From the NCBI RefSeq assembly GCF_001598915.1, contig NZ_BDAP01000001.1, positions 62,001 to 126,000 on the forward strand: 64,000 bases of DNA. The letters run 5' to 3'. Shown one piece after another: positions 1 to 64,000 of the stretch; position 1 is the first letter of the stretch, and each line of letters begins with the position of its first letter. A program made the translations under genes and the position numbers. This DNA comes from Williamsia muralis NBRC 105860. GTDB taxonomy: Bacteria; Actinomycetota; Actinomycetes; Mycobacteriales; Mycobacteriaceae. The notes below the pieces were generated by a model that ran no database searches, was not told where the DNA came from, and saw only the letters and a list, made by a program, of their open reading frames with translations.

Positions 1-2
1 TC

Positions 3-158
3 GGACAGACATCTGCAGCAGAGGTGATCGAGCAGCTCCGATCCGCGGTCCCCGAGGCAAGTGTCGGAATCGCCACCAAAGATGCCCGTGCCACAACCAT
101 TTCCGACCTTCTCGAGCAGGCGGACGCGGCGCTGTACGACGCAAAACGAGGACGTTGA
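3..158 (+). CDS. Diguanylate cyclase (GGDEF) C-terminal fragment, cut by window edge
   Basis: An open frame enters from the left edge and ends at TGA 156-158. Its last residues (LLEQADAALYDAKRGR) are the typical last helix of a GGDEF domain, where most members have ADxALYxAK. The family makes cyclic di-GMP from two GTP. Only 51 residues are visible. The GGDEF catalytic loop lies outside the window, so activity and any sensory domain cannot be judged. Confidence 0.75.
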   Translation, partial: GQTSAAEVIEQLRSAVPEASVGIATKDARATTISDLLEQADAALYDAKRGR

Positions 159-220
159 GACTGCCGGACCCCGCCCCAAGGACGGCGCCCCATTCTCAAG
201 CAACGAGCCGTCGGACACCT

Positions 221-913
221 CTACTGATCGTTTGTGTGGGACGTGATCACGCCGTTGAGTGCTGCCCACTGAAGCAACATGATCGTCTTGGCGTCTGCGA
301 TGCGGCCGTCGGCGATCATGGCGAGCGCATCGGCGAATGGGATCTCAAGCCGTTCGATGTCTTCGCCCTCCCCAGCGACTCCTCCACCGGGGCCGTCCAT
401 GTCGGACGTGGTGTAGGGCGCGGCGTAGAAATGAATGCGCTCGGTGACCGACCCTGGGCTCATGAACACATCGAACACGTGGTGCAGCGGGCCGACCCTC
501 ACCCCGAGCTCCTCGTGGGCTTCGCGTCGGATGGCGGTGGCCGGGTCGTCGTCGTCCAGCAGTCCGGCCGCCGTCTCGATCAGCATGCCGTCCGGGTGGC
601 CGTTGACATACACCGGAAATCTGAACTGCCTCGTCAACAGCACCACACCCCGTGCGTTGTCGTAGAGCAAGATGGTTGCGCCGTTGCCCCGGTCGTAGGT
701 TTCCCGTTGTTGGGTGACCCACTCGCCGTCGTGGCGCTGGTAGTCAAAAGTCGTGCGTCGCAGGACATGCCAACCCTGCGAAGACAGCTCAACGTCGCGG
801 ACCACAACGCGCTTGTTGCCGGTGAGGTCTCGACCTGCTTGGTCGAGCCCCGTTCTTCCCCGGTGGTCGGGCAGATCGATACCGGGAGTTCCTTTGGCGG
901 ACGGCGTGGTCAT
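221..913 (-). CDS. Nudix hydrolase, NudK/ADP-sugar pyrophosphatase-like
   Basis: A 230-aa Nudix protein. The Nudix helix is clear in the middle (GLLDDDD...RREAHEELGV), with the Arg-Glu...Glu-Glu-x-Gly metal-binding core. Its form is closest to the GDP-mannose/ADP-sugar pyrophosphatase NudK group (ETAAGLLD). It would cut nucleoside-diphosphate-linked substrates in the cytoplasm; the exact substrate cannot be read. The ATG at 913 is chosen over an in-frame start at 973 because it has a GGAGAGGAG ribosome site and leaves 16 bp after the upstream GNAT gene instead of overlapping it. Likely co-transcribed with that gene. Confidence 0.85.
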   Translation of the reverse strand: MTTPSAKGTPGIDLPDHRGRTGLDQAGRDLTGNKRVVVRDVELSSQGWHVLRRTTFDYQRHDGEWVTQQRETYDRGNGATILLYDNARGVVLLTRQFRFPVYVNGHPDGMLIETAAGLLDDDDPATAIRREAHEELGVRVGPLHHVFDVFMSPGSVTERIHFYAAPYTTSDMDGPGGGVAGEGEDIERLEIPFADALAMIADGRIADAKTIMLLQWAALNGVITSHTNDQ

Positions 914-929
914 GGTCTCCTCTCCCTTG

Positions 930-1412
930 TCAGGGTTGCTGTACGTCGCTGTCTGATCTCGTGTCTGGACCATTGGTGCGACGCAAGTGTAGAAGGGGGA
1001 ACGGGCGGCCGTCCGAATCCAGCGGCGAGCGCCCGGTCTGCTCGAATCCGCGTCGTTTGTAAAAGGCGACTGCGTCCGGGTTCTGTTCGTTCACATCGAC
1101 ATCGATGGTGCCCTGCGCCTGAAGGGCTCGATCCAGCAGAGCTGTACCCACTCCGCGGCCGTGTGTTGTGGGATCGACGAACAACATCTCGAGCCGACCG
1201 TCGGTGGTGCCGCTGAAACCGACCACGCGGCCGCCCAATTCGGCGACCACGAGTTCAACCATCGGAAAGAACTCTGCTGCGAGACGCTCTGAGTACCCGT
1301 CGACATCCGAGGGGGAGAGGAAGTGGTGGGTAGCTTCTACTGCGGCGCGCCAGACCTCGACCAGCCGGACCGTATCCCGCTCTTCGGCTCGCCGGAGTAC
1401 CAGTTCAGGCAT
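930..1412 (-). CDS. GNAT family N-acetyltransferase
   Basis: About 160 aa. The acetyl-CoA loop reads VDPTTHGRGVGTALLDRA (the GNAT Q/RxxGxG/A motif), followed by the usual C-terminal part NPDAVAFYKRRGFEQTGRS. The protein resembles small YjaB-like acetyltransferases; the acceptor is unknown. The start at 1412 (MPELVLRRAEERD) fits the family better than the upstream in-frame ATG and has AGGACGAG just before it. The gene lies 16 bp upstream of the Nudix gene on the same strand, so a two-gene operon is likely. Confidence 0.85.
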   Translation of the reverse strand: MPELVLRRAEERDTVRLVEVWRAAVEATHHFLSPSDVDGYSERLAAEFFPMVELVVAELGGRVVGFSGTTDGRLEMLFVDPTTHGRGVGTALLDRALQAQGTIDVDVNEQNPDAVAFYKRRGFEQTGRSPLDSDGRPFPLLHLRRTNGPDTRSDSDVQQP

Positions 1413-1584
1413 GGCTCGTCCTGTGCATGACTGAGCACAGTAGTTCGGGCAAAAGCCGACAGGCAAGGACTTATAGGGCCTGTGCATGGCGAGCGGCCGG
1501 TCGACGAAGCCGCCAAACGCATCGGTGGTGCGAATGGCGGCTCCGAAGGATTTTCAAGATTGTGGCGTCGACGTACGCCCGGCG

Positions 1585-1980
1585 TCAGCTGTAGAAGTAG
1601 ACCGTCTTGGTCTCGGTGGTGCCCTTCTCGCCCCAGTAACCACGGATCACGGCCTTGTACTGGGTGTCCTCGTATGCGGTGGCCAGGCTGCGGCAGGTGT
1701 TGCCCGCGCCGCCGCCGGCGTAGGTGTTTCGCTCGGTGAAGTCGTGTCCGGGTCCCGAGCGGCTGATCGCGGTCAGCGTCACCCGTACAGTCCGTACCCC
1801 TTCGGTATTCCAGGCGAAGGCGCAGAACTGATCGTCACCGTCGTTGTAACTGGCGGTTCCACCTTGTGTGCTCGTGGAGAACGAATTGGCCGACGCAGCA
1901 GGAGCTCCCAGCACACTGAGCACACCGGCCGCAGCTACGGTGAGAGCAGCCAAGGACGCTTTTGTCATGGTTCTTTTCAT
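1585..1980 (-). CDS. Small secreted protein, unknown function
   Basis: 131 aa with a clear Sec signal peptide: Lys/Arg start, hydrophobic stretch at about residues 8-25, and Ala-x-Ala type cleavage near APAASAN. The mature part of about 100 residues is rich in Thr, Gly, Asn and Tyr and has two Cys that could form a disulfide. No domain is recognised. A second in-frame ATG lies four codons in. A perfect 6-bp inverted repeat ends right at the start codon (see separate entry). Confidence 0.7.
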   Translation of the reverse strand: MKRTMTKASLAALTVAAAGVLSVLGAPAASANSFSTSTQGGTASYNDGDDQFCAFAWNTEGVRTVRVTLTAISRSGPGHDFTERNTYAGGGAGNTCRSLATAYEDTQYKAVIRGYWGEKGTTETKTVYFYS

Positions 1981-1998
1981 GAACCTGACCCTAGGTTC
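1981..1998 (-). promoter_or_regulatory. Inverted repeat abutting the start codon of the secreted-protein gene
   Basis: GAACCT and AGGTTC (6-bp perfect arms, 6-nt spacer) lie directly upstream of the ATG at 1980 read on the minus strand. In RNA this would form a short hairpin that holds the only AGG available as ribosome site. In DNA it could be an operator. Seen in sequence; function inferred. Confidence 0.35.
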
Positions 1999-2198
1999 GT
2001 CGTCTTGGCCCCGGGAGTCATCAACGTCGACTTCACCAGCTCTTCACTCTCCGTTGCGGTGAAGGTGGGACTCGTTTGTGGCGCGGCGCAACTGATTCCG
2101 TCAGCCTGCGGCTGTGCCGGGGACCACTCGGGCACTGAACGCGACCAGCCGTTAAAGAACCCCCACTCGTCACAGCCCGCGATGTCTGCCGTGGGTGG

Positions 2199-2681
2199 CT
2201 AGCCGAGTTCCAGGACCACGTGGTTGTTGAGGTCGGCCGCCCGGATGATGAATTCGGCCATGACCGCGAACTTGGATCGCAGATAGTCGATGTTCTCGTC
2301 GCGCCAGTTCAGGAACGGACGTATGCGCTGATCGGTGAGGTCGGCGATCGTCATGGACTCGAGCAGGGTGTCGAATGTCATGTGAGTGAGAATGTCTCGC
2401 GTAGCCGCTACATACGAGGGGCTCATGTAGTTGGGGATGCCCTCACTGAAGTTGATGTCGCCGGGCATGGAACCCTGACCAATAACAGGATTCACCGGCA
2501 GTCCGGAGCGGTCGAACATGAGACCGAGGGCCTCGAAAGCCTTGTCGATGTTCACCGTGATGGTCGGATCAGCATCGCGGAGATCGTTGACGAACCCGAC
2601 GACGTCCTCGGTCGAATCCTGAAGGTAGATCTCGTGGAGCTCAGCGTCGCTGAACCGGGTGTATGACCTGATGAGCCCCAT
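2199..2681 (-). CDS. DUF1877 family protein
   Basis: 160 aa resembling the DUF1877 (YfbM) family: starts MGLIRSYTRFSDAEL, has a central region with Asp and Lys (VNIDKAFEALGLM), and ends with a helix of charged residues. These are small cytoplasmic proteins of unknown function. The start at 2681 is preferred over the longer frame (2732) because a strong GGAGGAGGAG lies 8 nt before it. A single gene, flanked by about 200 bp non-coding on each side. Confidence 0.7.
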   Translation of the reverse strand: MGLIRSYTRFSDAELHEIYLQDSTEDVVGFVNDLRDADPTITVNIDKAFEALGLMFDRSGLPVNPVIGQGSMPGDINFSEGIPNYMSPSYVAATRDILTHMTFDTLLESMTIADLTDQRIRPFLNWRDENIDYLRSKFAVMAEFIIRAADLNNHVVLELG

Positions 2682-2885
2682 GTCGGTATCTCCTCCTCCG
2701 GGCATCAAAGTATCGCGGCATCGGCTTGGCAACAGTCAGTCATTGAGAGGACTGTCGACGCCGCTCCCGTTGGGGCCTTTACTGGATCCGGATGACTCTC
2801 GCGTCGTTCGAACGAGTGAACTCCTGAGGCCGCACCGGTGGAGTTAAGCCGCGCTGAAACAACATCATTCGGCATAGCATGGGCT

Positions 2886-3377
2886 ATGCCTACTCAGGAA
2901 TTGGTGGACTCTCACCACGGTCTGGTCTTGTTGGATCGTGGTGACGACGGCCGGGTTGTGGTCAGTGGCGAGTCGATTCCCACCGCGTCGATCAACCTGC
3001 CCGTCGACGACGACGCCAGCCGCAACAACCTGACCCTTGACGAGGTTCGGTATGAACTGCTGGTGTTCAAGGGGTCCTGGCGTCGAGCGCATCGGATCGA
3101 GATCTCCGGCCCTCCTGGGCGTTGGGTATTTGCGCCGGCGACCCGAAGGAGTCATTGCCTGGTACGCGGGCACCGGAGTGCCGAATCCACCGAGGTCGGC
3201 AAACTCGTTGCAGAACAAACACGAGTAACGGCGCTCTGGGGAAGCGGCTCCGACTCGAAACCATCACCGGGGGAGTGTGCGATGGGCTACCTGCTCGCCG
3301 CGACGTACGGGACGGGAAAGCCGTTGACACTCATGGCGATCTTCCAAGGAACTGTGAACGTGCTCGTCCCCGGTTGA
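2886..3377 (+). CDS. Hypothetical protein
   Basis: 163 aa with no domain I recognise, soluble. The first 80 codons have GC-rich third positions typical of this genome; the later part is less clear (clusters of Arg and His), so a frameshift or decayed end is possible. The ATG at 2886 is chosen because TAGCAT, a good -10 hexamer, ends 5 nt before it, suggesting a leaderless message; a GTG at 2838 is the alternative. The gene ends 17 bp from the convergent arr gene. Confidence 0.45.
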   Translation: MPTQELVDSHHGLVLLDRGDDGRVVVSGESIPTASINLPVDDDASRNNLTLDEVRYELLVFKGSWRRAHRIEISGPPGRWVFAPATRRSHCLVRGHRSAESTEVGKLVAEQTRVTALWGSGSDSKPSPGECAMGYLLAATYGTGKPLTLMAIFQGTVNVLVPG

Positions 3378-3393
3378 ATGGAGGTTGCGGTCG

Positions 3394-3831
3394 CTAGTCG
3401 TAGAGGACCGCATCTCCGCGGCGTCGCAGCGCGTCCAGTCCGGCGCGAAATTGTCCAAGGTACTCAGGAGAATGTCCTACCCAGTCGGTCATCTCGCCGA
3501 CTACCTTTATCGGCTGGGCGCTGCGATAGGAGTGAGTTGGATTGCCGGGGAACTTCTTATCGGTGACGTTGGGGTCGTCCTCGACGTCGTCGCCGGGCTC
3601 CACGATGTAGACGCGGCAGGGCCCATCGCCCACGGCCATTTCCGCTGCCAGCACTGCGCCGTCCAACACCTTCGTCATGTAGACGTAGTTCGAGATGTGG
3701 TCGTCGCGGTAGTTGGAGCGATGACCGGGCACGAGGTAGTCCCCAACCCGTAGGTCGGCTTTGGTGCCGTGAAAGTAGGCACCGGACTCGTGCACCACAA
3801 AACGTTCCGGCGTATCCGCCATATCTGCCAT
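3394..3831 (-). CDS. arr: NAD+-rifampin ADP-ribosyltransferase
   Basis: 145 aa, the usual length of Arr. The signature parts are all present: FHGTKADLRVGD with the active-site His, SNYVYMTKVLDGAV with the Tyr, and EDDPNVTDKKFPGNPTHSYR with the catalytic Asp, then WVGHSPEYLGQ. The family moves ADP-ribose from NAD+ to the ansa-bridge hydroxyl of rifamycins and inactivates them in the cytoplasm. Chromosomal arr is common in environmental mycobacteria and relatives. The start at 3831 has GGAGGGG 6 nt upstream; longer in-frame starts lack a site. Single gene. Confidence 0.93.
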   Translation of the reverse strand: MADMADTPERFVVHESGAYFHGTKADLRVGDYLVPGHRSNYRDDHISNYVYMTKVLDGAVLAAEMAVGDGPCRVYIVEPGDDVEDDPNVTDKKFPGNPTHSYRSAQPIKVVGEMTDWVGHSPEYLGQFRAGLDALRRRGDAVLYD

Positions 3832-3989
3832 CGAGAACCCCTCCGCGTGTCGGTTGCCGGGCGATTGTGCACGACAAACGGGGTCTTGCCGCAAGCCCCC
3901 GTCTCCGCGTTACCATGAAAGGGGAAGTGACAGCACGGACGATCGAGCCAGGCGGCGCGCAGTGGGAGACTCAAGCCGTAGTCAGCAGG

Positions 3990-4229
3990 TCAGCGACGCT
4001 GAGGTTTCTTTGCTTCCCAGACGGCCGTGGCGATGCCGATGACGCCCAAGATCAGCAGGACGATACCCAGCGGCTGGCCACGGAACCACCAGAACTCGCT
4101 GTCGCGAAAGAAGAGCAAAAGCACAAGTCCCACGATCATGAGTGCCGCATCGGCTACGAGGTTCATAGTCAACTTGTTGGTGAGCATGCCAATAGTGTGA
4201 CCGCGACCAGCCTTCCCCGCGTCCGACAT
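3990..4229 (-). CDS. Small membrane protein, unknown function
   Basis: About 79 aa from the ATG at 4229. Two membrane segments are visible (VADAALMIVGLVLLLFF and PLGIVLLILGVIGIATAV), joined by a short Trp-rich loop (SEFWWFRG), with a basic tail (AKKPQRR). No family is recognised. The start is uncertain: an in-frame TTG at 4301 and an ATG at 4187 are also possible and none has a good ribosome site. It lies just downstream of the nitrilase-family gene on the same strand and may share its transcript. Confidence 0.5.
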   Translation of the reverse strand: MSDAGKAGRGHTIGMLTNKLTMNLVADAALMIVGLVLLLFFRDSEFWWFRGQPLGIVLLILGVIGIATAVWEAKKPQRR

Positions 4230-4308
4230 AGTGATGATTTTGTGGATGAGATGCGGGGGCCTCTCAGACTGATCGAGTGTGAGCTCGATGTCGGAGTGCA
4301 ACCCCGAT

Positions 4309-5022
4309 TTACGCAGTGAGTTCGGCGCTCACATGTTCCCCGGGTTGACCACCCGCTTGAATCACGCAGTGGCCGTTGGCATCCCAGATGGCCGACCCTC
4401 CACAAGTCTGTGTGTATCCGCCGTCAGTCGGACCGGCGAAACCCGCGAACACCACTGGAACCGAGCCCAGAGCGCAGATACGGCGCGCGCGGACATCGAA
4501 CTGGTCCACTTCGTGTGGTCTGTGCACGAGACCGGCAGCGTACAAGTCGATCGCCGAGGCGATGGTGGCGCTGGTGTGATCGTCGATGCGGGTGTCTTTG
4601 CAGATCCCGATGCCGACACGCCACCCCGAAACCTCCACCACAGCCACCGCCGATCCCGGGACGTACACCCCGACCTCGGGGCCTCCGAGGTGCACTTTGC
4701 GGTAAACGACTTGGGCGCCGGTTCCCGCCACCGCCAAGACTCCGATGGCCCGTCCGGACAAGTGAGGAACAGCCGCACCCGCCAGTGCGATCGAGCCCAT
4801 CTCCTTGCATGCGTCCACCAGTGGATCCAACGCCGGGTCATCGACGTCGACGGCCTGCGCTTCCAAGCTGTACCCGGTCAGAGACATCTCCGGGAACACA
4901 ACAAGTCGAGCACGGCAGCGCCGGACGACGTCGGCGTGAGCTAGGGCGTTCGCGCGGAGGTCACCGGTCTTGGTGAGGGGTTGCGCCGCAGCTACCCGCA
5001 GACTCGGGCTCTTCGTCGTCAT
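4309..5022 (-). CDS. Carbon-nitrogen hydrolase (nitrilase superfamily)
   Basis: 237 aa. The catalytic triad of the superfamily is intact: Glu45 in VVFPEMSLTGY, Lys109 in VYRKVHL, Cys141 in GIGICKDTR. These enzymes hydrolyse nitriles, amides or carbamoyl groups through a Cys-thioester. The protein is short for the family (most are 260-300 aa), with a compact C-terminus. Substrate unknown. A small membrane-protein gene follows on the same strand. Confidence 0.85.
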   Translation of the reverse strand: MTTKSPSLRVAAAQPLTKTGDLRANALAHADVVRRCRARLVVFPEMSLTGYSLEAQAVDVDDPALDPLVDACKEMGSIALAGAAVPHLSGRAIGVLAVAGTGAQVVYRKVHLGGPEVGVYVPGSAVAVVEVSGWRVGIGICKDTRIDDHTSATIASAIDLYAAGLVHRPHEVDQFDVRARRICALGSVPVVFAGFAGPTDGGYTQTCGGSAIWDANGHCVIQAGGQPGEHVSAELTA

Positions 5023-5045
5023 CGGTCTATATCGCTGCCTGGCCT

Positions 5046-5657
5046 TCAGGCGTAGCGCCCAACTGCCCAGCCTCGAGCTGCGTCAGGGCGTATCGCCTCG
5101 ACCTCAACACCATCCTGGAACAGGCCTATCTGCAGCACGGTTCCGGCTTCGATCGCCTCGCGCCACGCACGGATGGGCCCCTCGCCCCACGGCTTGTGCG
5201 GGAGCAGATCGTCGAAGATGAGCACGGTGCCCTCGTGGGCCAGGCGCTTCATGTTGGAGATGTCGGCGGAGGCAACCTCGTGCGTGTGCCCACCGTCGAT
5301 GAAGATCAAATCGAAGGTGTCGTTGGTCTCCGAGGCGAACAGCGGAATCGTCTGGCGCGAATCGCCGGCGATCAGCGTGTGGCGCTCCGGGAACTCCTCG
5401 TCGATGTGTTCCTTGGCCATTGACACGTACTCGTGTTCGGCCAGATCGAACGACGTGACATGAACGAGGGGGTTGGCACTGAGGAAGGCGTAGCTCGAGA
5501 ACCCCACGTTGAAACCGATCTCGCCGATTCGGCGTATCTCTTGCCTGGCAGCGAGGGCCTTGAGGAAGGCAAGTTGCTCGGCGTTCGCGGATCCCTCGAC
5601 GAACCACCCGTGACCACGGGCTTCATTGACGATCTCTTCCAGGCGATCAAAGCTCAT
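5046..5657 (-). CDS. Class I SAM-dependent methyltransferase
   Basis: 203 aa of the O-methyltransferase/Methyltransf_24 type. Motif I is IGEIGFNVGFSS, the acidic end of the second strand follows (VTSFDLAEHEY), and FDLIFIDGGHTHE provides the DGGH metal/acceptor motif of this group. No membrane segment. The start at 5657 (MSFDRLEE) has GAGGAAG 6 nt before it. The acceptor is unknown; neighbours do not form an obvious pathway. Confidence 0.8.
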   Translation of the reverse strand: MSFDRLEEIVNEARGHGWFVEGSANAEQLAFLKALAARQEIRRIGEIGFNVGFSSYAFLSANPLVHVTSFDLAEHEYVSMAKEHIDEEFPERHTLIAGDSRQTIPLFASETNDTFDLIFIDGGHTHEVASADISNMKRLAHEGTVLIFDDLLPHKPWGEGPIRAWREAIEAGTVLQIGLFQDGVEVEAIRPDAARGWAVGRYA

Positions 5658-5707
5658 GTGCCACTTCCTCGGACGGTGAGGCACGTCGCAGCCTCGGACA
5701 CCTCATT

Positions 5708-6442
5708 TTAAGAGCAGCCGCGCACAAGAGTGCGCATACTCTTGCCGACCGTGCGTGTCCGGCCTCGCCGGTGAGCATCGAGACAGTGCGGCACGGGAAA
5801 GTCGTTGTCCAAGTGTTTGTCGGCGCAGTGCTCAGAAGTCCGACGTCGGCTTCGCCAAGTGATCGCGTAGCGCCACAGGGGTAGGCGGCGCCAGCTCAGG
5901 CCTGGTAGTACGGCTGTGGCAATGCCTTTGACCTGTGTATAGGTGTGCGGGAAGTCCATCTGCACCGGAGCATTGTGTTGCCAGTAGCCGCGCCTGCGAG
6001 ACAGCACTTGGTGTTGTACTGCGCCCACGAGTTCCAAGGCGTAGTCCTGCGCGGTCGAACTGCGCGCGCAGCCGATGACTACCAGGGTGCCGCCGGGAGC
6101 TGTGAGGCGCGCGAGCCGTCCGAGTCCTGCCGCGAGGTCGGGGAAGTGATGGACGGTTGCTACTGCGGTGACGAGGTCGTAGTGCGCTTCGGGGAGTGGA
6201 TACGTCAGTACGTCTCCAACAATCCACGTGACGTCGGCGGAGGTGTTCTTCTGCGTGTTGGTCAGCGTCTCATTGTCAGAATCGATACCGGTCACCTCAT
6301 CGACGTTCTCGGCGAGGCGGGCGGCGAGGAGTCCGTCGCCGGTGCCGACATCGAGAGCCGTACTGGCCATCGGCGCCGCCGCCAAAGCGATGTCGTAGTA
6401 GTGGATGTTGTGGTTCCATCGGCGGTCTAGCTTCTTGTCCAC
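5708..6442 (-). CDS. Class I SAM-dependent methyltransferase
   Basis: 244 aa. It starts VDKKLDRRWNHNIHYYD, a form shared by a group of actinobacterial methyltransferases, and has motif I ALDVGTGDGLL, VTGIDSD, and VTAVATVHHFPD as motif IV. The last 40 residues are Arg/His-rich and look like read-through past a lost family stop, so the C-terminus may be extended. The GTG at 6442 is chosen from the family start; longer frames run into the divergent ZapE gene. Acceptor unknown. Confidence 0.75.
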   Translation of the reverse strand: MDKKLDRRWNHNIHYYDIALAAAPMASTALDVGTGDGLLAARLAENVDEVTGIDSDNETLTNTQKNTSADVTWIVGDVLTYPLPEAHYDLVTAVATVHHFPDLAAGLGRLARLTAPGGTLVVIGCARSSTAQDYALELVGAVQHQVLSRRRGYWQHNAPVQMDFPHTYTQVKGIATAVLPGLSWRRLPLWRYAITWRSRRRTSEHCADKHLDNDFPVPHCLDAHRRGRTRTVGKSMRTLVRGCS

Positions 6443-6485
6443 TCCACCACTGTGGCATGCGGCGTCGACATGGGACACTTCCAAC

Positions 6486-7502
6486 GTGCGTTCACAGCAG
6501 CAGCTCGTTGCGGCGGTCGATGCATCGGCGACGCGGGCCGGGTTCACTCTGGACGCCGCCCAGCGGCGACTCCTTGACCGACTCGCTTGTGTTGCAGCAA
6601 CAGCCGACAAGAAGCAGAGACGCCAATCAACGCCTCGTGGCCTGTACATCTATGGCGACGCCGGCAGGGGTAAGTCGTGGCTGACCGACGCGCTCTATGC
6701 AGCAGTGCCTACAACCCAGAAGACCCGTATTCACTTCCACCGCTTCTTCGACGAACTCCATCGCAACATCCACGATCACCGCACCGAACGGGAGGCTGTG
6801 GACCGGGCAATCGACGAAGTGACTGGCGCGGGCAGGTTGCTGTTCTTCGACGAGTTGCACGTCCATGATTCCGGCGACGCACGTTTGCTCACACGGTTGC
6901 TCGAGAACGCGTTCCGCCGTGGAATCACTGTGCTCGCAACCTCCAACTATGCACCAAAGGACTTGTTGCCGAACCCTGTGTGGCATCACACTTTTGAGCC
7001 CGGAATCGAACTGATCGAGACGAATATGGAGCTCTTCCATCTAGAGGGCCCTACCGACTACCGGTCGCTCCGGGGTGATCATGCAGTCGGCTTCGCGGCC
7101 GGCACCTGGACTACGCGAACGCCAGTGGCGCTTTCACCACGCAGCGAGGCCACAACGGCGAAAGTTCGCGGCCGCCACTTTCCGGTCCTTGCGGTACGCC
7201 CCGCTCACCTGTGGGTTTCTTTCAGCCAGATCTGCGATTCCCCGACATCGACAATCGAATACCTGGAATGGACGCGGGCATTCACCACCTGGACGATTAC
7301 CGACGTCCCCTTGCTTCGAGAGGCCGATCTCGAGGCGCAGCAACGTTTTATCAATCTGGTCGATGTGCTTGTCGATGCCGATGTGTGCGTCCACTTCGTA
7401 TCCACCCACGAACTCGCGACCTTCCTCAAAGGCGCCACTCAACGGCCCGATGCGTTTCGACTGGCCAGTCGCATGCAACTGCTACGTCAAGATCCAGCCT
7501 GA
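6486..7502 (+). CDS. zapE: Cell division protein ZapE/AFG1-like ATPase
   Basis: 338 aa. Walker A is GDAGRGKS (residues about 57-64) and Walker B is RLLFFDELHVHD, followed by the family's sensor region ITVLATSNYAPKDLLPN. AFG1/ZapE proteins are P-loop ATPases linked to Z-ring control in E. coli and to mitochondrial protein turnover in eukaryotes; the actinobacterial role is not settled. The C-terminal third is well kept (HELATFLKGA). The GTG at 6486 keeps the gene clear of the divergent methyltransferase; TTG 6408 is an alternative. No good ribosome site is seen. Confidence 0.82.
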   Translation: MRSQQQLVAAVDASATRAGFTLDAAQRRLLDRLACVAATADKKQRRQSTPRGLYIYGDAGRGKSWLTDALYAAVPTTQKTRIHFHRFFDELHRNIHDHRTEREAVDRAIDEVTGAGRLLFFDELHVHDSGDARLLTRLLENAFRRGITVLATSNYAPKDLLPNPVWHHTFEPGIELIETNMELFHLEGPTDYRSLRGDHAVGFAAGTWTTRTPVALSPRSEATTAKVRGRHFPVLAVRPAHLWVSFSQICDSPTSTIEYLEWTRAFTTWTITDVPLLREADLEAQQRFINLVDVLVDADVCVHFVSTHELATFLKGATQRPDAFRLASRMQLLRQDPA

Positions 7503-7571
7503 TGTTCGGCCGCGACGCTGGTCAGCCTTGTGCCGTCACATGCTGGGCCCACTGAACAATCCGCGGATAAA

Positions 7572-8738
7572 TCACCTGGTCGCGGCCAACACTGCTGCGA
7601 GCCCTTGCTGTAGGTCTTCGATGTAGTAGTCAGGAACCTCCAACGATGGGAAGTGACCGCCGATTTCGGGTGTACGCCATCGGACGATCTGCCGGAACCG
7701 CTCCTGAGCCCAAGCGCGGGGGTACTTTTCGATATCACCCGGGTACGTGGTGATCGCTGCGGGAACGTCCACTCGGAGTTCGGGATCAAGAGAGTTGTGG
7801 CTTTCGTAGTAGATGCGGGCCGCGGAAGCGCCGGTGCGAGTCAGCCAGTAGAGGGTGACGTTGTCGAGAACGCTGTCGATGGACACTCTTTCGAACGGGC
7901 TGTCCACGGTGTCAGTCCATTCGGCGAACTTGTCGAGAATCCAGGCAAGCAAACCGGCCGGCGAGTCGACGAGCGAATAGCCGATGGTCTGTGGGCGGGT
8001 GGCCTGCTGTTTGGCGTACGCCGTGCGGTGGGCCCAGAAGTTTAGAGTCTCCTCGGTCCATGACCGTTCGGCCGCCGTCAGCCCGTCGGTTGTCAGTCCA
8101 GGCGGCGATTGCGCGAGCGTCGTGTGGATGCCGAGAACCTGCTCGGGGAACCGACCGCCGAGGAGGGTCGTGATCACACCTCCCCAGTCGCCGCCGTGCG
8201 CCAGGAACTTGCCGTAACCGAGCCGACCCATCAGTTCCACCCAAGCGGCCGCAATCTTTTCGGTTCCCCATCCGGTGGTGGCGGGCCTGTCGCTGTAGCC
8301 GAAGCCCGGCAGCGAAGGCACCACGACGTGGAATGCCGGAGCGTCTGCATCCTTCGGATCCGCAAGCTCGTCCACCACGCCGATGAACTCTGCAATGCTG
8401 CCCGGCCAACCGTGGGTCACGATGAGAGGAGTGGCGTCGGCGCGCGCGGACCTGCGGTGCAGAAAGTGAATTCCCAGACCGTCAATGGTCGTGCGGAATT
8501 GGCCAACCTCGTTGAGCCGGGTTTCGAATGACCGCCAGTTGTACTGGGTGCGCCAGTAATTCAGGACATCGGTGAGGTCGGCGAGGGGCACACCCTGATC
8601 CCATCGGCGGGGATCCGGCGCGGGGGCATGAACCGTCTCGGTCTCCGGGAGCCGAGTGGCAGATATGCGGGTACGGAGATCCTCGAGCTCCGAGTCAGGT
8701 GCATGGGCACGGAAGTCGTGTACCTCGTCGATGTGCAT
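7572..8738 (-). CDS. Epoxide hydrolase (alpha/beta hydrolase, EHN type)
   Basis: 388 aa. An N-terminal epoxide-hydrolase domain (residues 1-110: DLRTRISATRLPE, WRSFETRLNEVGQF) precedes an alpha/beta hydrolase fold. The oxyanion motif HGWPGS is at 109-114, the nucleophile Asp184 lies in GGDWGG, and the catalytic His is in GGHFPSLEVPD near the end. The class opens epoxides to diols via an ester on Asp. The GGAGAAC ribosome site supports the start. It is divergent from a CGNR regulator and shares a 13-bp box with it, so it is probably that regulator's target. Confidence 0.9.
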   Translation of the reverse strand: MHIDEVHDFRAHAPDSELEDLRTRISATRLPETETVHAPAPDPRRWDQGVPLADLTDVLNYWRTQYNWRSFETRLNEVGQFRTTIDGLGIHFLHRRSARADATPLIVTHGWPGSIAEFIGVVDELADPKDADAPAFHVVVPSLPGFGYSDRPATTGWGTEKIAAAWVELMGRLGYGKFLAHGGDWGGVITTLLGGRFPEQVLGIHTTLAQSPPGLTTDGLTAAERSWTEETLNFWAHRTAYAKQQATRPQTIGYSLVDSPAGLLAWILDKFAEWTDTVDSPFERVSIDSVLDNVTLYWLTRTGASAARIYYESHNSLDPELRVDVPAAITTYPGDIEKYPRAWAQERFRQIVRWRTPEIGGHFPSLEVPDYYIEDLQQGLAAVLAATR

Positions 8739-8765
8739 GAGTTCTCCATTTGTCAGGAACCGTCA

Positions 8766-8839
8766 TAGACGGTTCTGGAACCACCTAAGACAGTTCTAAC
8801 AGTCGGGCCCCGCCATCCGCAACCAGCTAAGGTGGTTCC
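8766..8839. promoter_or_regulatory. Divergent operator/promoter between epoxide hydrolase and CGNR regulator
   Basis: Two inverted copies of a 13-bp box face the two genes: CTTAGGTGGTTCC on the minus strand (8777-8789) and CTAAGGTGGTTCC on the plus strand (8827-8839), 50 bp apart. Direct repeats (T/A)AGAC(G/A)GTTCT lie at 8766-8776 and 8787-8797, 21 bp apart. On the plus side TAAGGT (8828-8833) sits 6 nt before the ATG and reads as the -10 of a leaderless message, so protein bound there would block transcription. The binding protein is inferred to be the CGNR regulator. Confidence 0.55.
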
Positions 8840-9415
8840 ATGTCCGTTGGTTTTCCCGACTTCCGCCTCGGGAGTGTGCTGGCAACCAGCTTCACCGGGA
8901 CGTTGTCGGAGCGACATGGTGAAGCCGTCGAACGCATACCGACGCCTCACCGGCTGGTCGACTGGTTACAGATCAACGGTCTGAAGGTGGAGACATGTAC
9001 CGCAGCGCAGCTCGAGCGCGCTCGGGAACTGCGCGAAGCCATTCACGCCGTAGCGACGGCTGCCGCGGTGGGAAGTGACCTTCCAAAATCCGCCGTCCGG
9101 ATCATCAACGACTGCAGCATCGAGGGCAGAGCCGCGGCGATTTTGACGGCTGACGGCAATCGCCTCTGGCGACTCAGTTCGACCTCTCGTGTCGAAGATG
9201 CCCTGGGCGTGATCGCCGCCGACGCGATCAGCATCATCGCAGGCGAACGCGACGGCAGGTTGGCCCTGTGCGCCTCACCAACCTGTCAGGCGGCCTTCTT
9301 CGACACCAGTCAAAGTCGAACTCGCAGATGGTGTGACATGAACACGTGTGGGAATCGGCAGAAGAAGGCCCGATTGAAAGCAGCCCAGAGAAGAACCGTC
9401 GAGACGCCGAATTAG
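8840..9415 (+). CDS. CGNR zinc-finger transcriptional regulator (ABATE domain)
   Basis: 191 aa. An N-terminal ABATE (DUF1470-like) domain, possible ligand binder, is followed by the CGNR zinc finger: LCASPTCQAAFFD...RRWCDMNTCGNRQKK gives CxxxxC...CxxxxC and the basic CGNR helix thought to bind DNA. The message is probably leaderless (TAAGGT, 6 nt, ATG). Divergent from the epoxide hydrolase; the mirror-image boxes between them suggest it controls both genes. Confidence 0.85.
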   Translation: MSVGFPDFRLGSVLATSFTGTLSERHGEAVERIPTPHRLVDWLQINGLKVETCTAAQLERARELREAIHAVATAAAVGSDLPKSAVRIINDCSIEGRAAAILTADGNRLWRLSSTSRVEDALGVIAADAISIIAGERDGRLALCASPTCQAAFFDTSQSRTRRWCDMNTCGNRQKKARLKAAQRRTVETPN

Positions 9416-9431
9416 TGGACCTGCGCGATGA

Positions 9432-10355
9432 TCAAGGTACATCGCGGAACTCGGTGAACAGTCTGGGTAAGAACGCAGCCAAGTGGTTCATCTCTTCGGC
9501 ACAGTGGCGGAGAAGATCGCGAGCGAGCTGTGCGCCGGTGCGTCTACGCCCGACCGTGGCGACCACAGGAGCAAGTGCTCGGTGACCCACCGGATTTACG
9601 AGCAACCGGGTGCTCATGGGTCGTGATGTGGAATTCGCTGGTACATCCAGGATTTCGGCGCGTCCCAGAAAGAAGCGGGATCTCATCTCACTACCGCGAT
9701 CGGTGGGGCGGATCTGGTGAACAAGCCACCCAGCAACCACCGGGAAGTCGCTTGTACCGATGCGGGCGCAGATGTGGGTGGTATCTGCGCTGGGGGCAAA
9801 ACCCAGCGTGCTCGGTTCGACGAACCTGATTGCGAAGTGCGACAAGGTGGAACCGATGTATTCGTCGACGTATGACACGTTCCCGATGTAGCGCTCGGTG
9901 TCCGTCAGGTGCGGCTGGGAACTGCGGTCATCTCCCCAGGCCGCGAAGACGTGGGCGCGTGGGTGCCACAACTTGTAACGTGCGCTGTCGGAACCATGCC
10001 ATCCGAACCACCAGTCCCACATGCCTGCCGTGACATCGGGCATGTCGGTCAGGCACGACACCACAAGTGTTCCCGCAGAGGTTCGGGTCCATCCGGTTTC
10101 CATCGGTGTGTATCCCGGCGTCGACAGATGCTCAGCGACGTCTTCGACCTCGTAGCCTCCAGCCGTGGGTTCCGGGCCGGTTCCCAGCGCTTTGTCGACG
10201 TGCGGCGGAAGGGGCATCATCGTCGAGTCCAGGTAGTGCGCAAATGGTTTCGCGAGATCGCCGTCGCGGTAGCCAAGGTGGCGAGGCTCGGTTCGATACG
10301 CCTGCGGCAACGGGCGACGGTCGGCGTCAGTGACCCGGTAGTCGGCGTAGGTCAC
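9432..10355 (-). CDS. DAPG/phloretin hydrolase family protein
   Basis: 307 aa with the hallmark stretch of the phloretin hydrolase/DAPG hydrolase (PhlG) family: DVTAGMWDWWFGWH, then RYKLWHPRAH and a later THICARIG. These enzymes cleave a C-C bond between an acyl group and an aromatic ring using zinc. The start is GTG 10353-10355, which overlaps the stop of the GrpB-like gene (GTGA), so translation is probably coupled. The substrate here is unknown. Confidence 0.8.
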   Translation of the reverse strand: MTYADYRVTDADRRPLPQAYRTEPRHLGYRDGDLAKPFAHYLDSTMMPLPPHVDKALGTGPEPTAGGYEVEDVAEHLSTPGYTPMETGWTRTSAGTLVVSCLTDMPDVTAGMWDWWFGWHGSDSARYKLWHPRAHVFAAWGDDRSSQPHLTDTERYIGNVSYVDEYIGSTLSHFAIRFVEPSTLGFAPSADTTHICARIGTSDFPVVAGWLVHQIRPTDRGSEMRSRFFLGRAEILDVPANSTSRPMSTRLLVNPVGHRALAPVVATVGRRRTGAQLARDLLRHCAEEMNHLAAFLPRLFTEFRDVP

Positions 10356-10717
10356 GATTCCTCCAGCTCACGCCATGCGCCCTGCGCGGCCCACTTCTCG
10401 GCCCGCGCGGTGATCTGCTCGATGAGGGGCCCCTTGGCCGAGGCGTAGGCGTTCATGTCTTGCCAATCACGCTGAGCCAGGGACTGTTTGAGTTCGGCGT
10501 AGGCTTCGCGGTCGCGCGTGTCGTGGCGCAACCAATCTCGGAACAGGAGGTGCCGACGTTCCCAATCGCTCCCGATGTGATCGATCCGAATGGCCATCTC
10601 ACCGAGCGCGGCCGCAATACGGCGGCGCTCTCGTTCGAAGGCCTGCGGCCAGGCATCGTCGTACGGGACCAGGACTATCGCCCGCTTCTCGATTCCGCCG
10701 ATCAATTCGAAGGCCAC
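10352..10717 (-). CDS. GrpB (UPF0157) family protein with internal deletion
   Basis: About 121 aa. The N-terminal part (EKRAIVLVPYDDAWPQAF...IRIDHIGS) and C-terminal part (RRHLLFRDWLRHD...YAELKQSL...AKGPLIEQI) are clear GrpB. The middle is missing: the family normally continues HIGSTSVPGL...KPIIDI for some 70-80 residues before the RHL-FRD segment. The reading frame is kept across the join. GrpB belongs to the nucleotidyltransferase fold, and the loss takes part of that core, so activity is doubtful. The start is uncertain (GTG 10717, TTG 10705 or ATG 10762). Confidence 0.6.
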   Translation of the reverse strand: MAFELIGGIEKRAIVLVPYDDAWPQAFERERRRIAAALGEMAIRIDHIGSDWERRHLLFRDWLRHDTRDREAYAELKQSLAQRDWQDMNAYASAKGPLIEQITARAEKWAAQGAWRELEES

Positions 10718-10853
10718 CAGGCAAGAATAAAACGCCCCACCGCCCGGTACGCGTCGTGCCATGTGCGACGTGTGGGAGGTGCTCGACAACGCCCTCATTC
10801 TGTTCGTCGCGCGCCGCGTCAGATCTGCCATGACTTCTGCTGCGGCCGCGGTC

Positions 10854-11471
10854 TCATCGCCGTGTGGCAAGCATGTGGACGTCGGCGAATCGGTGCTGAT
10901 CGTCGGGTTGGCTCACCGCCCGCCACACCTCGTCGAATCCGGCGTCGGACAGGGCCGCTGCCAATCGATCGGGGTGCCATCGCCAGGCGGGCGCCACTTT
11001 GTGGTCGAACTGCTCGACTTCTCCGGTGTGCGAACTGATCTGACACGCCACCAGGACGGGTGCGCCCGCCGAGGTCCGGGAGGCCCAGCAGCGCAGCACA
11101 TCTGGGACATTCTCGGGCGGTATGTGGATCAGGCTGAAACGCGCCAGGATGGCAGCGATCGGCAGGTCGCCACCGAGCTGAGCGAGCGTGGCATCACCTC
11201 GGACGAAATCGAGATGGGGGAACTCGTGCGACGCCCGTGCGAGCATCTGCTCGCTGGGGTCGATGCCGATCGACGCCAGCCCCCGTTCGGCCAGAAATGC
11301 GGTGACCTGGCCCAGCCCGCACCCGACATCCACAACAGGTCCATCGGCGCGAAGGTCTCGGACCGTGTCGGCGAACGCCGCGACGGCGTGTTCTTCGAGG
11401 GGAGTCAGGAACGGATGAGGAAACGTTGCGGCATACAGGGCAGCCATTGCGTCGTACCCCGGTTGCTCCAC
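10854..11471 (-). CDS. Class I SAM-dependent methyltransferase
   Basis: 205 aa. Motif I is VVDVGCGLGQVTAFL, the acidic strand-2 end IGIDPSEQML, then DFVRGDATLAQL and LARFSLIHIPPENV. GTG 11471 is preferred because GAAGGAG sits 9 nt before it, whereas the in-frame ATG at 11480 directly abuts that site. The gene precedes the GrpB-like/DAPG-hydrolase pair on the same strand with a gap of about 130 bp. Acceptor unknown. Confidence 0.8.
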   Translation of the reverse strand: MEQPGYDAMAALYAATFPHPFLTPLEEHAVAAFADTVRDLRADGPVVDVGCGLGQVTAFLAERGLASIGIDPSEQMLARASHEFPHLDFVRGDATLAQLGGDLPIAAILARFSLIHIPPENVPDVLRCWASRTSAGAPVLVACQISSHTGEVEQFDHKVAPAWRWHPDRLAAALSDAGFDEVWRAVSQPDDQHRFADVHMLATRR

Positions 11472-11512
11472 GCTGCGCATCTCCTTCGTCGTCGTCCGGA
11501 CTCGGCCGGCGG

Positions 11513-12256
11513 CTAGTGTGTCAGGTCACCTGACCGCGGGTTGCGATGGGTGATGCAGTAGCGGCGACCGATCGGGTCCGACATCACAGTCCAGAACCGG
11601 TGGTGCTGCTCCACTTTGGCGCCCCACCCCTCGTGTCGGGCGACCTCCTCGTCGGGGTGGGTGCTGGCGAGGTCGAGATGACCGCCGATCGTGGATGAGC
11701 CGATCCGTTGGAGCAGCACCCGTAGCGGCATCTCCTTCGGACGTCGCAGATTACGGAATTCGGACATCACGCCCTGACGCCACGGCCAGCCGGTGAGCGT
11801 GGCCCAGAAGTCGCATTCGGCGTCATACAGTTTCGCCGGTATGTCGATGCAAAGCTGATCGATGATGCTGATGGTGTCACCGGGCCACCGGATGGGCCGG
11901 GAACGTTCGTGTTCGCCGTTCCACGGGACCAGGCAAAACCCGAATCCGGCGGGCGAGGTCAACACCACCAAGTCGCTTGCTGCAGAGACGATGTGGGCGC
12001 CCAGCGATTTGGCGTGCGCAGTGGCCGGCTTGATGTCGTCGACGTGCAGATCGAGATGGACGCCGCCGGGTCCGTCCTTGACCCGTTGAACACGCAGGTG
12101 CGGGTCGCCGTTGAATGGCTCCAGAGATGCGAACTGGCGGTCCGGTCCTCGGGCGGGCGACACCGTACTCCCGGCAATCGCTCGCCAGAACGTCACCTCG
12201 TTGCTGAAGCTGTCGGCAGGAAAGTCGAGAAAGGCGCTGAGCCAGCGGATCGTCAT
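11513..12256 (-). CDS. VOC (glyoxalase/bleomycin-resistance fold) protein, two modules
   Basis: 247 aa made of two vicinal-oxygen-chelate modules of about 120 residues. The first has AFLDFPADSF...FWRAIAGST and LDLHVDDI; the second has LCIDIPAKLYDAECDFWATLTGWP and HLDLASTHPDEEVARHEGWGA, ending MSDPIGRRYCITHRNP. This is the Glyoxalase_6-like form common in actinobacteria, usually without an assigned reaction. A short gap separates it from the methyltransferase downstream. Confidence 0.75.
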   Translation of the reverse strand: MTIRWLSAFLDFPADSFSNEVTFWRAIAGSTVSPARGPDRQFASLEPFNGDPHLRVQRVKDGPGGVHLDLHVDDIKPATAHAKSLGAHIVSAASDLVVLTSPAGFGFCLVPWNGEHERSRPIRWPGDTISIIDQLCIDIPAKLYDAECDFWATLTGWPWRQGVMSEFRNLRRPKEMPLRVLLQRIGSSTIGGHLDLASTHPDEEVARHEGWGAKVEQHHRFWTVMSDPIGRRYCITHRNPRSGDLTH

Positions 12257-12397
12257 CGATCACTCACTCCGAAGCGGTGTCCCATGTCGACAGTCTGACA
12301 TCGACCGCCGTGAGTCCGGCACCGGTCACGCGCCTTTGTCGTTCCGGGTGAGTCGATGTTCGGCTGCCACCGGCGTACACGCGCATATTGTTGGGGG

Positions 12398-13270
12398 ATG
12401 GGTCCGATCAAGCAGCTCGCCAAGAAGATGGCCAAGGCACACGCCGACAAGGTTGCAGTGGTGCGCCTGGAGGGTCCGATCGGCTCGGTCGGGATGGCAC
12501 GTGGCGGCTTGACCGCCGACAACCTCGAACCGAAACTCAGGCGTGCGTTCGAGACCGAACGGCTCAAAGCAGTCGTTCTGGTCATCAATTCCCCAGGTGG
12601 TTCGCCCGCCCAGTCGGAGTACATCGCTGAACGCATCCGCCAATTGTCCTCGGAGAAGGGCATTCGGGTCATCGCGTTCTGCGAAGACGCGGCAGCATCC
12701 GGCGGCTACTGGATCGCTTGTGCCGCCGACGAGATCTACGCCGCGCACACGTCGATCGTCGGTTCGATCGGTGTGGTGTCGTCGGGTTTCGGTGCTCCGG
12801 AGCTGCTGGGCAGAGTGGGCGTGGAACGGCGGGTCTACACCGCAGGCGAGAACAAGTCGCGTCTTGATCCGTTCTCGGCGGAGAAGCCCGAAGACGTCGC
12901 CTGGCTCCACAGTCTCCAGAACGATCTGCACGCGGCATTCATCACCTGGGTGCGTCAGCGCCGTGGCGCCAAACTCGTCGGGTCCGACGCCGAGCTGTTC
13001 AGCGGCGACGTCTGGGTGGGACGCGCCGCTGCCGACGTGGGCCTCGTCGACGGAATCGGAGTGTTGCGGTCGGTACTGGCAGAACGCTTCCCTGACGCCG
13101 AACTCGAGATCATCGCCTCACCGAAGCCGCTGCTGACGCGGCTGACCGGGGGTGTGTCGCGCAGCGAAGGTCGGATGTCGGCCATGGCCGCTGACACCTT
13201 CGATGGCGTGGTCACCGGTGTGCTGGCGGCTGCCGAGCGCCGAGCGCACTGGATGCGAATCGGCCTCTAG
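12398..13270 (+). CDS. S49 family signal-peptide-peptidase-like serine protease
   Basis: 290 aa. The S49 fold is clear: VVLVINSPGGSPAQSEYIA, the nucleophile Ser101 in AAASGGYWIACAADEIYA, and the general base Lys153 in AGENKSRLDPF. The Ser-Lys pair fits SppA/SohB peptidases, which cut peptides in or near the membrane. There is no clear N-terminal membrane segment, so it may be peripheral. TATTGT lies 6 nt before the ATG, which fits a leaderless message. Confidence 0.88.
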   Translation: MGPIKQLAKKMAKAHADKVAVVRLEGPIGSVGMARGGLTADNLEPKLRRAFETERLKAVVLVINSPGGSPAQSEYIAERIRQLSSEKGIRVIAFCEDAAASGGYWIACAADEIYAAHTSIVGSIGVVSSGFGAPELLGRVGVERRVYTAGENKSRLDPFSAEKPEDVAWLHSLQNDLHAAFITWVRQRRGAKLVGSDAELFSGDVWVGRAAADVGLVDGIGVLRSVLAERFPDAELEIIASPKPLLTRLTGGVSRSEGRMSAMAADTFDGVVTGVLAAAERRAHWMRIGL

Positions 13271-13328
13271 ACGCCGATCGGGTGGTCCTGACGGCACGGG
13301 ACCTGTCCGAATTGGATAGGTTCATCGC

Positions 13329-13958
13329 ATGGAGTCGCTGCTGATCATCATCGTCGCGATATTGGCCATCATCGCGGTGATCATGCTGTTCAATACAATC
13401 GCGAAACGTCGCGAGCGCCAGGCAGCCGAGACCAAGGCGGTTCGTGATCGCGCGTACGCTCCGCGGGATCCGTTCTCGAGCGCCGACGACGACGCCGTCC
13501 GTGGCGATCCGCGCGCGCTCAAGCCCGGTGACATGGTGGAGATCCGCGGGGAGATGTTCGCGGTCCGAGGCACCCTGACCCTCTCGCAGAGCGGCTTCTC
13601 GTGGACCGAGAATTTCCTCGACACCGGAACCGGCCGCAAGGCGTGGGTGTCGGTGGAGGAGGACCCCGACCTCGAGGTGGTGCTGTGGGAGGAACTCAAG
13701 GGTGTCGCCGTTTCCCCAGGGCCCGAGTCGGTCGAGGTCGACGGCCGCCGATACTCGTCGGACGAGACCGGGTCGGCGAGGTTCACCAGCGCCGGAACCA
13801 CCGGCCTGGCCACCGGAAACATGTCGTATCACGACTATTCGGCCGGCGACGCCCGGTTGTCCTTCGAGGACTTCGGGTCGGGATGGGAATGCGCGCGGGG
13901 ACAGGTCCTGGCTCGCGCCGAGTACCGCATCTTTCCCGCAGACACCGGTCCGAGCTGA
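13329..13958 (+). CDS. DUF4178 membrane-anchored protein (Rv2597-like)
   Basis: 209 aa: one N-terminal membrane segment (LLIIIVAILAIIAVIMLFN) and a DUF4178 domain rich in beta strands (ALKPGDMVEIRGEMFAVRGTLTL...WVSVEEDPDLEVVLWEEL). First gene of a five-gene operon matching, by memory, M. tuberculosis Rv2597-Rv2601. TAGGTT 6 nt before the ATG suggests a leaderless start of the operon. Function unknown. Confidence 0.8.
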   Translation: MESLLIIIVAILAIIAVIMLFNTIAKRRERQAAETKAVRDRAYAPRDPFSSADDDAVRGDPRALKPGDMVEIRGEMFAVRGTLTLSQSGFSWTENFLDTGTGRKAWVSVEEDPDLEVVLWEELKGVAVSPGPESVEVDGRRYSSDETGSARFTSAGTTGLATGNMSYHDYSAGDARLSFEDFGSGWECARGQVLARAEYRIFPADTGPS

Positions 13959-13960
13959 GC

Positions 13961-14449
13961 ATGCAGGCGATTCTCGCGGTGCCGTACTCGGACACCAGCG
14001 CCGACCAGCTGGCCCTGTCCTTCGATGAGCCGTTGCTGCCCGCTCTGTCCACCGTTCGCTGCCAGTTCGACAACGCAGACCTCACGTTGCGGTTGTTGGG
14101 CGCAAGCCACCAGGTCAGCGCGGTGACCGCCCTCGGCGAGACCGTCGAAACCCTGGCGTGCCTCCCGGGACAGCACCGAGAACTACCGTCGACGTTGCAG
14201 ACGCCCACCGTCTCGTTCCGGGCGCGAACCGAACGCCACAGCGCACGGTCCCTTTCTCTTCTCGGCGCCCAGATCTCGGATCGGGCGACAGGACCTCATG
14301 CGCTGATCGGGCACTACCCCGGCAGTCCCGATGCCTTCACCGCGATCATCGCCGCCGACCTCGGCGACCGGATCCGCTGGGACACCTGGCACGCCTATCC
14401 CCAGACGGGCGACGTGGTGATCACCTCGAGCCTCGTGCAGGTGCGTTGA
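13961..14449 (+). CDS. DUF2617 family protein (Rv2598-like)
   Basis: 162 aa, soluble. It ends in the family's typical segment DRIRWDTWHAYPQTGDVVITSS. The ATG at 13961 follows the DUF4178 stop by 2 nt, and its own stop overlaps the next start by one base, so translation is likely coupled. Function unknown; it always travels with the SpeE-like gene in related genomes as far as I recall. Confidence 0.8.
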   Translation: MQAILAVPYSDTSADQLALSFDEPLLPALSTVRCQFDNADLTLRLLGASHQVSAVTALGETVETLACLPGQHRELPSTLQTPTVSFRARTERHSARSLSLLGAQISDRATGPHALIGHYPGSPDAFTAIIAADLGDRIRWDTWHAYPQTGDVVITSSLVQVR

Positions 14450-14964
14450 TGACCTACGACCACGATGCGGGCGGCTACAACCGCAAGCCCCTCAACCGCA
14501 TCCGTAACGGCATCATCGCCGCCATCGTCCTGGTGGCTGTTGCGCTGCTTGCCTTTTCATGTGTGTCCGGCGGGGTGGCATCTACCAGCGCGCGCAGCTA
14601 CATCCAACAGAACTATGACCGGGCGCCGAACCTGGACGAAGGATCGGTGGATGCGTACATCGCCGACGGCACCCCCGAGCAAGTCGCCGGCCAGATCCGC
14701 GGTGCCCAGAGACCGGCCGATCAACGTCAGGCGACCCAGACCGTCGCCGGGGTGCCGACGAGTGGGTTGTTCATGCAGTATCCCGACTACCTCGTGGGCC
14801 TCTTTCCCTATGAAAACAACAACACCCGCGTGATGCTCAGCGACGACTACGAATCCGGGTACCGCCATTACGGCGGGTTCATCGGTGGGTTCTGGGTGTC
14901 GCGTCCCAATTTTTCCGGTGGCGGCTCCGACTATCGGGGTGGCGGCGGCGGTTCCGGCAAGTAG
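14449..14964 (+). CDS. DUF4247 membrane-anchored protein (Rv2599-like)
   Basis: 171 aa. One hydrophobic segment (IIAAIVLVAVALLAFSCVSGG) near residue 25-45 ends in a Cys that could be a lipobox. The outer domain (RSYIQQNYDRAPNLDEG, YPDYLVGLFPYENNNTRV) ends in a Gly/Ser-rich tail, a common feature of DUF4247. Start and previous stop overlap (TGATG). Unknown role, third gene of the operon. Confidence 0.8.
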   Translation: MTYDHDAGGYNRKPLNRIRNGIIAAIVLVAVALLAFSCVSGGVASTSARSYIQQNYDRAPNLDEGSVDAYIADGTPEQVAGQIRGAQRPADQRQATQTVAGVPTSGLFMQYPDYLVGLFPYENNNTRVMLSDDYESGYRHYGGFIGGFWVSRPNFSGGGSDYRGGGGGSGK

Positions 14965-14991
14965 CGCAGAAAACAACAGGTGGGAGACAAA

Positions 14992-15420
14992 GTGGAGTGG
15001 GAGATCTTGCGCGACAACGTCGTATCGGCTGCGGCGTACAGCTGCGTAGGCGTGTTGCTGATGATCCTCGGGTTCGTCGCCGTCGACCTGGTGACGCCGG
15101 GCAAGCTGCGACAACAGGTCTGGGTGGACCGCAACCGGAACGCGTGCATCCTGGTGGCGAGCAACACCCTGGCGGTGGCGATCATCATCGTCGCGGCGAT
15201 CACCGCCAGCGAAGGCAACCTCGGTGAGGGTTTGCTCTACACCCTCATCTACACGGTGATCGGGATCTTCGTGATGGCGTTGACCTTCATCCTCGTGGAC
15301 GCCCTTTCGCCCGGCGACCTGGGCGAGGTGTTGTTGGATGATCGACCGCACCCCGCTGTGTGGGTCTCGGCAACGGTGCACGTGGGTGCCGGACTGATCA
15401 TCGCCGCGTCACTGCTGTAG
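14992..15420 (+). CDS. DUF350 membrane protein (Rv2600-like)
   Basis: 142 aa with four predicted membrane segments (around residues 10-30, 50-70, 85-105 and 122-140), the DUF350 pattern. Acidic residues lie at segment ends (VDLVTPGKL, VDALSPGDLGE, repeated halves). GTG 14992 has GGGAG 5 nt before it; GTG 14980 is an alternative start four codons longer without a site. DUF350 genes are often next to spermidine-synthase-like genes, as here. Confidence 0.8.
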   Translation: MEWEILRDNVVSAAAYSCVGVLLMILGFVAVDLVTPGKLRQQVWVDRNRNACILVASNTLAVAIIIVAAITASEGNLGEGLLYTLIYTVIGIFVMALTFILVDALSPGDLGEVLLDDRPHPAVWVSATVHVGAGLIIAASLL

Positions 15421-15429
15421 TCCGCTCCA

Positions 15430-17001
15430 TTGGCCACATCCACCGCCCCACCCGACACCGCGCCGCCGCCGCTACGCCGGGCAGCACGGTCAGCGCTGCT
15501 GGCGGTGGTGTTCATCTGCGCCGCTTGCGGACTGGTCTACGAGCTCGCGCTCGTCACGCTGGGGTCGTACCTGATCGGGAACACGGCCACGCAGGCCGCA
15601 ATCGTGTTGTCGGTGATGGTGTTTGCGATGGGCATCGGATCGCTGGCCGCAAAACCTCTGCAGAACCGGGCCGCCGTCAGCTTCGCGGTCATCGAGCTGG
15701 TGCTGGCTCTGCTGGGTGGTCTCTCGGTGCTGGCGCTGTACGGGGCGTTCGCCTATCTGTCGCTCTACACACAGTCGCTCGTGGTGGTTGCCTTTGTGCT
15801 CGGCATGCTGATCGGCGCCGAGATACCGCTGCTGATGGTGTTGCTCCAACACATCAGGAAGCAGTCGGCAGGGTCTGCGGTGGCCGATCTGTTCGCTGCC
15901 GACTACGTGGGCGCGTTGCTCGGTGGCCTGGCGTTCCCGTTCCTGTTGCTGCCGTTGCTCGGCCAGATCCGCGGCGCGCTCGTGGTCGGCATGATCAACG
16001 CCGTTGCCGGAGCCGCTCTTGTACTCATCGTGTTCCGCCGAGACCTCGGCCGTGTCCGCATGCTGGCGTTGGGCGCCGGGTCGGTCGGTGTGGTCGCGGT
16101 GCTGGTGGCGGCGATGTTCTATGCCGACACCTTCGAGGTCAACGCACGGCAGGCGCTGTATCGCGACCCGATCGTGCTGGCCGACCGAACCCCGATCCAG
16201 GACATCGTGATCACCAATCGCGGCCTTCCCGACGGCGAGGACACCCGACTCTTCCTCAACGGCGATCTGCAGTTCTCCAGCGTGGACGAGTACCGATACC
16301 ACGAGTCGCTGGTGCACCCGGCGCTGGCGCAAAAGCGGGAGAACGTCCTGATCCTGGGCGGTGGCGACGGCCTGGCACTACGCGAGGTGCTGAAGTACCG
16401 CGATGTGCAGTCGGTGCACCTCGTCGAACTCGACCCCCGGATGATCGATTTGGCGCGCACGGATCCGAGACTCACCGAACTCAACGGCAACGCCTTCGCC
16501 GACGACCGGGTCTCCGTGGTGACAGCCGACGCGTTCAACTGGTTGCGTGAGGACTCAGGGCTGTTCGACGCCGTCATCGTCGACATGCCGGACCCGGACG
16601 AGACGGCAACCGCCAAGCTGTACTCGGTGGAGTTCTACGGGCTGATCCGCGGGCACCTGGCGCCGGGTGCCCGAATGGTCGTCCAGGCGGGCTCGCCCTA
16701 CTTCGCGCCCCGCTCGTTCTGGTGTATCGGCCAGAGCATCGCCGAGGCAGGGGTGACAACCGCGGCCTATCACGTCGACGTGCCGTCGTTCGGTGACTGG
16801 GGTTTCTTTCTGGGGGCAGTGGGTGACGTCGCACCGGCGGTGACGGTGGACCCTGCGGTGGACCGTCGCTTCTTGTCGGCGGACGAGCTGGATGCCGCCC
16901 GTACGTTCCCGCCCGACCGCCCACCCTTGGAGATGCCCTCGTCCACCCTGATGCAGCCGCGGATCCTCGAGTACTCGCAGTCGGAGTGGTCGGTGTACTG
17001 A
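15430..17001 (+). CDS. speE: Membrane-fused spermidine synthase-like protein (Rv2601-like)
   Basis: 523 aa. About seven membrane segments occupy residues 15-225, then a soluble aminopropyltransferase fold: YRYHESLVHPAL, ILGGGDGLALREVLKY (the decarboxylated-SAM site), VHLVELDPRMIDLAR, and VIVDMPDPDE in place of the usual DSTDP active-site loop. Spermidine synthases are normally soluble and about 300 aa; the fused membrane half suggests a transport or membrane-linked role. The altered loop makes the polyamine reaction uncertain. It starts with TTG after a 9-bp gap; last gene of the operon. Confidence 0.8.
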   Translation: MATSTAPPDTAPPPLRRAARSALLAVVFICAACGLVYELALVTLGSYLIGNTATQAAIVLSVMVFAMGIGSLAAKPLQNRAAVSFAVIELVLALLGGLSVLALYGAFAYLSLYTQSLVVVAFVLGMLIGAEIPLLMVLLQHIRKQSAGSAVADLFAADYVGALLGGLAFPFLLLPLLGQIRGALVVGMINAVAGAALVLIVFRRDLGRVRMLALGAGSVGVVAVLVAAMFYADTFEVNARQALYRDPIVLADRTPIQDIVITNRGLPDGEDTRLFLNGDLQFSSVDEYRYHESLVHPALAQKRENVLILGGGDGLALREVLKYRDVQSVHLVELDPRMIDLARTDPRLTELNGNAFADDRVSVVTADAFNWLREDSGLFDAVIVDMPDPDETATAKLYSVEFYGLIRGHLAPGARMVVQAGSPYFAPRSFWCIGQSIAEAGVTTAAYHVDVPSFGDWGFFLGAVGDVAPAVTVDPAVDRRFLSADELDAARTFPPDRPPLEMPSSTLMQPRILEYSQSEWSVY

Positions 17002-17358
17002 CTGTGTCGGCGATGCACCGAAGGGGTGTCTGCCGCAAATCGGACCCTGTGAGTTGTCGTCTCCGGTTGACGTGAAGTTATCCACAGGCGTCGCCTAACG
17101 CGCTGGTTCAGAGCCTGCCAGCAAACACTCAACCTGTGGATGAGGCTGTGGAAACTGTGGAGAACTCGGCGGTTTGAGTGAATTGTTAGTGAACCTCGTC
17201 ACAAAACAAGTTGCTGCTGGAAGGATTATCTTTCGGATTGTTAATTATCTCGACATTTCGGCGACGATGAGTGGAACGCGGGGCCCTGTGGATAACCTGT
17301 TGAAAACTGCGGGGTGGCGGCGCACGCCGAGGCAGCGTGCCACCATGGACGGGTGACT
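17002..17358. other. Gene-free, AT-rich region with a DnaA-box cluster
   Basis: No credible gene in 357 bp. It carries two perfect DnaA boxes in opposite orientation, TTATCCACA at 17078-17086 (+) and 17287-17295 (-), and three more box-like sites on the minus strand: TCATCCACA 17135-17143, GTTTCCACA 17147-17155, TTCTCCACA 17156-17164. Between them 17171-17260 is only about 39% GC by hand count, against roughly 65% around it, with TTAATTAT runs. This layout is that of a replication-origin-like or DnaA-titration element, yet no dnaA or dnaN is nearby. Confidence 0.6.
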
Positions 17359-17721
17359 ATGTCGGATGTTCCGTCGGTGCCCGTCACCGACCTACCGGTC
17401 GATTTCACGGCAGAGACGAACAGGATCCTGCTGGACGTTCGAGAAGACGACGAGTGGGCGAACGGGCACGTTCCCGGAGCCCTCCACATCCCTCTCGCCG
17501 AAGTGCCCGCTCGGGTCGACGAGATCGACCCCGACGCCGAGCTGTTTGTCATCTGTCATTCAGGTGGCCGCTCGGCCCGCGTGCTCGGGTACCTCTCGCA
17601 GCGCGGGTACGAAGGCGCGAACGTCGGGGGCGGAATCCTGGCGTGGGCGCAGGCCGGTAGGCCCCTGGAGACAGGCGCAGGTGGATCCGGGGGAGCGGCG
17701 TCCTCGGAGACCGGGCGGTGA
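17359..17721 (+). CDS. Rhodanese-domain protein
   Basis: 120 aa, a single rhodanese domain: LLDVREDDEWANGHVPGALHIPL, then the active-site loop with Cys66 in VICHSGGRSARV, and GGILAWAQAG near the end. Such proteins carry persulfide sulfur in the cytoplasm. The tail is Gly/Ser-rich. The stop overlaps the GTG of the next gene (GTGA), so it is coupled to the DUF4328 gene. The start at 17359 gives a normal domain length. Confidence 0.88.
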   Translation: MSDVPSVPVTDLPVDFTAETNRILLDVREDDEWANGHVPGALHIPLAEVPARVDEIDPDAELFVICHSGGRSARVLGYLSQRGYEGANVGGGILAWAQAGRPLETGAGGSGGAASSETGR

Positions 17722-18818
17722 CAGTTCCGCCTTCTGGCCCGGTCCGGGACTACTGCCCGCACTGCCGGATCGCTGGACCGCACGATCCCCGTCGGCCACG
17801 CTGCCCGCGATGTTCGGGGCCGCTGACCCCGCTCGACGCCTACGGCCGTGCCGTGGTGTTCCGTCCACCGCCGCAGCAACGTCCCGTGCCTGCCGCGGGA
17901 GGCGTTCCCGCACCCCCTCCGCCTGGCCCGCAGCCGCGGCCGAACAACATGTACGTCCCGCCGCGCAGCCAGCGTCATCAACCGGTGTCCGGTGGTGCGC
18001 CGCGTCAGATGTCGCCGACAGCACGGCGGATGGTGCGCTGGGTAGCGCTGCGTCCGCCCGAGGCCCGGCCACGTCCGCGGGCCCGGGTCGAGCGGCACGA
18101 AACACCCACGCCTAGCTACCGAAGCGTCCCGCAGTGGGGTCTGCAGGACAGCCCGGCAACCGAACCCGAGACGCGTGAGCAGAACCTGATCGAACAGGCG
18201 ACAGCGCGGCTTCCGCAGCTGTTGCTGATCGCAGCGGGCGTACTCGTCGCGGCGGCCGCCGCCGAGGCGTGGATCTACGCATTGCTCGTGGTCAACCTGG
18301 AAGAACCGGTCAGCCGCGGTATGCAGGTTGCTGCCGAGGCCGCGGTGTGGATCACCGGCCTGGCGTCGGTGGCGATGATGCTCGCATGCCTGGCCGGCGC
18401 CGCCGGATGGTTGATCGAGGAGCGGCGGAGGTCATACGGCGAGCACGGTCAATACGACCCGCGAACCCGCCGGGAGATCTTCATCGGGTGCTGGGTCCCG
18501 GTGATCAACGTCTTCCGTCCGGTGGCCTTCATGCGCGAGGTACTCGAACTTCGCGACGACCTGCCGCGCGACCACATCCGTAAGCGATTGTGGTGGTTGT
18601 GGGCCGGCTGGGTACTGGTGAATCTGCTGGTGGTCGGGTGCATCGTGCTGCGGATCTTCGCCGAGTCCCTACTGTGGCAGTCGAATGCGGTGCTCCTTGT
18701 CATCGTGTCCGACCTGGCCAGCGCCGGGTTCGCGGTTGCGGTGTGGTGGACGATCACGCGACTGCTCGACCGGGAGGCCGAGACGGCGGCCCCCACCCGA
18801 TGGCTGGTCGCGGTATGA
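17718..18818 (+). CDS. DUF4328 membrane protein with zinc-ribbon N-terminus (Rv3843-like)
   Basis: 366 aa. An N-terminal zinc ribbon (CPHCRIAGP...CPRCSGPL) is followed by a Pro-rich disordered part to about residue 165, then a DUF4328 domain with four membrane segments starting LLLIAAGVLVAAAAAEAWIY and the conserved IGCWVPVINVFRPVAFMREV. Function unknown. GTG start overlaps the rhodanese stop, and its stop overlaps the glpQ start (ATGA). Confidence 0.82.
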   Translation: MTVPPSGPVRDYCPHCRIAGPHDPRRPRCPRCSGPLTPLDAYGRAVVFRPPPQQRPVPAAGGVPAPPPPGPQPRPNNMYVPPRSQRHQPVSGGAPRQMSPTARRMVRWVALRPPEARPRPRARVERHETPTPSYRSVPQWGLQDSPATEPETREQNLIEQATARLPQLLLIAAGVLVAAAAAEAWIYALLVVNLEEPVSRGMQVAAEAAVWITGLASVAMMLACLAGAAGWLIEERRRSYGEHGQYDPRTRREIFIGCWVPVINVFRPVAFMREVLELRDDLPRDHIRKRLWWLWAGWVLVNLLVVGCIVLRIFAESLLWQSNAVLLVIVSDLASAGFAVAVWWTITRLLDREAETAAPTRWLVAV

Positions 18819-19600
18819 CCGACACCCATCGGGTGCTGCGCACGGAGACGCCTGCGGTGGTGGCTCACCGGGGGGCGTCGGGCCACAAACCCGAACACAC
18901 GCTGATGGCGTACGAGCTCGCCCTCGAGCAGGGCGCCGACGGACTCGAGTGCGACGTCCGGCTCACCGCGGACCACGAGCTGGTGTGTGTCCACGACCGC
19001 ACGATCGACCGCACCTCCGACGGCAGCGGTGTGGTCAGTGAACTCACCCTCGCTCAGCTCCGGGAGTTCGACTTCGCGAGTTGGCATACGTCCGGTCTCA
19101 CCTCGAAGGTCCTCACACTGCGCGAACTGATGGAGCTGACGCTGGACTGGAAACGCCCGGTGCGCCTGTTCATCGAGACCAAGCACCCCGTTCGATTCGG
19201 TGGTCTGGTGGAGCAGCTGCTCCTCGCCGAACTGCAGCGGTTCGGTGTCGCGACGCCGGCATCGGCAGATCACAGCCGCGCCGTGGTGATCTCGTTCTCC
19301 ACCGCCGGTGTGTGGCGCATCCGACGCAACGCGCCGATGCTGCCCACCGTGCTACTCGGCGACACCGCCCGGTTTCTCGGCGGAAGCGCCGCCACCGCTG
19401 TGGGGGCCACGGCCATCGGACCGTCGATCTTCAGTCTGCGGGAGCATCCCGATGCGGTGGATCGTGCTGCCGCCGCTGGTCGGGCCACGTACTGCTGGAC
19501 GGTCGACGAGCGGCGCGACGCGACATACTGTGCCGATCTCGGCGTGGGCTGGATCGCCACCAACTACCCCGACCGGGTGCGGGGCTGGCTCGCTGCGTAA
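18815..19600 (+). CDS. glpQ: Glycerophosphodiester phosphodiesterase
   Basis: 261 aa GDPD barrel without a signal peptide, so cytoplasmic. Signature parts: VVAHRGASGHKPEHTLMAYELA with the catalytic HRG, GLECDVRLTADHELVCVHD with the metal-binding ExD and second His, and RLFIETKHP. It releases glycerol-3-phosphate from glycerophosphodiesters. Equivalent to M. tuberculosis GlpQ1 (Rv3842c) by position next to DUF4328 and ferritin. The start overlaps the preceding stop by 4 bp. Confidence 0.9.
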   Translation: MTDTHRVLRTETPAVVAHRGASGHKPEHTLMAYELALEQGADGLECDVRLTADHELVCVHDRTIDRTSDGSGVVSELTLAQLREFDFASWHTSGLTSKVLTLRELMELTLDWKRPVRLFIETKHPVRFGGLVEQLLLAELQRFGVATPASADHSRAVVISFSTAGVWRIRRNAPMLPTVLLGDTARFLGGSAATAVGATAIGPSIFSLREHPDAVDRAAAAGRATYCWTVDERRDATYCADLGVGWIATNYPDRVRGWLAA

Positions 19601-19611
19601 GTTCTTCTCAC

Positions 19612-20526
19612 GTGGCTAAGAAGAGTAAACGTGGCAGCGGACCCCGACCCGGAAGCAATCGCGCCGAACGGGTGGCGGCACGCAAGGAACGGCAGGCTCA
19701 GGCAGCTGCGCCGCTGTTCCGGCCGTTCGCCGGGATCGCCGCCGAATGCGACCTGGTGGCCCTGAGGGCCTTCGTCGCCTCGGCCACCGCCGAGTTGCCG
19801 CTGACCACACCGGGCACCAACCCCGTGCGACTGGTGACGGTTCTGCCCGGTGCCGGACCGGCACTGGTGCGTGAGGAGTCCGGCGCAGCTGTGGGTCTGG
19901 TTGCGCTGCAGACCCAGCCCGAGCACGAAGAGCCCGGCGCCGCATTGGCTGCCGCGATTCGTTGGGCAACCGAAAGCGCTGCGGGAGAAACACTTTCAGA
20001 GGTCGACATCGCAGAGGCCGGTGCACTCGAGGATGTGCTCGATCCCGCCGCTGCGCTCGACATCACCGTCCACAACGACTTCAACTGGTGGATCGAGGGT
20101 CAGGACAGCCCCGCCCCTCAGATCACCTCGATGATCGAGCAGGCCAACGCGGCCATCATGCCGACGGCCCGGTTGGCCGGGGACTTCGTCGGGGCGCCTT
20201 GGTGGGTCGACGCCGGTGAGCGTGCACATCTGCGGTGGATACGCCCCGAGCCCGAAGACGACGTGATGGCGGCGCTGGCGCGCGTGCATGCGTCGGGTGG
20301 CCTGACACTCGGCGAGGGATCACGCTTCGCGGGCTCATTCCGTACGCACGGGCTGCTGGTTCCGGTGTTCGACCTGGACCGCGAACTGCACCCCACCGAG
20401 TGGACTGCGGGCGTCGAGACGTTCAACAACCGGCTCAACGAGGCGCTGGCCTCGGACGCCGAGCTCACCAGCGACGAGCGGCGCTCCCGCGACGGCATCC
20501 GAGCCCGGCAGGTCACCCTGCGCTGA
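19612..20526 (+). CDS. DUF5926 family protein
   Basis: 304 aa. It begins with a very basic tail (VAKKSKRGSGPRPGSNRAERVAARKERQ) like those of nucleic-acid- or ribosome-binding proteins, then a mixed alpha/beta domain with NDFNWWIEG and FVGAPWWVDAGERAHLRW. The family is common in actinobacteria and has no known function. GTG start 11 bp after glpQ, so in the same operon. A strong hairpin terminator follows. Confidence 0.75.
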   Translation: MAKKSKRGSGPRPGSNRAERVAARKERQAQAAAPLFRPFAGIAAECDLVALRAFVASATAELPLTTPGTNPVRLVTVLPGAGPALVREESGAAVGLVALQTQPEHEEPGAALAAAIRWATESAAGETLSEVDIAEAGALEDVLDPAAALDITVHNDFNWWIEGQDSPAPQITSMIEQANAAIMPTARLAGDFVGAPWWVDAGERAHLRWIRPEPEDDVMAALARVHASGGLTLGEGSRFAGSFRTHGLLVPVFDLDRELHPTEWTAGVETFNNRLNEALASDAELTSDERRSRDGIRARQVTLR

Positions 20527-20561
20527 GGTGGCGGGCAGTACGCCCGAACAGACACGACAAC

Positions 20562-20597
20562 AAAGGGCGCGGCCGGAAAGATCCGGCCGCGCCCTTT
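20562..20597. terminator. Bidirectional hairpin terminator
   Basis: Perfect 15-bp stem (AAAGGGCGCGGCCGG / reverse complement) with a 6-nt loop AAAGAT, flanked by A-rich and T-rich ends, between the convergent DUF5926 and ferritin genes. It should stop transcription from both sides. Confidence 0.85.
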
Positions 20598-20627
20598 GTG
20601 CGTGTTGACGTACTGTCGAGCGGGCTT

Positions 20628-21167
20628 CTACAGGCTGCCGCCGGCGACACCGGGTGCGGTGGCGTCCGTCTTGGCCGCGGTGCCGACCTCTCGGGCGACG
20701 AAGTTCTCGAGGTCGAAGAGATTGCCTTCGCACCGATCGGCGACGGTCTGCAGGGTGCGCATCACCGCGACCTCTTCGATCTGCTCCTTGAGGAACCACT
20801 GCATGAACTGCTCGCCGAGGTAGTCACCTTCGTCGCGGGCCGTCTTGGCCAGTTCGACGATCTGGTCGGTGACACGCTGCTCTTGCGAGAGTGCCACCTT
20901 GATCGGGGCGCGGTAGTCGGCGAACGAGTTCTCCGGCTGATCGATGCCCGGGGTGTGCACCACCATGTCGCGGTCGAGGAAGTACTGCACGATCATCATC
21001 GCGTGGTTGCGCTCTTCGACAGCCTGGGCGTAGAAGTGCTTGGCCAACTGCGGCAGGTCTTCGTTGTCGTAGTAGGTCGCAATGGCGATGTACTGCTGTG
21101 ACGCAGAGAATTCTTGACGAATCTGGTCGTGCAGGAGCTCATGGAAGCGGGTTCGAATTGTGCTCAT
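20628..21167 (-). CDS. bfrB: Ferritin (BfrB-like)
   Basis: 179 aa. Non-haem ferritin with the ferroxidase ligands in place: EFSASQQYIAIATYYD (Glu and Tyr of helix A), AVEERNHAMMIVQYFLDR (ExxH), and EQFMQWFLKEQIEE in helix C-D. The 24-mer stores iron in the cytoplasm. Context equals M. tuberculosis bfrB (Rv3841). TAACCT ends 7 nt before the ATG, so the message is likely leaderless, and an IdeR-like box lies about 90 bp upstream, where an activator would bind. Confidence 0.92.
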   Translation of the reverse strand: MSTIRTRFHELLHDQIRQEFSASQQYIAIATYYDNEDLPQLAKHFYAQAVEERNHAMMIVQYFLDRDMVVHTPGIDQPENSFADYRAPIKVALSQEQRVTDQIVELAKTARDEGDYLGEQFMQWFLKEQIEEVAVMRTLQTVADRCEGNLFDLENFVAREVGTAAKTDATAPGVAGGSL

Positions 21168-21245
21168 GACGACCAGGTTAGGGCCAGGTGAAAGCCGTTG
21201 TCATCCAAGCTCATCCTTACTAAGGGTGGCATTGCCGAACCTGTC

Positions 21246-21264
21246 TCAGGGAAGGTTTACCTTG
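21246..21264. promoter_or_regulatory. Possible IdeR/DtxR-type iron box upstream of ferritin
   Basis: TCAGGGAAGGTTTACCTTG matches the 19-bp iron-box consensus TTAGGTTAGGCTAACCTAA at 12 positions by hand. It is about 90 bp upstream of the predicted ferritin transcription start, consistent with activation by iron-loaded IdeR, as known for M. tuberculosis bfrB. The match is weak; inference. Confidence 0.35.
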
Positions 21265-21323
21265 GCTGACAACAACTTCAGGGCTCTATGCGTGCGATCG
21301 GCGCAGTGCGCGCTGCCGGTGCC

Positions 21324-22418
21324 TCACGCTGCATCGTCAAGCCGGCGACGCGCGATCCGGTCGGCGGCGACACCGGCTGCGATGCTCTCGCGGGTCGCGG
21401 TCTGGAGAATGAATGTCATTGTGTCGAAGACGGATTCGACGCGCTTGCGTACCTCTTCGCGGGTGCGCCCGCGGAGCTCGCCCTCGACCTGGATGAGCCC
21501 ACCGGAGTTGGCCACATAATCCGGTACCCACACGATTCCGCGGTTGACGAGTGTCCTCTCGGCGTCAGGAGTGAGCAACTGGTTGTTGGCGGCGCCGCAG
21601 ACGATGGATGTGTTCAGCGTCTCACTGGTGGCTGTGTCCAACGTGCCACCGAGCGCACACGGGGCATAGACGTCCAGGCGCTCGGCGCGGACGTCGGCCG
21701 ACACCTTCGTACGGGGGAAAGCATGCAGTACGCGGTCTAGTGAGGGCTGATAGACGTCGGAGACCAGCACCTCGGCGCCGGCATCTGTCAGGAGCGACAC
21801 AAGCTCGAAGCCCACCTTTCCCGCACCCTCCACACCCACCGTGCGTCCGGCGAGTTCGCGCTCCCCCCAAACCTGCACTGCCGCTGCGCGCATGGCCTGG
21901 AACACCCCGAGGGCGGTGTTGGGCCCGCTGTCTCCCGATCCGCCGGCAGCCGTGTTGCGGCCGACGACGTGTGCGGTCGATTCGCCGATGATGTCCAGGT
22001 CGTCGCTGTTGGTGCCCACATCGCCGGCCGTGACATACAGACCGTCGAGTCTTTCCACGAATCGGCCGTAGGCGCACAACAGTTCCGGCGTCTTGATGGC
22101 CCGCGGATCACCGAGGATGACGGCCTTGCCTCCGCCGAGGTCGAGTCCGGCTGCCGCAGCCTTGTACGTCATCCCGCGCGACAGCCGCAAAACATCTGTG
22201 AGCGCGGCACTTTCATCAACGTAGGAATGAAATCGGGTGCCGCCGAGGGCGGGTCCCAGCGAAGTGGAGTGCAAGGCGATGATGGCCTGCAGACCGCTTG
22301 CGCTGTCCTGGCAGAACACCACCTGCTCGTGCGCGGGCTCGTCGACGGGGAAGTCTGATCGACCGAACACGTGGCTTGTGGCCGACTCTGCGGACAGAGG
22401 GGTGACGGTGACGGACAT
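21324..22418 (-). CDS. vdh: Valine/leucine dehydrogenase (Glu/Leu/Phe/Val dehydrogenase family)
   Basis: 364 aa. The amino-acid binding part has LGPALGGTRFHSY and the catalytic Lys in GMTYKAAAAGLDLGGGKAVI; the NAD domain has GVEGAGKVGFELVSLL, then CGAANNQLL and YVANSGGLIQVEGE. It removes the amino group of branched-chain amino acids to give 2-oxoacids for the dehydrogenase complex encoded nearby. The start at 22418 has GGAGG 6 nt before it. The upstream region carries TTGCGCAA, also found before the complex operon. Confidence 0.88.
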   Translation of the reverse strand: MSVTVTPLSAESATSHVFGRSDFPVDEPAHEQVVFCQDSASGLQAIIALHSTSLGPALGGTRFHSYVDESAALTDVLRLSRGMTYKAAAAGLDLGGGKAVILGDPRAIKTPELLCAYGRFVERLDGLYVTAGDVGTNSDDLDIIGESTAHVVGRNTAAGGSGDSGPNTALGVFQAMRAAAVQVWGERELAGRTVGVEGAGKVGFELVSLLTDAGAEVLVSDVYQPSLDRVLHAFPRTKVSADVRAERLDVYAPCALGGTLDTATSETLNTSIVCGAANNQLLTPDAERTLVNRGIVWVPDYVANSGGLIQVEGELRGRTREEVRKRVESVFDTMTFILQTATRESIAAGVAADRIARRRLDDAA

Positions 22419-22513
22419 GGAAACCTCCGGGTAGGTGGTCGAGGGTTGGGTGTGCATCCAGCTGCACGAATGTTGTCCCGGAGCGGCGAAGTGGTCAACA
22501 GCGAGCTAGATAT

Positions 22514-22521
22514 TTGCGCAA
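22514..22521. promoter_or_regulatory. Lrp-type operator core upstream of vdh
   Basis: TTGCGCAA followed by TGTGCACA, about 95 bp upstream of the vdh start. The same 8-bp palindrome followed by a GCACA element occurs at 23112-23119 before the 2-oxoacid dehydrogenase operon. Likely bound by the Lrp-family protein encoded between them. Confidence 0.5.
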
Positions 22522-22594
22522 TGTGCACATTCTGCTGCGTGTGCCCGCCGTCACGTTGCTCAGAATGCGGCCTCTGTGACCACGCGGCCTGGCC

Positions 22595-23068
22595 TCACCG
22601 ACCGTGCGCGAGCCGCTCGAGCAGGGGGCGGGTCCGATATGGGATCGCATCGCGCATGGCCACCGACATGGTGGTCCTCTCGACGCCGGGTACGGCGAGG
22701 ACCAGCCCGGCCACGCGGTAGAGGTCGTCGGCGTCGAGGGCAGCGACCGCGATGAGAAGGTCTGCGTCCCCGGAGATCCCGATCACCTCGATCACCTCCG
22801 GGATGTCGCCGAAGAGGGCGATGATCGGTTCGAGTCGGTGCTGGTCGACGACCGCGCTGATGTAGGCGCGCAGCGTGTATCCGAGGTCTCTGGTGGAGAT
22901 GAGTCGGTCCATCGGCGCCAGAACACGTCGCTCCTCCCATCGGGCCAACCGGGATTGAACGGTGTTCCTGGCCATCTGGAGGGCGGCCGCCAACTGCACT
23001 CCGGTGGCGCGTGGGGTCTCGCAGAGGGCGAGCAGAAGGCGGGCGTCTGAGCGGTCGAACTTCGTCAT
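22595..23068 (-). CDS. Lrp/AsnC family regulator (BkdR-like)
   Basis: 157 aa. N-terminal winged helix-turn-helix (MTKFDRSDARLLLALCETPRATGVQLAAALQMARNTVQSRLARWEE) and a C-terminal RAM domain (VIEVIGISGDADLLIAVAALDADDLYRVAGLVL), ending TMSVAMRDAIPYRTRPLL. It lies between vdh and the divergent E1-E2-E3 operon, the usual place for the branched-chain operon regulator. ATG 23068 gives normal length; an ATG at 23092 is an alternative. Confidence 0.9.
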   Translation of the reverse strand: MTKFDRSDARLLLALCETPRATGVQLAAALQMARNTVQSRLARWEERRVLAPMDRLISTRDLGYTLRAYISAVVDQHRLEPIIALFGDIPEVIEVIGISGDADLLIAVAALDADDLYRVAGLVLAVPGVERTTMSVAMRDAIPYRTRPLLERLAHGR

Positions 23069-23111
23069 GTCGCACAGTGTCGCACGTCTCATCGCCACGA
23101 AGTTGGTCAAA

Positions 23112-23119
23112 TTGCGCAA
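23112..23119. promoter_or_regulatory. Lrp-type operator core before the 2-oxoacid dehydrogenase operon
   Basis: TTGCGCAA followed by GTTCGCACA in the 156-bp divergent gap between the Lrp gene and E1-alpha. It shares its core and the downstream GCACA element with the site before vdh (22514). Confidence 0.5.
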
Positions 23120-23224
23120 GTTCGCACACAGCTCTTGTGCAGTGTGGCGCTCACTGGTTGCCTGACGTGCACCGAATGAACCGTGGGCGAATGCCCACGT
23201 CAGTGATGGCGAGTGGAGGCCCCG

Positions 23225-24310
23225 GTGATCGACAACGACGATCTGGTCCAACTGATCAGCCCGACGGGCGAGCGTTTTGAGCACCCCGAGTACTCCGACC
23301 TCGTCTCCGACATCGACGTGGACGCGTTGCTGCGCCTCTACGAGGACCTGGTGGTGGTGCGGCGCATCGACGCCGAGGCAACCGCTCTGCAGCGCCAGGG
23401 AGAGCTCGGCCTGTGGGCGCCGCTGCTCGGTCAGGAGGCCGCGCAGGTCGGCTCGGCGCGGGCGCTCGATCCTCAGGACTTCGTCTTCGCCAGTTACCGC
23501 GAGCACGCGGTCGCCTACTGCCGTGACGTGGACCCGGCCCACATGCTCCGGTTCTGGCGAGGGTCCACTCATTCGGGCTGGAACCCCTATGAGTACCGGA
23601 TGACCACACCGGCGATCATCGTGGGCGCGCAGGCGTTGCACGCCACGGGATACGCGCTCGGTATGCAGTTCGACGGCGTGGACGGCGCCGCGATCACCTA
23701 CTTCGGTGACGGGGCCACCAGCCAGGGCGACATCTCCGAAGCCTTCGGTTTCGCCGCGAGTTTCCATGCCCCCGTTGTCTTCTTCTGCCAGAACAACCAG
23801 TGGGCGATCTCCGAGCCGGTCTCGTTGCAGTCGCGTGTGACCATCGCCGAACGCGGGCGGGGTTTCGGGGTTCCGAGTGTGCGGGTCGACGGCAACGACG
23901 TACTTGCCGTCATCGCGGTCACCCGCGCGGCGTTGGCGCGGGCCCGAGAAGGCAGTGGCCCGACCTTGATCGAGGCGGTGACCTATCGGATGGGACCGCA
24001 CACCACATCCGACGATCCGACGCGATATCGGCCCGCGGCGCTGGACGACGAATGGCGCGCCAAGGACCCTCTCGACCGGGTGCGGGCGCTGCTCGACGCG
24101 GCAGGCGTCCTCACCGACGATGTCCTCGAACGGATTCGGAATCAATCGGACACAACCGCAGCCGAACTGCGACGCGGCTGCCTCGAGACCGTGGAACCGA
24201 CGCCGCTGTCGATGTTCGACGAGGTCTATGCCGAGCAACACCCCCTGATCGATGAGGAACGACGCGAGTTCGCCTCGTACCTCGAAGGATTCGAAGGAGA
24301 CGCCCGATGA
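23225..24310 (+). CDS. bkdA: 2-oxoacid (branched-chain) dehydrogenase E1 alpha subunit
   Basis: 361 aa. Thiamine diphosphate motif is ITYFGDGATSQGDISEAFGFAASFHAPVVFFCQNNQ (GDG...NN), after YREHAVAYCRDVD and before TYRMGPHTTSDDPTRYR, the phosphorylation-loop region. Joined with E1 beta it decarboxylates branched 2-oxoacids and passes the acyl group to E2. GTG 23225 follows GGAGG by 5 nt. Overlaps E1 beta by 4 bp. The symbol is tentative because the pyruvate-versus-branched choice rests on context. Confidence 0.88.
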   Translation: MIDNDDLVQLISPTGERFEHPEYSDLVSDIDVDALLRLYEDLVVVRRIDAEATALQRQGELGLWAPLLGQEAAQVGSARALDPQDFVFASYREHAVAYCRDVDPAHMLRFWRGSTHSGWNPYEYRMTTPAIIVGAQALHATGYALGMQFDGVDGAAITYFGDGATSQGDISEAFGFAASFHAPVVFFCQNNQWAISEPVSLQSRVTIAERGRGFGVPSVRVDGNDVLAVIAVTRAALARAREGSGPTLIEAVTYRMGPHTTSDDPTRYRPAALDDEWRAKDPLDRVRALLDAAGVLTDDVLERIRNQSDTTAAELRRGCLETVEPTPLSMFDEVYAEQHPLIDEERREFASYLEGFEGDAR

Positions 24311-25302
24311 GTGCCCCGGCCATCACCCCCGCGGTCATGCCGATCGGCAAGGCCATCAACTCCGGCCTGCGCAAAGCGATGGAGAAGGATCCGAAGGTGG
24401 TGCTCCTCGGCGAGGACATCGGCAAGCTCGGAGGTGTGTTCCGGGTGACCGACGGTCTGCAGAAGGACTTCGGACCGCAGCGGGTCATCGACACACCCTT
24501 GGCCGAATCCGGGATCATCGGCACAGCAGTGGGTCTGGCGATGCGCGGCTATCGGCCCGTGTGTGAGATCCAGTTCGACGGATTCATCTATCCGGCGTTC
24601 GACCAGATCGTCTCGCAGGTCGCCAAGCTGCACTACCGCACCGGCGGCAACGTGAAGATGCCCATCACGATCCGGGTTCCCTACGGCGGCGGAATCGGCG
24701 CGATCGAGCACCACTCGGAGTCGCCTGAGGGCTACTTCGCCGCGACCGCTGGTCTGCGTGTGGTCACCTGCGGTACCTCCGCGGACGCCCACCAGATGAT
24801 CCAGCAGGCAATCGAGTCCGACGACCCGGTGCTGTTCTTCGAACCCAAGCGCAGGTACTGGGAGAAGGGGCCGCTCGCCGAGGCCGGGGATGCCTACCCG
24901 CTGCACAAGGCCCGCGTCGTCACGCCAGGCTCGGATGTCACCCTGGTCGCCTACGGTCCCCTCGTCACCACCGCGGTGCAGGCGGCGAAGATCGCAGCGG
25001 GAGAGGGCCGTTCGATAGAGGTGATCGACCTACGCTCGATCTCCCCGCTTGATATCGACACCGTTGCGGATTCGGTTCGCCGCACCGGGCGCCTGGTGGT
25101 CACCCATGAGGCCCCGGTGTTCCTGGGTATCGGCGCGGAACTCGCGGCGCGCATCGGTGAGCGCTGCTTCTTCCATCTCGAGGCTCCGATCGCCCGCGTG
25201 GGCGGATTCACCCTGCCGTATCCGCCGGCCAAGCTCGAAGAACACTTCCTTCCCGACGTCGACCGCATCCTCGACGCCGTCGACCGCACGTTCGCATCGT
25301 AG
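24307..25302 (+). CDS. bkdB: 2-oxoacid dehydrogenase E1 beta subunit
   Basis: 331 aa transketolase-type beta subunit: VVLLGEDIGKLGGVFRVTDGL with the TPP-activating Glu, FDTPL-like IDTPLAESGIIG, EIQFDGFIYPAFDQI, YGGGIGAIEHHSESPE, and VIDLRSISPLD near the end. Forms the alpha2-beta2 E1 with the product of the preceding gene, to which it is coupled by an ATGA overlap. Confidence 0.9.
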   Translation: MSAPAITPAVMPIGKAINSGLRKAMEKDPKVVLLGEDIGKLGGVFRVTDGLQKDFGPQRVIDTPLAESGIIGTAVGLAMRGYRPVCEIQFDGFIYPAFDQIVSQVAKLHYRTGGNVKMPITIRVPYGGGIGAIEHHSESPEGYFAATAGLRVVTCGTSADAHQMIQQAIESDDPVLFFEPKRRYWEKGPLAEAGDAYPLHKARVVTPGSDVTLVAYGPLVTTAVQAAKIAAGEGRSIEVIDLRSISPLDIDTVADSVRRTGRLVVTHEAPVFLGIGAELAARIGERCFFHLEAPIARVGGFTLPYPPAKLEEHFLPDVDRILDAVDRTFAS

Positions 25303-25312
25303 GAGCCAGCTC

Positions 25313-26662
25313 ATGTCGACAACGCAGACCTTCTTGCTCCCCGATCTCGGCGAGGGACTCACCGAGGCCGAACTGCTCACCTGGCTCGTGGCGGTCGGCG
25401 ACACCGTCGAACTCAATCAGAACATCGCCGAGGTCGAGACGGCCAAGGCCTCGGTCGAGCTGCCCTCTCCCTATGCGGGAACTGTTGTGGCGCTGTATGC
25501 AGACGAGGGCGCCACCATCGAGGTGGGCAGGCCGTTCATCGACATCGCCGTCGAGGGCGCCTCGACTCGGGACCACACGCCGACTGCCCCGCAGAACCCC
25601 GTCTCATCAAGCCCTGCCCCGTCGGACTCACGTCCCGCGAGCAAGGAACGCACGCCGGTGCTTGTCGGGTACGGCGTGGCCGAGGAGAGCACGGGACGGC
25701 GTCGACGGCGGACGAACTCCACCGTGTCGATGGTCGATGCGGTTGTCACAGAGCAGGAGCGCCCGCTGGCCGCGCCGCCGGTTCGGTTCGCGGCCAAGCA
25801 GAACGGTGTCGATCTGGCCGAGGTGCCCGCCACCGGCGGTCGGGGGCAGGTCACCCGCGACGACCTCGAGCAGTACCTGGCCCGATCAGCTGCCGACCCG
25901 GTGCCCGAGCCCGTACCCGCGGCAGCTTCGGGCGATTCCGCCCGCCCTGGCGCGGCGGTGCTGGACGAAGAACGCACCCCGATCAAGGGGGTCCGCAAAC
26001 ACACCGCTGACGCCATGGTCCGCAGCGCCTTCACCGCACCGCATGTCACCGAGTTCGTCACCGTGGACGTCACCCCGGCCGTCGACCTTCTCGCACAACT
26101 CAAGGAGTCCAAGCACTTCCGGTCGGTACGCATCACGCCGCTGGCGTTGGTGGCCAAGGCCCTGCTCGTCGCACTGCGGTCCAATCCGTCGCTCAACTCT
26201 GCGTGGGACGAGGCGAATCAGGAGATCGTCACCAAGCGCTACGTCAACTTGGGAATCGCAGCGGCGACCCCGCGCGGCCTCATGGTGCCCAACATCAAGA
26301 ACGCCCACACGTTGAGCCTGCGTGACCTCGCCGAGGCGCTCACCACGTTGACGACAACGGCGAAAGAAGGGCGCACCGGTCCACAAGACCTGTCTGCGGG
26401 AACCATCACGATCACCAATGTCGGTGTGTTCGGGGTGGATTCGGGTACCCCGATCCTCAACCCCGGCGAGGCGGCAATCCTGTGCTTCGGCGCAATCCGC
26501 CGACAGCCGTGGGAGCACCGGGGTGAGATCGCCCTGCGGTCGGTGACCACGCTCAGTCTCTCGTTCGACCACCGGCTGGTCGACGGCGAGCAGGGATCTC
26601 GTTTTCTCGCAACCATTGCCGACATCCTGTCCGATCCCGTCACCCTGATCGCGCTGAGCTGA
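25313..26662 (+). CDS. bkdC: Dihydrolipoamide acyltransferase E2
   Basis: 449 aa: one lipoyl domain (residues 5-80, lipoyl Lys45 in VETAKASVELPSP), a linker, a peripheral subunit-binding domain (VRFAAKQNGVDLAEVPATGGRGQVTRDDLEQYL), an Ala/Pro linker, and the catalytic domain ending in SLSFDHRLVDGEQGSRFL with the catalytic His and Asp (HxxxDG). Transfers the acyl group to CoA and forms the core of the complex. The ATG follows E1 beta by 10 bp with AGGAG before it. Confidence 0.92.
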   Translation: MSTTQTFLLPDLGEGLTEAELLTWLVAVGDTVELNQNIAEVETAKASVELPSPYAGTVVALYADEGATIEVGRPFIDIAVEGASTRDHTPTAPQNPVSSSPAPSDSRPASKERTPVLVGYGVAEESTGRRRRRTNSTVSMVDAVVTEQERPLAAPPVRFAAKQNGVDLAEVPATGGRGQVTRDDLEQYLARSAADPVPEPVPAAASGDSARPGAAVLDEERTPIKGVRKHTADAMVRSAFTAPHVTEFVTVDVTPAVDLLAQLKESKHFRSVRITPLALVAKALLVALRSNPSLNSAWDEANQEIVTKRYVNLGIAAATPRGLMVPNIKNAHTLSLRDLAEALTTLTTTAKEGRTGPQDLSAGTITITNVGVFGVDSGTPILNPGEAAILCFGAIRRQPWEHRGEIALRSVTTLSLSFDHRLVDGEQGSRFLATIADILSDPVTLIALS

Positions 26663-26682
26663 GCGCACCCGGAGGAAAAGCC

Positions 26683-28059
26683 ATGACCGACATCCCCGAC
26701 GTCCTGATCCTGGGAGGCGGGTCGGGTGGGTACGCTGCGGCATTCCGCGCCGCCCAACTCGGCAAGACCGTCACCCTCATCGAAGAAGACAAGGTGGGAG
26801 GGACCTGTCTGCATCGCGGCTGTATCCCGACCAAGGCGTTGCTCCACGCAGCCGAGGTGGCCGACACGGTTGCCCACGCATCCAAGGTCGGGATCGGCGC
26901 AGAGCTCACCAAGGTCGACGTGGCGGGAATCCACGCGTACAAGAACTCGGTGGTCGACCGCTTGTACCGAGGCCTGCAAGGACTGGTGAAAGCCCACCGG
27001 GTCGACATCGTGAACGGCACCGGCCGCTATGTCGGGGGACGCAGCGTCGAAGTCGGAGGGACCACGTTCACCGGACGATCACTGGTGCTCGCGACGGGTT
27101 CGGCAGCCCGGACGGTGCCGGGTGTCGACCGCGGTGGTCGAGTCCTGACGAGTGATGACGCCCTCGAACTGCCCACGCTTCCCGAGCGGGTGGTGGTTCT
27201 CGGCGGCGGGGTGATCGGCGTCGAGTTCGCAAGCGTCTGGACATCTTTGGGAGCCCAGGTCACCATCGTCGAAGCGCTGCCACGATTGATCGCCACCGAG
27301 GACGAGTGGTCGTCCAAACAACTCACCAGGGCTCTCAAGAAGCGCGGCGTGACCGTCAGGACGGATGCGCGGTGCGAGGCTGTCACTCAACAGGCCGACG
27401 GGGTGACCGTGGCACTGGCAGGCGGAGACCTTCTCGAGGCGGACGTTGTGCTCGTGTCGGTGGGTCGTGGTCCGCGGACGTCTGGAAATGGCTTTGCAGA
27501 AGGCGGCATCGAGCTCGACGAGCGTGGATTCGTGCGCGTGGACGGCGCGCTGCGTACATCTCAGGACGGGGTATACGCGGTGGGCGACATCGTCGTGGGA
27601 CCACAACTCGCCCATCGCGGTTTTGCGCATGGCATCCACGTGGCCGAGGTGATCGCCGGACGCGATCGGGTTCTCGCCGAGGACTCCTGCATTCCGCGAG
27701 TCGCGTACTGCAATCCGGAAGTCGCATCTGTCGGGCTCACCGAGGCGCAGGCGCGTGAGAAGCACGGTGAGGTGTCAACGGTGGTCTACGATCTGGCCGG
27801 AAACGGGAAGAGTCAGATACTCGGAACCGGTGGTGGGATCAAAGTGGTGCGTGCGCAGAAGGATTCGGGACCGGTGGTCGGCATCCACATGGTGGGTGAA
27901 CGCGTCGGCGAACTGATCGGCGAGGCACAACTGACCGTGGGGTGGGGCGCCTACCCCGACGACGTCGCCGCGCTGGTCCATGCGCACCCGACCCAGTCCG
28001 AAGCGCTGGGTGAGGCGCACATGGCGTTGGCGGGGCTGCCGTTGCACAGCCACGGCTGA
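26683..28059 (+). CDS. lpdA: Dihydrolipoamide dehydrogenase E3
   Basis: 458 aa. FAD site LILGGGSGGYAAAFRA, redox disulfide Cys42-Cys47 in GGTCLHRGCIPTKALL, NAD site VVLGGGVIGVEFASVW, FAD site 2 VYAVGDIVVGPQLAHRG, and the C-terminal His-Pro-Thr-Gln-Ser-Glu (HAHPTQSEALGEA) that provides the active-site base. Re-oxidises E2 lipoyl groups. GGAGGAAA lies before the ATG. Last gene of the four-gene operon. Confidence 0.93.
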   Translation: MTDIPDVLILGGGSGGYAAAFRAAQLGKTVTLIEEDKVGGTCLHRGCIPTKALLHAAEVADTVAHASKVGIGAELTKVDVAGIHAYKNSVVDRLYRGLQGLVKAHRVDIVNGTGRYVGGRSVEVGGTTFTGRSLVLATGSAARTVPGVDRGGRVLTSDDALELPTLPERVVVLGGGVIGVEFASVWTSLGAQVTIVEALPRLIATEDEWSSKQLTRALKKRGVTVRTDARCEAVTQQADGVTVALAGGDLLEADVVLVSVGRGPRTSGNGFAEGGIELDERGFVRVDGALRTSQDGVYAVGDIVVGPQLAHRGFAHGIHVAEVIAGRDRVLAEDSCIPRVAYCNPEVASVGLTEAQAREKHGEVSTVVYDLAGNGKSQILGTGGGIKVVRAQKDSGPVVGIHMVGERVGELIGEAQLTVGWGAYPDDVAALVHAHPTQSEALGEAHMALAGLPLHSHG

Positions 28060-28075
28060 GCCCGGCCCATCTTCG

Positions 28076-28708
28076 CTAGACGGTGGCACCTCTCCCGTCG
28101 AGTGCGGAGGCCGCCAGGTTGCTCGCCGCAAGCGGTTCGCCCTTGTCGACTGCCGCAGCCCACTGCTCGGTTGTCGCCACGGCCGCGAAGTTGGAGTTCA
28201 GCAGAACCATGATCGTCTCGTGTAGCTGCTGGGCAGATACCCTCCCGGCCTCGTTCGACAACGCTATGGCTCCGGTGGCGTCGGAGAGCACCTCGGTTGT
28301 GAACCCGAGCGACTCGGCGTGGGCGGCGGTTGCGATGTCGCAGTTGTTGGTCATGAAACCGACGATGGAGATGGTGTCGATACCGTTGTCTCGCAACCAC
28401 TCTGCAGCATCGGTGCCGGCGAACACGCTTCCGTACACCTTCTCGACGCGCTTCCATCCGGGTTGGACCAGTTCGGCGACCGCGGGGTGCAGTTCACTGC
28501 CCGGCGAGCCGGAAGCGAACACGGGTGCACCTGCCGGGAGGAGATGCTGAACCACCACGACGGGAATCGACTGCGCTGTGGCGACTTCGATCGCCCGTAC
28601 GACGTTGGTCAGCGAGTCCTCACGAGGTGGGTACTGGATCTCCAGAGGGCCGTCGAAGTACTCCTGCTGGACGTCGATGACGATGAGTGCGCGCCGAGGG
28701 GACGACAT
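28076..28708 (-). CDS. Isochorismatase-family cysteine hydrolase
   Basis: 210 aa. Catalytic Asp in ALIVIDVQQEYFDG and catalytic Cys in IVGFMTNNCDIATAAHAESLGF, the isochorismatase-fold pattern; a family Lys is expected in WKRVEKVYGSVF. Such proteins hydrolyse amides or enol ethers; this one lacks features of true isochorismatase partners. The start at 28708 has AGGAG 7 nt before it. Divergent from a GlxA-type regulator, its likely controller. Confidence 0.88.
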   Translation of the reverse strand: MSSPRRALIVIDVQQEYFDGPLEIQYPPREDSLTNVVRAIEVATAQSIPVVVVQHLLPAGAPVFASGSPGSELHPAVAELVQPGWKRVEKVYGSVFAGTDAAEWLRDNGIDTISIVGFMTNNCDIATAAHAESLGFTTEVLSDATGAIALSNEAGRVSAQQLHETIMVLLNSNFAAVATTEQWAAAVDKGEPLAASNLAASALDGRGATV

Positions 28709-28820
28709 GGATGGCTCCTTCTGGGTCAGGTGCGTGCTGGTGTACCCGCCATTCTTCGGATCGGACGTACACTGCGACAGTGGCCCATATGCACTCTTTC
28801 GATGAGATCGTGCCAATCTG

Positions 28821-29837
28821 ATGCGGATCGGCATCTATGCTTTCGACGGCATCACGTCGTTTCACCTGGCCACTCCCCAGATGGTGTTCGGCGAAGTGGC
28901 TCGGCTAGGCATCGACGCTGCATGGGAGACGTTTCTGTGGTCCGATTCGCCGGGGAGTATCAGAACGCTCGAGGGATACACGGTCGATTCGGTCGGCGGA
29001 CCGGAACTCGCTGACGGGGCCGGCATCATCGTTGTGCCGTCCTGGCCCGTTGATGCGCCGGCAATCGGTGATTCCCTGAGACAGAGCCTGATTCGTGCTC
29101 ACGATGCGGGCGCCATCATCGTAGGGCTGTGTCTCGGTGCTTTCGCCGTTGCCGATACCGGGATCCTGCACGGTCGCAGCGCCGTGACCCATTGGGAGGC
29201 GATGCCCCAACTCTCGCTCCGGCATCCGGACATCGTGCTGGACGATTCGGTCCTCTATGTGGACCACGGCGATGTGCTGACCTCTGCGGGCACCGCAGCC
29301 GCAATAGACGCGTGCCTGCACCTCATCCGCAACCACATCGGCGCGGCAGTTGCCGCCCGCGTGGCGCGAAGTCTGGTCGTGGCTCCGCATCGGGAGGGTG
29401 GGCAGGCCCAGTACATCGATCGGCCCGAGGCGCTTCCCCGGATCAACGGTGCCATCGCGGAGGTCCAGCACTGGGCACTCGAGCACCTCGATGAACCGCT
29501 CGGTGTTGATCGCCTGGCGACACACGCCCGGATGAGCCGGCGCAGCTTCATCCGGAAGTTCACACAAGAGACCGGATCGAGTCCTGCCAGATGGGTTCTG
29601 CGGCAACGCATCGGCGCTGCGCGGGCACTCCTCGAGAGCACGGACTGGGGGATGGATCAGATCGCCGACGCCTGCGGGTTCGGCAGCACCGTCACTTTCC
29701 GGCAGAACTTCGTCGCCATCCTGGCGACCAGCCCGACCAGCTATCGCCGCCAGTTCACGACGCAGAGCACGTCCACCGGCGACCGTGTGCAGAACCGCCG
29801 GCGGGACAGCCGGGAACCGGTCAGCGCGCGGCGTTGA
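28821..29837 (+). CDS. GlxA-family regulator (DJ-1/PfpI domain plus AraC DNA-binding domain)
   Basis: 338 aa. Residues 1-175 form a DJ-1/PfpI-like domain with the nucleophile-elbow Cys (IIVGLCLGAFAVADTG). Residues 215-315 carry two AraC helix-turn-helix units (DRLATHARMSRRSFIRKF and MDQIADACGFGSTVTFRQNF). It is divergent from the isochorismatase-like gene. Its last 17 bp overlap the end of the convergent FAD monooxygenase gene. Confidence 0.9.
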   Translation: MRIGIYAFDGITSFHLATPQMVFGEVARLGIDAAWETFLWSDSPGSIRTLEGYTVDSVGGPELADGAGIIVVPSWPVDAPAIGDSLRQSLIRAHDAGAIIVGLCLGAFAVADTGILHGRSAVTHWEAMPQLSLRHPDIVLDDSVLYVDHGDVLTSAGTAAAIDACLHLIRNHIGAAVAARVARSLVVAPHREGGQAQYIDRPEALPRINGAIAEVQHWALEHLDEPLGVDRLATHARMSRRSFIRKFTQETGSSPARWVLRQRIGAARALLESTDWGMDQIADACGFGSTVTFRQNFVAILATSPTSYRRQFTTQSTSTGDRVQNRRRDSREPVSARR

Positions 29838-30939
29838 TCGCGAACCGCTGGTTGCGTGCCCGCAGTTCGGACTCGGTGGCCGGAACCATGAAGTCGCGGG
29901 CTTCGTGAACGCCTTCTTGCGCGGTGGCCACCCGCGGGCGCAGCAACTGCTCGTAGCGGGTGAACGCGATGTCGTGGGCGGCGCCGGCTTTTGTCATCTC
30001 CGACACCAGGGTGTGAGCACCGATCATCGCCAGTGAGGTGCCTCGTCCGGAAAAGAGTGATGCGGCATGTGCAGCATCGCCGATCAGGACCACCCGCCCG
30101 CTCGACCACCGGGGCATGTGCACCTGGCTGACCGAATCGAAGTACAGCCTGTCGGCATCGGCGACAGCTTGCAGCAAAAACGGGGACTCCCAACCCTGCT
30201 CGCCCTTCATCAGGTCGACCAGCACCCGCTTCTGGTCGACGAGGTCACGGTTGTCGTAGTCGACCTCGGGGGTACGAGCGGCCATGAATCCGATTGTGCG
30301 CGAGCCGAAGTCCGTGATGCAGAACATGCGGCCGGGGGTGTTGTAGGTGACGCTCTCGCCCGGGGTTCCCGAACCCAGGGGAAGGTCGACAAAAGCGGTA
30401 TAGGTGTCGAGATGCCGGCGGAAGGTGGTCTCGGGTCCGAACACGGCTTCTCGGACCGTCGAATGGATACCGTCGGCGCCGATGACGAAGTCGAAGGCGC
30501 CTGTGCGGCCGGACGCCAGCGCGACATCGACGGCTGCACCGGTGTCGGTCACGTCCACGATCGAGTCGTCGTAGACGAACTCGACATTCGGGCCGATGGC
30601 GCCGTGCAGGATTCCGATCAAGCTGTCCCTGGCGATCTCGACGTCGTCGGCCGAGTCGGTGGCGAACTCGTTGGGGAGCACGGCAATCGGGTGGCCCTGA
30701 TCGTCGACCCAGGTGGTGAAGGCCTCACGGCCGGACGTCGGCACCCTGCTGTCGCGGATGTCGCCGAGGATTCCCATCGCGTCAGCGACCGCGAGTGCGT
30801 CGCCACGGATGTCGATCGGGGACCCTGCAACCCGCAGTGCCGGTGCGCGCTCCACCACTGTGACCTCGTGACCGGCCTTCTCGAGCCAGAATGCAACCGA
30901 GAGACCGGCGACGCTCGCTCCCGAAACCAATACAGCCAT
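29821..30939 (-). CDS. FAD-dependent monooxygenase (PHBH/TetX-like class A)
   Basis: 372 aa. FAD GxGxxG-type start VLVSGASVAGLSVAFWLEKAGHEVTVVER, DG motif GADGIHSTVRE, and GD motif GRVVLIGDAAHAASLFSGRGTSLAM. Class A flavoprotein hydroxylases use NAD(P)H and O2; substrate unknown. GGAGG precedes the ATG. The gene is divergent from the alpha/beta hydrolase with a TTGGATCC-type box between them, placing it in the GntR-linked catabolic cluster. Confidence 0.88.
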   Translation of the reverse strand: MAVLVSGASVAGLSVAFWLEKAGHEVTVVERAPALRVAGSPIDIRGDALAVADAMGILGDIRDSRVPTSGREAFTTWVDDQGHPIAVLPNEFATDSADDVEIARDSLIGILHGAIGPNVEFVYDDSIVDVTDTGAAVDVALASGRTGAFDFVIGADGIHSTVREAVFGPETTFRRHLDTYTAFVDLPLGSGTPGESVTYNTPGRMFCITDFGSRTIGFMAARTPEVDYDNRDLVDQKRVLVDLMKGEQGWESPFLLQAVADADRLYFDSVSQVHMPRWSSGRVVLIGDAAHAASLFSGRGTSLAMIGAHTLVSEMTKAGAAHDIAFTRYEQLLRPRVATAQEGVHEARDFMVPATESELRARNQRFAINAAR

Positions 30940-30974
30940 GGTGGCCTCCTTCAGATCTGAGCCCGCATTTGATC

Positions 30975-31004
30975 GTATGCAATTCGGCTACAATAGGATC
31001 CAAT
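30975..31004. promoter_or_regulatory. TTGGATCC-type operator, site 1 (FAD monooxygenase / hydrolase gap)
   Basis: AATAGGATCCAAT at 30992-31004; the identical 13-mer occurs at 34188-34200. A weaker copy (GTATGCAA, 30975-30982) lies 21 bp upstream of the core. Sits in the divergent gap between the FAD monooxygenase and the alpha/beta hydrolase. Confidence 0.55.
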
Positions 31005-31074
31005 CTAGCATTGTGTGCGTGTTCGCGCACTCGATTGCGACGATGTTTTCCTCCCATCGAGAAAGAAGATCGAC

Positions 31075-31854
31075 ATGTCAGACATCGTGGTCACGCTCGG
31101 AGACGGCAGATCGGTGCCATGCATCGTAAAAGGTTCTGGCGCACCGCTGTTGCTGATCCATGGGGCCGAGAGTGATCGGACGCAGTTCGCCGACCTGATG
31201 ACACGGCTGCCATCCGGCCTGCAGGCAGTCGCCTACGATCAGCGCGACACCGGCGACCAGGTCAGCCCAGATGAGCACTACACGATGGACGCCATGGCAG
31301 ACGACGCCGCCGAGGTGATCGAGGCATTGCAATGGTCGAAAGTGCACGTCCTCGGAACCTCGTACGGTGGCGTGGTTGCCCAGTTGCTGGCGATCCGGCA
31401 TCCGGAGCGGGTCAGAACACTGTCGTTGGTGTCGACCACCGGTGCGTACTCATGGCTGGCCGGATTCGCGGAGAAGTCGAAGAAGATGTCGGCCGCCGCG
31501 AGGGCCCAGACCATGCTCGACGCCGCGGTCAGCCCAGACGCGCGAGCGGCCGATCCATCGCTTGTGGACCGTATCCGGGCGGCCTTGGTGGACCGGACAG
31601 CCGAGCAGCACGCCCGGCGGATGAACGCACTGAAGCAACACGACTCGAGGCAGCAGCTTCACCGGATCGGTGTGCCCACTCTTGTCGTGCACGGCGCCGA
31701 CGACCCGGTGATCCCGATCGCCGCAGGTCGGGAGTTGGCCGGTCACATTCCGGGGTCCGTATTCTGGGAGATCCCGAAGGCGCGGCACGCCACCGCATTC
31801 GAGTACGGCGACGAGTTGTCCGGGAGGGTGGCGACCTTGGTCCAAGGCCGATGA
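31075..31854 (+). CDS. Alpha/beta hydrolase
   Basis: 259 aa. Oxyanion region LLLIHGAESDRTQF, nucleophile elbow LGTSYGGVVAQL (Ser), acid in VVHGADDPVIPI, and His in PKARHATAFEYG. A small cytoplasmic esterase/C-C hydrolase type; substrate unknown. The start at 31075 is the family-like MSDIVVTLGDGR. Head of a transcript facing away from the FAD monooxygenase. A strong hairpin follows the stop. Confidence 0.87.
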   Translation: MSDIVVTLGDGRSVPCIVKGSGAPLLLIHGAESDRTQFADLMTRLPSGLQAVAYDQRDTGDQVSPDEHYTMDAMADDAAEVIEALQWSKVHVLGTSYGGVVAQLLAIRHPERVRTLSLVSTTGAYSWLAGFAEKSKKMSAAARAQTMLDAAVSPDARAADPSLVDRIRAALVDRTAEQHARRMNALKQHDSRQQLHRIGVPTLVVHGADDPVIPIAAGRELAGHIPGSVFWEIPKARHATAFEYGDELSGRVATLVQGR

Positions 31855-31886
31855 TCGAGCCGTGATCCGGGTTGGTCGAGCCACAC

Positions 31887-31920
31887 GAAGGGGGTGCCTC
31901 CGAGCGGAGGCACCCCCTTC
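31887..31920. terminator. Bidirectional hairpin terminator
   Basis: Perfect 15-bp stem (GAAGGGGGTGCCTCC and its reverse complement) around a GAGC tetraloop, between the convergent alpha/beta hydrolase and APC permease genes. Confidence 0.85.
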
Positions 31921-31934
31921 TGCGGTGGCCGATC

Positions 31935-33368
31935 TCAATCGGTGAGGTGCTCCTCCAGGTCGTGGCCATGGCCACGGCGCCGGTAGACGACGGCCCCGTA
32001 GATCGCGCCGATGACGGGGATCGCCGGCATGGCGGCGACGATCCAGGAATCGCTGCCGGTGACGTCCTGGTAGTTGATCACGACGATGACCCCGATGGCG
32101 GTGAGCAGCAGGCCGGAGATGGCCGGTGCGATCTTCGACGACCATGCGGTCTCTCCGTCGAGCCGACCACGCATCGAGGCGACGACAACACTGAGGGAGC
32201 AACCGATCATCAGGCCGATGATCGACAGTGACGTGATGCCGGAGACCGCCGGAAAGAGATTGATGATGGGGTCGGACTTGGCGATGACAAACGGTACGAG
32301 AACGATCAGGGAGATGGCGATCTGAACGGCACACGACACCTGTGGCGTGCCGAAACGGGGATGGACGTCAGCGCATCGTTCCGGCAACAGCCGCGACCGG
32401 CCGAGCGCGAACATGTAGCGCGCGGCCATGTTGTGGAAGGCAACCGCAGCGGCCAGGAAGCTGAAAGCGACGAGCAGGCTGAGCATCTCGTCGGACCATC
32501 CACCGAGGTATTCGCTGGCGGTGGCGAAGATCAGGCTTCCCGGATCCTCGGCGGCCACGGTCTGGACGTCAGGAAAGGCTGCCACGATCGACCACGTCGA
32601 ACCCATGAAGACCAGAACAAGAAGCGCCAGAGCGCAGTACGTCGCAACCTTGATGCTGCGTCGCGGTGCGCGAGCCTCCTCGCCGTAGATCGCGGTGGCC
32701 TCGAAGCCTGCGAATGACAGCACGCAGAACACCAGCGACAGCGCGAGATTGCCTTCGAACATCCGGTCCGGGGCAAACACGTTGAGGGAGAAACCCTCCG
32801 GGCGCTGGACGAGAATTGCAATCCCGAGCCAGATGATGATGCCGAACTGGGCGATGGAGACCAATGAGGTCACCTGTTTCGTGATCTCCACACCCACCAG
32901 TCCGAGGACTGCGGTGATCACCAGTGCTATTGCGCCGTAGACGTACCACGGCAGGTCGATGTCGGTCATCGTGCCCACTGCGATGTCGGCGAAATAGCCC
33001 GTGGCAGCGATCATTCCAGCGGCAGCAAGGTTGTAGGCGACCGTCGCCACGAATGCCGAACCGGCCCCGGACGCCTTGCCGAGACCGTAGCCGATGAATG
33101 CGTAGTAGGCACCGGCGTTGATGACCCGCCGACTGAGCACCACGTAGCCGGCCGTGAAGATGGCGAGCAGTATGCCGACCAGGACAAGCAGTCCGACAAG
33201 TCCCTCACCGACTCCGAAGGCCAGGCCGATCGAGAGGTTCGACGCCATCGCGGTCAGGGGAGCGGTCGCGGCGACGACCATGAACACCATGCCGGCGACG
33301 CCGATGGTGTTCTTCTTGAGTTGATGTGTTTCTACCGGGCTCGTGAGCTCGTCGTTGGGGACGGCCAT
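31935..33368 (-). CDS. APC superfamily amino acid/amine permease
   Basis: 477 aa with about twelve membrane segments. It begins NTIGVAGMVFMVVAATAPLTAM, the GVxGMVFMVVAAAAPLT form of actinobacterial APC carriers, and keeps FAGFEATAIYGEEARAPRRSI. The tail is His/Arg-rich and cytoplasmic. The start at 33368 has AGGAG 8 nt before it. Likely imports the substrate of the cluster; downstream of the cupin gene on the same strand. Confidence 0.87.
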   Translation of the reverse strand: MAVPNDELTSPVETHQLKKNTIGVAGMVFMVVAATAPLTAMASNLSIGLAFGVGEGLVGLLVLVGILLAIFTAGYVVLSRRVINAGAYYAFIGYGLGKASGAGSAFVATVAYNLAAAGMIAATGYFADIAVGTMTDIDLPWYVYGAIALVITAVLGLVGVEITKQVTSLVSIAQFGIIIWLGIAILVQRPEGFSLNVFAPDRMFEGNLALSLVFCVLSFAGFEATAIYGEEARAPRRSIKVATYCALALLVLVFMGSTWSIVAAFPDVQTVAAEDPGSLIFATASEYLGGWSDEMLSLLVAFSFLAAAVAFHNMAARYMFALGRSRLLPERCADVHPRFGTPQVSCAVQIAISLIVLVPFVIAKSDPIINLFPAVSGITSLSIIGLMIGCSLSVVVASMRGRLDGETAWSSKIAPAISGLLLTAIGVIVVINYQDVTGSDSWIVAAMPAIPVIGAIYGAVVYRRRGHGHDLEEHLTD

Positions 33369-33498
33369 GTCTTCTTCTCCTGGTGAGGGTATCTGTCTGT
33401 GGGGATCAGGGCGCACGGAATCGCAGTCGGGCATCGCCGCCCCATGGTGGTGTCTGCGGTGGCGCCGCTGGGGCGCCGATGGTCAGGTGGTCAAGGAC

Positions 33499-33912
33499 TC
33501 AGCGATCGGCGGGTGTGGTGAACGACCCGCGATCGTTGTGCTGCCAAGGCAATTCAGCCTCGCTGGGCGAGGTCTCGAGCAGTTCTACGACGTAGTGGGT
33601 GACGGTCTCGTCACCCAGGTTGCGGATGCGGTGAGGATTGAGCGGCTTCGCCGATCCCACGGTCTTGTAGAGGACAAAGCCGGGCTCCGCGTGCTGCGTG
33701 ATGCCCCATTCGTCGTCACCCAGTTCCTGCCCCTGGGCGTTGCCCGCTGCAGGCCAGATGACGACGTGATCATGGTGGTGCTGATGAAAATCGAACATCC
33801 CTCCGGGTTCGAGCGTCATCGACCACACGCGCACTCGATCGTTTTCGAAGATGAGGGTGTCACCGGGCGTCGGGGGAATGGCGGTGCCGGGACGGGTCGG
33901 GGTGTCGGCCAT
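33499..33912 (-). CDS. Cupin-fold protein
   Basis: 137 aa single cupin domain. The metal-binding HxH...E pattern is in GGMFDFHQHHHDHVVIWP, followed by later strands to PLNPHRIRNLGDETVTHYVVELL with a second-motif His. Small cupins of this kind serve as isomerases, dioxygenases or sensors; function here unknown. AGGAG lies 8 nt before the ATG. Its promoter region carries TTGGATCCAA and a second copy 20 bp away. Confidence 0.8.
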   Translation of the reverse strand: MADTPTRPGTAIPPTPGDTLIFENDRVRVWSMTLEPGGMFDFHQHHHDHVVIWPAAGNAQGQELGDDEWGITQHAEPGFVLYKTVGSAKPLNPHRIRNLGDETVTHYVVELLETSPSEAELPWQHNDRGSFTTPADR

Positions 33913-34223
33913 GTGAGTTGCTCCTAGCGGGTGGTGAAGTGCTGTATCCAGTGTTGCTGATCAGAACGCAGTTCGTAGTTGGATCCAAGAAATTGAAACA
34001 GGATGCAACGGCGACCTTGCCACTTCGCGAACAGCTCGTCAATAGGAACGACCGGTTATCTACGCAGGTAGGCGATGTTTCGAAGACGTTACACCGCCCG
34101 ATTCGCGGTATGCAGTGGTCGGATGACCGTCGCGAGTTGCCCACGTAGTGAGCGCATCTCCGGTCCTGTATGGCTACTATTCGAGTGAATAGGATCCAAT
34201 AACGAGTGCCAGCGAGGTTGACG
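33913..34223. promoter_or_regulatory. Divergent control region with TTGGATCC-type operators, sites 2 and 3
   Basis: 311 bp without a gene, between the cupin and the GGT-like gene. Site 2: TTGGATCCAA at 33979-33988 with a related AACAGGATGCAAC at 33997-34009, cores 20 bp apart. Site 3: AATAGGATCCAAT at 34188-34200, ending 23 bp before the GGT-like ATG, preceded by the inverted repeat CTATTC-GAGT-GAATAG (34177-34192). These suggest one repressor acting on both genes. Confidence 0.6.
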
Positions 34224-36011
34224 ATGCCCTTCACGCCCCCGAGTGAGTTCCTCACCCGCCCAGACCTCAAGGGAACCTTCGGGATGTCGGCTTCGACGCA
34301 TTGGCTGGCGTCGGGTGCGGCACAGTCGGTGCTGGAACGCGGTGGTAACGCCTTCGACGCAGCCACGGCTGCCGCGTTTGTGTTGCACGTTGTCGAACCG
34401 CATCTGAACGGCCCGGGTGGCGACATGGTCGGCATCGTCTCCCCGGTGGGCAGACCGCCGCAGGTGCTGATGGGCCAGGGCCCGGCGCCGGCCGCAGCCT
34501 CCATCGCTCACATGCGTCGACTCGGTCTGGACATGGTGCCGGCGTCTGGTGCACTCGCCGCCGCGGTGCCCGGTGCGGTGGATGCGTGGTTGCTGCTCCT
34601 GCGCGATCACGGCACCTGGGAGCTGAGCGACATCCTCGATTACGCGATCGGCTACGCCGACAACGGCCACTGCCTGTCAGGACGAGCGTGCGCGGTGATC
34701 GCCACCGTCGCCGATCTCTTCTTCGAACACTGGCCGACATCGGCAGCGCTGTGGATTCCCGACGGTCGCGTGCCACTCGCCGACCAGTTGTTCAAGAATC
34801 CGGCGTACGCGGCGACTCTTCGACGGCTGATCGCCGCAGGCCGGGACCGACGTTCGCGATCGGAGCGGATAGAAGCCGCGCGTACGGAGTGGGGCTCGGG
34901 GTCGATAGCGGCTGAGATCGATGCGTTTGTGCGACAACCGCATCGGCATTCATCCGGGCGGGACCATCGAGGGGTGCTGGCGCTCGCTGACATGGCGGCG
35001 TTCAGCGCCTGCTGGGAGCGTCCGGTGGCCTTCGGCTTCCGTGGATCGACCATCCTGAAGTCCGATGCCTGGGGGCAGGGGCCGGTGTTGCTGCAGGCGC
35101 TGGCCATCCTCGACGAACTGCCCGACGAGGATGTCGATCCGTCGACCGCGGTGGGCGCACACAATGTCCTCGAGGCGCTCAAGCTGGCCATGGCCGATCG
35201 AGAGGCGTACTACGGCGACGGCCTCGACCGGTCGCAGCTCGAGGTGTTGCTGTCACGGGAGTACGCCGCCGTTCGCCGCAAAGAGATTGCGTGGCATGCG
35301 TCCACCGAGTTCCGGCCCGGGGTGTGCGGCATCGATCCGTACGTGCCCCCGCTGGTGGAAGCCGCGGGCCAGGCGTCGGGCGGCGCGACCGGCGAACCGA
35401 CCGTCACCGTCACCGGCGAGACGCGCGGCGACACCTGCCACATCGATGTCATCGACCGGTGGGGCAACGCGATCTCGGCGACTCCCTCGGGCGGGTGGCT
35501 GCAGTCGTCGCCGACCATTCCCTCGTTGGGTTTTGCTCTGGGAACACGACTTCAGATGACGTGGCTCGACCCGGCCAGCCCGTCTGCCCTTCGCCCCGGG
35601 AAGAGGCCGCGGACCACGCTGACCCCCACCATGGTGATGCGCGATGGATGGGCGGTTGCGGCGCTGGGCACGCCCGGTGGCGATCAGCAAGACCAATGGC
35701 AACTCAGTTACCTCCTGCGAACGCTCATCGGTGGCTACACACCTCAGCAGGCGATCGATGCCCCGACCCTGCACACCACGTCGATGCCGGGCTCGTTCTG
35801 GCCACGCACCTGGGAACCGGGAGGGGCAGTGGTCGAGGATCGGCTGGGGGAGGCGGTGATCGGGGAACTCGTCGCTCGTGGGCACCACATCACCCGCGCC
35901 GGTGATTGGTCACTGGGCCGACTGAGTGTGGTCACCCGCGACCCGTCTTCCGGGGTCCTCGGGTCGGCTGCCAATCCTCGTGGGGCACAGGGTTATGCAG
36001 TCGGGCGATGA
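34224..36011 (+). CDS. Gamma-glutamyltransferase-like Ntn hydrolase
   Basis: 595 aa of the GGT superfamily: HWLASGAAQSVLERGGNAFDAATAAAFVLHVVEPHLNGPGGDM at the start, then the autocleavage Thr404 in RGDTCHIDVIDRWGNAISATPSGG. In classical GGT the motif is TTHxSVVD; here the residue order is DTCHIDVID, so the nucleophile is kept but its neighbours differ. There is no signal peptide, so it is probably cytoplasmic, like oxamate amidohydrolase HpxW of the same superfamily. GAGG lies before ATG 34224. Probably hydrolyses an amide in this cluster's pathway. Confidence 0.82.
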   Translation: MPFTPPSEFLTRPDLKGTFGMSASTHWLASGAAQSVLERGGNAFDAATAAAFVLHVVEPHLNGPGGDMVGIVSPVGRPPQVLMGQGPAPAAASIAHMRRLGLDMVPASGALAAAVPGAVDAWLLLLRDHGTWELSDILDYAIGYADNGHCLSGRACAVIATVADLFFEHWPTSAALWIPDGRVPLADQLFKNPAYAATLRRLIAAGRDRRSRSERIEAARTEWGSGSIAAEIDAFVRQPHRHSSGRDHRGVLALADMAAFSACWERPVAFGFRGSTILKSDAWGQGPVLLQALAILDELPDEDVDPSTAVGAHNVLEALKLAMADREAYYGDGLDRSQLEVLLSREYAAVRRKEIAWHASTEFRPGVCGIDPYVPPLVEAAGQASGGATGEPTVTVTGETRGDTCHIDVIDRWGNAISATPSGGWLQSSPTIPSLGFALGTRLQMTWLDPASPSALRPGKRPRTTLTPTMVMRDGWAVAALGTPGGDQQDQWQLSYLLRTLIGGYTPQQAIDAPTLHTTSMPGSFWPRTWEPGGAVVEDRLGEAVIGELVARGHHITRAGDWSLGRLSVVTRDPSSGVLGSAANPRGAQGYAVGR

Positions 36012-36039
36012 TCGGCGCGGACGGTGGGATCTGTGACGG

Positions 36040-36756
36040 TCAGGGTGTGAAGGTCTCTTGTGATCGGCTGGTGATGAGTTCGCGTGCCCGGCGGGAGTGT
36101 TCGATCATCAGGTCCCGGGCAGCGTCGCCGTCGCGACGGTCGATGGCCTCGACGATGCGTGCGTGCGCGTCGGCGTTCTCGGCCAGCAAGCGTGGGTCGG
36201 CGTCAAGTGCCGTCCATGTGAGGTTGCGGGGGATCCGGTGATGCAGCGACGACACCGTCGCGGTGAGTTGAGTGTTCCCGCCCGCGTCCAGGATCGTGTC
36301 GTGAAAGGTGGAGTTGGCCTTGACCCAGCGCTTGCGAAGCTCTGCAGGCGTGGACTCCCCGTCGAGGGCAGCCTGCACGACGGCACGGAAATCATCGACG
36401 GCCGCGTAGAGAACCTGCAGTTGAGAGTGGGTGATCAACCGGGCTGCCTCGTGGGCGGCGTGCCCCTCGAGCAACGCCCTGACCTCGAAGACCTCGGTCA
36501 ACTCGCGCAACGACGGCTGACGGGGCCGGGCTCCGCGGTTGGGGACGATCTCGACGACGCCCAGAGCCTGCAGTTGGCCGAGCGCTTCACGGATCGGCAT
36601 CCGGCTCACGCCGAGTTCTCTGGCAAGCGACTCCTGGCGTATCCAGGTCCCAAAGTTGTACTCGCCGCGGCTGATTCGCTCCGCGATCGTGTCCACGAGC
36701 TGCTGGACCAGCGGCGAGGTGGCTCCGGCGGGCTCACCGCCGCCGTTCTGTGCCAT
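36040..36756 (-). CDS. GntR-family regulator (FCD subfamily)
   Basis: 238 aa. N-terminal winged helix (LVDTIAERISRGEYNFGTWIRQESLARELGVSRMPIREALGQLQALGVVEIVPNRG) and a C-terminal all-helical FCD ligand domain with metal-binding residues (FEVRALLEGHAAHEAARL, STFHDTILDAGGN, HARIVEAIDRRDGDAARDLMIEHSRRA). AAGGAA precedes the ATG. It is divergent from the DHDPS-like gene, with a TTGGATCC box in the 38-bp gap, and is the best candidate for the factor that reads the boxes at 31.0, 34.0, 34.2 and 36.8 kb. Confidence 0.92.
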   Translation of the reverse strand: MAQNGGGEPAGATSPLVQQLVDTIAERISRGEYNFGTWIRQESLARELGVSRMPIREALGQLQALGVVEIVPNRGARPRQPSLRELTEVFEVRALLEGHAAHEAARLITHSQLQVLYAAVDDFRAVVQAALDGESTPAELRKRWVKANSTFHDTILDAGGNTQLTATVSSLHHRIPRNLTWTALDADPRLLAENADAHARIVEAIDRRDGDAARDLMIEHSRRARELITSRSQETFTP

Positions 36757-36783
36757 CGATTTCCTTCCGCAGACGTCTCGAAG

Positions 36784-36793
36784 ATTGGATCCA
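36784..36793. promoter_or_regulatory. TTGGATCC-type operator, site 4 (GntR / DHDPS-like gap)
   Basis: ATTGGATCCA ends one base before the ATG of the DHDPS-like gene and lies 28 bp from the GntR start. Same palindromic core as sites 1-3. Binding here would block both genes, giving autoregulation. Confidence 0.55.
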
Positions 36794-36794
36794 G

Positions 36795-37685
36795 ATGAAT
36801 GCTACTGACTCGGCCGGTGCAGTGTGGGCAATGGTACCCACGCCCTTCACACCAGGCGGCGAACGTATCTGCGAGCAGTCCCTCCGGGCGCTGACCCGCG
36901 AAATGCTCGGGCGAGGATGTACGGGATCGATCGCGCTCGGGGTCATCGCCGAACCGGCCTCGCTCTCGCTCGACGAGAAGATGACGGTGCTCGATGTCGT
37001 GATCAGCGCATCGCAAGGCGCTCCCGTCATCGCCACGGTCATGTCACTGGACCCGGCGGTCGCGGCGGACGAGGCGACAGCGCTCGGCACACGGTTCGGG
37101 ACGTCGTTGGCAGGAGTGATGATCCCTGTTCGATCAAGCGACGCCGATGTCGTCAGACGTTCAATTGTTGATACGCACCGCCTCAGCAATCTGCCGGTGA
37201 TGGTGCAGGATCTGCCGTCGGCCACCGGTGTCCGCATCGACATCGACGATCTGGTCGGTGCACTGGCAGGTCTGGAATCGTCGTTGATGGCGGTCAAAGC
37301 CGAAGCACCTCCGTCATTTTCGAGAATCCGCAGACTCCGGGAAGACGTCGGCACCGTGGTCGTTTCCGGCAACGGCGGGATCGGCGTGGTCGACGACTTT
37401 CTGGCCGGAGCCCGGTGGGCTGCTGCCGGGATCACGCGTCCCGAGGTACTGGTGCAGGCAGTCAGGCGCATCGAGTCGGGCGACCTCGCGGGTGCACAGC
37501 GAATGATCGACTCTGTGGCCTCGCTGATCTCCTACGAGACCCAACCGGGCACGAGCATTGCGATCCGCAAGGAGCATTGGCGACGGCAAGGTGTCATCGC
37601 CGACTCGGCTGTCAGGCGCCCTACGATGTCGTACGACCCGGCATTCGACGTCCACAGCGAGCGAATGGGTTTCGCTGCCGGCTGA
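36795..37685 (+). CDS. Dihydrodipicolinate synthase-family lyase/aldolase
   Basis: 296 aa. A TIM barrel with AMVPTPFTPGGERICEQSLRALTREMLGRGCTGSIALGVIAE at the start and the Schiff-base Lys168 in SLMAVKAEAPP. The family's usual Tyr in YN(x)P is replaced (PVMVQDLPSATG), so it is not a true DapA. Members of this superfamily cleave or form 2-oxoacid aldols. There is no ribosome site because the operator abuts the ATG. Overlap with the GntR gene is avoided by this start. Confidence 0.8.
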   Translation: MNATDSAGAVWAMVPTPFTPGGERICEQSLRALTREMLGRGCTGSIALGVIAEPASLSLDEKMTVLDVVISASQGAPVIATVMSLDPAVAADEATALGTRFGTSLAGVMIPVRSSDADVVRRSIVDTHRLSNLPVMVQDLPSATGVRIDIDDLVGALAGLESSLMAVKAEAPPSFSRIRRLREDVGTVVVSGNGGIGVVDDFLAGARWAAAGITRPEVLVQAVRRIESGDLAGAQRMIDSVASLISYETQPGTSIAIRKEHWRRQGVIADSAVRRPTMSYDPAFDVHSERMGFAAG

Positions 37686-37738
37686 GCCCACACCGCCCGT
37701 TACCGAACTCAGCCCGCCCCTACCAGTTGGAGCACCCG

Positions 37739-38437
37739 ATGACATCCCCGAAAGAACCGGCACTTCTCGACCGCGTCGAAAGGCGGGGCTTGGTCCTGAT
37801 GTTGGTACTCACGTTTGTCACAGGGGTGGTCGATGCGGTCGGCTACCTGGGGCTGGACCGTGTCTTTGTGGGGAACATGACGGGAAACATCGTCATCCTC
37901 GGAATGGGTGTCGCGGGCGCCGACGATCTCCCCGTCCTCGGACCCGCCATTGCGCTCGGCACCTTCGTGATCGGGGCTTTCGCCGCTGGAATGGTGTTGC
38001 GGCGCAGGCCGAAGGGTTGGACAACGGCCGTGACAGGTTGCCTTGCTGCAGGTTCGGTGATTCTCGCCGCCGCGGCGACAGCTGCCGCCCTCTTCGACAC
38101 CGAACACTCTGTGTCGGCTCAGATCTGCGTTGCCGCGGCAACGGCCGCCGCGATGGGCATCCAGGCGTGCGTGGCACGCAAGGTTGCCATCGCAGACATG
38201 ACGACGGTGGTGGTGACTTCCACCTTGACATCGCTGGCCGCCGAGACATGGACCCGTGGTGGTCGAACTGCTCTGTGGAACCGCCGATTCGGCGCCATCG
38301 CAACGATTTTCGTCGGAGCTTTGATCGGTGCCCTGCTACTGGCGGTGAGCGCCGTGGGTGTCGCGCTGGCCGTCGCCGCGGGGTTGTCGGTCCTGGTGAC
38401 CGTGATCGGGCACTTTCAGCTGCGAGCCTCGGCCTGA
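37739..38437 (+). CDS. DUF1275 (YoaK) membrane protein
   Basis: 232 aa, six or seven membrane segments. Family marks: LMLVLTFVTGVVDAVGYLGLDRVFVGNMTGNIVILGMG and later QACVARKVAIADMTTVVVTSTLT. Function of DUF1275 is unknown; a transporter role is often assumed. TTGGAG lies 6 nt before the ATG. It follows the DHDPS-like gene by 53 bp and may be the export or uptake partner in the cluster. Confidence 0.85.
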   Translation: MTSPKEPALLDRVERRGLVLMLVLTFVTGVVDAVGYLGLDRVFVGNMTGNIVILGMGVAGADDLPVLGPAIALGTFVIGAFAAGMVLRRRPKGWTTAVTGCLAAGSVILAAAATAAALFDTEHSVSAQICVAAATAAAMGIQACVARKVAIADMTTVVVTSTLTSLAAETWTRGGRTALWNRRFGAIATIFVGALIGALLLAVSAVGVALAVAAGLSVLVTVIGHFQLRASA

Positions 38438-38474
38438 CGAAGTCACGATTCGGTTCGCAGTGGACTTCCGAGCG

Positions 38475-39245
38475 TCACTGCTCTTGAGTGTGCGGTGCGG
38501 GCGGTATCCGGAAGCCCCGGAATGTGACCTGTTCGCGTACGCGGAAACCGAGTCGTTCATAGAGTGAGACCGCAGCGGTGTTCGACTTGATCACATGCAG
38601 GAACGGCCGATCACCGCGAGCCATGATGCCGGCGACAAGCGCGGTCACCAGTTGAGAAGCGTAGCCGCGTCCTTGAGCCCCGGGGGCGGTGCAGACTGCA
38701 CTGATCTCAGTCCAACCCGGTGGCCGCAGCCGTTCGCCGGCCATCGCCACCAGAGCACCGTTCTCACGAATTCCGATGTAGGTGCCCATCTCTGGGGTCT
38801 GCGGGAAGAACGGTCCGGGGCGGGTCAACGCGACGAGGTGGAGCATGGCGGGCAAGTCTTTCGAACCCAGCTCGACCACGTCGACGCTTGTGTGCCCCCT
38901 CGGTTCGTCCTCGTCGTAAATCATCTGAAAGCCGTCGAGATGGAACACCGGTTCCCAATCGGTCGGTGGCTCTGCGGTGGAGCTGAGCATGTCGGCGAGC
39001 TCACCTGGGCCCACCAACTGTGCGAGATCGTCCCATCTGCGCGGATCCTGGTCACTGTCCACGGCCGCAAAAGTGGCGACGCCGGAACGGTATGTGCTGG
39101 CCCGGCCGAATCTGCGCGCGAGATGAGCGTGACGATGCCGCAGTGATTCACCGACTGGGTCCGCCAGCGGGCCGATCTCGCTCACCGGTGTGGAGTTGGT
39201 GTTCTTCTCAATACCTGCCACCTCGCGAGTATGCACGACTCCCAC
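38475..39245 (-). CDS. GNAT acetyltransferase, FR47-like two-part
   Basis: 256 aa. The N-terminal half (residues 1-120) is a poorly conserved GNAT-like module. The C-terminal half has the acetyl-CoA motif ISAVCTAPGAQGRGYASQLVTALVAGIMARG and the ending FLHVIKSNTAAVSLYERLGFRVREQVTFRGF, the FR47 form. Acceptor unknown. The start is GTG 39245, 8 bp after the upstream gene; a GTG at 39221 is also possible. Confidence 0.78.
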   Translation of the reverse strand: MGVVHTREVAGIEKNTNSTPVSEIGPLADPVGESLRHRHAHLARRFGRASTYRSGVATFAAVDSDQDPRRWDDLAQLVGPGELADMLSSTAEPPTDWEPVFHLDGFQMIYDEDEPRGHTSVDVVELGSKDLPAMLHLVALTRPGPFFPQTPEMGTYIGIRENGALVAMAGERLRPPGWTEISAVCTAPGAQGRGYASQLVTALVAGIMARGDRPFLHVIKSNTAAVSLYERLGFRVREQVTFRGFRIPPAPHTQEQ

Positions 39246-39253
39246 CGTGGGGT

Positions 39254-40270
39254 TCAGTGCACACCGTGGCGCCGATCGCCGAGAATCCTGGTGGTCACCG
39301 CTGCCTCGATCTCCCGTGAGAACGACGCCGCCCTGGCTTTGACCGCTGCCTGCGCATCGCTGGAGATGAGGTCGAAGTTGATGGCGGCTGCGGCCCTCAT
39401 GCCACCGGCGGCCGACGACCCGACCGTTGCCGAGAGGTCGGTGACATTGCCTGCAGCCCAGACACCTTCGATGTCGGTGCGACCCATCTCGTCGGTGGCC
39501 ACGTAGAGGCCGCCGGACATGTGGTCGGACAGCTTGCCGCCGAGCAACTCGTAGACGTCGGCTCGTGCGACCATCCGCGGCATGACCGTGACGGCCTCGA
39601 CATCAAAACGTCGTCCGCCGGCCACCTCCACTCCGCGCAGCGTGCCATCTTCGATGACAAGCTGCGTTACTTTCCCTTGCACTACAGACACATTCAGGGC
39701 AGCGAGCTGCAACCATTCGCTCTCGCTCGGTTCGGGCATCTCGTGCAGGAACAAGGTGACATTGTCGCTGAGCTGGCGGAACAACAGCGTCTGGTGCACG
39801 CTCATGGCTCCGGTGCCGAGCACTCCGAGCTTGCGTCCGCGCACTTCCCAGCCGTGGCAGTACGGGCAGTGCAGCACGCTCGATCCCCACAGCTCGGCCA
39901 CGCCGGGAATGTCGGGGAGTTCGTCGATGAGGCCCGTCGCCAGCAGGAGCCGGCGGCAGTTGACGGTGTGGCCGTCGGCGAAGTCGACCTCGAAACCGTC
40001 GGTGTCGCGTCGGACCGCCGCCACGCTGCCGGTCGTGATCTGCGCGCCGTAGTGCTCTGCTTCGCGTCGCCCCTTCGCCAGCAGCTCGAGTGGTGAGATG
40101 CCCTCGTTGCCGAGCAGATTGTGCGCGCCGTCAGCCTTGGCGTTGCGCGGTTCGCCGCCGTCGATGACCAGAACCGTGCGGAGCGACCGCGCCAGCGTCG
40201 TCGCTGCGCCCAGCCCAGCCGGCCCGCCGCCGATGACGACCACGTCGTAGAAGTTGTCGGTTGTGTTCAT
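39254..40270 (-). CDS. Thioredoxin reductase-like FAD/NAD(P) oxidoreductase
   Basis: 338 aa. FAD site VVVIGGGPAGLGAATTLARS, redox pair CPYC in VLHCPYCHGWEVRGRKLGVLGTG, and FAD site 2 GVWAAGNVTDLSATVGSSAAGGMRAAAAI. TrxB-like, but the second domain lacks the full NADPH GxGxxA form (GTGAMSVHQ) and CPYC replaces CATC, as in many orphan TrxB-like proteins. GGAGG precedes the ATG. The neighbouring manganese catalase suggests a redox-stress setting. Confidence 0.85.
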   Translation of the reverse strand: MNTTDNFYDVVVIGGGPAGLGAATTLARSLRTVLVIDGGEPRNAKADGAHNLLGNEGISPLELLAKGRREAEHYGAQITTGSVAAVRRDTDGFEVDFADGHTVNCRRLLLATGLIDELPDIPGVAELWGSSVLHCPYCHGWEVRGRKLGVLGTGAMSVHQTLLFRQLSDNVTLFLHEMPEPSESEWLQLAALNVSVVQGKVTQLVIEDGTLRGVEVAGGRRFDVEAVTVMPRMVARADVYELLGGKLSDHMSGGLYVATDEMGRTDIEGVWAAGNVTDLSATVGSSAAGGMRAAAAINFDLISSDAQAAVKARAASFSREIEAAVTTRILGDRRHGVH

Positions 40271-40460
40271 GAATCCTCCTTGAGGTGCTCATCGCCTATC
40301 AATGGGCACGGTTTCAGGGTGACTCAGGGTTTGGGGATTCGGCAAGTAATTTTGCTGGTTTGGCAACTTTTAGCTGTTTCGTTCGGAGGAGGGCTGGGTC
40401 AGTACCGTGAGCGAGCCTTCAAAGATGCTCAAGACACCGGGCCAAGCGGGGCCGGCAAAG

Positions 40461-40670
40461 CCGCTCGCGAAACTTGCGTGCGCTCCGTCTGTAGTCCGAG
40501 CGTTGGCGGGTTTGCTGAGCGCTCCCGGGTGCCCGCTCGCGAAACTGGGCGTTGCGCCGTCTGTAGTCCGAGCGTGTGCCGGCTGGGTGAGCGCTCCCGG
40601 CGGCCCGGTTACGAAACTCGCCTGTGCGCTGTCTGCAGACCGAGCATCGACCAGGACCGCGAGCACCCAC
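40461..40670. repeat. 72-bp tandem repeat, about 2.9 copies
   Basis: Copies start at 40461, 40533 and 40605, exactly 72 bp apart. Copies 1 and 2 are close (both begin CCGCTCGCGAAACT and share CCGTCTGTAGTCCGAGCGT and GAGCGCTCCCGG). Copy 3 is more diverged and fades after about 65 bp. The unit is 24 codons, so it is open on both strands; on the minus strand it would give a repeated ARTTDGAxxSFASGxPGAL peptide. Related in core to the repeat at 58244. Confidence 0.8.
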
Positions 40671-40687
40671 CCCACTCAACGACAAAA

Positions 40688-40713
40688 GGCGACGCGGTGA
40701 ACACCGCGTCGCC
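40688..40713 (-). terminator. Rho-independent terminator of the manganese catalase gene
   Basis: Stem GGCGACGCGG/CCGCGTCGCC with a TGAACA loop (a perfect inverted repeat up to 12 bp), followed on the minus strand by TTTT. It lies 19 bp after the catalase stop. Confidence 0.85.
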
Positions 40714-40731
40714 CCTGCTTTGTCGTGCTGG

Positions 40732-41676
40732 TTACTTGGTCTTCGGGTCGTCCGCTGCAGCGATCTCGACTTCGGCTGTGGCCTGGATCAGCGCCAGCAG
40801 TTCCTTGTCGAGGCCGGGTGCGAACTCTTCCTTGCGTTCCGGCGCGATGGTCATGGGGAAGCCTTCGGGCATCACGGCGGTCGACAGTTCGGTTCCGTCG
40901 TTGGACGGCGACGCTCCGCGGTAGAGCTTCGCAGCTTCACTCTGGTCGTCGGCGCTGAACGTGTACTGGATGCTCTGCAAACCCTTGTCGAGGAGCTTTT
41001 TCACCTCGGGGAACGACTCCGCGTTCGTCTTGGGGATCGGCAGCACCTTGCCCCAGTTCACGCCGAGACTTTCCAGCGCCTTGGCGAAAGCGTTCTCGTG
41101 GGCCTGATCGCGCACGATCAGATAAGAAATCGTCGAACGCGCCGCTTTGTTGTCGGTCATCTCGTAGATCCGGCATTTCTGCAGTCGACCGGTCGACTCC
41201 AACATCAGGTTGTATAGCAGGTCGAGGACCAGGTTTCCGCTGTTGTAGACATACGACCCCAACCACGGGTTGCCGGCGGCGTCCACCGGCAGCGCACCCT
41301 GTGCGCCCACCAGGTAATGGTGGATATTGCTGGTGTCGAGAGCGATCTTCAGCGGCGTCGCGCCCTTGGCGCCCGGCTTGTCGACGGGATCGGTCTTTTT
41401 GCCGTTGTACTCAGGCGACCCGTCCAGAAGGCGGGAAATTGTGGTTCCGATCAGCTCGACGTGGCTGATCTCCTCGGTCCCCACGCCCTGGAGCAGGTCT
41501 TTGTATGCCTTGGACGACGCATCGCCGCGGAAGTTCATCGACTGGAAGAGGTACTGCATCATCGTGCGCATCTCGCCGAACTGACCACCCAGACCCTCTT
41601 GCAGCGCGTTCGCGGCTGCGGGATCGGGCTCGTCGATGGCGATCTCATTGATCAACTGCTGTGTGTGCAAGTACAC
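40732..41676 (-). CDS. katN: Manganese catalase
   Basis: 314 aa. Di-manganese ferritin-like fold with the metal ligands in place: Glu35 in GGQFGEMRTMMQYLFQ, Glu/His in TEEISHVELIGTTISRL, and Glu/His in RDQAHENAFAKALESLG. Converts hydrogen peroxide to water and oxygen in the cytoplasm without haem. GTG start with AGGAG 6 nt upstream. Single gene with its own terminator; the 180 bp upstream are AT-rich and hold its promoter. Confidence 0.92.
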   Translation of the reverse strand: MYLHTQQLINEIAIDEPDPAAANALQEGLGGQFGEMRTMMQYLFQSMNFRGDASSKAYKDLLQGVGTEEISHVELIGTTISRLLDGSPEYNGKKTDPVDKPGAKGATPLKIALDTSNIHHYLVGAQGALPVDAAGNPWLGSYVYNSGNLVLDLLYNLMLESTGRLQKCRIYEMTDNKAARSTISYLIVRDQAHENAFAKALESLGVNWGKVLPIPKTNAESFPEVKKLLDKGLQSIQYTFSADDQSEAAKLYRGASPSNDGTELSTAVMPEGFPMTIAPERKEEFAPGLDKELLALIQATAEVEIAAADDPKTK

Positions 41677-41858
41677 GATTTCTCCTCAAGATTATTTCGG
41701 TGAAACGACCGGAAAACATAAACTGAATGCATTTGTTCACCGACTCAAAGCGGGCGGAAACGGCGTCTTTGTATTCGCCCACCGCATTCGGAGCAACCGG
41801 TCAGTCGTCTAGTACCCATGTAATTTCAGATCAAACCGACGTGTCCGTATTAGGGATG

Positions 41859-42365
41859 TCAAGCGTTCAACCGCGGGTCGTACGTGGGGTCCGGATACAT
41901 TGCGGGGGAGCCGTTCTCAATTGCGTCGAGGCGCAATTCGAAGTGCCACGGCTCGTTCTGATAGATCCGGCACAGCCCGTACCGTGCACCGTGTGTGGAC
42001 AGCCACGCCGCTGCCCGCGGGGGGCCGATGTCGATGGCGTCTCCGGAGACATGTGCCGATCTCTCCGGCGTGGCGACCCACCGTGCCGCCTCTGCGCGCG
42101 AGCCGAACTTCAAGACCGCGTCCCGAAGGAGCTGCGCCTGATAGGCCGGTGAACGCCATCCGCTGTTGACCTGGAGGTCGATGCCTTCGGCTGCCGCGTC
42201 AACGGCCGCTCTGCGAACGGCACGGAGGAGGTCGCGGTGGACGTTGGCCACACCCGGAAGGTGCTCGTCGAACACGGAGGTGCCTGGGGGCAGGACTCCG
42301 TCATCCTCGGACAGGACGCGGTGGCCGGTCGTCGCGCTGGTAAGTGCCGGTGCGGTGCGGGTCAT
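41859..42365 (-). CDS. vanY: M15-family D,D-carboxypeptidase, VanY-like, without membrane anchor
   Basis: 168 aa. Zinc peptidase with the M15 motifs SAHVSGDAIDI (His105, Asp112) and NEPWHFEL (Glu138, His141), and substrate Arg in VNSGWRSPAYQ. VanY removes the last D-Ala from pentapeptide precursors. Classical VanY has an N-terminal membrane anchor; none is seen here, so the protein may act in the cytoplasm, like VanXY. It is divergent from vanRS and has the same 41-bp promoter element as vanH, 22 bp before the start. Confidence 0.87.
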   Translation of the reverse strand: MTRTAPALTSATTGHRVLSEDDGVLPPGTSVFDEHLPGVANVHRDLLRAVRRAAVDAAAEGIDLQVNSGWRSPAYQAQLLRDAVLKFGSRAEAARWVATPERSAHVSGDAIDIGPPRAAAWLSTHGARYGLCRIYQNEPWHFELRLDAIENGSPAMYPDPTYDPRLNA

Positions 42366-42386
42366 GTTCCCAGTGAAGGAACTCCC

Positions 42387-42427
42387 GTGTTGCCAGCGTG
42401 TATGTGCTTTTCGGTATGTCGACGATA
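42387..42427. promoter_or_regulatory. Shared 41-bp van promoter element, copy 1 (vanY/vanR)
   Basis: Identical to 48077-48117 at 32 of 41 positions with no gaps. Conserved blocks are GTGTTGCCAG, GTGTATG and CGACGATA, spaced alike. It starts 22 bp upstream of the vanY start codon, exactly as copy 2 does for vanH. Likely the VanR site plus core promoter; it also lies before vanR. Confidence 0.75.
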
Positions 42428-42451
42428 TGCGGCGGCTCGTAGCATCAACGA

Positions 42452-43147
42452 ATGCGTGTTTTGGTGGTCGAGGACGAACCGTTGATGGCCGAGGCCATCC
42501 GGGATGGGCTGCGCCTTGAGGCGATTGCCGCCGATACTGCCGGTGATGGCGACACCGCTCTCGAGCTGTTGAGCATCAACTCCTATGACATCGCTGTGCT
42601 CGACCGCGACATCCCCGGGCCGTCCGGCGATGAGATCGCCGAGAGCATCGTCGCTTCCGGCAGCGGGATGCCGATCTTGATGCTGACGGCGGCTGACCGG
42701 CTCGACGACAAGACAACCGGGTTCGAGCTGGGCGCCGACGACTACCTCACCAAGCCGTTCGAACTGAAAGAGCTCGTGCTCCGGCTCCGCGCGCTCGACC
42801 GCAGGAGGACACGCAACAGGCCGCCCGTACGGGAGATCGCGGGGCTGCGCGTGGACGCATTCCGCCGTGAGGTCTACCGGGACGGCCGGTATGTGGCGTT
42901 GACCCGCAAGCAGTTTGCTGTGCTCGAAGTCCTCGTCACCGCTGAAGGAGGTGTGGTCAGCGCCGAAGAACTCCTGGAGCGGGCATGGGACGAGAATGCC
43001 GACCCCTTCACCAATGCGGTGCGGATCACGGTCTCGGGATTACGGAAGCGGCTTGGTGAGCCCTGGCTGGTCGCCACCGTGGCGGGAGTCGGGTATCGGA
43101 TAGACACGGCGGCGGGCACGGACGACGTAGGAGAAGGACGTGGATAG
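42452..43147 (+). CDS. vanR: VanR-like OmpR-family response regulator
   Basis: 231 aa. Receiver with acidic pocket VVEDEP, phospho-acceptor Asp51 in IAVLDRDIPGPSGDE, and Lys in LTKPFELKEL; then an OmpR winged helix (LRVDAFRREVYRDGRYVALTRKQFAVLEVL...VRITVSGLRKRLGEPWLVATVAGVGYRI). Controls the van genes. TAGCAT lies 6 nt before the ATG, so the vanRS message is probably leaderless. Overlaps vanS by 8 bp. Confidence 0.92.
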   Translation: MRVLVVEDEPLMAEAIRDGLRLEAIAADTAGDGDTALELLSINSYDIAVLDRDIPGPSGDEIAESIVASGSGMPILMLTAADRLDDKTTGFELGADDYLTKPFELKELVLRLRALDRRRTRNRPPVREIAGLRVDAFRREVYRDGRYVALTRKQFAVLEVLVTAEGGVVSAEELLERAWDENADPFTNAVRITVSGLRKRLGEPWLVATVAGVGYRIDTAAGTDDVGEGRG

Positions 43148-44252
43148 GAAGCCCGGGTTGAGTGTCCGACTCAAACTCACTCTCAGCTACGCCGGGTTCC
43201 TCATGCTCGCGGGAGTTCTGCTGCTCGGTGCAGTGCGGGTGTTCCTGCTGCGCTACGTACCGGAGGTGACCGAGATGAACTCGGGCGGCATGCCGAGGAT
43301 GCCGGGGTCCGGCCCCGATCGCTCCGACCTGGAGGACGCTTTCATACCCAAGGCCGCCGCCGCGATGGCGTTCCTGCTCGTGTTCGGCCTCGTGGGAGGC
43401 TGGATCCTCGCCGGACACATGTTGGCACCGCTGACGCGGATAACCACCGCCACCCGGCTGGCCGCGGGTGGGTCACTGTCCCACCGGGTTGCACTCGAGG
43501 GCCGCAACGACGAGTTCCGCGAACTCGCCGACAGCTTCGACGCAATGCTCGCCCGACTCGAAGCGCACGTCGCGGAACAACAACGGTTCGCCGCCAACGC
43601 TTCTCATGAGCTGCGCACTCCACTGGCCATCACACAGACCCTTCTCGATGTGGCACGCAGCGACCCGAACCGCGACACCGGAGAACTGATCGACCGCCTC
43701 TATTTTGTCAACTCGAGGGCGATAGATCTCACCGAAGCGCTCCTCCTGCTCAGCCGCGCCGACCAGCGCGTGTTCAGCCGGGACCACGTCGACGTGTCCC
43801 TCATCGCCGAGGAAGCCGTCGAAACCCTTCTTCCCCTTGCAGAAGACCGTGGCCTGACCATCGAGACCGTCGGCGACATCGCTCCCACCACCGGTTCACA
43901 CGCACTGCTGCTCCAAATGGTGACCAACCTGGTTCACAACGCGATCGTTCACAACCTGTCCGAATCGGGCACGGTGTGGATCAGCACGAGTGTCGGACCC
44001 GACGCGGTTGTTCTCACGGTGGACAACACCGGCGACAAGCTCACCGCTCGAGCGGTTTCCACGATTACCGAGCCATTTCAGCGGGGTACCGCCCGTGTTC
44101 GAGACGGCCACGCGGGTGTGGGTCTCGGACTGGCCATCGTCAAGAGCATCGCCCACGCACACGACGGAACGCTGACCCTCACGCCGCGGCCGGCCGGAGG
44201 CCTGCGCGTCATCGTCCGATTGCCAGCGGCAGGTGAGCGCATCGTCAGGTGA
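43140..44252 (+). CDS. vanS: VanS-like sensor histidine kinase
   Basis: 370 aa. Membrane segments at about 13-37 and 71-93 flank a short outer loop of about 33 residues. A HAMP domain (HMLAPLTRITTATRLAAGG) leads to the dimer/phosphoacceptor helix with His156 in FAANASHELRTPLAITQ, then the ATPase boxes (NLVHNAIVHN, GVGLGLAIVKSIAHAHDGTL). The small outer loop fits the type of VanS thought to bind glycopeptide directly. GTG start inside vanR. Confidence 0.92.
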   Translation: MDRKPGLSVRLKLTLSYAGFLMLAGVLLLGAVRVFLLRYVPEVTEMNSGGMPRMPGSGPDRSDLEDAFIPKAAAAMAFLLVFGLVGGWILAGHMLAPLTRITTATRLAAGGSLSHRVALEGRNDEFRELADSFDAMLARLEAHVAEQQRFAANASHELRTPLAITQTLLDVARSDPNRDTGELIDRLYFVNSRAIDLTEALLLLSRADQRVFSRDHVDVSLIAEEAVETLLPLAEDRGLTIETVGDIAPTTGSHALLLQMVTNLVHNAIVHNLSESGTVWISTSVGPDAVVLTVDNTGDKLTARAVSTITEPFQRGTARVRDGHAGVGLGLAIVKSIAHAHDGTLTLTPRPAGGLRVIVRLPAAGERIVR

Positions 44253-44261
44253 AGTCGGCCC

Positions 44262-45383
44262 TTACGCCATTGATGTGCGTCGGTCGGCGACAACATTCAG
44301 GACATGACGGGCGAGAACCACGTCGGCATCCGGTACGCCGGATGCCGACGCCCGTGCCGACATCGCCTCGAGCCGCGCATGATCCGTGAGCAGCGGGATC
44401 AACGTGGTCTCGATCCAGGTCGCGTCGAGGCGCGCGTCGTCGACCTCTATCGCGCCGCCGGCCGCCACAACCGGCGCGGCGTTCAACCGCTGCTCGCCCC
44501 CGCGCAACGGCAGCGGTACGTACGCTGCCGGTAGGCCGACGGCGCCCAATTCTGCGCACGTCATGGCGCCAGAACGGCAGATCACGAAATCAGCTGCAGC
44601 GTAGGCATATTGCATGTCATCGACATACGGGACAACAACATAGGGTGCACCCTCGAAGTCGTCACCGGGAACATCGACCCGACGCTGAGGTCCCGTGATG
44701 TGCAGTACCTGTACACCGTGTGCCCGCAGTGACGGGGCCGCACCGGAGACCGCCGCGTTGATGGTGTCGGCACCTTGGGATCCGCCGGTCACCATCAGGA
44801 CCGGCAGGTCGGTTCGCAGGCCGAATCGGCGGCGAGCCGTATCGCGCAGACTGAGACGATCGATCTGAGATATGGCCGGTCGCAGGGGTATTCCGATGAC
44901 CTTGGCGTGTGGCAGGCGAACACCGGGCGCAGCGGTGAACACATGTGTCGTGAGTCGGGCGCCGAGTCGGTTGGCCATGCCGGGCTGGGCGTTTGCCTCG
45001 TGCACAACGATTGCGAGACCGCGCATGCGTGCGGCCAGATACGCCGGCGCGGAGACGTATCCGCCGAAACCCACCAGAACCTCCGCGTGGACCCTGTCGA
45101 GGACCGCCCCCGCAGACCGTACCGAAGCGCGCAGCCTTGTCGGCAGGTTGAGCAGCGCACGGTTCACTCGGCGGGGTAGCGGAACCGGCGGAATGAGTTC
45201 AAGCGGGTATCCGCGCGACGGGATCAGGGTGGTGTCGAGTCCGCGAGTGGTACCGAGCGACGTGACAACCGCAGTGGATTCCAGGCGGCGGAGCGCGTCG
45301 GCGAAGTTCAACATCGGCTCGATGTGGCCGGCTGAATGTCCGCCGGCCACAACAACATGCGGTACTGGTGCCGAGCCAATCAT
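44262..45383 (-). CDS. MurG-like UDP-GlcNAc:lipid I transferase in the van operon
   Basis: 373 aa GT28 family: N-terminal VVVAGGHSAGHIEPMLNFADAL (MurG has GGTGGH), acceptor-side GFGGYVSAPAYLAARMRGLAIVVHEANAQPGMANR, and donor side VTGGSQGADTIN and VICRSGAMTCAELGAVGLPAAYVPLP. MurG adds GlcNAc to lipid I. This is an extra copy, last in the vanHAX operon, and its ATG overlaps the vanX stop by one base (TGATG). It may favour lipid I ending in D-Lac, but that is inference. Longer frame to 45449 is less likely. Confidence 0.85.
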   Translation of the reverse strand: MIGSAPVPHVVVAGGHSAGHIEPMLNFADALRRLESTAVVTSLGTTRGLDTTLIPSRGYPLELIPPVPLPRRVNRALLNLPTRLRASVRSAGAVLDRVHAEVLVGFGGYVSAPAYLAARMRGLAIVVHEANAQPGMANRLGARLTTHVFTAAPGVRLPHAKVIGIPLRPAISQIDRLSLRDTARRRFGLRTDLPVLMVTGGSQGADTINAAVSGAAPSLRAHGVQVLHITGPQRRVDVPGDDFEGAPYVVVPYVDDMQYAYAAADFVICRSGAMTCAELGAVGLPAAYVPLPLRGGEQRLNAAPVVAAGGAIEVDDARLDATWIETTLIPLLTDHARLEAMSARASASGVPDADVVLARHVLNVVADRRTSMA

Positions 45384-45991
45384 CACGTGATTGGAAAGTC
45401 GAAGTAGGTGTCGGGGTGGGGTTCGTCCCTCAGTGTGTAGTGCCACCACTCACTGTCGTAGGCGGCGAAGTCGCACGCCTCCATGAGTGAGCGCAAACAC
45501 TCGCGATTCCTGGCCGCGGCCGCTGTGGTCCCGGGCGCGCCATGATGCGAGATGGGATCCATCAGGTCATGCCCGCCACCCATCGGGGCTAGTTCGCCGG
45601 TGGCCAGGTGGTACAGCGTCAGGTCGGTGGTGCTCCCGCGGCTGTGGCCCGATTTGTAGGCCACATAGCCCTTTTCGAACATCTCGGTTCTGCTGATGTT
45701 GGGGTGGTACCGCGACTTCGTCTCCGGGTCATCGGGCTGCTGTGCCCAGCGGACGAAGCAGTCGACGGCGCACTGGGGGCGGTAGCCGTCCCAGAGCAGC
45801 AGGCCGAACCCGAGTGATGCGGCCTTGTCCCTCACCTGCTCGAGGGCTGAGCACAGGGCTCGCGTGCCGACTATCCGATTGGCGAGGTACCCGTCCACGG
45901 GTTTGCCGGTGAAGTTGTCCCACGTTGCATATTTGGCGTCCCAACGTATGCCGGACACGAACTCATCGATGTAGACGAAATCGGCATTCAT
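45383..45991 (-). CDS. vanX: D-Ala-D-Ala dipeptidase VanX
   Basis: 202 aa, the same length as enterococcal VanX. Key residues fall at the same numbers: Arg71 in WDGYRP, His116 and Asp123 in SGHSRGSTTDL, Glu181 and His184 in SEWWHYTL. Cuts D-Ala-D-Ala in the cytoplasm so that only D-Ala-D-Lac enters precursors. Overlaps the ligase gene by 4 bp upstream and the murG-like gene by 1 bp downstream. Confidence 0.95.
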   Translation of the reverse strand: MNADFVYIDEFVSGIRWDAKYATWDNFTGKPVDGYLANRIVGTRALCSALEQVRDKAASLGFGLLLWDGYRPQCAVDCFVRWAQQPDDPETKSRYHPNISRTEMFEKGYVAYKSGHSRGSTTDLTLYHLATGELAPMGGGHDLMDPISHHGAPGTTAAAARNRECLRSLMEACDFAAYDSEWWHYTLRDEPHPDTYFDFPIT

Positions 45992-47028
45992 GAGGACGCA
46001 CCGGCCATCGTCATGGAGACCATGTGGTCGATCACGTCGGACAACGACATGCCCGCAGCGGCCATCATTCTCGGGTAGCGGCTGTACGAGGTCAGTCCTG
46101 GCAGGGTGTTGACCTCGTTGAGGATCACCTGCCCGTCCTCGTTGAGGAACATGTCGACGCGGGACAGCCCCCGGCAGCCCAGAGCGCGGTAGATGGCCTT
46201 CGCTGTCTCTTGCACATGTGCTCGCGACTCGGCGGATATGTTCGCGGGAACGGCGACCGTCGAGTTCTCCGAACCGCTTTCTGGATTCTCCTCTTGGTGT
46301 ATTCGAAAGAAGCCGTCGGACAACATGATCTGGTCGACCTCACCGACGATCACGTCGCTGCCGGTGCCCAGCATGGCGCAGCCGACTTCGCTGCCGAGAA
46401 CGGCCTCCTCGATGAGAGTCTTCGAATCATACTGGCGTGCATCGGCAATGGCATCGGCGAGCTCGCCCGGAACCCGCACCTTGCTGACGCCGAACGAGGA
46501 CCCGGAGCGTGCCGGTTTGACGAAGACCGGGTAGGGGAGTCGATCGGCGTCGACGTCTCCCTGCGCACCGACAACCCAGAAGTTCGGCGTGGCGATCCCC
46601 GCGCTTCTCGCGACCGTGTACGCGAGTGACTTGTCCATACAGAGGGCTGAGCCCTGGATGTCGCAGCCAAGGTAGGGAATGCCGGATAGTTCCAGGAGTC
46701 CCTGGATGGCCCCGTCCTCACCGAGGGTGCCGTGCAGAACGGGAAGCACCAGATCCAGACGCTCGACCTCGTAGCGTCCGTCGTCCAGGACCAGCAACCC
46801 GTGGACGCTTCGATCGGGAGACAGCAGCGCCGGTCGGGAATCTCCGGTTTCCCAACCGTATTCAGGGTTGTCGCACAGTCGCCAGGCGCCACTTCTGGTG
46901 ATTCCGATGTAGAAGGGCTCGTACTTTGCCAGGTCCATGTGCTTGGCCACCTCCTGCGCGGACTTGACGGAGACGGGGTGTTCCTCGGAACATCCGCCGA
47001 AGATGATTCCGATGCGCAACCTAGCCAC
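45988..47028 (-). CDS. vanA: D-Ala-D-Lac ligase, VanA type
   Basis: 346 aa ATP-grasp ligase. The omega-loop reads FFRIHQEENPESGSEN with His244 at the position that makes VanA prefer D-lactate over D-alanine at neutral pH; Ddl enzymes have a Tyr-Lys-Tyr type loop instead. The ATP site (VFVKPARSGSSFGVSKV) and LNEVNTLPGLTSYSRYPRMMAAAG are intact. GTG start, overlapping vanH by 8 bp. Whether to call it vanA or vanO needs a tree. Confidence 0.93.
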   Translation of the reverse strand: MARLRIGIIFGGCSEEHPVSVKSAQEVAKHMDLAKYEPFYIGITRSGAWRLCDNPEYGWETGDSRPALLSPDRSVHGLLVLDDGRYEVERLDLVLPVLHGTLGEDGAIQGLLELSGIPYLGCDIQGSALCMDKSLAYTVARSAGIATPNFWVVGAQGDVDADRLPYPVFVKPARSGSSFGVSKVRVPGELADAIADARQYDSKTLIEEAVLGSEVGCAMLGTGSDVIVGEVDQIMLSDGFFRIHQEENPESGSENSTVAVPANISAESRAHVQETAKAIYRALGCRGLSRVDMFLNEDGQVILNEVNTLPGLTSYSRYPRMMAAAGMSLSDVIDHMVSMTMAGASS

Positions 47029-48055
47029 GATGTTCCCTCTCGAATCTCAAACAGTTGACGATGGAGTTCTCGACCGTGTCGCGCAGTGCGTGATCGGTGT
47101 AGTAGGCGGTGTGCGGACTGACGATCACGTTCGGCATCCTCTGCAAGCGCGACAGGAGGGCGCGCCCGAGCGGTCGAGTCCTGCAGTCCGCGTAGAAGAT
47201 CCCTTCCTCGCCCTCCACCACATCGAGGGCCGCGCCACCGAGGTTGCCCCTCTCCAGCGCACAGACGAGCGCCTCGGTGTCGATGAGCGAACCCCGGCCG
47301 GTGTTCACGATGTACGCGCCGCGCTTCATCCGGCTGAGTCGTTCTCGATCGAGGAGGTGTTGTGTTCCCGCGTCGAGCGGTGTGTGCAGGGTGATGAGGT
47401 CGCTCTGCTGCACCAGTTCGTCGAGGTCGACGTAATCGATGCCAACCGTGGGCCGGGTGTCGTAGGCCAGGATGCGGCTACCGAAGCCTCGCAGTCGATT
47501 CATGACGGCGGTGCCGATTCGGCCGGTGCCGATCACTCCCACGGTCATATCGCGCAGTTCTCGACCGCGAACCTCACTCAACCGGTAGTCGCTGACGTCT
47601 GTGCGTCTGATGACCGACTTCGCATCTCGCACGGACATCAACATCAGCATCACGGCGTAGTCCGCGACGCTGTCGGGGGAGTAGCTGACGTTCCCGACCG
47701 AGATGCCCAGCCGCCGAGCATATTCGACGTCCAGGTGGTTGCGACCGATGCTCCTGGTGGAGATGTATTCCACACCGGCCCGGCTGAGTGCTTCCAAGGT
47801 GGGGTTCGACACCGGTGCTTTGTGCCCGATGCTGATGCAGCGATTCCCCGCTGCCAGCGCTGCATTGGAGGTGGAAACCGTTGCCGCCGTGACGGTCACC
47901 GCCACGCTCAGCTCGGGCGCCATCTCTTCGAAGAGGCGTGCTTCGTCGTGCTCGCAGCCGTACACCGTGATTCCCACGAAAGATGCAGGCGTTGCGGACG
48001 AACCGACAGGCATCGGCCGGTGGGCCGCCTGTTGTACTGATGTGCTGTAGGGCAT
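47021..48055 (-). CDS. vanH: D-lactate dehydrogenase VanH
   Basis: 344 aa D-2-hydroxyacid dehydrogenase: FVGITVYGCEHDEARLFEEMAPE, SIGHKAPV, NAD site TVGVIGTGRIGTAVMNRL, catalytic Arg in VNTGRGSLIDTEALV, Glu in DVVEGEEGIFY, and His in VSPHTAYYTDHAL. Reduces pyruvate to D-lactate for the ligase. First gene of vanHAX-murG. ATG 48055 is chosen because its distance to the shared promoter element equals that of vanY; ATG 48013 is the alternative. Confidence 0.92.
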   Translation of the reverse strand: MPYSTSVQQAAHRPMPVGSSATPASFVGITVYGCEHDEARLFEEMAPELSVAVTVTAATVSTSNAALAAGNRCISIGHKAPVSNPTLEALSRAGVEYISTRSIGRNHLDVEYARRLGISVGNVSYSPDSVADYAVMLMLMSVRDAKSVIRRTDVSDYRLSEVRGRELRDMTVGVIGTGRIGTAVMNRLRGFGSRILAYDTRPTVGIDYVDLDELVQQSDLITLHTPLDAGTQHLLDRERLSRMKRGAYIVNTGRGSLIDTEALVCALERGNLGGAALDVVEGEEGIFYADCRTRPLGRALLSRLQRMPNVIVSPHTAYYTDHALRDTVENSIVNCLRFEREHRG

Positions 48056-48076
48056 GCCCACAGTCAAGACAGGCGG

Positions 48077-48117
48077 GTGTTGCCAGGGTGTATGAGGAAA
48101 TCGATACGCCGACGATA
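48077..48117. promoter_or_regulatory. Shared 41-bp van promoter element, copy 2 (vanH)
   Basis: Gap-free match, 32 of 41, to 42387-42427, in the same orientation relative to the gene it serves and starting 22 bp before the vanH start codon. It lies between the ECF41 sigma gene and vanH. Candidate VanR-activated promoter of the vanHAX-murG operon. Confidence 0.75.
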
Positions 48118-48185
48118 GGTGTGCGCGTGTCGGCCGCAGCGGCGGAATCAGCCCGGCAACTGCGAAACAGGCGATATCGCCTGGG

Positions 48186-49097
48186 TCAGAGAATGACCTG
48201 CATGTCGGCCAGTCGACCGCTATGTGCGAGGACGTCCAGTCGGGCGATGCGGTCCGAGTGGAAGGTGATGAGGTACACCGCCTGGACGATGCCGTCTGCG
48301 ACATAGGCCGCAGCCGGAACGCCGTCGACGTAAACCAGTCTGGTCAGTTCGGCACGGCCGGCGAACACTCGAGCCACGGCGTCCCCACCGCGAACGCTCG
48401 TGGTGAGCAGCGGGGCACCGAACTCTGCGCCGGCGGCAGCGAGATCGACGGCGGCATCGTCGCTTCGTAGTTCGATGTCCGGGTCGAGCAGTTGCAGGAG
48501 GTCTCCGAACTCTCCGCTGCGAGCGGCCGAGAGGAACGCGTCGATGGCTGTTTCCTGCCGGTCGCGCAGACTGTCGAGATCCAGCGCTCTGAGGCGGGCT
48601 CGTGCGCGCGACGCGAGTTGGCGGGCATTGGTGGGGGTGCGTTCGACGATGGGCGCGATGTCGTCGTAGGTCAGCGCGAAGACGTCGTGGAGTACCAGTG
48701 CTAGCCGCTCGAGTGGGCCGAGTGTGTCGAGAACCGCCTGCATGGCCACCGCGAGCTCTTCGGACCGCATTGCGCTGCCCGCCGGATCACCGGTGACCGG
48801 GGCGTGGTCGGCGGTCTCGTTGTCCCAGGCGTGTTCATTGTCGAGGTCTTCGCGCCACGCCACCCGCTGCCTGATCATGTCGATGCACACCCGGGAGATG
48901 ACCGTCGTGAGCCAGGCCTCGAGATTGTCGATGGCGTTCACGTCGCTGCGCTGCAGTCGTAGCCAGGCCTCCTGCACCGCGTCGTCGGCACTCCAGGGCG
49001 AACCCAGTGTCCGGTAGGCGATGGCATACAGCTTGGGCCGATGGACGACGAACTGTTCGGCCACGGCATCGAGGGTGTGCTGAGACTGATCAGGCAC
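48186..49097 (-). CDS. ECF41-type sigma factor with SnoaL-like C-terminus
   Basis: 303 aa. Sigma region 2 (HRPKLYAIAYRTLGSPWSADDAVQEAWLRLQ), region 4 (LGPLERLALVLHDVFALTYDDIAPIVERTPTNARQLASRARARL), then a SnoaL-like domain of about 110 aa, as in SigJ/ECF41. The C-terminal domain tunes activity in place of an anti-sigma factor. The usual DGGG motif of the group is not present here (RSDDAAVDLAA). GTG 49097 has AAGGAG 7 nt before it. Divergent from the FAD oxidoreductase, whose promoter fits this sigma class. Confidence 0.88.
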   Translation of the reverse strand: MPDQSQHTLDAVAEQFVVHRPKLYAIAYRTLGSPWSADDAVQEAWLRLQRSDVNAIDNLEAWLTTVISRVCIDMIRQRVAWREDLDNEHAWDNETADHAPVTGDPAGSAMRSEELAVAMQAVLDTLGPLERLALVLHDVFALTYDDIAPIVERTPTNARQLASRARARLRALDLDSLRDRQETAIDAFLSAARSGEFGDLLQLLDPDIELRSDDAAVDLAAAGAEFGAPLLTTSVRGGDAVARVFAGRAELTRLVYVDGVPAAAYVADGIVQAVYLITFHSDRIARLDVLAHSGRLADMQVIL

Positions 49098-49121
49098 CAC
49101 GGGGCTCCTTTGCCGGCTGCG

Positions 49122-49148
49122 TGTCACGTTTTGTTCGGCTCGCTCGAC
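49122..49148 (+). promoter_or_regulatory. Near-consensus ECF41 promoter for the FAD oxidoreductase
   Basis: TGTCACG (49122-49128), 16 nt, CGAC (49145-49148). The ECF41 consensus as I recall it is TGTCACA-N16-CGTC, so there is one mismatch in each box with the exact spacing. It points at the FAD oxidoreductase start 66 bp on, in the gap divergent from the ECF41 gene. Confidence 0.65.
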
Positions 49149-49214
49149 TGGGAGGTGAGACAGGTGCTGATGCCTGCTCGGTACCGCCAAGATCACCTCG
49201 CTGAAGGAGCCACC

Positions 49215-50552
49215 GTGACCATACTTCCCTCACCGATCACCGAAGAGTTGCGATCGAACATCCGTGGGCGTGTCTGGGTCCCCACCGATTCCGGCTTCGA
49301 TGACATTCGACGCCCATGGAACCTGGCCGTCGACCAGGACGTCTCCGCCGTTGTGGAAGCGGCGGATGCCGCTGATGTCGTTGCCCTTGTGCGGCTTGCT
49401 AGTTCGAGGAACTTGTCGATCGCCACCCAGCCGAGCGGGCATGGCGCGACCGGGCGCACAGCGGGGTCGATCCTGCTCCGAACCGGCCATCTGAACTCGA
49501 TCGACATCGACCCGACCACCATGATTGCCCGAATCGGTGCCGGTGTTCGGTCAGGCGACCTGCAACGAGCGGCCGCAGCGCACGGCCTCACCGCTTTGCC
49601 CGGTAGTTCACCCGTGGTGACCGTGACGGGCGCGGCGCTCGGAGGCGGACTGAGCTGGTTCGGCCGGTCGTTCGGCTGGATGGCTGACAGCGTGCGCGCC
49701 TTCGACGTGGTGGAAGCCAACGGAAACGCGCACCGTGTCACGCCGTCGGCAGACCCTGATCTGTTCTGGGCGCTGCGGGGAGGTGGAGGCGATCTCGCGA
49801 TCGTCACGGCCGTGGAACTGCAACTGCGTGCCGCACCAAAGGTATTCGGCGGACGTCAACTCTGGCCGGCGACCCACGCGCGCCAGGTCGCCGAGGTCTA
49901 TCGATCGATGACAGTGAAGGCGCCGGATGCGCTGAGTCTGTGGCTGGAGTTGCTGAGCTTTCCCGGCGCCGAGCCGTTGATCGCGATTGATTCCACCTTC
50001 TTGGGTGACGAGGCCACCGCGCGCAGTCTGATGAGCGAGACGGACGATCTGCCGGCGCCGCTGTCGGACACCCGCGCAGTGATGAGCGCGGCGAACCTGG
50101 GGTCGATCACGGCGGAACCGACCGCTCCGGGACCCGGACGGTCGCGTGCCGAACTCCTCACTGCGCTCGACGACAACGCGCTCGATGCCCTGCTCGCTGA
50201 ACCGATTGCTCCACTCATGAGCGTGCAGGTCCGGCATCTCGGGGGAGCGTTGTCGCAACCGAGCGACAGCCCGCACGGGCCACTGGTGGAGCCGTACGCC
50301 GTCTACATGTTCGGCGTTCCCGCAACCGCTGAGATCTCGGAATCCATAGTGAACAAGCAAGCGGCCGTTGCGAACTCGCTGCCCATCAGCGGACGCAAAC
50401 CGGTCACGTTTCTCAACCCGTCCGAAGACCTGACCGACGCTCTTCCGGCCGCATCGATCGAGCGCCTCAGGCTACTGAAGACGCAGCGTGATCCCGAGCG
50501 GGTCATCCGGGGGAACTTCAGTGTGCTCGACTCGGTGATCGCCGGTGATTGA
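49215..50552 (+). CDS. FAD-binding oxidoreductase (PCMH/BBE-like)
   Basis: 445 aa. FAD-binding PCMH domain: WNLAVDQDVSAVVEAADAADVVALVRLA, QPSGHGATG (His at the place of the covalent FAD link in berberine-bridge enzymes), VTGAALGGGLSWFGRSFGWMADSV, and FWALRGGGGDLAIVTAVEL. The C-terminal cap differs from classic BBE. No signal peptide. Substrate unknown. GTG 49215 follows GAAGGAG by 5 nt. Probable target of the divergent ECF41 sigma factor. Confidence 0.88.
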   Translation: MTILPSPITEELRSNIRGRVWVPTDSGFDDIRRPWNLAVDQDVSAVVEAADAADVVALVRLASSRNLSIATQPSGHGATGRTAGSILLRTGHLNSIDIDPTTMIARIGAGVRSGDLQRAAAAHGLTALPGSSPVVTVTGAALGGGLSWFGRSFGWMADSVRAFDVVEANGNAHRVTPSADPDLFWALRGGGGDLAIVTAVELQLRAAPKVFGGRQLWPATHARQVAEVYRSMTVKAPDALSLWLELLSFPGAEPLIAIDSTFLGDEATARSLMSETDDLPAPLSDTRAVMSAANLGSITAEPTAPGPGRSRAELLTALDDNALDALLAEPIAPLMSVQVRHLGGALSQPSDSPHGPLVEPYAVYMFGVPATAEISESIVNKQAAVANSLPISGRKPVTFLNPSEDLTDALPAASIERLRLLKTQRDPERVIRGNFSVLDSVIAGD

Positions 50553-50598
50553 TTACTGCAGCAGCGAAATGTCTCTCAGGTTGGTGTCAACCCCGTTG

Positions 50599-51228
50599 TC
50601 AGGCACCGCGATCCGCGGCCATGTCACCGGTTCCGGGAGTTCCATCGGCGAGTTCATAGCGCAGATAGACGGTGCCGCGAGGCCCGGCTGCCGGTGGTTC
50701 GACGAGGGTGAGATTGGTGGGAACGGCACCGCCGTCGAAAATCTTCTTCCCGACTCCGAGCATGATGGGGTGCAGCCACAGATCGATCCGATCGAAGAGC
50801 TTGTCGCGCAACAGGGTCTGTACGAGGTTCAGACTTCCGACGACCTTGATGTTCTCGTGCCGCTCACGGATCTCGTTCACCGCATCGGACAGATTCGGTC
50901 CGAGTTGAGAAGAGCCTGACCACGACATGTCCGGCTTGCCTCGTGAGGCGACGTACTTGGGGATGCGGTTGAACAACGTGGCGATCTCGTTGTCGGGGCC
51001 TTCCTCCTGATGAGGCCAATGTGCAGCGAAGATGTCGTAGGTCCGTCGGCCGAGAAGAAGGGCGTCGGTGCCCTCGTAAGCAGCGCCGACCTGTCCCCCT
51101 GCGACCTCGTCGAACAGTGGCGCCTGCCAGCCACCGAACGGGAACCCGATCGGGTCCTCGTCGGGTGCGCCGGGCGCCTGTCCGACGAGGTCGAGGGTTG
51201 CGAACAATTCCAGGTATATCTTGCCCAT
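50599..51228 (-). CDS. Dihydrofolate reductase-fold protein (RibD C-terminal type)
   Basis: 209 aa. MGKIYLELFATLDLVGQ start, LLLGRRTYDIFAAHWP, KYVASRGKPDMSWSGS, IKVVGSLNLVQTLLRDKLFDRIDLWLHPIMLGVGKKIF: the DHFR-like RibD_C family common in actinobacteria. Binds NADPH in theory; reaction unknown and not likely to be the essential DHFR. GGGAG before the ATG. Single gene. Confidence 0.87.
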   Translation of the reverse strand: MGKIYLELFATLDLVGQAPGAPDEDPIGFPFGGWQAPLFDEVAGGQVGAAYEGTDALLLGRRTYDIFAAHWPHQEEGPDNEIATLFNRIPKYVASRGKPDMSWSGSSQLGPNLSDAVNEIRERHENIKVVGSLNLVQTLLRDKLFDRIDLWLHPIMLGVGKKIFDGGAVPTNLTLVEPPAAGPRGTVYLRYELADGTPGTGDMAADRGA

Positions 51229-51311
51229 GGTGTACTCCCGATGAAGTGATCTGGCCGACGAAGGGTAGACCCTCCAACTCGTCCGAACTCATCGGCGACA
51301 ATCCCGAGACG

Positions 51312-51962
51312 TCAGTACAGGGTCTGGTAGGCGACCTCGATGTCCTCGTCGATGCGGTGCGCGGTGGCCTCATCACGCTGCAACTGAGCGGCCATGATCT
51401 CGCCGGTGGTCGGCACCTCTCCCGGTGACGCAAGACTCGCGGGGTCCCACAACTTGGATCGCAGAATGGCCCTGCCACAGTGCAGATATGCCTCATCGAC
51501 CTCGACGATGAGAGCGAGTTCGGGGGTTTTGTCTCTGGCCGCGAGTTGGGGCAGGAGGTCGGGATCCTCGGTCAGGTAGCCATTCCCGTTGATACGCAGG
51601 GTCTCGCGATGTCCGGGCACAAGAAAGATGAGACCGATGCCGGGGCGCGACAAGATGTTCTCGAACGAATCGATCCGCTTGTTGCCGATGCGGTCGGGGA
51701 TGGCGATGGTGGCGTCGTCGAGAACCTTCACGAATCCTGGCTGGTCGCCGCGTGGAGAGCAGTCGGCGGATCCATCGCTGTTGGAGGTGGCCATGCACAG
51801 AAACGGCGAACGCGCGATGAACCGGCGGAAGTTGGGGTCGATGGTGCGCTGCACTTTTGTCACCGCCAGGCCGGCGGGCTCACCGATCAATTCCCTGACC
51901 CGGTCATGCGACATACGGCTCGGACGTCCCGTGGCGGCGGACCCACCTGATGTCGATGTCAT
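51312..51962 (-). CDS. Pyridoxamine 5'-phosphate oxidase-fold flavoprotein (MSMEG_1061-like)
   Basis: 216 aa. FMN-binding split barrel: RRFIARSPFLCMATSNSDGSADCSPRGDQPGFVKVLDDATIAIPDRIGNKRIDSFENIL, then GIGLIFLVPGHRETLRINGNGYL and a C-terminal segment with KLWDPAS. This matches the MSMEG_1061 group of FMN-linked proteins; substrate unknown. ATG 51962 is chosen; an in-frame ATG at 51998 is possible. Downstream of the LCP gene on the same strand. Confidence 0.82.
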   Translation of the reverse strand: MTSTSGGSAATGRPSRMSHDRVRELIGEPAGLAVTKVQRTIDPNFRRFIARSPFLCMATSNSDGSADCSPRGDQPGFVKVLDDATIAIPDRIGNKRIDSFENILSRPGIGLIFLVPGHRETLRINGNGYLTEDPDLLPQLAARDKTPELALIVEVDEAYLHCGRAILRSKLWDPASLASPGEVPTTGEIMAAQLQRDEATAHRIDEDIEVAYQTLY

Positions 51963-52006
51963 GGCAGAAACGCCCTTTCGATGGTCGGATTGATCCATGT
52001 CGAGGA

Positions 52007-53395
52007 TCAGCCTGTCTGGATCAGTTCGGGCGGAACCTCTTTGCCGTCTGCGATGGCCGCAAAGAAAGCCGTGGTGTTGTCGCCCCAGGCAAGTGAGTCA
52101 CCGTCATCGGTGAAGATCGACCCACCGTTGGGAGTGGTCACCGTGACCGGGTCGCTGCGCAGCGCCCAGGCGAGGCGCGCGAGATGCCATATGTGGTCGC
52201 CGTTGTCGACCGTCAGGGAGCTCACGGTTCCGTTCACCAAGGGCCAGAAGCGGAACGGGTTCAGGATTGTTGAGACGCTGGTTGCCTTCTTCATCAGCGC
52301 TGCCATGAACTTGCGCTGGTTCACCACACGCTCGAGGTCGGCGTTCGCGAATGCGCGGGTGCGGACGAACCCCAGGGCCTCGCGCCCGTTGAGTGTCTGG
52401 CAACCGGCCTTGAGATCGATACCGGCGAGCGGGTCGTTGATCGGGGCGTCGAGACACATCTCGATACCGCCAACTGCGTCGACCATCTTGTCGAACCCAC
52501 CGAAGCCGATCTCCGCATAGTGGTCGATCCGCAGACCTGTGTTGGTCTCGATGGTCTGTACCAACAACTTCGGGCCGCCCAGGTTGAAGGCAGCGTTCAC
52601 CTTGTGTGAACCCTGACCGGGGATGTCGACGTAGAGGTCTCGCGGGATGGAGATGATCATCGGCTTACCGCCGGAGCCGAAATGGACGAGCATGATCGTG
52701 TCTGTGCGGGAGCCCTCGCTGTCACCTGTCGAGAGGGCCTGACGCTCGGCCTCACTGAGGTCGGCGCGGGAATCAGAGCCGACCAGCAGCCAGTTTGTGC
52801 CGGCGCTGCTCGCGACCCGACCCTCATAGTTGGACAGGGCGTCGACGCGATTGAGTTTGGTGTCGAAGTAGACGAGCAGACCGACGGTGCCCAGCACCAT
52901 CACCAGCAGCAGGATCAGGACGGTGCGTACGATCGGCAGCCGTCTGCGGCGGCGCGCCGGTGGTGGCGGGACCGCACGGTCGGGACGGCGATGCCCCGGA
53001 TCGCGCGGAGGTTGCCGTGGCCGGTTGTAGGCGACCACCGGGGGTGGTCCCTGAGCAGGTCGCGACGTTCGGGTCTCGGGGGCGCCGGACTCCGACCACG
53101 CGCGGGCGGGTTGATAGTTGTCCTGCGGGCGTGGGGGTGGCGGACCCTGAGGCGGCCGCGGTGGCCCGGCGGGAGGTGGCGCCTGACGCGGCGGACCCTG
53201 CCCGGGGACACGTCCGCGGAACGGGTCCTGCTGTGGTGGGCGCCCGGGAACCGGTCCAGGCCTTCCGTTGGGTTGGCCACCACCGGGGCCTGGGACCATC
53301 CGCCGAGTCGGCCCGCCAGGCTGGGGCGGTTGTCCCTGACGGGGACGTCCCGCGCCGCCTGGGCGGCGAATGAACGGCTCGTCCTGGTCAGTCAT
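52007..53395 (-). CDS. LytR-CpsA-Psr (LCP) family cell-wall ligase
   Basis: 462 aa. A Pro/Gly/Arg-rich cytoplasmic tail (1-150), one membrane segment (about 155-176), then the LCP domain outside the cell: NWLLVGSDSRADLSEAE, SRTDTIMLVHFGSGGKPMIISIPRDLYVDIPGQGSHKVNAAFNLGG, RIDHYAEIGFGGF, and EALGFVRTRAFANADLERVVNQ. The conserved Arg and Asp residues for pyrophosphate binding are present. LCP enzymes attach arabinogalactan or other polymers to peptidoglycan. TAGAGT 7 nt before the ATG suggests leaderless expression. Confidence 0.92.
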   Translation of the reverse strand: MTDQDEPFIRRPGGAGRPRQGQPPQPGGPTRRMVPGPGGGQPNGRPGPVPGRPPQQDPFRGRVPGQGPPRQAPPPAGPPRPPQGPPPPRPQDNYQPARAWSESGAPETRTSRPAQGPPPVVAYNRPRQPPRDPGHRRPDRAVPPPPARRRRRLPIVRTVLILLLVMVLGTVGLLVYFDTKLNRVDALSNYEGRVASSAGTNWLLVGSDSRADLSEAERQALSTGDSEGSRTDTIMLVHFGSGGKPMIISIPRDLYVDIPGQGSHKVNAAFNLGGPKLLVQTIETNTGLRIDHYAEIGFGGFDKMVDAVGGIEMCLDAPINDPLAGIDLKAGCQTLNGREALGFVRTRAFANADLERVVNQRKFMAALMKKATSVSTILNPFRFWPLVNGTVSSLTVDNGDHIWHLARLAWALRSDPVTVTTPNGGSIFTDDGDSLAWGDNTTAFFAAIADGKEVPPELIQTG

Positions 53396-53434
53396 TGCAC
53401 AGACTCTACTGAAGAACGCAGGGCAGAACGCGAC

Positions 53435-54247
53435 TCAATTCGCTTCCAGCCACCCGAGGTGGTCCTTCAGCAGCGCGTACCCGACAAAGGCGACGGTATC
53501 GATGAGGGCATGCCCGATGACCAGCGGCCACACTCGATTGGTCCGCTGGAAAACCCGGCCGTAGACGAGGCCCATGACGACGTTGCCGAGTCCACCGCCG
53601 ACACCTTGGTAGAGGTGATAGCTACCGCGCAGCACGGCAGAGAACAGCAGGCTGCGGTTCTCGCTCCAGCCGAGTTGTCGCAGCCGGGTGATGATGTAGG
53701 CCACCACGAGGAACTCTTCGGCTGCCGCGTTGCCGATTGCCGCGAACACCAACATCGGCAATCTCCAGAATGTCTCGTCGAGATTCGACGGGAGAACCTG
53801 GACGTTGAGATCCAAAGCCCTTGCGACAACGTAGAGGCCGAGGCCGGGTATCCCGATCAGCGCGGCGAGCCCGATCCCCAGGGGAAGATCGAACCGCGCC
53901 TTGATCCGCGGAAAACCGATGCGTGCCAAGGGAACCCCGGCACGCCAGATCAGGTACACCGCCAGTGCGGCGATACCGAACAGTCTGCAGGCGTCGAGCA
54001 GTTGGTAGAAGAAGTCGATGAGACCGAGATCGGATGCGCTGTTGTTCAGAGCGACGGCGCTGCCGCCCACCCCGCGTTCGGACATGGCGGTCTCGATGAT
54101 CGAGACCAGAGATCTTGCTCCCGACAACCCGAAGGTGAGGACGAGAACGATCGTGATCTCGATACCGATCGCGCGTCGCTGACGGGGATCGGTGATCACC
54201 TCCGGCTGCGCCGGTCGTGTCGGTTGTAGCCACGGGCGCAGGTTCAC
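53435..54247 (-). CDS. CPBP-family intramembrane metalloprotease
   Basis: 270 aa with about seven or eight membrane segments. The CPBP (Abi) motifs are visible: EExxxR as AAAEEFLVVAYIITRL, then SYHLYQGVGGGLGNVVMGLVYGRVF with the second-motif His, and VIGHALIDTVAF with the third. Such proteins cleave membrane substrates or process prenylated proteins. GTG start with TAATCT 7 nt upstream, likely leaderless. In the M. tuberculosis block this position is next to the LCP gene. Confidence 0.87.
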   Translation of the reverse strand: MNLRPWLQPTRPAQPEVITDPRQRRAIGIEITIVLVLTFGLSGARSLVSIIETAMSERGVGGSAVALNNSASDLGLIDFFYQLLDACRLFGIAALAVYLIWRAGVPLARIGFPRIKARFDLPLGIGLAALIGIPGLGLYVVARALDLNVQVLPSNLDETFWRLPMLVFAAIGNAAAEEFLVVAYIITRLRQLGWSENRSLLFSAVLRGSYHLYQGVGGGLGNVVMGLVYGRVFQRTNRVWPLVIGHALIDTVAFVGYALLKDHLGWLEAN

Positions 54248-54283
54248 CCGGTCGAGATTACTGGCGCTTTCTGCGCAGCGGCG

Positions 54284-55048
54284 TCAGCTCTGGCCGGGCA
54301 GGCTGTTGATGTAAGGGCAGCCGGCCAAGGCGCGCAGAGCACGCGACAACTCGAAGACGTCGTGAACCGGTCGTGGGAACGACAGTCGAACATCGGAATC
54401 GCTCTCGGGTCCCTCGATACGGAGCCGGACGCCGAAGCGGTCGATGCCCAACGGACGCACCTGGCCTTCGCGCAATTCTGCCGGCAGCCGGCCGCTCAGC
54501 GCGGCGACCAGATCGGCGTGATCCTCGTCGAGGTGTGCGACCCAATCGGCCTCCAGCTCCCAGAAAGGGTCCGGCGCGGCTGCGGCCAGCTCTGGCGTGG
54601 ACACCGAGGCGGCTCCAGATGAATAGGCAAGAACCGCAGAGGACAGGTTCAGGCGGAGCAGCGAGTAGCCGTGACCGATGTCGAGCAGGCCCGCCGACGG
54701 GTGGTCGGTGGCGATCTCACAGGCCAGATCCCGTTCGAGATCCGAGGGCACCGAGTGCAGTGCCCCGTTCAGCCAGATCAGGGAACGGACCTGTTCCCGT
54801 AGCTCGATGGGGGCGAGGTCGGTCACCTCGACCATCGCAGGCAGTCCCGCGGAACCGGCCTGCCAGGCCAGAGCGCACGCGGCGGAGTCGGAGGGTACGA
54901 GGACAAACGCCTGCGAGTCGTACAGGTGCACCATCGTCACCGGCGAGGGTTCGCTGCCCTCGATCGCGAGCATTGCCTCGGTGACGCGCATGCAGGCGGT
55001 ACGGATCAGCTCGGCGTCTGATGGTCGTGCGGTGGCGATTTTCGACAT
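54284..55048 (-). CDS. DUF2470 family protein (Rv3839-like, iron-regulated)
   Basis: 254 aa. The C-terminal 90 residues form a DUF2470 domain (WVAHLDEDHADLVAALSG...RPLGIDRFGVRLRIEGPESDSDVRLSFPRPVHDVFELSRALRAL), related to haem-iron handling split-barrel proteins. The N-terminal half is an actinobacteria-specific extension. GAGGA before the ATG. A strong IdeR-type box lies 49-67 bp upstream, matching the known iron repression of M. tuberculosis Rv3839. Confidence 0.83.
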   Translation of the reverse strand: MSKIATARPSDAELIRTACMRVTEAMLAIEGSEPSPVTMVHLYDSQAFVLVPSDSAACALAWQAGSAGLPAMVEVTDLAPIELREQVRSLIWLNGALHSVPSDLERDLACEIATDHPSAGLLDIGHGYSLLRLNLSSAVLAYSSGAASVSTPELAAAAPDPFWELEADWVAHLDEDHADLVAALSGRLPAELREGQVRPLGIDRFGVRLRIEGPESDSDVRLSFPRPVHDVFELSRALRALAGCPYINSLPGQS

Positions 55049-55096
55049 CTGCTGTCCTCGATGGTCGGCGGAAGGGTGTCACCCTGTCTGCTCGGT

Positions 55097-55115
55097 GTAG
55101 GTAACCCTAACCTAA
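55097..55115. promoter_or_regulatory. IdeR/DtxR iron box between DUF2470 gene and pheA
   Basis: Read on the minus strand it is TTAGGTTAGGGTTACCTAC, 16 of 19 matches to the iron-box consensus TTAGGTTAGGCTAACCTAA. It lies at -49 to -67 from the DUF2470 start codon, fitting repression by iron-loaded IdeR. Confidence 0.8.
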
Positions 55116-55166
55116 TCACGGGTTGTCTCGTCCCGCAAGCTTTCCGGCGACTCCCGTTCACTGCCG

Positions 55167-55172
55167 TAATCT
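55167..55172 (+). promoter_or_regulatory. -10 element of leaderless pheA
   Basis: TAATCT ends 7 nt before the GTG of pheA, placing the transcript start on the start codon. The same hexamer at the same distance serves the CPBP protease gene. Confidence 0.55.
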
Positions 55173-55179
55173 TCAAATC

Positions 55180-56100
55180 GTGCCTGCGATCGCCTACTTC
55201 GGACCCTCCGGAACGTTCACCGAGATGGCTCTGGAACAACTGCTCACCGAGAATCCGTCGTTCGGGGACGACGGTGATGTCGAACGCGTCAGCGCCACGA
55301 GCCCGGGCCGAGTGATCGATCTCGTCCGTCAAGGTGAGGTCGCCTACGGATGCGTTCCGATCGAGAGCTCGGTGGAAGGGTCCGTGCCGGCGACCCTGGA
55401 CGCGCTGATCAAGGGTTCCAGGGTGCAGATCTTCGCCGAAACCGTTCTGGACATCGCCTTCACCTTGGCCACCCGTGGGCCGATGGCCTCCTCGGACATC
55501 ACGACGATCGCCGCCTACCCGGTGGCCTCGGCGCAGGTTCGCGAGACGCTCGAGCGCGACTACCCGGGGGCGCAGCTCGTCACCAGCGGGTCCAATTCGG
55601 CGGCCGCGCAGGACGTGGTGGAAGGCAGGGCGGACGCCGCGATCACCACGCCGCTGTCGGTCCGGCTCTACGGCCTGCACGCGTTGGCGACGGGCGTCGC
55701 CGATTCGGACGAGGCCAACACCCGCTTCGTGCTGGTGGGCCGGCCCGGTCCGGTCCCCGATCGCACCGGCCGCGACCGCACGTCGGTGACCCTGGACCTG
55801 CCCAACGTCCCGGGTTCGCTGATGGCTGCCATGTACGAGTTCGCGACTCGCGGCATCGACCTGACGCGTATCGAGTCACGACCCAGGCGGGAGCCGGGCG
55901 GCTTCTTCTTCAATCTCGATGTGGTGGGCCATCTCGACGATCCGCCCATCGCCGAAGCGCTCGGTGCACTCCACCGACGGGCCACGGCGATGCACTTTCT
56001 CGGCTCGTGGCCGTCGGCCCGGCCCAACGGCACCCCGCCGCCCAGCCATCAACAGAGCGATCAGTGGCTCGAATCGATCAGGCAGGGTCTGGACCGATGA
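55180..56100 (+). CDS. pheA: Prephenate dehydratase
   Basis: 306 aa. PDT domain (1-190: IAYFGPSGTFTEMALEQL, GCVPIESSVEGSVPATLDAL, NSAAAQDVVEGRADAAITTPL, and the catalytic Thr region in DSDEANTRFVLVG) plus a C-terminal ACT domain (SVTLDLPNVPGSLMAAMYEFATRGIDLTRIESRPRREPGGFFFNLDV, with the ESRP Phe-binding motif). Makes phenylpyruvate for Phe synthesis and is Phe-inhibited. GTG 55180, probably leaderless. Coupled by ATGA to the next gene, as in mycobacteria. Confidence 0.95.
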   Translation: MPAIAYFGPSGTFTEMALEQLLTENPSFGDDGDVERVSATSPGRVIDLVRQGEVAYGCVPIESSVEGSVPATLDALIKGSRVQIFAETVLDIAFTLATRGPMASSDITTIAAYPVASAQVRETLERDYPGAQLVTSGSNSAAAQDVVEGRADAAITTPLSVRLYGLHALATGVADSDEANTRFVLVGRPGPVPDRTGRDRTSVTLDLPNVPGSLMAAMYEFATRGIDLTRIESRPRREPGGFFFNLDVVGHLDDPPIAEALGALHRRATAMHFLGSWPSARPNGTPPPSHQQSDQWLESIRQGLDR

Positions 56101-56762
56101 GCTCATTGCATCTCGTCCGGCACGGCGAGACCACCTCGAACGTGCTGCAACGACTCGACACCGCATTGCCAGGCGCGGGTCTCACCGACTTCGGCGCACG
56201 CCAGGCCGCCAGGTACGCGCTCGAGCGACCTGACGTCGCGGACCCGGTGCTGTTCTCGTCGCAGGCCCTACGAGCTCGGCAGACGGCCGACCTGATCGGT
56301 TCGGTGTGGGAAGTGCAGAACCAGGTACTCGACGGTTTGCACGAGGTGCAGGTCGGCGACCTCGAAGACCAGACGTCCGAAGACGCACACAAGGTGTTCT
56401 CCACCACGGTCCGCAGCTGGTTCGCCGGCGACCTCGGTGCCCGGTTGCCCGGTGGTGAATCACTGAACGACGTCTACGAACGTTTTCTGCCCGTCATCGA
56501 GGACATCGCCGACCGGTACCTGCAGGCCGACGACTCCGGTCCCGACGTGCATCTGGTGAGTCACGGCGCAGCCATCCGGCTCGTCGCAGCCCGCCTGGTG
56601 AACATGCCGACCGAGTTCGCGCTCGCCCACCACCTCGGGAACACGGGATCGATCGAACTGACCCGGACCACCGACGGTTGGACATGCCTGCGGTGGGGGA
56701 GCGAATTGCCCCCGTTTCGGCGTGACGACGAACCTGAGCTCGCCCGCGACCCAATGGGCTAG
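56097..56762 (+). CDS. Histidine phosphatase (phosphoglycerate mutase-like) protein
   Basis: 221 aa. RHG motif LHLVRHGETTSNVLQRLD with the catalytic His, VLFSSQALRARQTADLIG (second Arg), acid Glu in GLHEVQVGDLED, and DVHLVSHGAAIRL with the second His. Equivalent to M. tuberculosis Rv3837c by position. Likely a cofactor-independent phosphatase rather than glycolytic mutase. Four-bp overlap with pheA. Confidence 0.9.
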   Translation: MSSLHLVRHGETTSNVLQRLDTALPGAGLTDFGARQAARYALERPDVADPVLFSSQALRARQTADLIGSVWEVQNQVLDGLHEVQVGDLEDQTSEDAHKVFSTTVRSWFAGDLGARLPGGESLNDVYERFLPVIEDIADRYLQADDSGPDVHLVSHGAAIRLVAARLVNMPTEFALAHHLGNTGSIELTRTTDGWTCLRWGSELPPFRRDDEPELARDPMG

Positions 56763-56773
56763 TCGCTCCGGTC

Positions 56774-57124
56774 TCAACCCCACCCGTTGGCGTGGAGCCA
56801 ATCGTCGGAGATCCCGAAGTGATGTGCGATCTCATGCACCACCGTGATCGCGACCTCTGAGATCACCTCGTCCTCGCTGTCGCACATGTCGAGGATGGGC
56901 TCGCGATAGATGGTGATGGTGTCCGGAAGGGTGCCGCCGTAGTGGCTGTCGCGTTCGGTCAGTGCGATTCCGTAGTACAGCCCGAGAAGGTCGGGTTCCT
57001 CGGGATGGTGCGGCTCGACCAGGACCACCACGTTGTTCATCGCAGCGGCGAGTTCTTCGGGGATGGTGTCGAGCGCATCGGACACCAATTCGTCGAACGC
57101 TTTGTCCGACATGACAACCGGCAT
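56774..57124 (-). CDS. Zinc metallopeptidase-fold protein (MTH_677/Rv3836-like)
   Basis: 116 aa. Short minimal zincin-like protein: TITIYREPILDMCDSEDEVISEVAITVVHEIAHHFGISDDWLHANGWG, with HExxH plus a third His. The family is common in actinobacteria next to pheA-serS; substrate unknown. Starts 3 bp after the septum-formation gene. ATG 57112 is an alternative start. Convergent with the phosphatase gene. Confidence 0.88.
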   Translation of the reverse strand: MPVVMSDKAFDELVSDALDTIPEELAAAMNNVVVLVEPHHPEEPDLLGLYYGIALTERDSHYGGTLPDTITIYREPILDMCDSEDEVISEVAITVVHEIAHHFGISDDWLHANGWG

Positions 57125-57127
57125 CGG

Positions 57128-58231
57128 TCAGCCACCACCGCCGCCGGCCGGCGCCGGGGTCTCGATCGGATTGGGTTCGATGCCGGGGGGCAGTGGCACA
57201 GGTGATGGGATGAGGCGTCCAGGAGGCTCGACGGGCGGCGGGGTCGGCACCTTGCCGTTGATGAGCAGGTTCCCGGCCGCGGCGTCGCCGACCAGCGTGG
57301 CGAATCCGCCTTGGTCGGGTAAGCCGATGTAACACACCACTTTTCGGCTACCAGCCAGCCAACTCGGCTCGGCGAGTGTGGACCACTGCAGGTTGAGGGT
57401 GGTCTGTGTCAGCTTGTCGGGTCCGCCGAGGAACTGGCTGGTGACGTCGGGGCAGGTGGTCTTGAGGTAGTTGTCCTGTTCGGCCACAGGGGGATACGGC
57501 GCACCCGCCCCCGTGGGGTCGAACCTCGCCGAGAGGTCGACCACAGACGTGACCTGAAAAGCGTGGGGCTCAGCGCAATCCACCGGGTCGGTGGGCTTGC
57601 GGGTGGCCGGGTCGATCCCGATGCAGGTTCCCTCGGGCCACTGCTGCGACTGGTCCTGGTCGCGCACCAGGCCGGCGAACGGCTTCAACGTGCCGGTGGT
57701 GCCCGACAATTGCAGCCCACAACGCAAACTGCGCTCGCCGTCTGCCCACTGCTGTTGGGAGGGATACATCAGCCCGACCGAGAACCGCCCGGCCGGATCG
57801 AGCTGCCCGCCGAGGTAGTTGTTCACCACCACAGGGCAGTGTTCGTCGCGGATTGCGGTGAACTGCTCTGCGGTGGGCCACGGCGCGTCCTCACCGAACT
57901 GGACACCCGGGTAAGCCGCGGTGTCCACCGATCCGGCGACCTCGAACATGTGCTCGGCGGTGCAGTCGACCTTTGACTGTTTGGCCGGTAGGTCCACCGG
58001 CCAGGTCAGGCAGTCGCCGGCAACCGACTCCGAGAACGGGCTCGACCGCGCCGACGTCTTTGCGTCGCCGATCTCTTCTCCGTCGACCTTGCCGGCATCG
58101 TCGAATCCACCCAGCACAGCCACCACGCCTGCGCAGATCACCGCACCCACGAGGATGGCGGCAAGCAGCACCCTGACCGGGTGTCGAAGCACGTGACCCA
58201 GTCGATCCCGTCGGCCGTCTCTGTCAACCAT
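57128..58231 (-). CDS. Septum formation family membrane protein (Rv3835-like)
   Basis: 367 aa. One membrane segment (PVRVLLAAILVGAVICAGVVAVL, about residues 18-40), then a large outer region with paired Cys (VAGDCLTWPVD...SKVDCTAEHMFEV, GTCIGIDP...VDCAEPHAFQV), the septum-formation domain, ending in a Pro-rich tail. In M. tuberculosis the same gene lies between serS and the metallopeptidase. Direct role in division is only inferred from the family name. Confidence 0.87.
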   Translation of the reverse strand: MVDRDGRRDRLGHVLRHPVRVLLAAILVGAVICAGVVAVLGGFDDAGKVDGEEIGDAKTSARSSPFSESVAGDCLTWPVDLPAKQSKVDCTAEHMFEVAGSVDTAAYPGVQFGEDAPWPTAEQFTAIRDEHCPVVVNNYLGGQLDPAGRFSVGLMYPSQQQWADGERSLRCGLQLSGTTGTLKPFAGLVRDQDQSQQWPEGTCIGIDPATRKPTDPVDCAEPHAFQVTSVVDLSARFDPTGAGAPYPPVAEQDNYLKTTCPDVTSQFLGGPDKLTQTTLNLQWSTLAEPSWLAGSRKVVCYIGLPDQGGFATLVGDAAAGNLLINGKVPTPPPVEPPGRLIPSPVPLPPGIEPNPIETPAPAGGGGG

Positions 58232-58243
58232 CGGTGTCCATCA

Positions 58244-58350
58244 TGCACTGAGGGCTGTGGCCGCGAGACGAAACCCTCGTGCGCATGGCCCGCGTTGTGC
58301 ACTGAGGTCTGTGGCCGCGAGACGAAACCCTCGTGCGCATGGCCCGCGTT
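58244..58350. repeat. 54-bp direct repeat, two copies
   Basis: Copies at 58244-58297 and 58298-58350 differ at one base (GAGGGCTG versus GAGGTCTG). Period 54 bp (18 codons). On the minus strand it would repeat NAGHAHEGFVSRPQxSVH. It fills the gap between the divergent septum-formation and ankyrin genes. It shares GCGCACGnnnGTTTCG (minus strand) with the 72-bp repeat at 40461. Confidence 0.85.
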
Positions 58351-58361
58351 ATCGTCGGAGG

Positions 58362-58778
58362 ATGGAATCAGACGCGCGAGGCGATGAATCCGACGCCGTG
58401 ACGCCGAGCGAGGATGTCGCCGAGCTGGCCGGACGACTGTTCGACATGGCACGGTCCGGTGACACGGCCGTGCTCGACTATGTGAAAGCCGGTGTGCCGG
58501 TCAATCTGACAAACGGCGCGGGCGACACCCTGCTGATGCTGGCGGCCTACCACGGGCACCACGGCGTGGTGTCCGGGCTGATCGAATCGGGCGCCGACGT
58601 CAATCGGGTCAACGACAAGGGGCAGACGCCGCTCGCCGGCGCTGTCTTCAAATCGCATGACGACGTGGTGCGAGCGCTCATCGCCGCGGGGGCCGATCCG
58701 GACACGGGGCACCCCACCGCGCGTGATGCCGCTTCCATGTTCGGGCGCGAAGATTACCTGGGGCTGCTCGACCAGTAG
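58362..58778 (+). CDS. Ankyrin-repeat protein
   Basis: 138 aa with about three ankyrin repeats: [65 protein letters not shown], and a partial third. A small cytoplasmic protein for protein-protein contact; partner unknown. TATCGT 6 nt before the ATG suggests a leaderless message; the adjacent GGAGG is too close to be a ribosome site. Its stop codon forms part of the serS -10. Confidence 0.87.
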
Positions 58779-58781
58779 GGT
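58776..58781 (+). promoter_or_regulatory. -10 element of leaderless serS
   Basis: TAGGGT, 7 nt before the serS GTG. Its first three bases are the TAG stop of the ankyrin gene. Confidence 0.5.
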
Positions 58782-58788
58782 TTCCAGA

Positions 58789-60048
58789 GTGATCGACCTG
58801 AAGATTTTGCGCGACAACCCTGACCTCGTCCGGGCATCTCAACGCACCCGCGGTGAGGATCCCGGCCTCGTGGATGTTCTGCTCGCCGCCGACTCCGAGC
58901 GTCGGGCCGCCATTGCCGAGGCCGATCAGCTGCGCTCGGAACAGAAGGACCTCGGCAAGCTCATCGGGAAGGCGCCCGCCGAGGAGAAGCAAGAACTGCT
59001 CGCCCGGGGCAAGCACCTCGCGGACCAGGTCAAAGCCGCTCACGCCCGTGAATCCGCGGCCGACGAGAAAATGGCTGCCGCTCACCGCGCCATCAACAAC
59101 ATCGTTGCGCCGGAGGCACCTGCCGGTGGCGAAGAGGACTTCGTCCTCGTGGAGACCGTGGGGGAGCCCACCCCGATCGAGGACCCCAAGGATCACCTGG
59201 AACTCGGCGAGAGCCTCGGTTTGCTCGACATGGAGCGCGGGGCGAAGGTCTCGGGCTCACGCTTCTATTTCCTGACCGGGCCGGGAGCCATGCTGCAGCT
59301 GGGGCTGTTGCAGCTCGCAGCGCAGAAGGCGACAGCCAACGGTTTCACCGTGATGATCCCTCCGGTGCTTGTTCGACCCGAGGTGATGGACGGCACCGGA
59401 TTCCTCGGTGCCCACTCGGCCGAGGTCTACCACCTCGCCGAGGATGATCTGTATCTCGTCGGTACCTCCGAGGTCCCACTTGCCGGCTACCACATGGGTG
59501 AGATTCTCGACCTGTCCGCCGGACCCAAGCGGTATGCGGGTTGGTCCAGTTGTTTCCGTCGTGAGGCAGGCAGCTACGGCAAGGACACCCGCGGGATCAT
59601 CCGGGTGCACCAGTTCGACAAGGTCGAGGCCTTCATCTACTGCAAGCCCGAAGACGCCGAGACCGAACACGAGAAGCTCCTCGGCTGGCAGAAGGACATG
59701 CTCGCCGCGATCGATGTGCCGTACCGCGTCATCGATGTTGCCGGCGGCGACCTCGGATCATCGGCGGCCCGCAAGTTCGACTGTGAGGCATGGGTTCCGA
59801 CACAGAACACCTACCGCGAACTCACCTCGACATCCAACTGCACGACGTACCAGGCCAGAAGGCTCCAGGTGCGTTACCGCGGGGACAACGGCAAGCCTCA
59901 GGTGGCCGCGACCCTCAACGGCACCCTGGCCACCACCCGCTGGATCGTGGCGATCCTGGAGAACCACCAGCAGCCCGACGGCAGCGTGCGGGTGCCGGAG
60001 GCGCTGGTGCCTTTTGTGGGTTCGGAGATCCTCGCGCCTGCCCGCTGA
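58789..60048 (+). CDS. serS: Seryl-tRNA synthetase
   Basis: 419 aa class II synthetase. N-terminal coiled-coil arm that grips tRNA-Ser (residues 5-105), then motif 1 region ([20 protein letters not shown]), motif 2 ([28 protein letters not shown]), and motif 3 ([30 protein letters not shown]). All catalytic residues look intact. GTG 58789 gives the family start [17 protein letters not shown]. Probably leaderless. Confidence 0.97.
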
Positions 60049-60061
60049 TCACGACTTCCCG

Positions 60062-60757
60062 ATGCAATTGCACACCGTGCTTGCCGACCTCGCGCGCACC
60101 GCACATGCCAAAGCGCCCGATGGGCCTGAAGCAGTTCTCACCGAGATCACCGCGAACGCGGTTGACGTGATCGAAGGCATCGCCTTCGCCGGCATCACCT
60201 TGACCAGGGGTGAGAACGTCCTCGACACGATGGCTCCCACCCATCAGGTAGCCGAGCAATTCGACCAGCTGCAGCAGGAAACCGGCCAGGGCCCGTGCCT
60301 CGACGCCGCATGGAAACACCGCACGGTAAGGGTGGATGATCTGCTGTCAGAGAATCGTTGGCCGAAATTGGTCGAGGCGGCGCGCGAACACTCGCCGGTC
60401 CGATCATCTGTGTCGTACGAATTGTTCACCCACGCCGAAGGGATGGGCGCCCTCAACCTTTATTCGGACCGCGCGCATGCCATCACCGATGAGGCGGTCG
60501 AAGCAGGGTATGCACTGGCGGCACACGCAGCATTGATATTCGACGCCGCATTGAGACAGCAGCAGTTCGAGAGTGCCCTGGCATCGCGAGACATCATCGG
60601 TCAGGCCAAAGGGATGATCATGGAGAGATTCTCGATCGACGCCACTCAGGCCTTCAAACTCCTGACCAAGTTGTCGCAGGAATCGAATGTACGAGTTGCC
60701 GAGATAGCCCGGCAGATCATCAGCAATCGATCCGAAGGTGATCAGGAAGCCGGTTGA
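60062..60757 (+). CDS. GAF-ANTAR antiterminator protein
   Basis: 231 aa. GAF domain (residues 10-160: AFAGITLTRGENVLDTMAPT, QETGQGPCLDAAWKHRTVRVDDLLSENRWP, SVSYELFTHAEGMGALNLYS) and an ANTAR RNA-binding domain (LASRDIIGQAKGMIMERFSIDATQAFKLLTKLSQESNVRVAEIARQII). Such proteins bind dual hairpins in leader RNA and prevent termination after sensing a ligand. The last 16 bp overlap the end of the convergent phoU. No ribosome site is evident. Confidence 0.9.
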   Translation: MQLHTVLADLARTAHAKAPDGPEAVLTEITANAVDVIEGIAFAGITLTRGENVLDTMAPTHQVAEQFDQLQQETGQGPCLDAAWKHRTVRVDDLLSENRWPKLVEAAREHSPVRSSVSYELFTHAEGMGALNLYSDRAHAITDEAVEAGYALAAHAALIFDAALRQQQFESALASRDIIGQAKGMIMERFSIDATQAFKLLTKLSQESNVRVAEIARQIISNRSEGDQEAG

Positions 60758-61395
60758 GGTAATTCGCCCGTGACCTGAAAGACGATACGACGGCCGATCA
60801 GCACTGCGTGATCGGCGAATCGTTCGTAAAAACGACCGAGGAGAGTTACGTCTATCGCGGCCGCGACGCCGTGCGGCCACGAGCTGTCGTCGAGGGTCGC
60901 CGTCAGTCGGTGGTGCAGATCATCCATGATGTCGTCATCGTCGTGGAGACGGCGCGCATCGGCCGGGTCATGAGTGAGCAGCACATCGCCGACGGTGTGC
61001 GACATCGTCACGGCGACCTGTGCCATCTCCGAGAAGTAGGGGGCCACCTCGTCCGGGACGACGCTCGCGGGATGACGCCTTCTCGCTGCTTCGGCGATGT
61101 GGACGGCGAGTCCACCCATGCGGTCGATATCGGCGATGATGTGCGTCGCGGCGACAACCGTCCGTAGATCACAGGCCACCGGGGCCTGCCGGGCCAGTAG
61201 CAGGAAAGCCTGAGACTCGGCCCTCGCTGACAGCGCCCGTAGGTCATCGTGTGAACTGACGACCGCCTCTGCAGCTGCGAGGTCTGCGCATAGAACGGCG
61301 TGACTGGCTCGCTCGACGGCATTGCCGGCGAAGGTGGCCATCGTGCTGAGTGTCGTGTTGAGGTCGCGTAACTGGTCGCGGAATGTGCTGCGCAT
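60742..61395 (-). CDS. phoU: PhoU-family phosphate regulator
   Basis: 217 aa. Two three-helix bundles with the PhoU metal-site motifs: LARQAPVACDLRTVVAATHIIADIDRMGGLAVHIAE in the first and AAIDVTLLGRFYERFADHAVLIGRRIVF in the second. PhoU links the Pst transporter to the phosphate two-component system. No pst genes are in view. The start at 61395 (MRSTFRDQLRDLN) matches the family. Confidence 0.93.
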   Translation of the reverse strand: MRSTFRDQLRDLNTTLSTMATFAGNAVERASHAVLCADLAAAEAVVSSHDDLRALSARAESQAFLLLARQAPVACDLRTVVAATHIIADIDRMGGLAVHIAEAARRRHPASVVPDEVAPYFSEMAQVAVTMSHTVGDVLLTHDPADARRLHDDDDIMDDLHHRLTATLDDSSWPHGVAAAIDVTLLGRFYERFADHAVLIGRRIVFQVTGELPQPAS

Positions 61396-61670
61396 GAGAG
61401 TGTCTCTCTGTCTGGAGCCAGTGGCCGAGTGGAGATCGCCGAGCGAGTGATGCACTCGCTGAAAGTGACTGCGCATTCTTAGACAGTTGGAATGACGCGC
61501 GAGCTACGCGCGTGTGATTCATGCTACATGTCTACTCATCGGTGACGACGCTTTCAATGCAACGCAACCGATTCCGCCAGATTTCAGGCCACAAGGTGCT
61601 GATTCGGTTGGAGCCCAGGACAGCGACGTGGGTTTACGCATCGACGAGGCTGCACGGAGAGGGTTGCGCA

Positions 61671-61706
61671 CGAAGGCCGCGACACCGATGGGTGTCGCGG
61701 CCTTCG
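61671..61706. terminator. Perfect 16-bp hairpin, possible orphan terminator
   Basis: CGAAGGCCGCGACACC, loop GATG, then its exact reverse complement. No T-run on either side and no gene ends nearby, so it may be left over from a lost gene or act as an RNA or protein site. Confidence 0.45.
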
Positions 61707-61879
61707 CGTCAGACGGGACGATGTTCGCCAGTGCGCCTCTCGGCAAGTGGTTGCTCGCAGCAACTTTGGGGTGGTACCCGGGGCAGTGATACGAACACCG
61801 TCGGTTTCTACAACAGGCAGTGGTGCCGAACTATTCCGCCCTCCGGGCGCGTTCATGCGCGGAAGTGGTCGGGCCCCGA

Positions 61880-61885
61880 CATAAT
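61880..61885 (+). promoter_or_regulatory. -10 element of leaderless permease gene
   Basis: CATAAT, 6 nt before the ATG at 61892; the transcript should start on the start codon. Confidence 0.5.
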
Positions 61886-61891
61886 CCCCTC

Positions 61892-62803
61892 ATGATCATC
61901 GGGATTCTCGCCGCGCTGTTCGCGTGCATTGCATACGGGGTGTCCTCCGTCATGCAGGCGTACGGCGCGCGCTCGGCGAAGCAGGCGGCGGCCGCGCGCG
62001 GCGAGAGCGGTTTCGAGACCGACAAGGGCGCACCGACCATGCGGTCGACGATGGCCGCGGTGTTGACGACCGCGTTCATCGTCGGAACCGTTCTCGATGT
62101 CGTCGGGTTCGGCGGCAGCGCGGTGTCGGCACGTCTCATCCCGCTCTTCCTGTCACAGACGATCGTCAGTGCGAACCTTGTGGTGACGGCGATCCTCGGC
62201 ATCTTCGTGCTCGGCATCAACCTCCACAAGAGGGACTGGCTGGCGATCGCCGTTGTCATCGTGGCGTTGTTCGCGCTGGGTATCTCGGCGGACTCCGAAG
62301 GTCACGGGCACGACGCCGCCTGGTTCCACTGGGGCCTGCTTGCCGTCACCCTGGTGTTGTTCGCCGGTTCGATCGGTTTGATCAGGTGGTTGGGCTCCCG
62401 GGCGGCGATTGCCGCCGGGCTGTGTGCGGGCGCGATGTTCGGTGCCGTGGCCATCGCGGTGCGCATCCTGCACGGCATCTCTGACTTCGACGTGGTCGAC
62501 ATCCTCACCGATCCCGCCGCGTACGCGCTTGCTGTCGCGGGAATAGGTGGCTACTACCTGCACACCGTCGCCCTGCAGTTGGGTTCGGTCAACGGCGCGA
62601 CGGCTGCGCTGGTGGTGGGCGAGACGGTGGTGCCCGGTCTGGTCGGCATCGTCTGGCTGGGCGACAACGCACTCCCGGGCCGGACATGGTTGGCTGTTCT
62701 CGGCTTCATCTTCGCGGTCGTCGGCGCGGTCACAGTGGCGTGGTCGGGCGCGGTCGAAGCCAGCGCACAGGCCGAGTCCGGAGCAGAGAAGGCACCAGCA
62801 TGA
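61892..62803 (+). CDS. DMT/EamA-like membrane permease
   Basis: 303 aa with about nine to ten membrane segments in two halves. Start MIIGILAALFACIAYGVSSVMQAYGAR, later RLIPLFLSQTIVSANLVVTAILG and a second half with LQLGSVNGATAALVVGETVVPGLVGIVWLGD, the EamA-type repeat. A loop between segments is rich in His/Asp (SADSEGHGHDAAWFHW). Substrate unknown. ATG overlaps nothing upstream; its stop overlaps the next start (ATGA). Confidence 0.82.
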   Translation: MIIGILAALFACIAYGVSSVMQAYGARSAKQAAAARGESGFETDKGAPTMRSTMAAVLTTAFIVGTVLDVVGFGGSAVSARLIPLFLSQTIVSANLVVTAILGIFVLGINLHKRDWLAIAVVIVALFALGISADSEGHGHDAAWFHWGLLAVTLVLFAGSIGLIRWLGSRAAIAAGLCAGAMFGAVAIAVRILHGISDFDVVDILTDPAAYALAVAGIGGYYLHTVALQLGSVNGATAALVVGETVVPGLVGIVWLGDNALPGRTWLAVLGFIFAVVGAVTVAWSGAVEASAQAESGAEKAPA

Positions 62804-63306
62804 GCACCACGATGTACAAGCGGTCCACCCGAATGGTCCGCTTCGACGAACTGTCCATGGAGATGACGGCAGCACTGGCAGAACATGCACAAAGCCGCCA
62901 ATTGGTTCTCAGCGATGACATGCCCGCCTGGCTCACCTCCAGCCAGAACCTGCCGTCCAACTCGCTTCTCGGAAAAGTGTTCCGCCGCAAGGCCAACTGG
63001 ACCGATCCGGATGCGGCGCACGAGGTGCTCGTGGTCATCCACTCCACGCACCTGATCGTGGTGACAGCGGGTGAGAAGCGGGGCACCGCCGTGTTGTCGG
63101 TTCCGATGTCGCAGGCCTCGGCCCGGGTGGGCAGCGCGCTCGAAGACACCTTTGCGGCGGTGGAGGATTCAGGGATCACACTGGGCGGCTTCCCTGGAGA
63201 GCACGGACAAGCCGGTACCTTCTACATCGGGCTCGGCCCCGAACCTGCGGGATCCGAATGCGCGGAGGCGATCCGTGAGGCGATCACCGCGGCAAAGAAC
63301 CCGTAA
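62800..63306 (+). CDS. Hypothetical protein coupled to the permease
   Basis: 168 aa, soluble, no recognised domain. It has a basic start (MSTTMYKRSTRMVRFDEL), a central beta-rich part (HEVLVVIHSTHLIVVTAGEKRGTAVLSVPM) and an acidic C-terminal helix. The fold could be a PH-like or split-barrel domain, but this is a guess. Four-bp overlap with the permease gene points to a joint function. Confidence 0.7.
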   Translation: MSTTMYKRSTRMVRFDELSMEMTAALAEHAQSRQLVLSDDMPAWLTSSQNLPSNSLLGKVFRRKANWTDPDAAHEVLVVIHSTHLIVVTAGEKRGTAVLSVPMSQASARVGSALEDTFAAVEDSGITLGGFPGEHGQAGTFYIGLGPEPAGSECAEAIREAITAAKNP

Positions 63307-63366
63307 ACGGTTGTCCTGCCCGACCCCAAGATCCCTTCGGCCATCTGAGTTGTCGCCCCGCCGACC

Positions 63367-64000
63367 TCAGCCGGGCAACGTTTCGCCGCCGATCGGAGCC
63401 AGCACCTCACCGCTGTAGTACGACGACATGGTCTGCGACGCGAAGAACACGTAGGACGGTGCGATCTCGTCCGGCTGCGCGGCGCGACCCATGGGAACCT
63501 GCTTACCGAAGTCGGCGACCTTGTCGGCCGGCATCGTCGCGGGGATCAACGGTGTCCAGACAGGTCCCGGCGCAACACAGTTCACCCGAATTCCGCGGTC
63601 GACGAGACTCTGCGCGAGCGAGTAGGTGAGCGCGATGACAGCGCCCTTGGTGGCCGAATAGTCGATCAATGACTTGTTGCCGCGCAACCCATTGATAGAG
63701 CCGGTGTTGATGATTGCCGAACCCTCGCCGAGGTGCTCGAGAGCAGCGTGGGTCACGTGGTAGAAGCTGTGGATGTTCACATCGAACGTTCGCTTCCACT
63801 GCTCGGGGGTGATCTCAGAGAAATCCTCGACAACGTGTTGATAGGCAACGTTGTTCACGAGGATGTCGAGACCGCCCAAGTCCTCGACCGTTCGGCCGAC
63901 GATCTGGCGGCAGTGTGTGGGATCGGCCAGATCCCCTGCGTACGTGGTGCACCGGCGTCCTTCGGCTTCGACGAGCCCCTTGGTGTGTGCGGCATCGTCG
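63367..64000 (-). CDS. Short-chain dehydrogenase/reductase, N-terminus outside window
   Basis: About 211 aa visible. NNV(A) motif in LDILVNNVAYQH, catalytic Ser-Tyr-Lys as INTGSINGLRGNKSLIDYSATKGAVIALTYSLAQSL, then VNCVAPGPVWTPLIPATMP and the ending MSSYYSGEVLAPIGGETLPG. The form is that of YghA/YhdF-like SDRs (about 285-300 aa), often annotated as glucose 1-dehydrogenase-like. The NAD-binding GxxxGxG lies beyond the right edge. Confidence 0.88.
   Translation of the reverse strand, partial: DDAAHTKGLVEAEGRRCTTYAGDLADPTHCRQIVGRTVEDLGGLDILVNNVAYQHVVEDFSEITPEQWKRTFDVNIHSFYHVTHAALEHLGEGSAIINTGSINGLRGNKSLIDYSATKGAVIALTYSLAQSLVDRGIRVNCVAPGPVWTPLIPATMPADKVADFGKQVPMGRAAQPDEIAPSYVFFASQTMSSYYSGEVLAPIGGETLPG

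Follow-up and report, generated by a model that had tools for sequence, protein, structure and literature searches.

In the available text of the FadR-subfamily survey (PMC4494728), operators usually have a GT/AC core, whereas the core is GG/CC at the locus described here. The same text gives a mean score close to zero for control positions at distances of 20 and 21 nt, so pairing at such a distance does not appear to be general in the family. Atu1419 is a VanR-type FCD repressor of hydroxycinnamate degradation in Agrobacterium fabrum (PMC7797058), and HypR is the regulator of hydroxyproline utilisation in Streptomyces coelicolor; the metal site of HypR and TM0439 consists of an Asp and three His residues (PMC6608401). 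LmbA2991 and Ant6 are actinobacterial homologues of GGT cleaving a C-C bond, and, according to that 2017 paper, LmbA-like proteins were the only characterised ones in its network (PMC5519988). In the open-licence literature, TTGGATCCAA was not found together with GntR; a search for GGATCCAA with GntR and operator gave nothing on the present system by title; a search for a GGT/GntR/Rhodococcus catabolic cluster gave nothing relevant by title among the matches listed; PmiR gave no lead, and no mention of 6J3A or 6J3I was found.

Genes and boxes of the cluster

The features found in the window (the whole 64-kb stretch of DNA analysed) are listed in Table 1. AATAGGATCCAAT was present twice, at 30992-31004 and 34188-34200, and its close forms were TTGGATCCAA at 33979-33988 and ATTGGATCCA at 36784-36793, in agreement with the original prediction; the weaker second copies that it placed 20-21 bp from two of the boxes were found as well. 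All four boxes had been called intergenic, which is true of their positions except that the 12-bp form of box 4 runs onto the DHDPS-like start codon, its last base being the A of the ATG. TAGGAT is contained in boxes 1 and 3, and inside box 3 it may act as a -10 element; a consensus scan revealed no sigma-70-like promoter at any box.

Table 1. Genes of the cluster and boxes in the window
Feature	Position	Strand	Evidence, sequence or location
FAD-dependent monooxygenase	29821..30939	-	Pfam FAD_binding_3 1.8e-15
Second box of pair 1	30972..30983	+	ATCGTATGCAAT; centre 21 bp from that of box 1
Box 1	30993..31004	+	ATAGGATCCAAT; between divergent monooxygenase and alpha/beta-hydrolase genes
Alpha/beta hydrolase, distantly PcaD-like	31075..31854	+	Pfam Abhydrolase_1 3.9e-27
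Amino-acid (APC) permease	31935..33371	-	Pfam AA_permease_2 3.7e-19
Small cupin	33499..33912	-	PDB cupin 9u8n 8.3e-10
Box 2	33978..33989	+	GTTGGATCCAAG; upstream of cupin and permease
Second box of pair 2	33998..34009	+	ACAGGATGCAAC; 20 bp from box 2
Box 3	34189..34200	+	ATAGGATCCAAT; 23 bases before ATG of GGT-like gene
GGT-like Ntn-hydrolase, actinobacterial LmbA-like kind	34224..36011	+	Pfam 2e-106; PDB 6j3a 8.4e-184
GntR regulator, FCD type, proposed box reader	36040..36756	-	Pfam and co-occurrence with boxes
Box 4	36784..36795	+	ATTGGATCCAGA; between divergent GntR and DHDPS-like genes
DHDPS-like aldolase/lyase	36795..37685	+	Pfam DHDPS 1.8e-11
DUF1275 (YoaK-like) membrane protein	37739..38437	+	Pfam 1.6e-35; downstream of DHDPS-like gene

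The monooxygenase scored 217 bits with the tetracycline-destructase model, below its cut-off of 550, and the alpha/beta hydrolase scored 131 bits with TIGR02427 (cut-off 256). The small cupin had no match in Pfam or NCBIfam, and its assignment as an oxalate decarboxylase was not supported (E about 0.3). Membership of the DUF1275 protein in the regulon is uncertain; in other families, too, its gene was located close to the GGT-like gene. The 2-oxoacid dehydrogenase operon next to the cluster was rejected as a regulon member, since no site with a box score (see below) of at least 15 was present before it in the window.

The best structure match of the GGT-like enzyme was PDB 6j3a, with the RGDTCH motif aligned. 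D403-T404 of this motif could be aligned both to 6j3a and to the first residue (residue 1) of GGT small chains, pointing to a D-T self-cleavage motif, and Thr404 is the predicted nucleophile. The 6j3a entry is presumably LmbA2991, because Thr is at position 421 of its 617 residues, its small subunit is 197 residues long, and it contains the peptide TCHLDVVDRW. Of the 394 genomes sampled from the class, 73, the window's own included, encoded a relative of the GGT-like enzyme (E <= 1e-120).

An N-terminal winged helix (PF00392, 2.2e-15, residues 17-76) and a C-terminal FCD domain (PF07729, 5.9e-24, residues 88-221) were identified in the GntR protein, and its residues N148, H152, H198, and H220 were invariant in all five aligned proteins. 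Its second-best structure match was PDB 6z74 (1.1e-9), which we take to be Atu1419. The box palindrome and its 2-nt spacing fit an operator of TKGT/ACMA type, but the fourth base, G instead of T, does not.

Rarity, conservation, and recurrence of the boxes

The 8-mer TTGGATCC had been expected only rarely; over 64 kb, however, it is no great rarity, having six matches at five places in the window against a shuffle mean of 2.04, with 4 of 100 shuffles reaching six. The coding-region copy noted at about 4824 does lie inside an ORF (4309-5022, minus strand). Allowing up to three mismatches, ATTGGATCCNATT had 31 matches in the window (22.13 expected; 6 of 100 shuffles reached 31). Taken alone, the window thus provides weak evidence; the comparison across genomes provides strong evidence.

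The case for the boxes becomes much stronger in the whole 5.54-Mb genome, where TTGGATCCTA was found at two places, both in this cluster. TTGGATCCWW occurred at nine distinct places, three of which are boxes 1-3 (box 4 falls outside the pattern). ATTGGATCCTAT had two exact matches; no site differed from it at a single base, and 45 matches had two mismatches, reverse readings of the two boxes included; the total of 47 against 20 for a reversed control pattern means that weak box-like sites may exist elsewhere in the genome.

The boxes are conserved, concentrated in the cluster, and co-occur with the GntR gene. All 13 matches of ATTGGATCCTAT in nine Williamsia genomes were inside the cluster, and 17 of 30 distinct TTGGATCCWA places were there too, while the clusters make up, by our estimate, about 0.1% of the DNA of these genomes. 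The exact box is therefore not spread evenly, and it follows the gene set, as the original prediction would have it: ATTGGATCCTAT was present in the seven genomes that carry the GntR and GGT-like genes but absent from the two that lack them. The rest of the cluster shares this seven-of-nine pattern, so that co-occurrence alone does not single out GntR.

GGATCC was kept in 28 of 28 cases (four boxes in seven Williamsia, window included), whereas the intergenic flanks, measured in two gaps, were 50-63% identical between the window and the second clade. Box 1 was identical at 12 of 12 bases in all seven Williamsia, with flanks 62-63% identical between the window and the second clade. Invariant core columns numbered nine of ten in box 3 and in the second box of pair 1, eight of ten in box 2, and seven of ten in the second box of pair 2. 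The spacing of pair 2 was 20 bp in all seven genomes, and that of pair 1 was 21 bp in six and 20 bp in L021. Among the seven Williamsia, four are nearly the same (80-98% identity in the flanks), so the genus counts as about two independent clades. An extra TTGGATCC was observed inside the cupin gene of L019 and L020.

Similar boxes, many of them in pairs, preceded the corresponding genes in clusters with distant GntR relatives: on a plasmid of R. koreensis (74% GntR identity) and in G324 and G723 (40% and 41%), both of another family. This recurrence beside relatives in other genera and families supports GntR as the candidate reader, as originally proposed, and GntR was present in 10 of 10 clusters where boxes were found. 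The weights of the box score were set by hand after inspecting the Williamsia, R. koreensis, and G324 boxes; unseen were G723 and 20 other loci with the GGT-like gene and without a close GntR relative. In the 19.5 kb of the G723 locus, two sites scored at least 15, each in a gap next to regulon genes; the 20 other loci had five such sites in 353 kb. The G723 DHDPS-like and GntR promoters had no site above 12. The R. koreensis boxes deviate more: the score of the box in the GntR/DHDPS-like gap is 14 and its neighbour is 12 bp away instead of 20-21, while the permease gene contains a site scoring 15. Of the seven sites of the window that scored at least 15, five are boxes 1-4 and the second box of pair 1; the others are at 41722 and, as the coding copy, at 4820. 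The L019 cupin box scores 14, below 15. As a control for pairing, 58 of 5000 chunks, drawn from the same loci with the real boxes included, had a second site of at least 12 at 20-21 bp from the best one; the pairing scan covered the Williamsia pre-DHDPS-like gap up to the start codon, so that box 4 and any coding-side partner stayed unscored.

Proposed regulation by GntR and competing explanations

The box is most likely the docking site of the neighbouring GntR-type regulator, and the boxes are probably operators through which this FCD-type protein represses the cluster. We infer binding, repression, paired occupancy, ligand class, and a single import-and-breakdown pathway along the following lines. 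A GntR dimer would occupy the 10-bp palindrome TTGGATSCAA, sometimes in a tandem pair; at the monooxygenase/hydrolase and cupin/permease promoters, the weaker box, at a distance of two helical turns (20-21 bp), would accept a further dimer, or the second half of a tetramer, on the same face of the DNA. When substrate is absent, GntR on the promoters would keep the monooxygenase, hydrolase, permease, and cupin low, and likewise the GGT-like enzyme, the DHDPS-like enzyme, and GntR itself. A small carboxylate derived from the substrate might then release GntR by entering the FCD metal site. The regulon genes would form one pathway for the import and breakdown of an amide or amino-acid-like compound.

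Activation by GntR at the boxes, or activation and repression according to box position, is unlikely. The positions do vary, from box 4 on a start codon to box 2 with 65 bases between it and the cupin ATG, with TAGGAT in boxes 1 and 3, and the related CitO is an activator (PMC6608401); however, the possible -10 element that boxes 1 and 3 overlap points the same way as the gene, and the sites of the repressors Atu1419 (PMC7797058) and HypR (PMC6608401) overlap -10 regions. Less probable still is another reader, of AraC/DJ-1 type, AsnC type, or encoded remotely. An AraC/DJ-1 type gene (28821-29837) and an AsnC-type gene upstream of the dehydrogenase operon are located near the cluster in the window, and the box and the cluster come and go together, so that their co-occurrence does not name the reader; against this, GntR was present in each of the ten box-bearing clusters, and the rarity of the exact box outside the cluster would ill suit a global regulator. 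AraC was rejected as the reader, since L019-L021 lacked any match to it and L018 had just a short stretch of one, with boxes intact in all; the AraC and isochorismatase-like neighbour genes are outside the conserved set. A chance cluster of a BamHI-site-like palindrome, compatible with the window shuffles, has a negligible probability and was rejected in view of the confinement of exact matches to the cluster, the conservation of the boxes at four places in seven genomes, and the recurrence beside distant GntR relatives.

Under repression by GntR, the motif would become a defined candidate regulon of one regulator, four operators, and about seven genes, and the inducer, once found, would point to the substrate. 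A wider reading is rather doubtful: the locus might represent an unnamed GntR regulon class, in which an FCD repressor would act as a dimer pair or tetramer on palindromes two turns apart, the change of operator base 4 from T to G would be tied to that of Thr to Met in the recognition helix, and the LmbA-like GGT homologue would hydrolyse a C-C bond or unusual amide, not a gamma-glutamyl one. The tie between Met53/Thr and GGATCC/GGATGC is only a hint, with two lineages against two.

Comparison with known regulators and GGT homologues

The kind of regulatory system proposed here is ordinary. In the available text of the FadR-subfamily survey (PMC4494728), as with the candidate operator here, the site is a palindrome with two bases between the recognised steps and extra weaker boxes; however, the consensus there is TKGT/ACMA, against TTGG/CCAA here, and the extra half-sites are 7-12 nt off, against 20-21 bp for the second boxes. 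The 10-bp operator of Atu1419, ATGTATACAT, has G3, C8, and the central AT placed as in the boxes here, and its palindromes similarly overlap -10 elements, two in one region (PMC7797058). It differs from TTGGATCCAA in sequence, its palindromes are spaced by 190 bp (looping) instead of 20-21 bp, and Thr46 of Atu1419 is replaced by Met53 in GntR here (PMC7797058). By analogy, the paired boxes would fit an Atu1419-like tetramer binding two palindromes. Like GntR here, HypR is an actinobacterial FCD-type GntR protein with a His metal site, and its regulon is catabolic, as is proposed here (PMC6608401); its three metal-site His residues would correspond to H152, H198, and H220, and Asn148 stands where HypR has Asp138, a correspondence made by spacing and not by alignment with HypR. 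The HypR operator, CTNTGC(A/C)ATGTCAC, is of unclear symmetry in the available text (PMC6608401), unlike the palindrome here.

The GGT-like enzyme resembles LmbA2991 and Ant6 in its D-T motif and in a small subunit starting with T-C-H (PMC5519988). Unlike theirs, its gene is part of a catabolic-looking cluster with the permease, monooxygenase, and DHDPS-like genes (PMC5519988), which we propose as a catabolic context for an LmbA2991-type homologue of GGT.

Occurrence of the Boxes in the Window and in the Genome

The four palindromic boxes and two weaker copies were found where the original prediction had placed them. The boxes themselves are real, but their rarity is unconvincing when judged by the statistics of the window alone: TTGGATCC gave 6 matches at 5 places where the shuffle mean was 2.04, and a count of 6 was reached in 4 of 100 shuffles.

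Boxes and neighboring features of the window (score: hand-set weights, working threshold 15)
Feature	Position	Strand	Remark
Box 1	30993-31004		monooxygenase/hydrolase gap
Second box of pair 1	30972-30983		weaker
Box 2	33978-33989		cupin/permease
Second box of pair 2	33998-34009		weaker
Box 3	34189-34200		before GGT-like gene
Box 4	36784-36795		GntR/DHDPS-like gap
GGT-like gene	34224-36011	+	LmbA-like Ntn-hydrolase
GntR gene	36040-36756	-	proposed reader of the boxes
2-oxoacid dehydrogenase operon	23213-28059		E1, E2, E3
Isochorismatase-like and AraC/DJ-1 genes	28076-29837		between operon and cluster
ACTGAATGCATT	41722-41733		score 15
Ferritin-like ORF	40732-41676		near ACTGAATGCATT

In the whole genome (5.54 Mb), TTGGATCCWW occurred at nine distinct places, three of them being boxes 1–3, and TTGGATCCTA at two boxes only. 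Four of the other six places (L004, L006, L023, and L025) were inside ORFs with high third-position GC, one (L022) was close to where a 428-aa ORF has its 5' end, and one (L024) was outside every listed high-GC3 ORF of at least 100 aa. With up to two mismatches allowed, ATTGGATCCTAT had 47 matches in the genome versus 20 for the reversed control; none with exactly one mismatch were found there. The site ACTGAATGCATT, also present at position 15288 of locus L016, may be a chance or an unrelated conserved site.

Conservation and Distribution in Williamsia

The gene order monooxygenase, hydrolase, permease, cupin, GGT-like, GntR, DHDPS-like, and DUF1275 was common to seven Williamsia genomes, including that of the window: four near-identical ones and a second clade of three (L019, L020, and L021). 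GGATCC was present at all four boxes in all seven. Outside the boxes, identity over ungapped columns was 95–98% within the window's clade and 62–63% versus the second clade for region 30940-31074, and 80–88% and 50–51%, respectively, for region 33913-34223 (25–38 gapped columns were excluded for the second clade); 57 out of 150 columns in the first region and 78 out of 289 in the second were invariant in all seven. Of ten box positions, those identical in L019, L020, and L021 numbered 10, 10, and 10 for box 1; 9, 9, and 9 for box 2; 10, 10, and 9 for box 3; 9, 9, and 9 for the second box of pair 1; and 9, 9, and 8 for that of pair 2. Spacing was 21 bp in six genomes and 20 bp in one for pair 1, and 20 bp in all seven for pair 2. 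A partner of box 3 at 20–21 bp with a score above 11 was absent among the top five sites of its gap.

Searched for in related genomes, the exact box tracked the gene set: in nine Williamsia genomes, all 13 matches of ATTGGATCCTAT were within the cluster of the seven GntR-bearing genomes, and the two without GntR (G059 and G106), which also lacked the GGT-like gene at E <= 1e-60, had zero matches. The looser TTGGATCCWA occurred at 30 distinct places, 17 in the cluster and 13 outside it, the latter one or two per genome, G059 and G106 included. The interpretation of the boxes as a GntR regulon is supported by comparison among genomes.

Close relatives of the GntR protein were from Williamsia muralis, W. 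limnetica, W. soli, and Williamsia sp. 1138, and those of the second clade were 84–87% identical to it. At E <= 1e-40 it was found in 7 of 251 genomes of the family, all Williamsia and counting that of the window, and at the same threshold an eight-protein alignment found 2 of 394 genomes of the class, one being the window's own. Among plasmid records, the single match was from R. koreensis (75% identity).

In Williamsia, the cluster borders on the 2-oxoacid dehydrogenase operon, which has no box before it in the window. The window's clade alone has the isochorismatase-like and AraC/DJ-1 genes between the two: L019–L021 gave no matches, and L018 keeps only a short AraC stretch. The DHDPS-like gene of genome G040 (L019:6187-7070; matching Williamsia limnetica L028) matched as two segments read in separate frames, which suggests either a frameshift or a sequencing error. 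Record NZ_JNYV01000002.1 (L026, matching G092) is titled Kitasatospora arboriphila NRRL B-24581; its traced proteins were 91–100% identical, and G092 is assigned to the same genus as the window, so that this is probably a Williamsia assembly under a wrong label.

Distant Relatives and the GGT-like Enzyme

The R. koreensis plasmid (L015) encodes dehydrogenases, DUF1275, DHDPS-like protein, GntR (74%), GGT-like protein (74%), cupin, and permease. On it, ATTGGATTCAAA precedes the cupin gene, ACTGGATCCTAT precedes the GGT-like gene with a partner at 21 bp, and TTTGGATCCCTT is in the GntR/DHDPS-like gap with a neighbor at 12 bp. The E1a and E3 homologues are 5.7–10.9 kb from the cluster, on the opposite side versus Williamsia. 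In another family, where 149 genomes were searched, G324 and G723 were the matches. G324 (L089) has monooxygenase, permease, DHDPS-like, GntR, DUF1275, and GGT-like genes clustered, with ATTGGATGCAGT and ATTGGATGCGAT 20 bp apart upstream of the permease gene, and ATTGGATGCAAT and GAAGTATGCAAT 20 bp apart upstream of the GGT-like gene; its DHDPS-like and GntR genes have one unpaired ATTGGATGCAAA between them. In G723, ATTGGATGCAAC was found in the monooxygenase/permease gap, which also holds two weak sites, each scoring 13; the 21-bp spacing there is between these two and does not involve the main box. A second copy of ATTGGATGCAAC precedes the GGT-like gene and has a weaker partner, of score 12, 20 bp away. 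At the promoters of the DHDPS-like and GntR genes of G723, no site scored above 12.

The GGT-like gene by itself does not bring the box. Among 21 GGT-like loci (L080–L099 and L101: the 20 best class hits besides the window's own, plus Embleya), only L089 matched GntR with an E value of about 1e-40, and six others had weaker GntR-family matches (28–34%). The 20 loci other than L089 contained five sites of score at least 15 in 353 kb, one of which, ATTGTATTCAAT in L082, is directly upstream of a DUF1275 gene. DUF1275 (YoaK-like) genes were near the GGT-like gene in L081, L082, L087, L089, L101, and L106 (other genera and families), immediately beside it in L087, L089, L101, and L106.

The closest PDB entry to the GGT-like protein was 6j3a/6j3i (8.4e-184), taken to be LmbA2991, which is among the actinobacterial GGT homologues shown to hydrolyse a C-C bond (PMC5519988). 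The D-T self-cleavage motif is retained. Where GGT 4y23 has Ser-Ser (PLSSMTPT), this protein and 6j3a both have Thr-Thr. Given this closeness and replacement, gamma-glutamyl transfer is not the safe reading of the activity. Since a permease, flavin monooxygenase, hydrolase, and DHDPS-like enzyme accompany the GGT-like protein, our best guess is that the cluster would serve to take up and degrade an amide or amino-acid-like compound.

The Regulator and Its Predicted Operators

Actinobacterial -10 elements have the form TANNNT. TAGGAT is kept inside box 1 in all seven Williamsia and inside box 3 in six of seven; it fits a candidate -10 element of this type, oriented toward the hydrolase and GGT-like genes, and could explain why these palindromes are imperfect on one side. 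A consensus scan found no promoter at any box. Given the overlap with the candidate -10 elements, the likeliest mode of action, inferred beyond the sequences, is repression, in which the regulator would cover promoters at the boxes.

The regulator contains GntR and FCD domains, its best PDB matches being 7xp0 (4.2e-17) and 6z74 (1.1e-9), and its histidine spacing resembles the HypR/TM0439 metal site as outlined in PMC6608401. Operators of the FadR subfamily are TKGT/ACMA palindromes with two or three bases between, according to PMC4494728. For DNA-bound Atu1419, PMC7797058 gives a 10-bp site, ATGTATACAT, with Arg45 reading G3 and Thr46 contacting A5. TTGGATCCAA has the same length and shares G3, C8, and the central AT; the arginine is kept as R52, whereas Thr46 aligns with Met53, a position occupied by Thr in the relatives with GGATGC boxes. 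The boxes are supported as predicted operators of a regulon of an already known kind, its particular features being paired operators and the GG/CC core.
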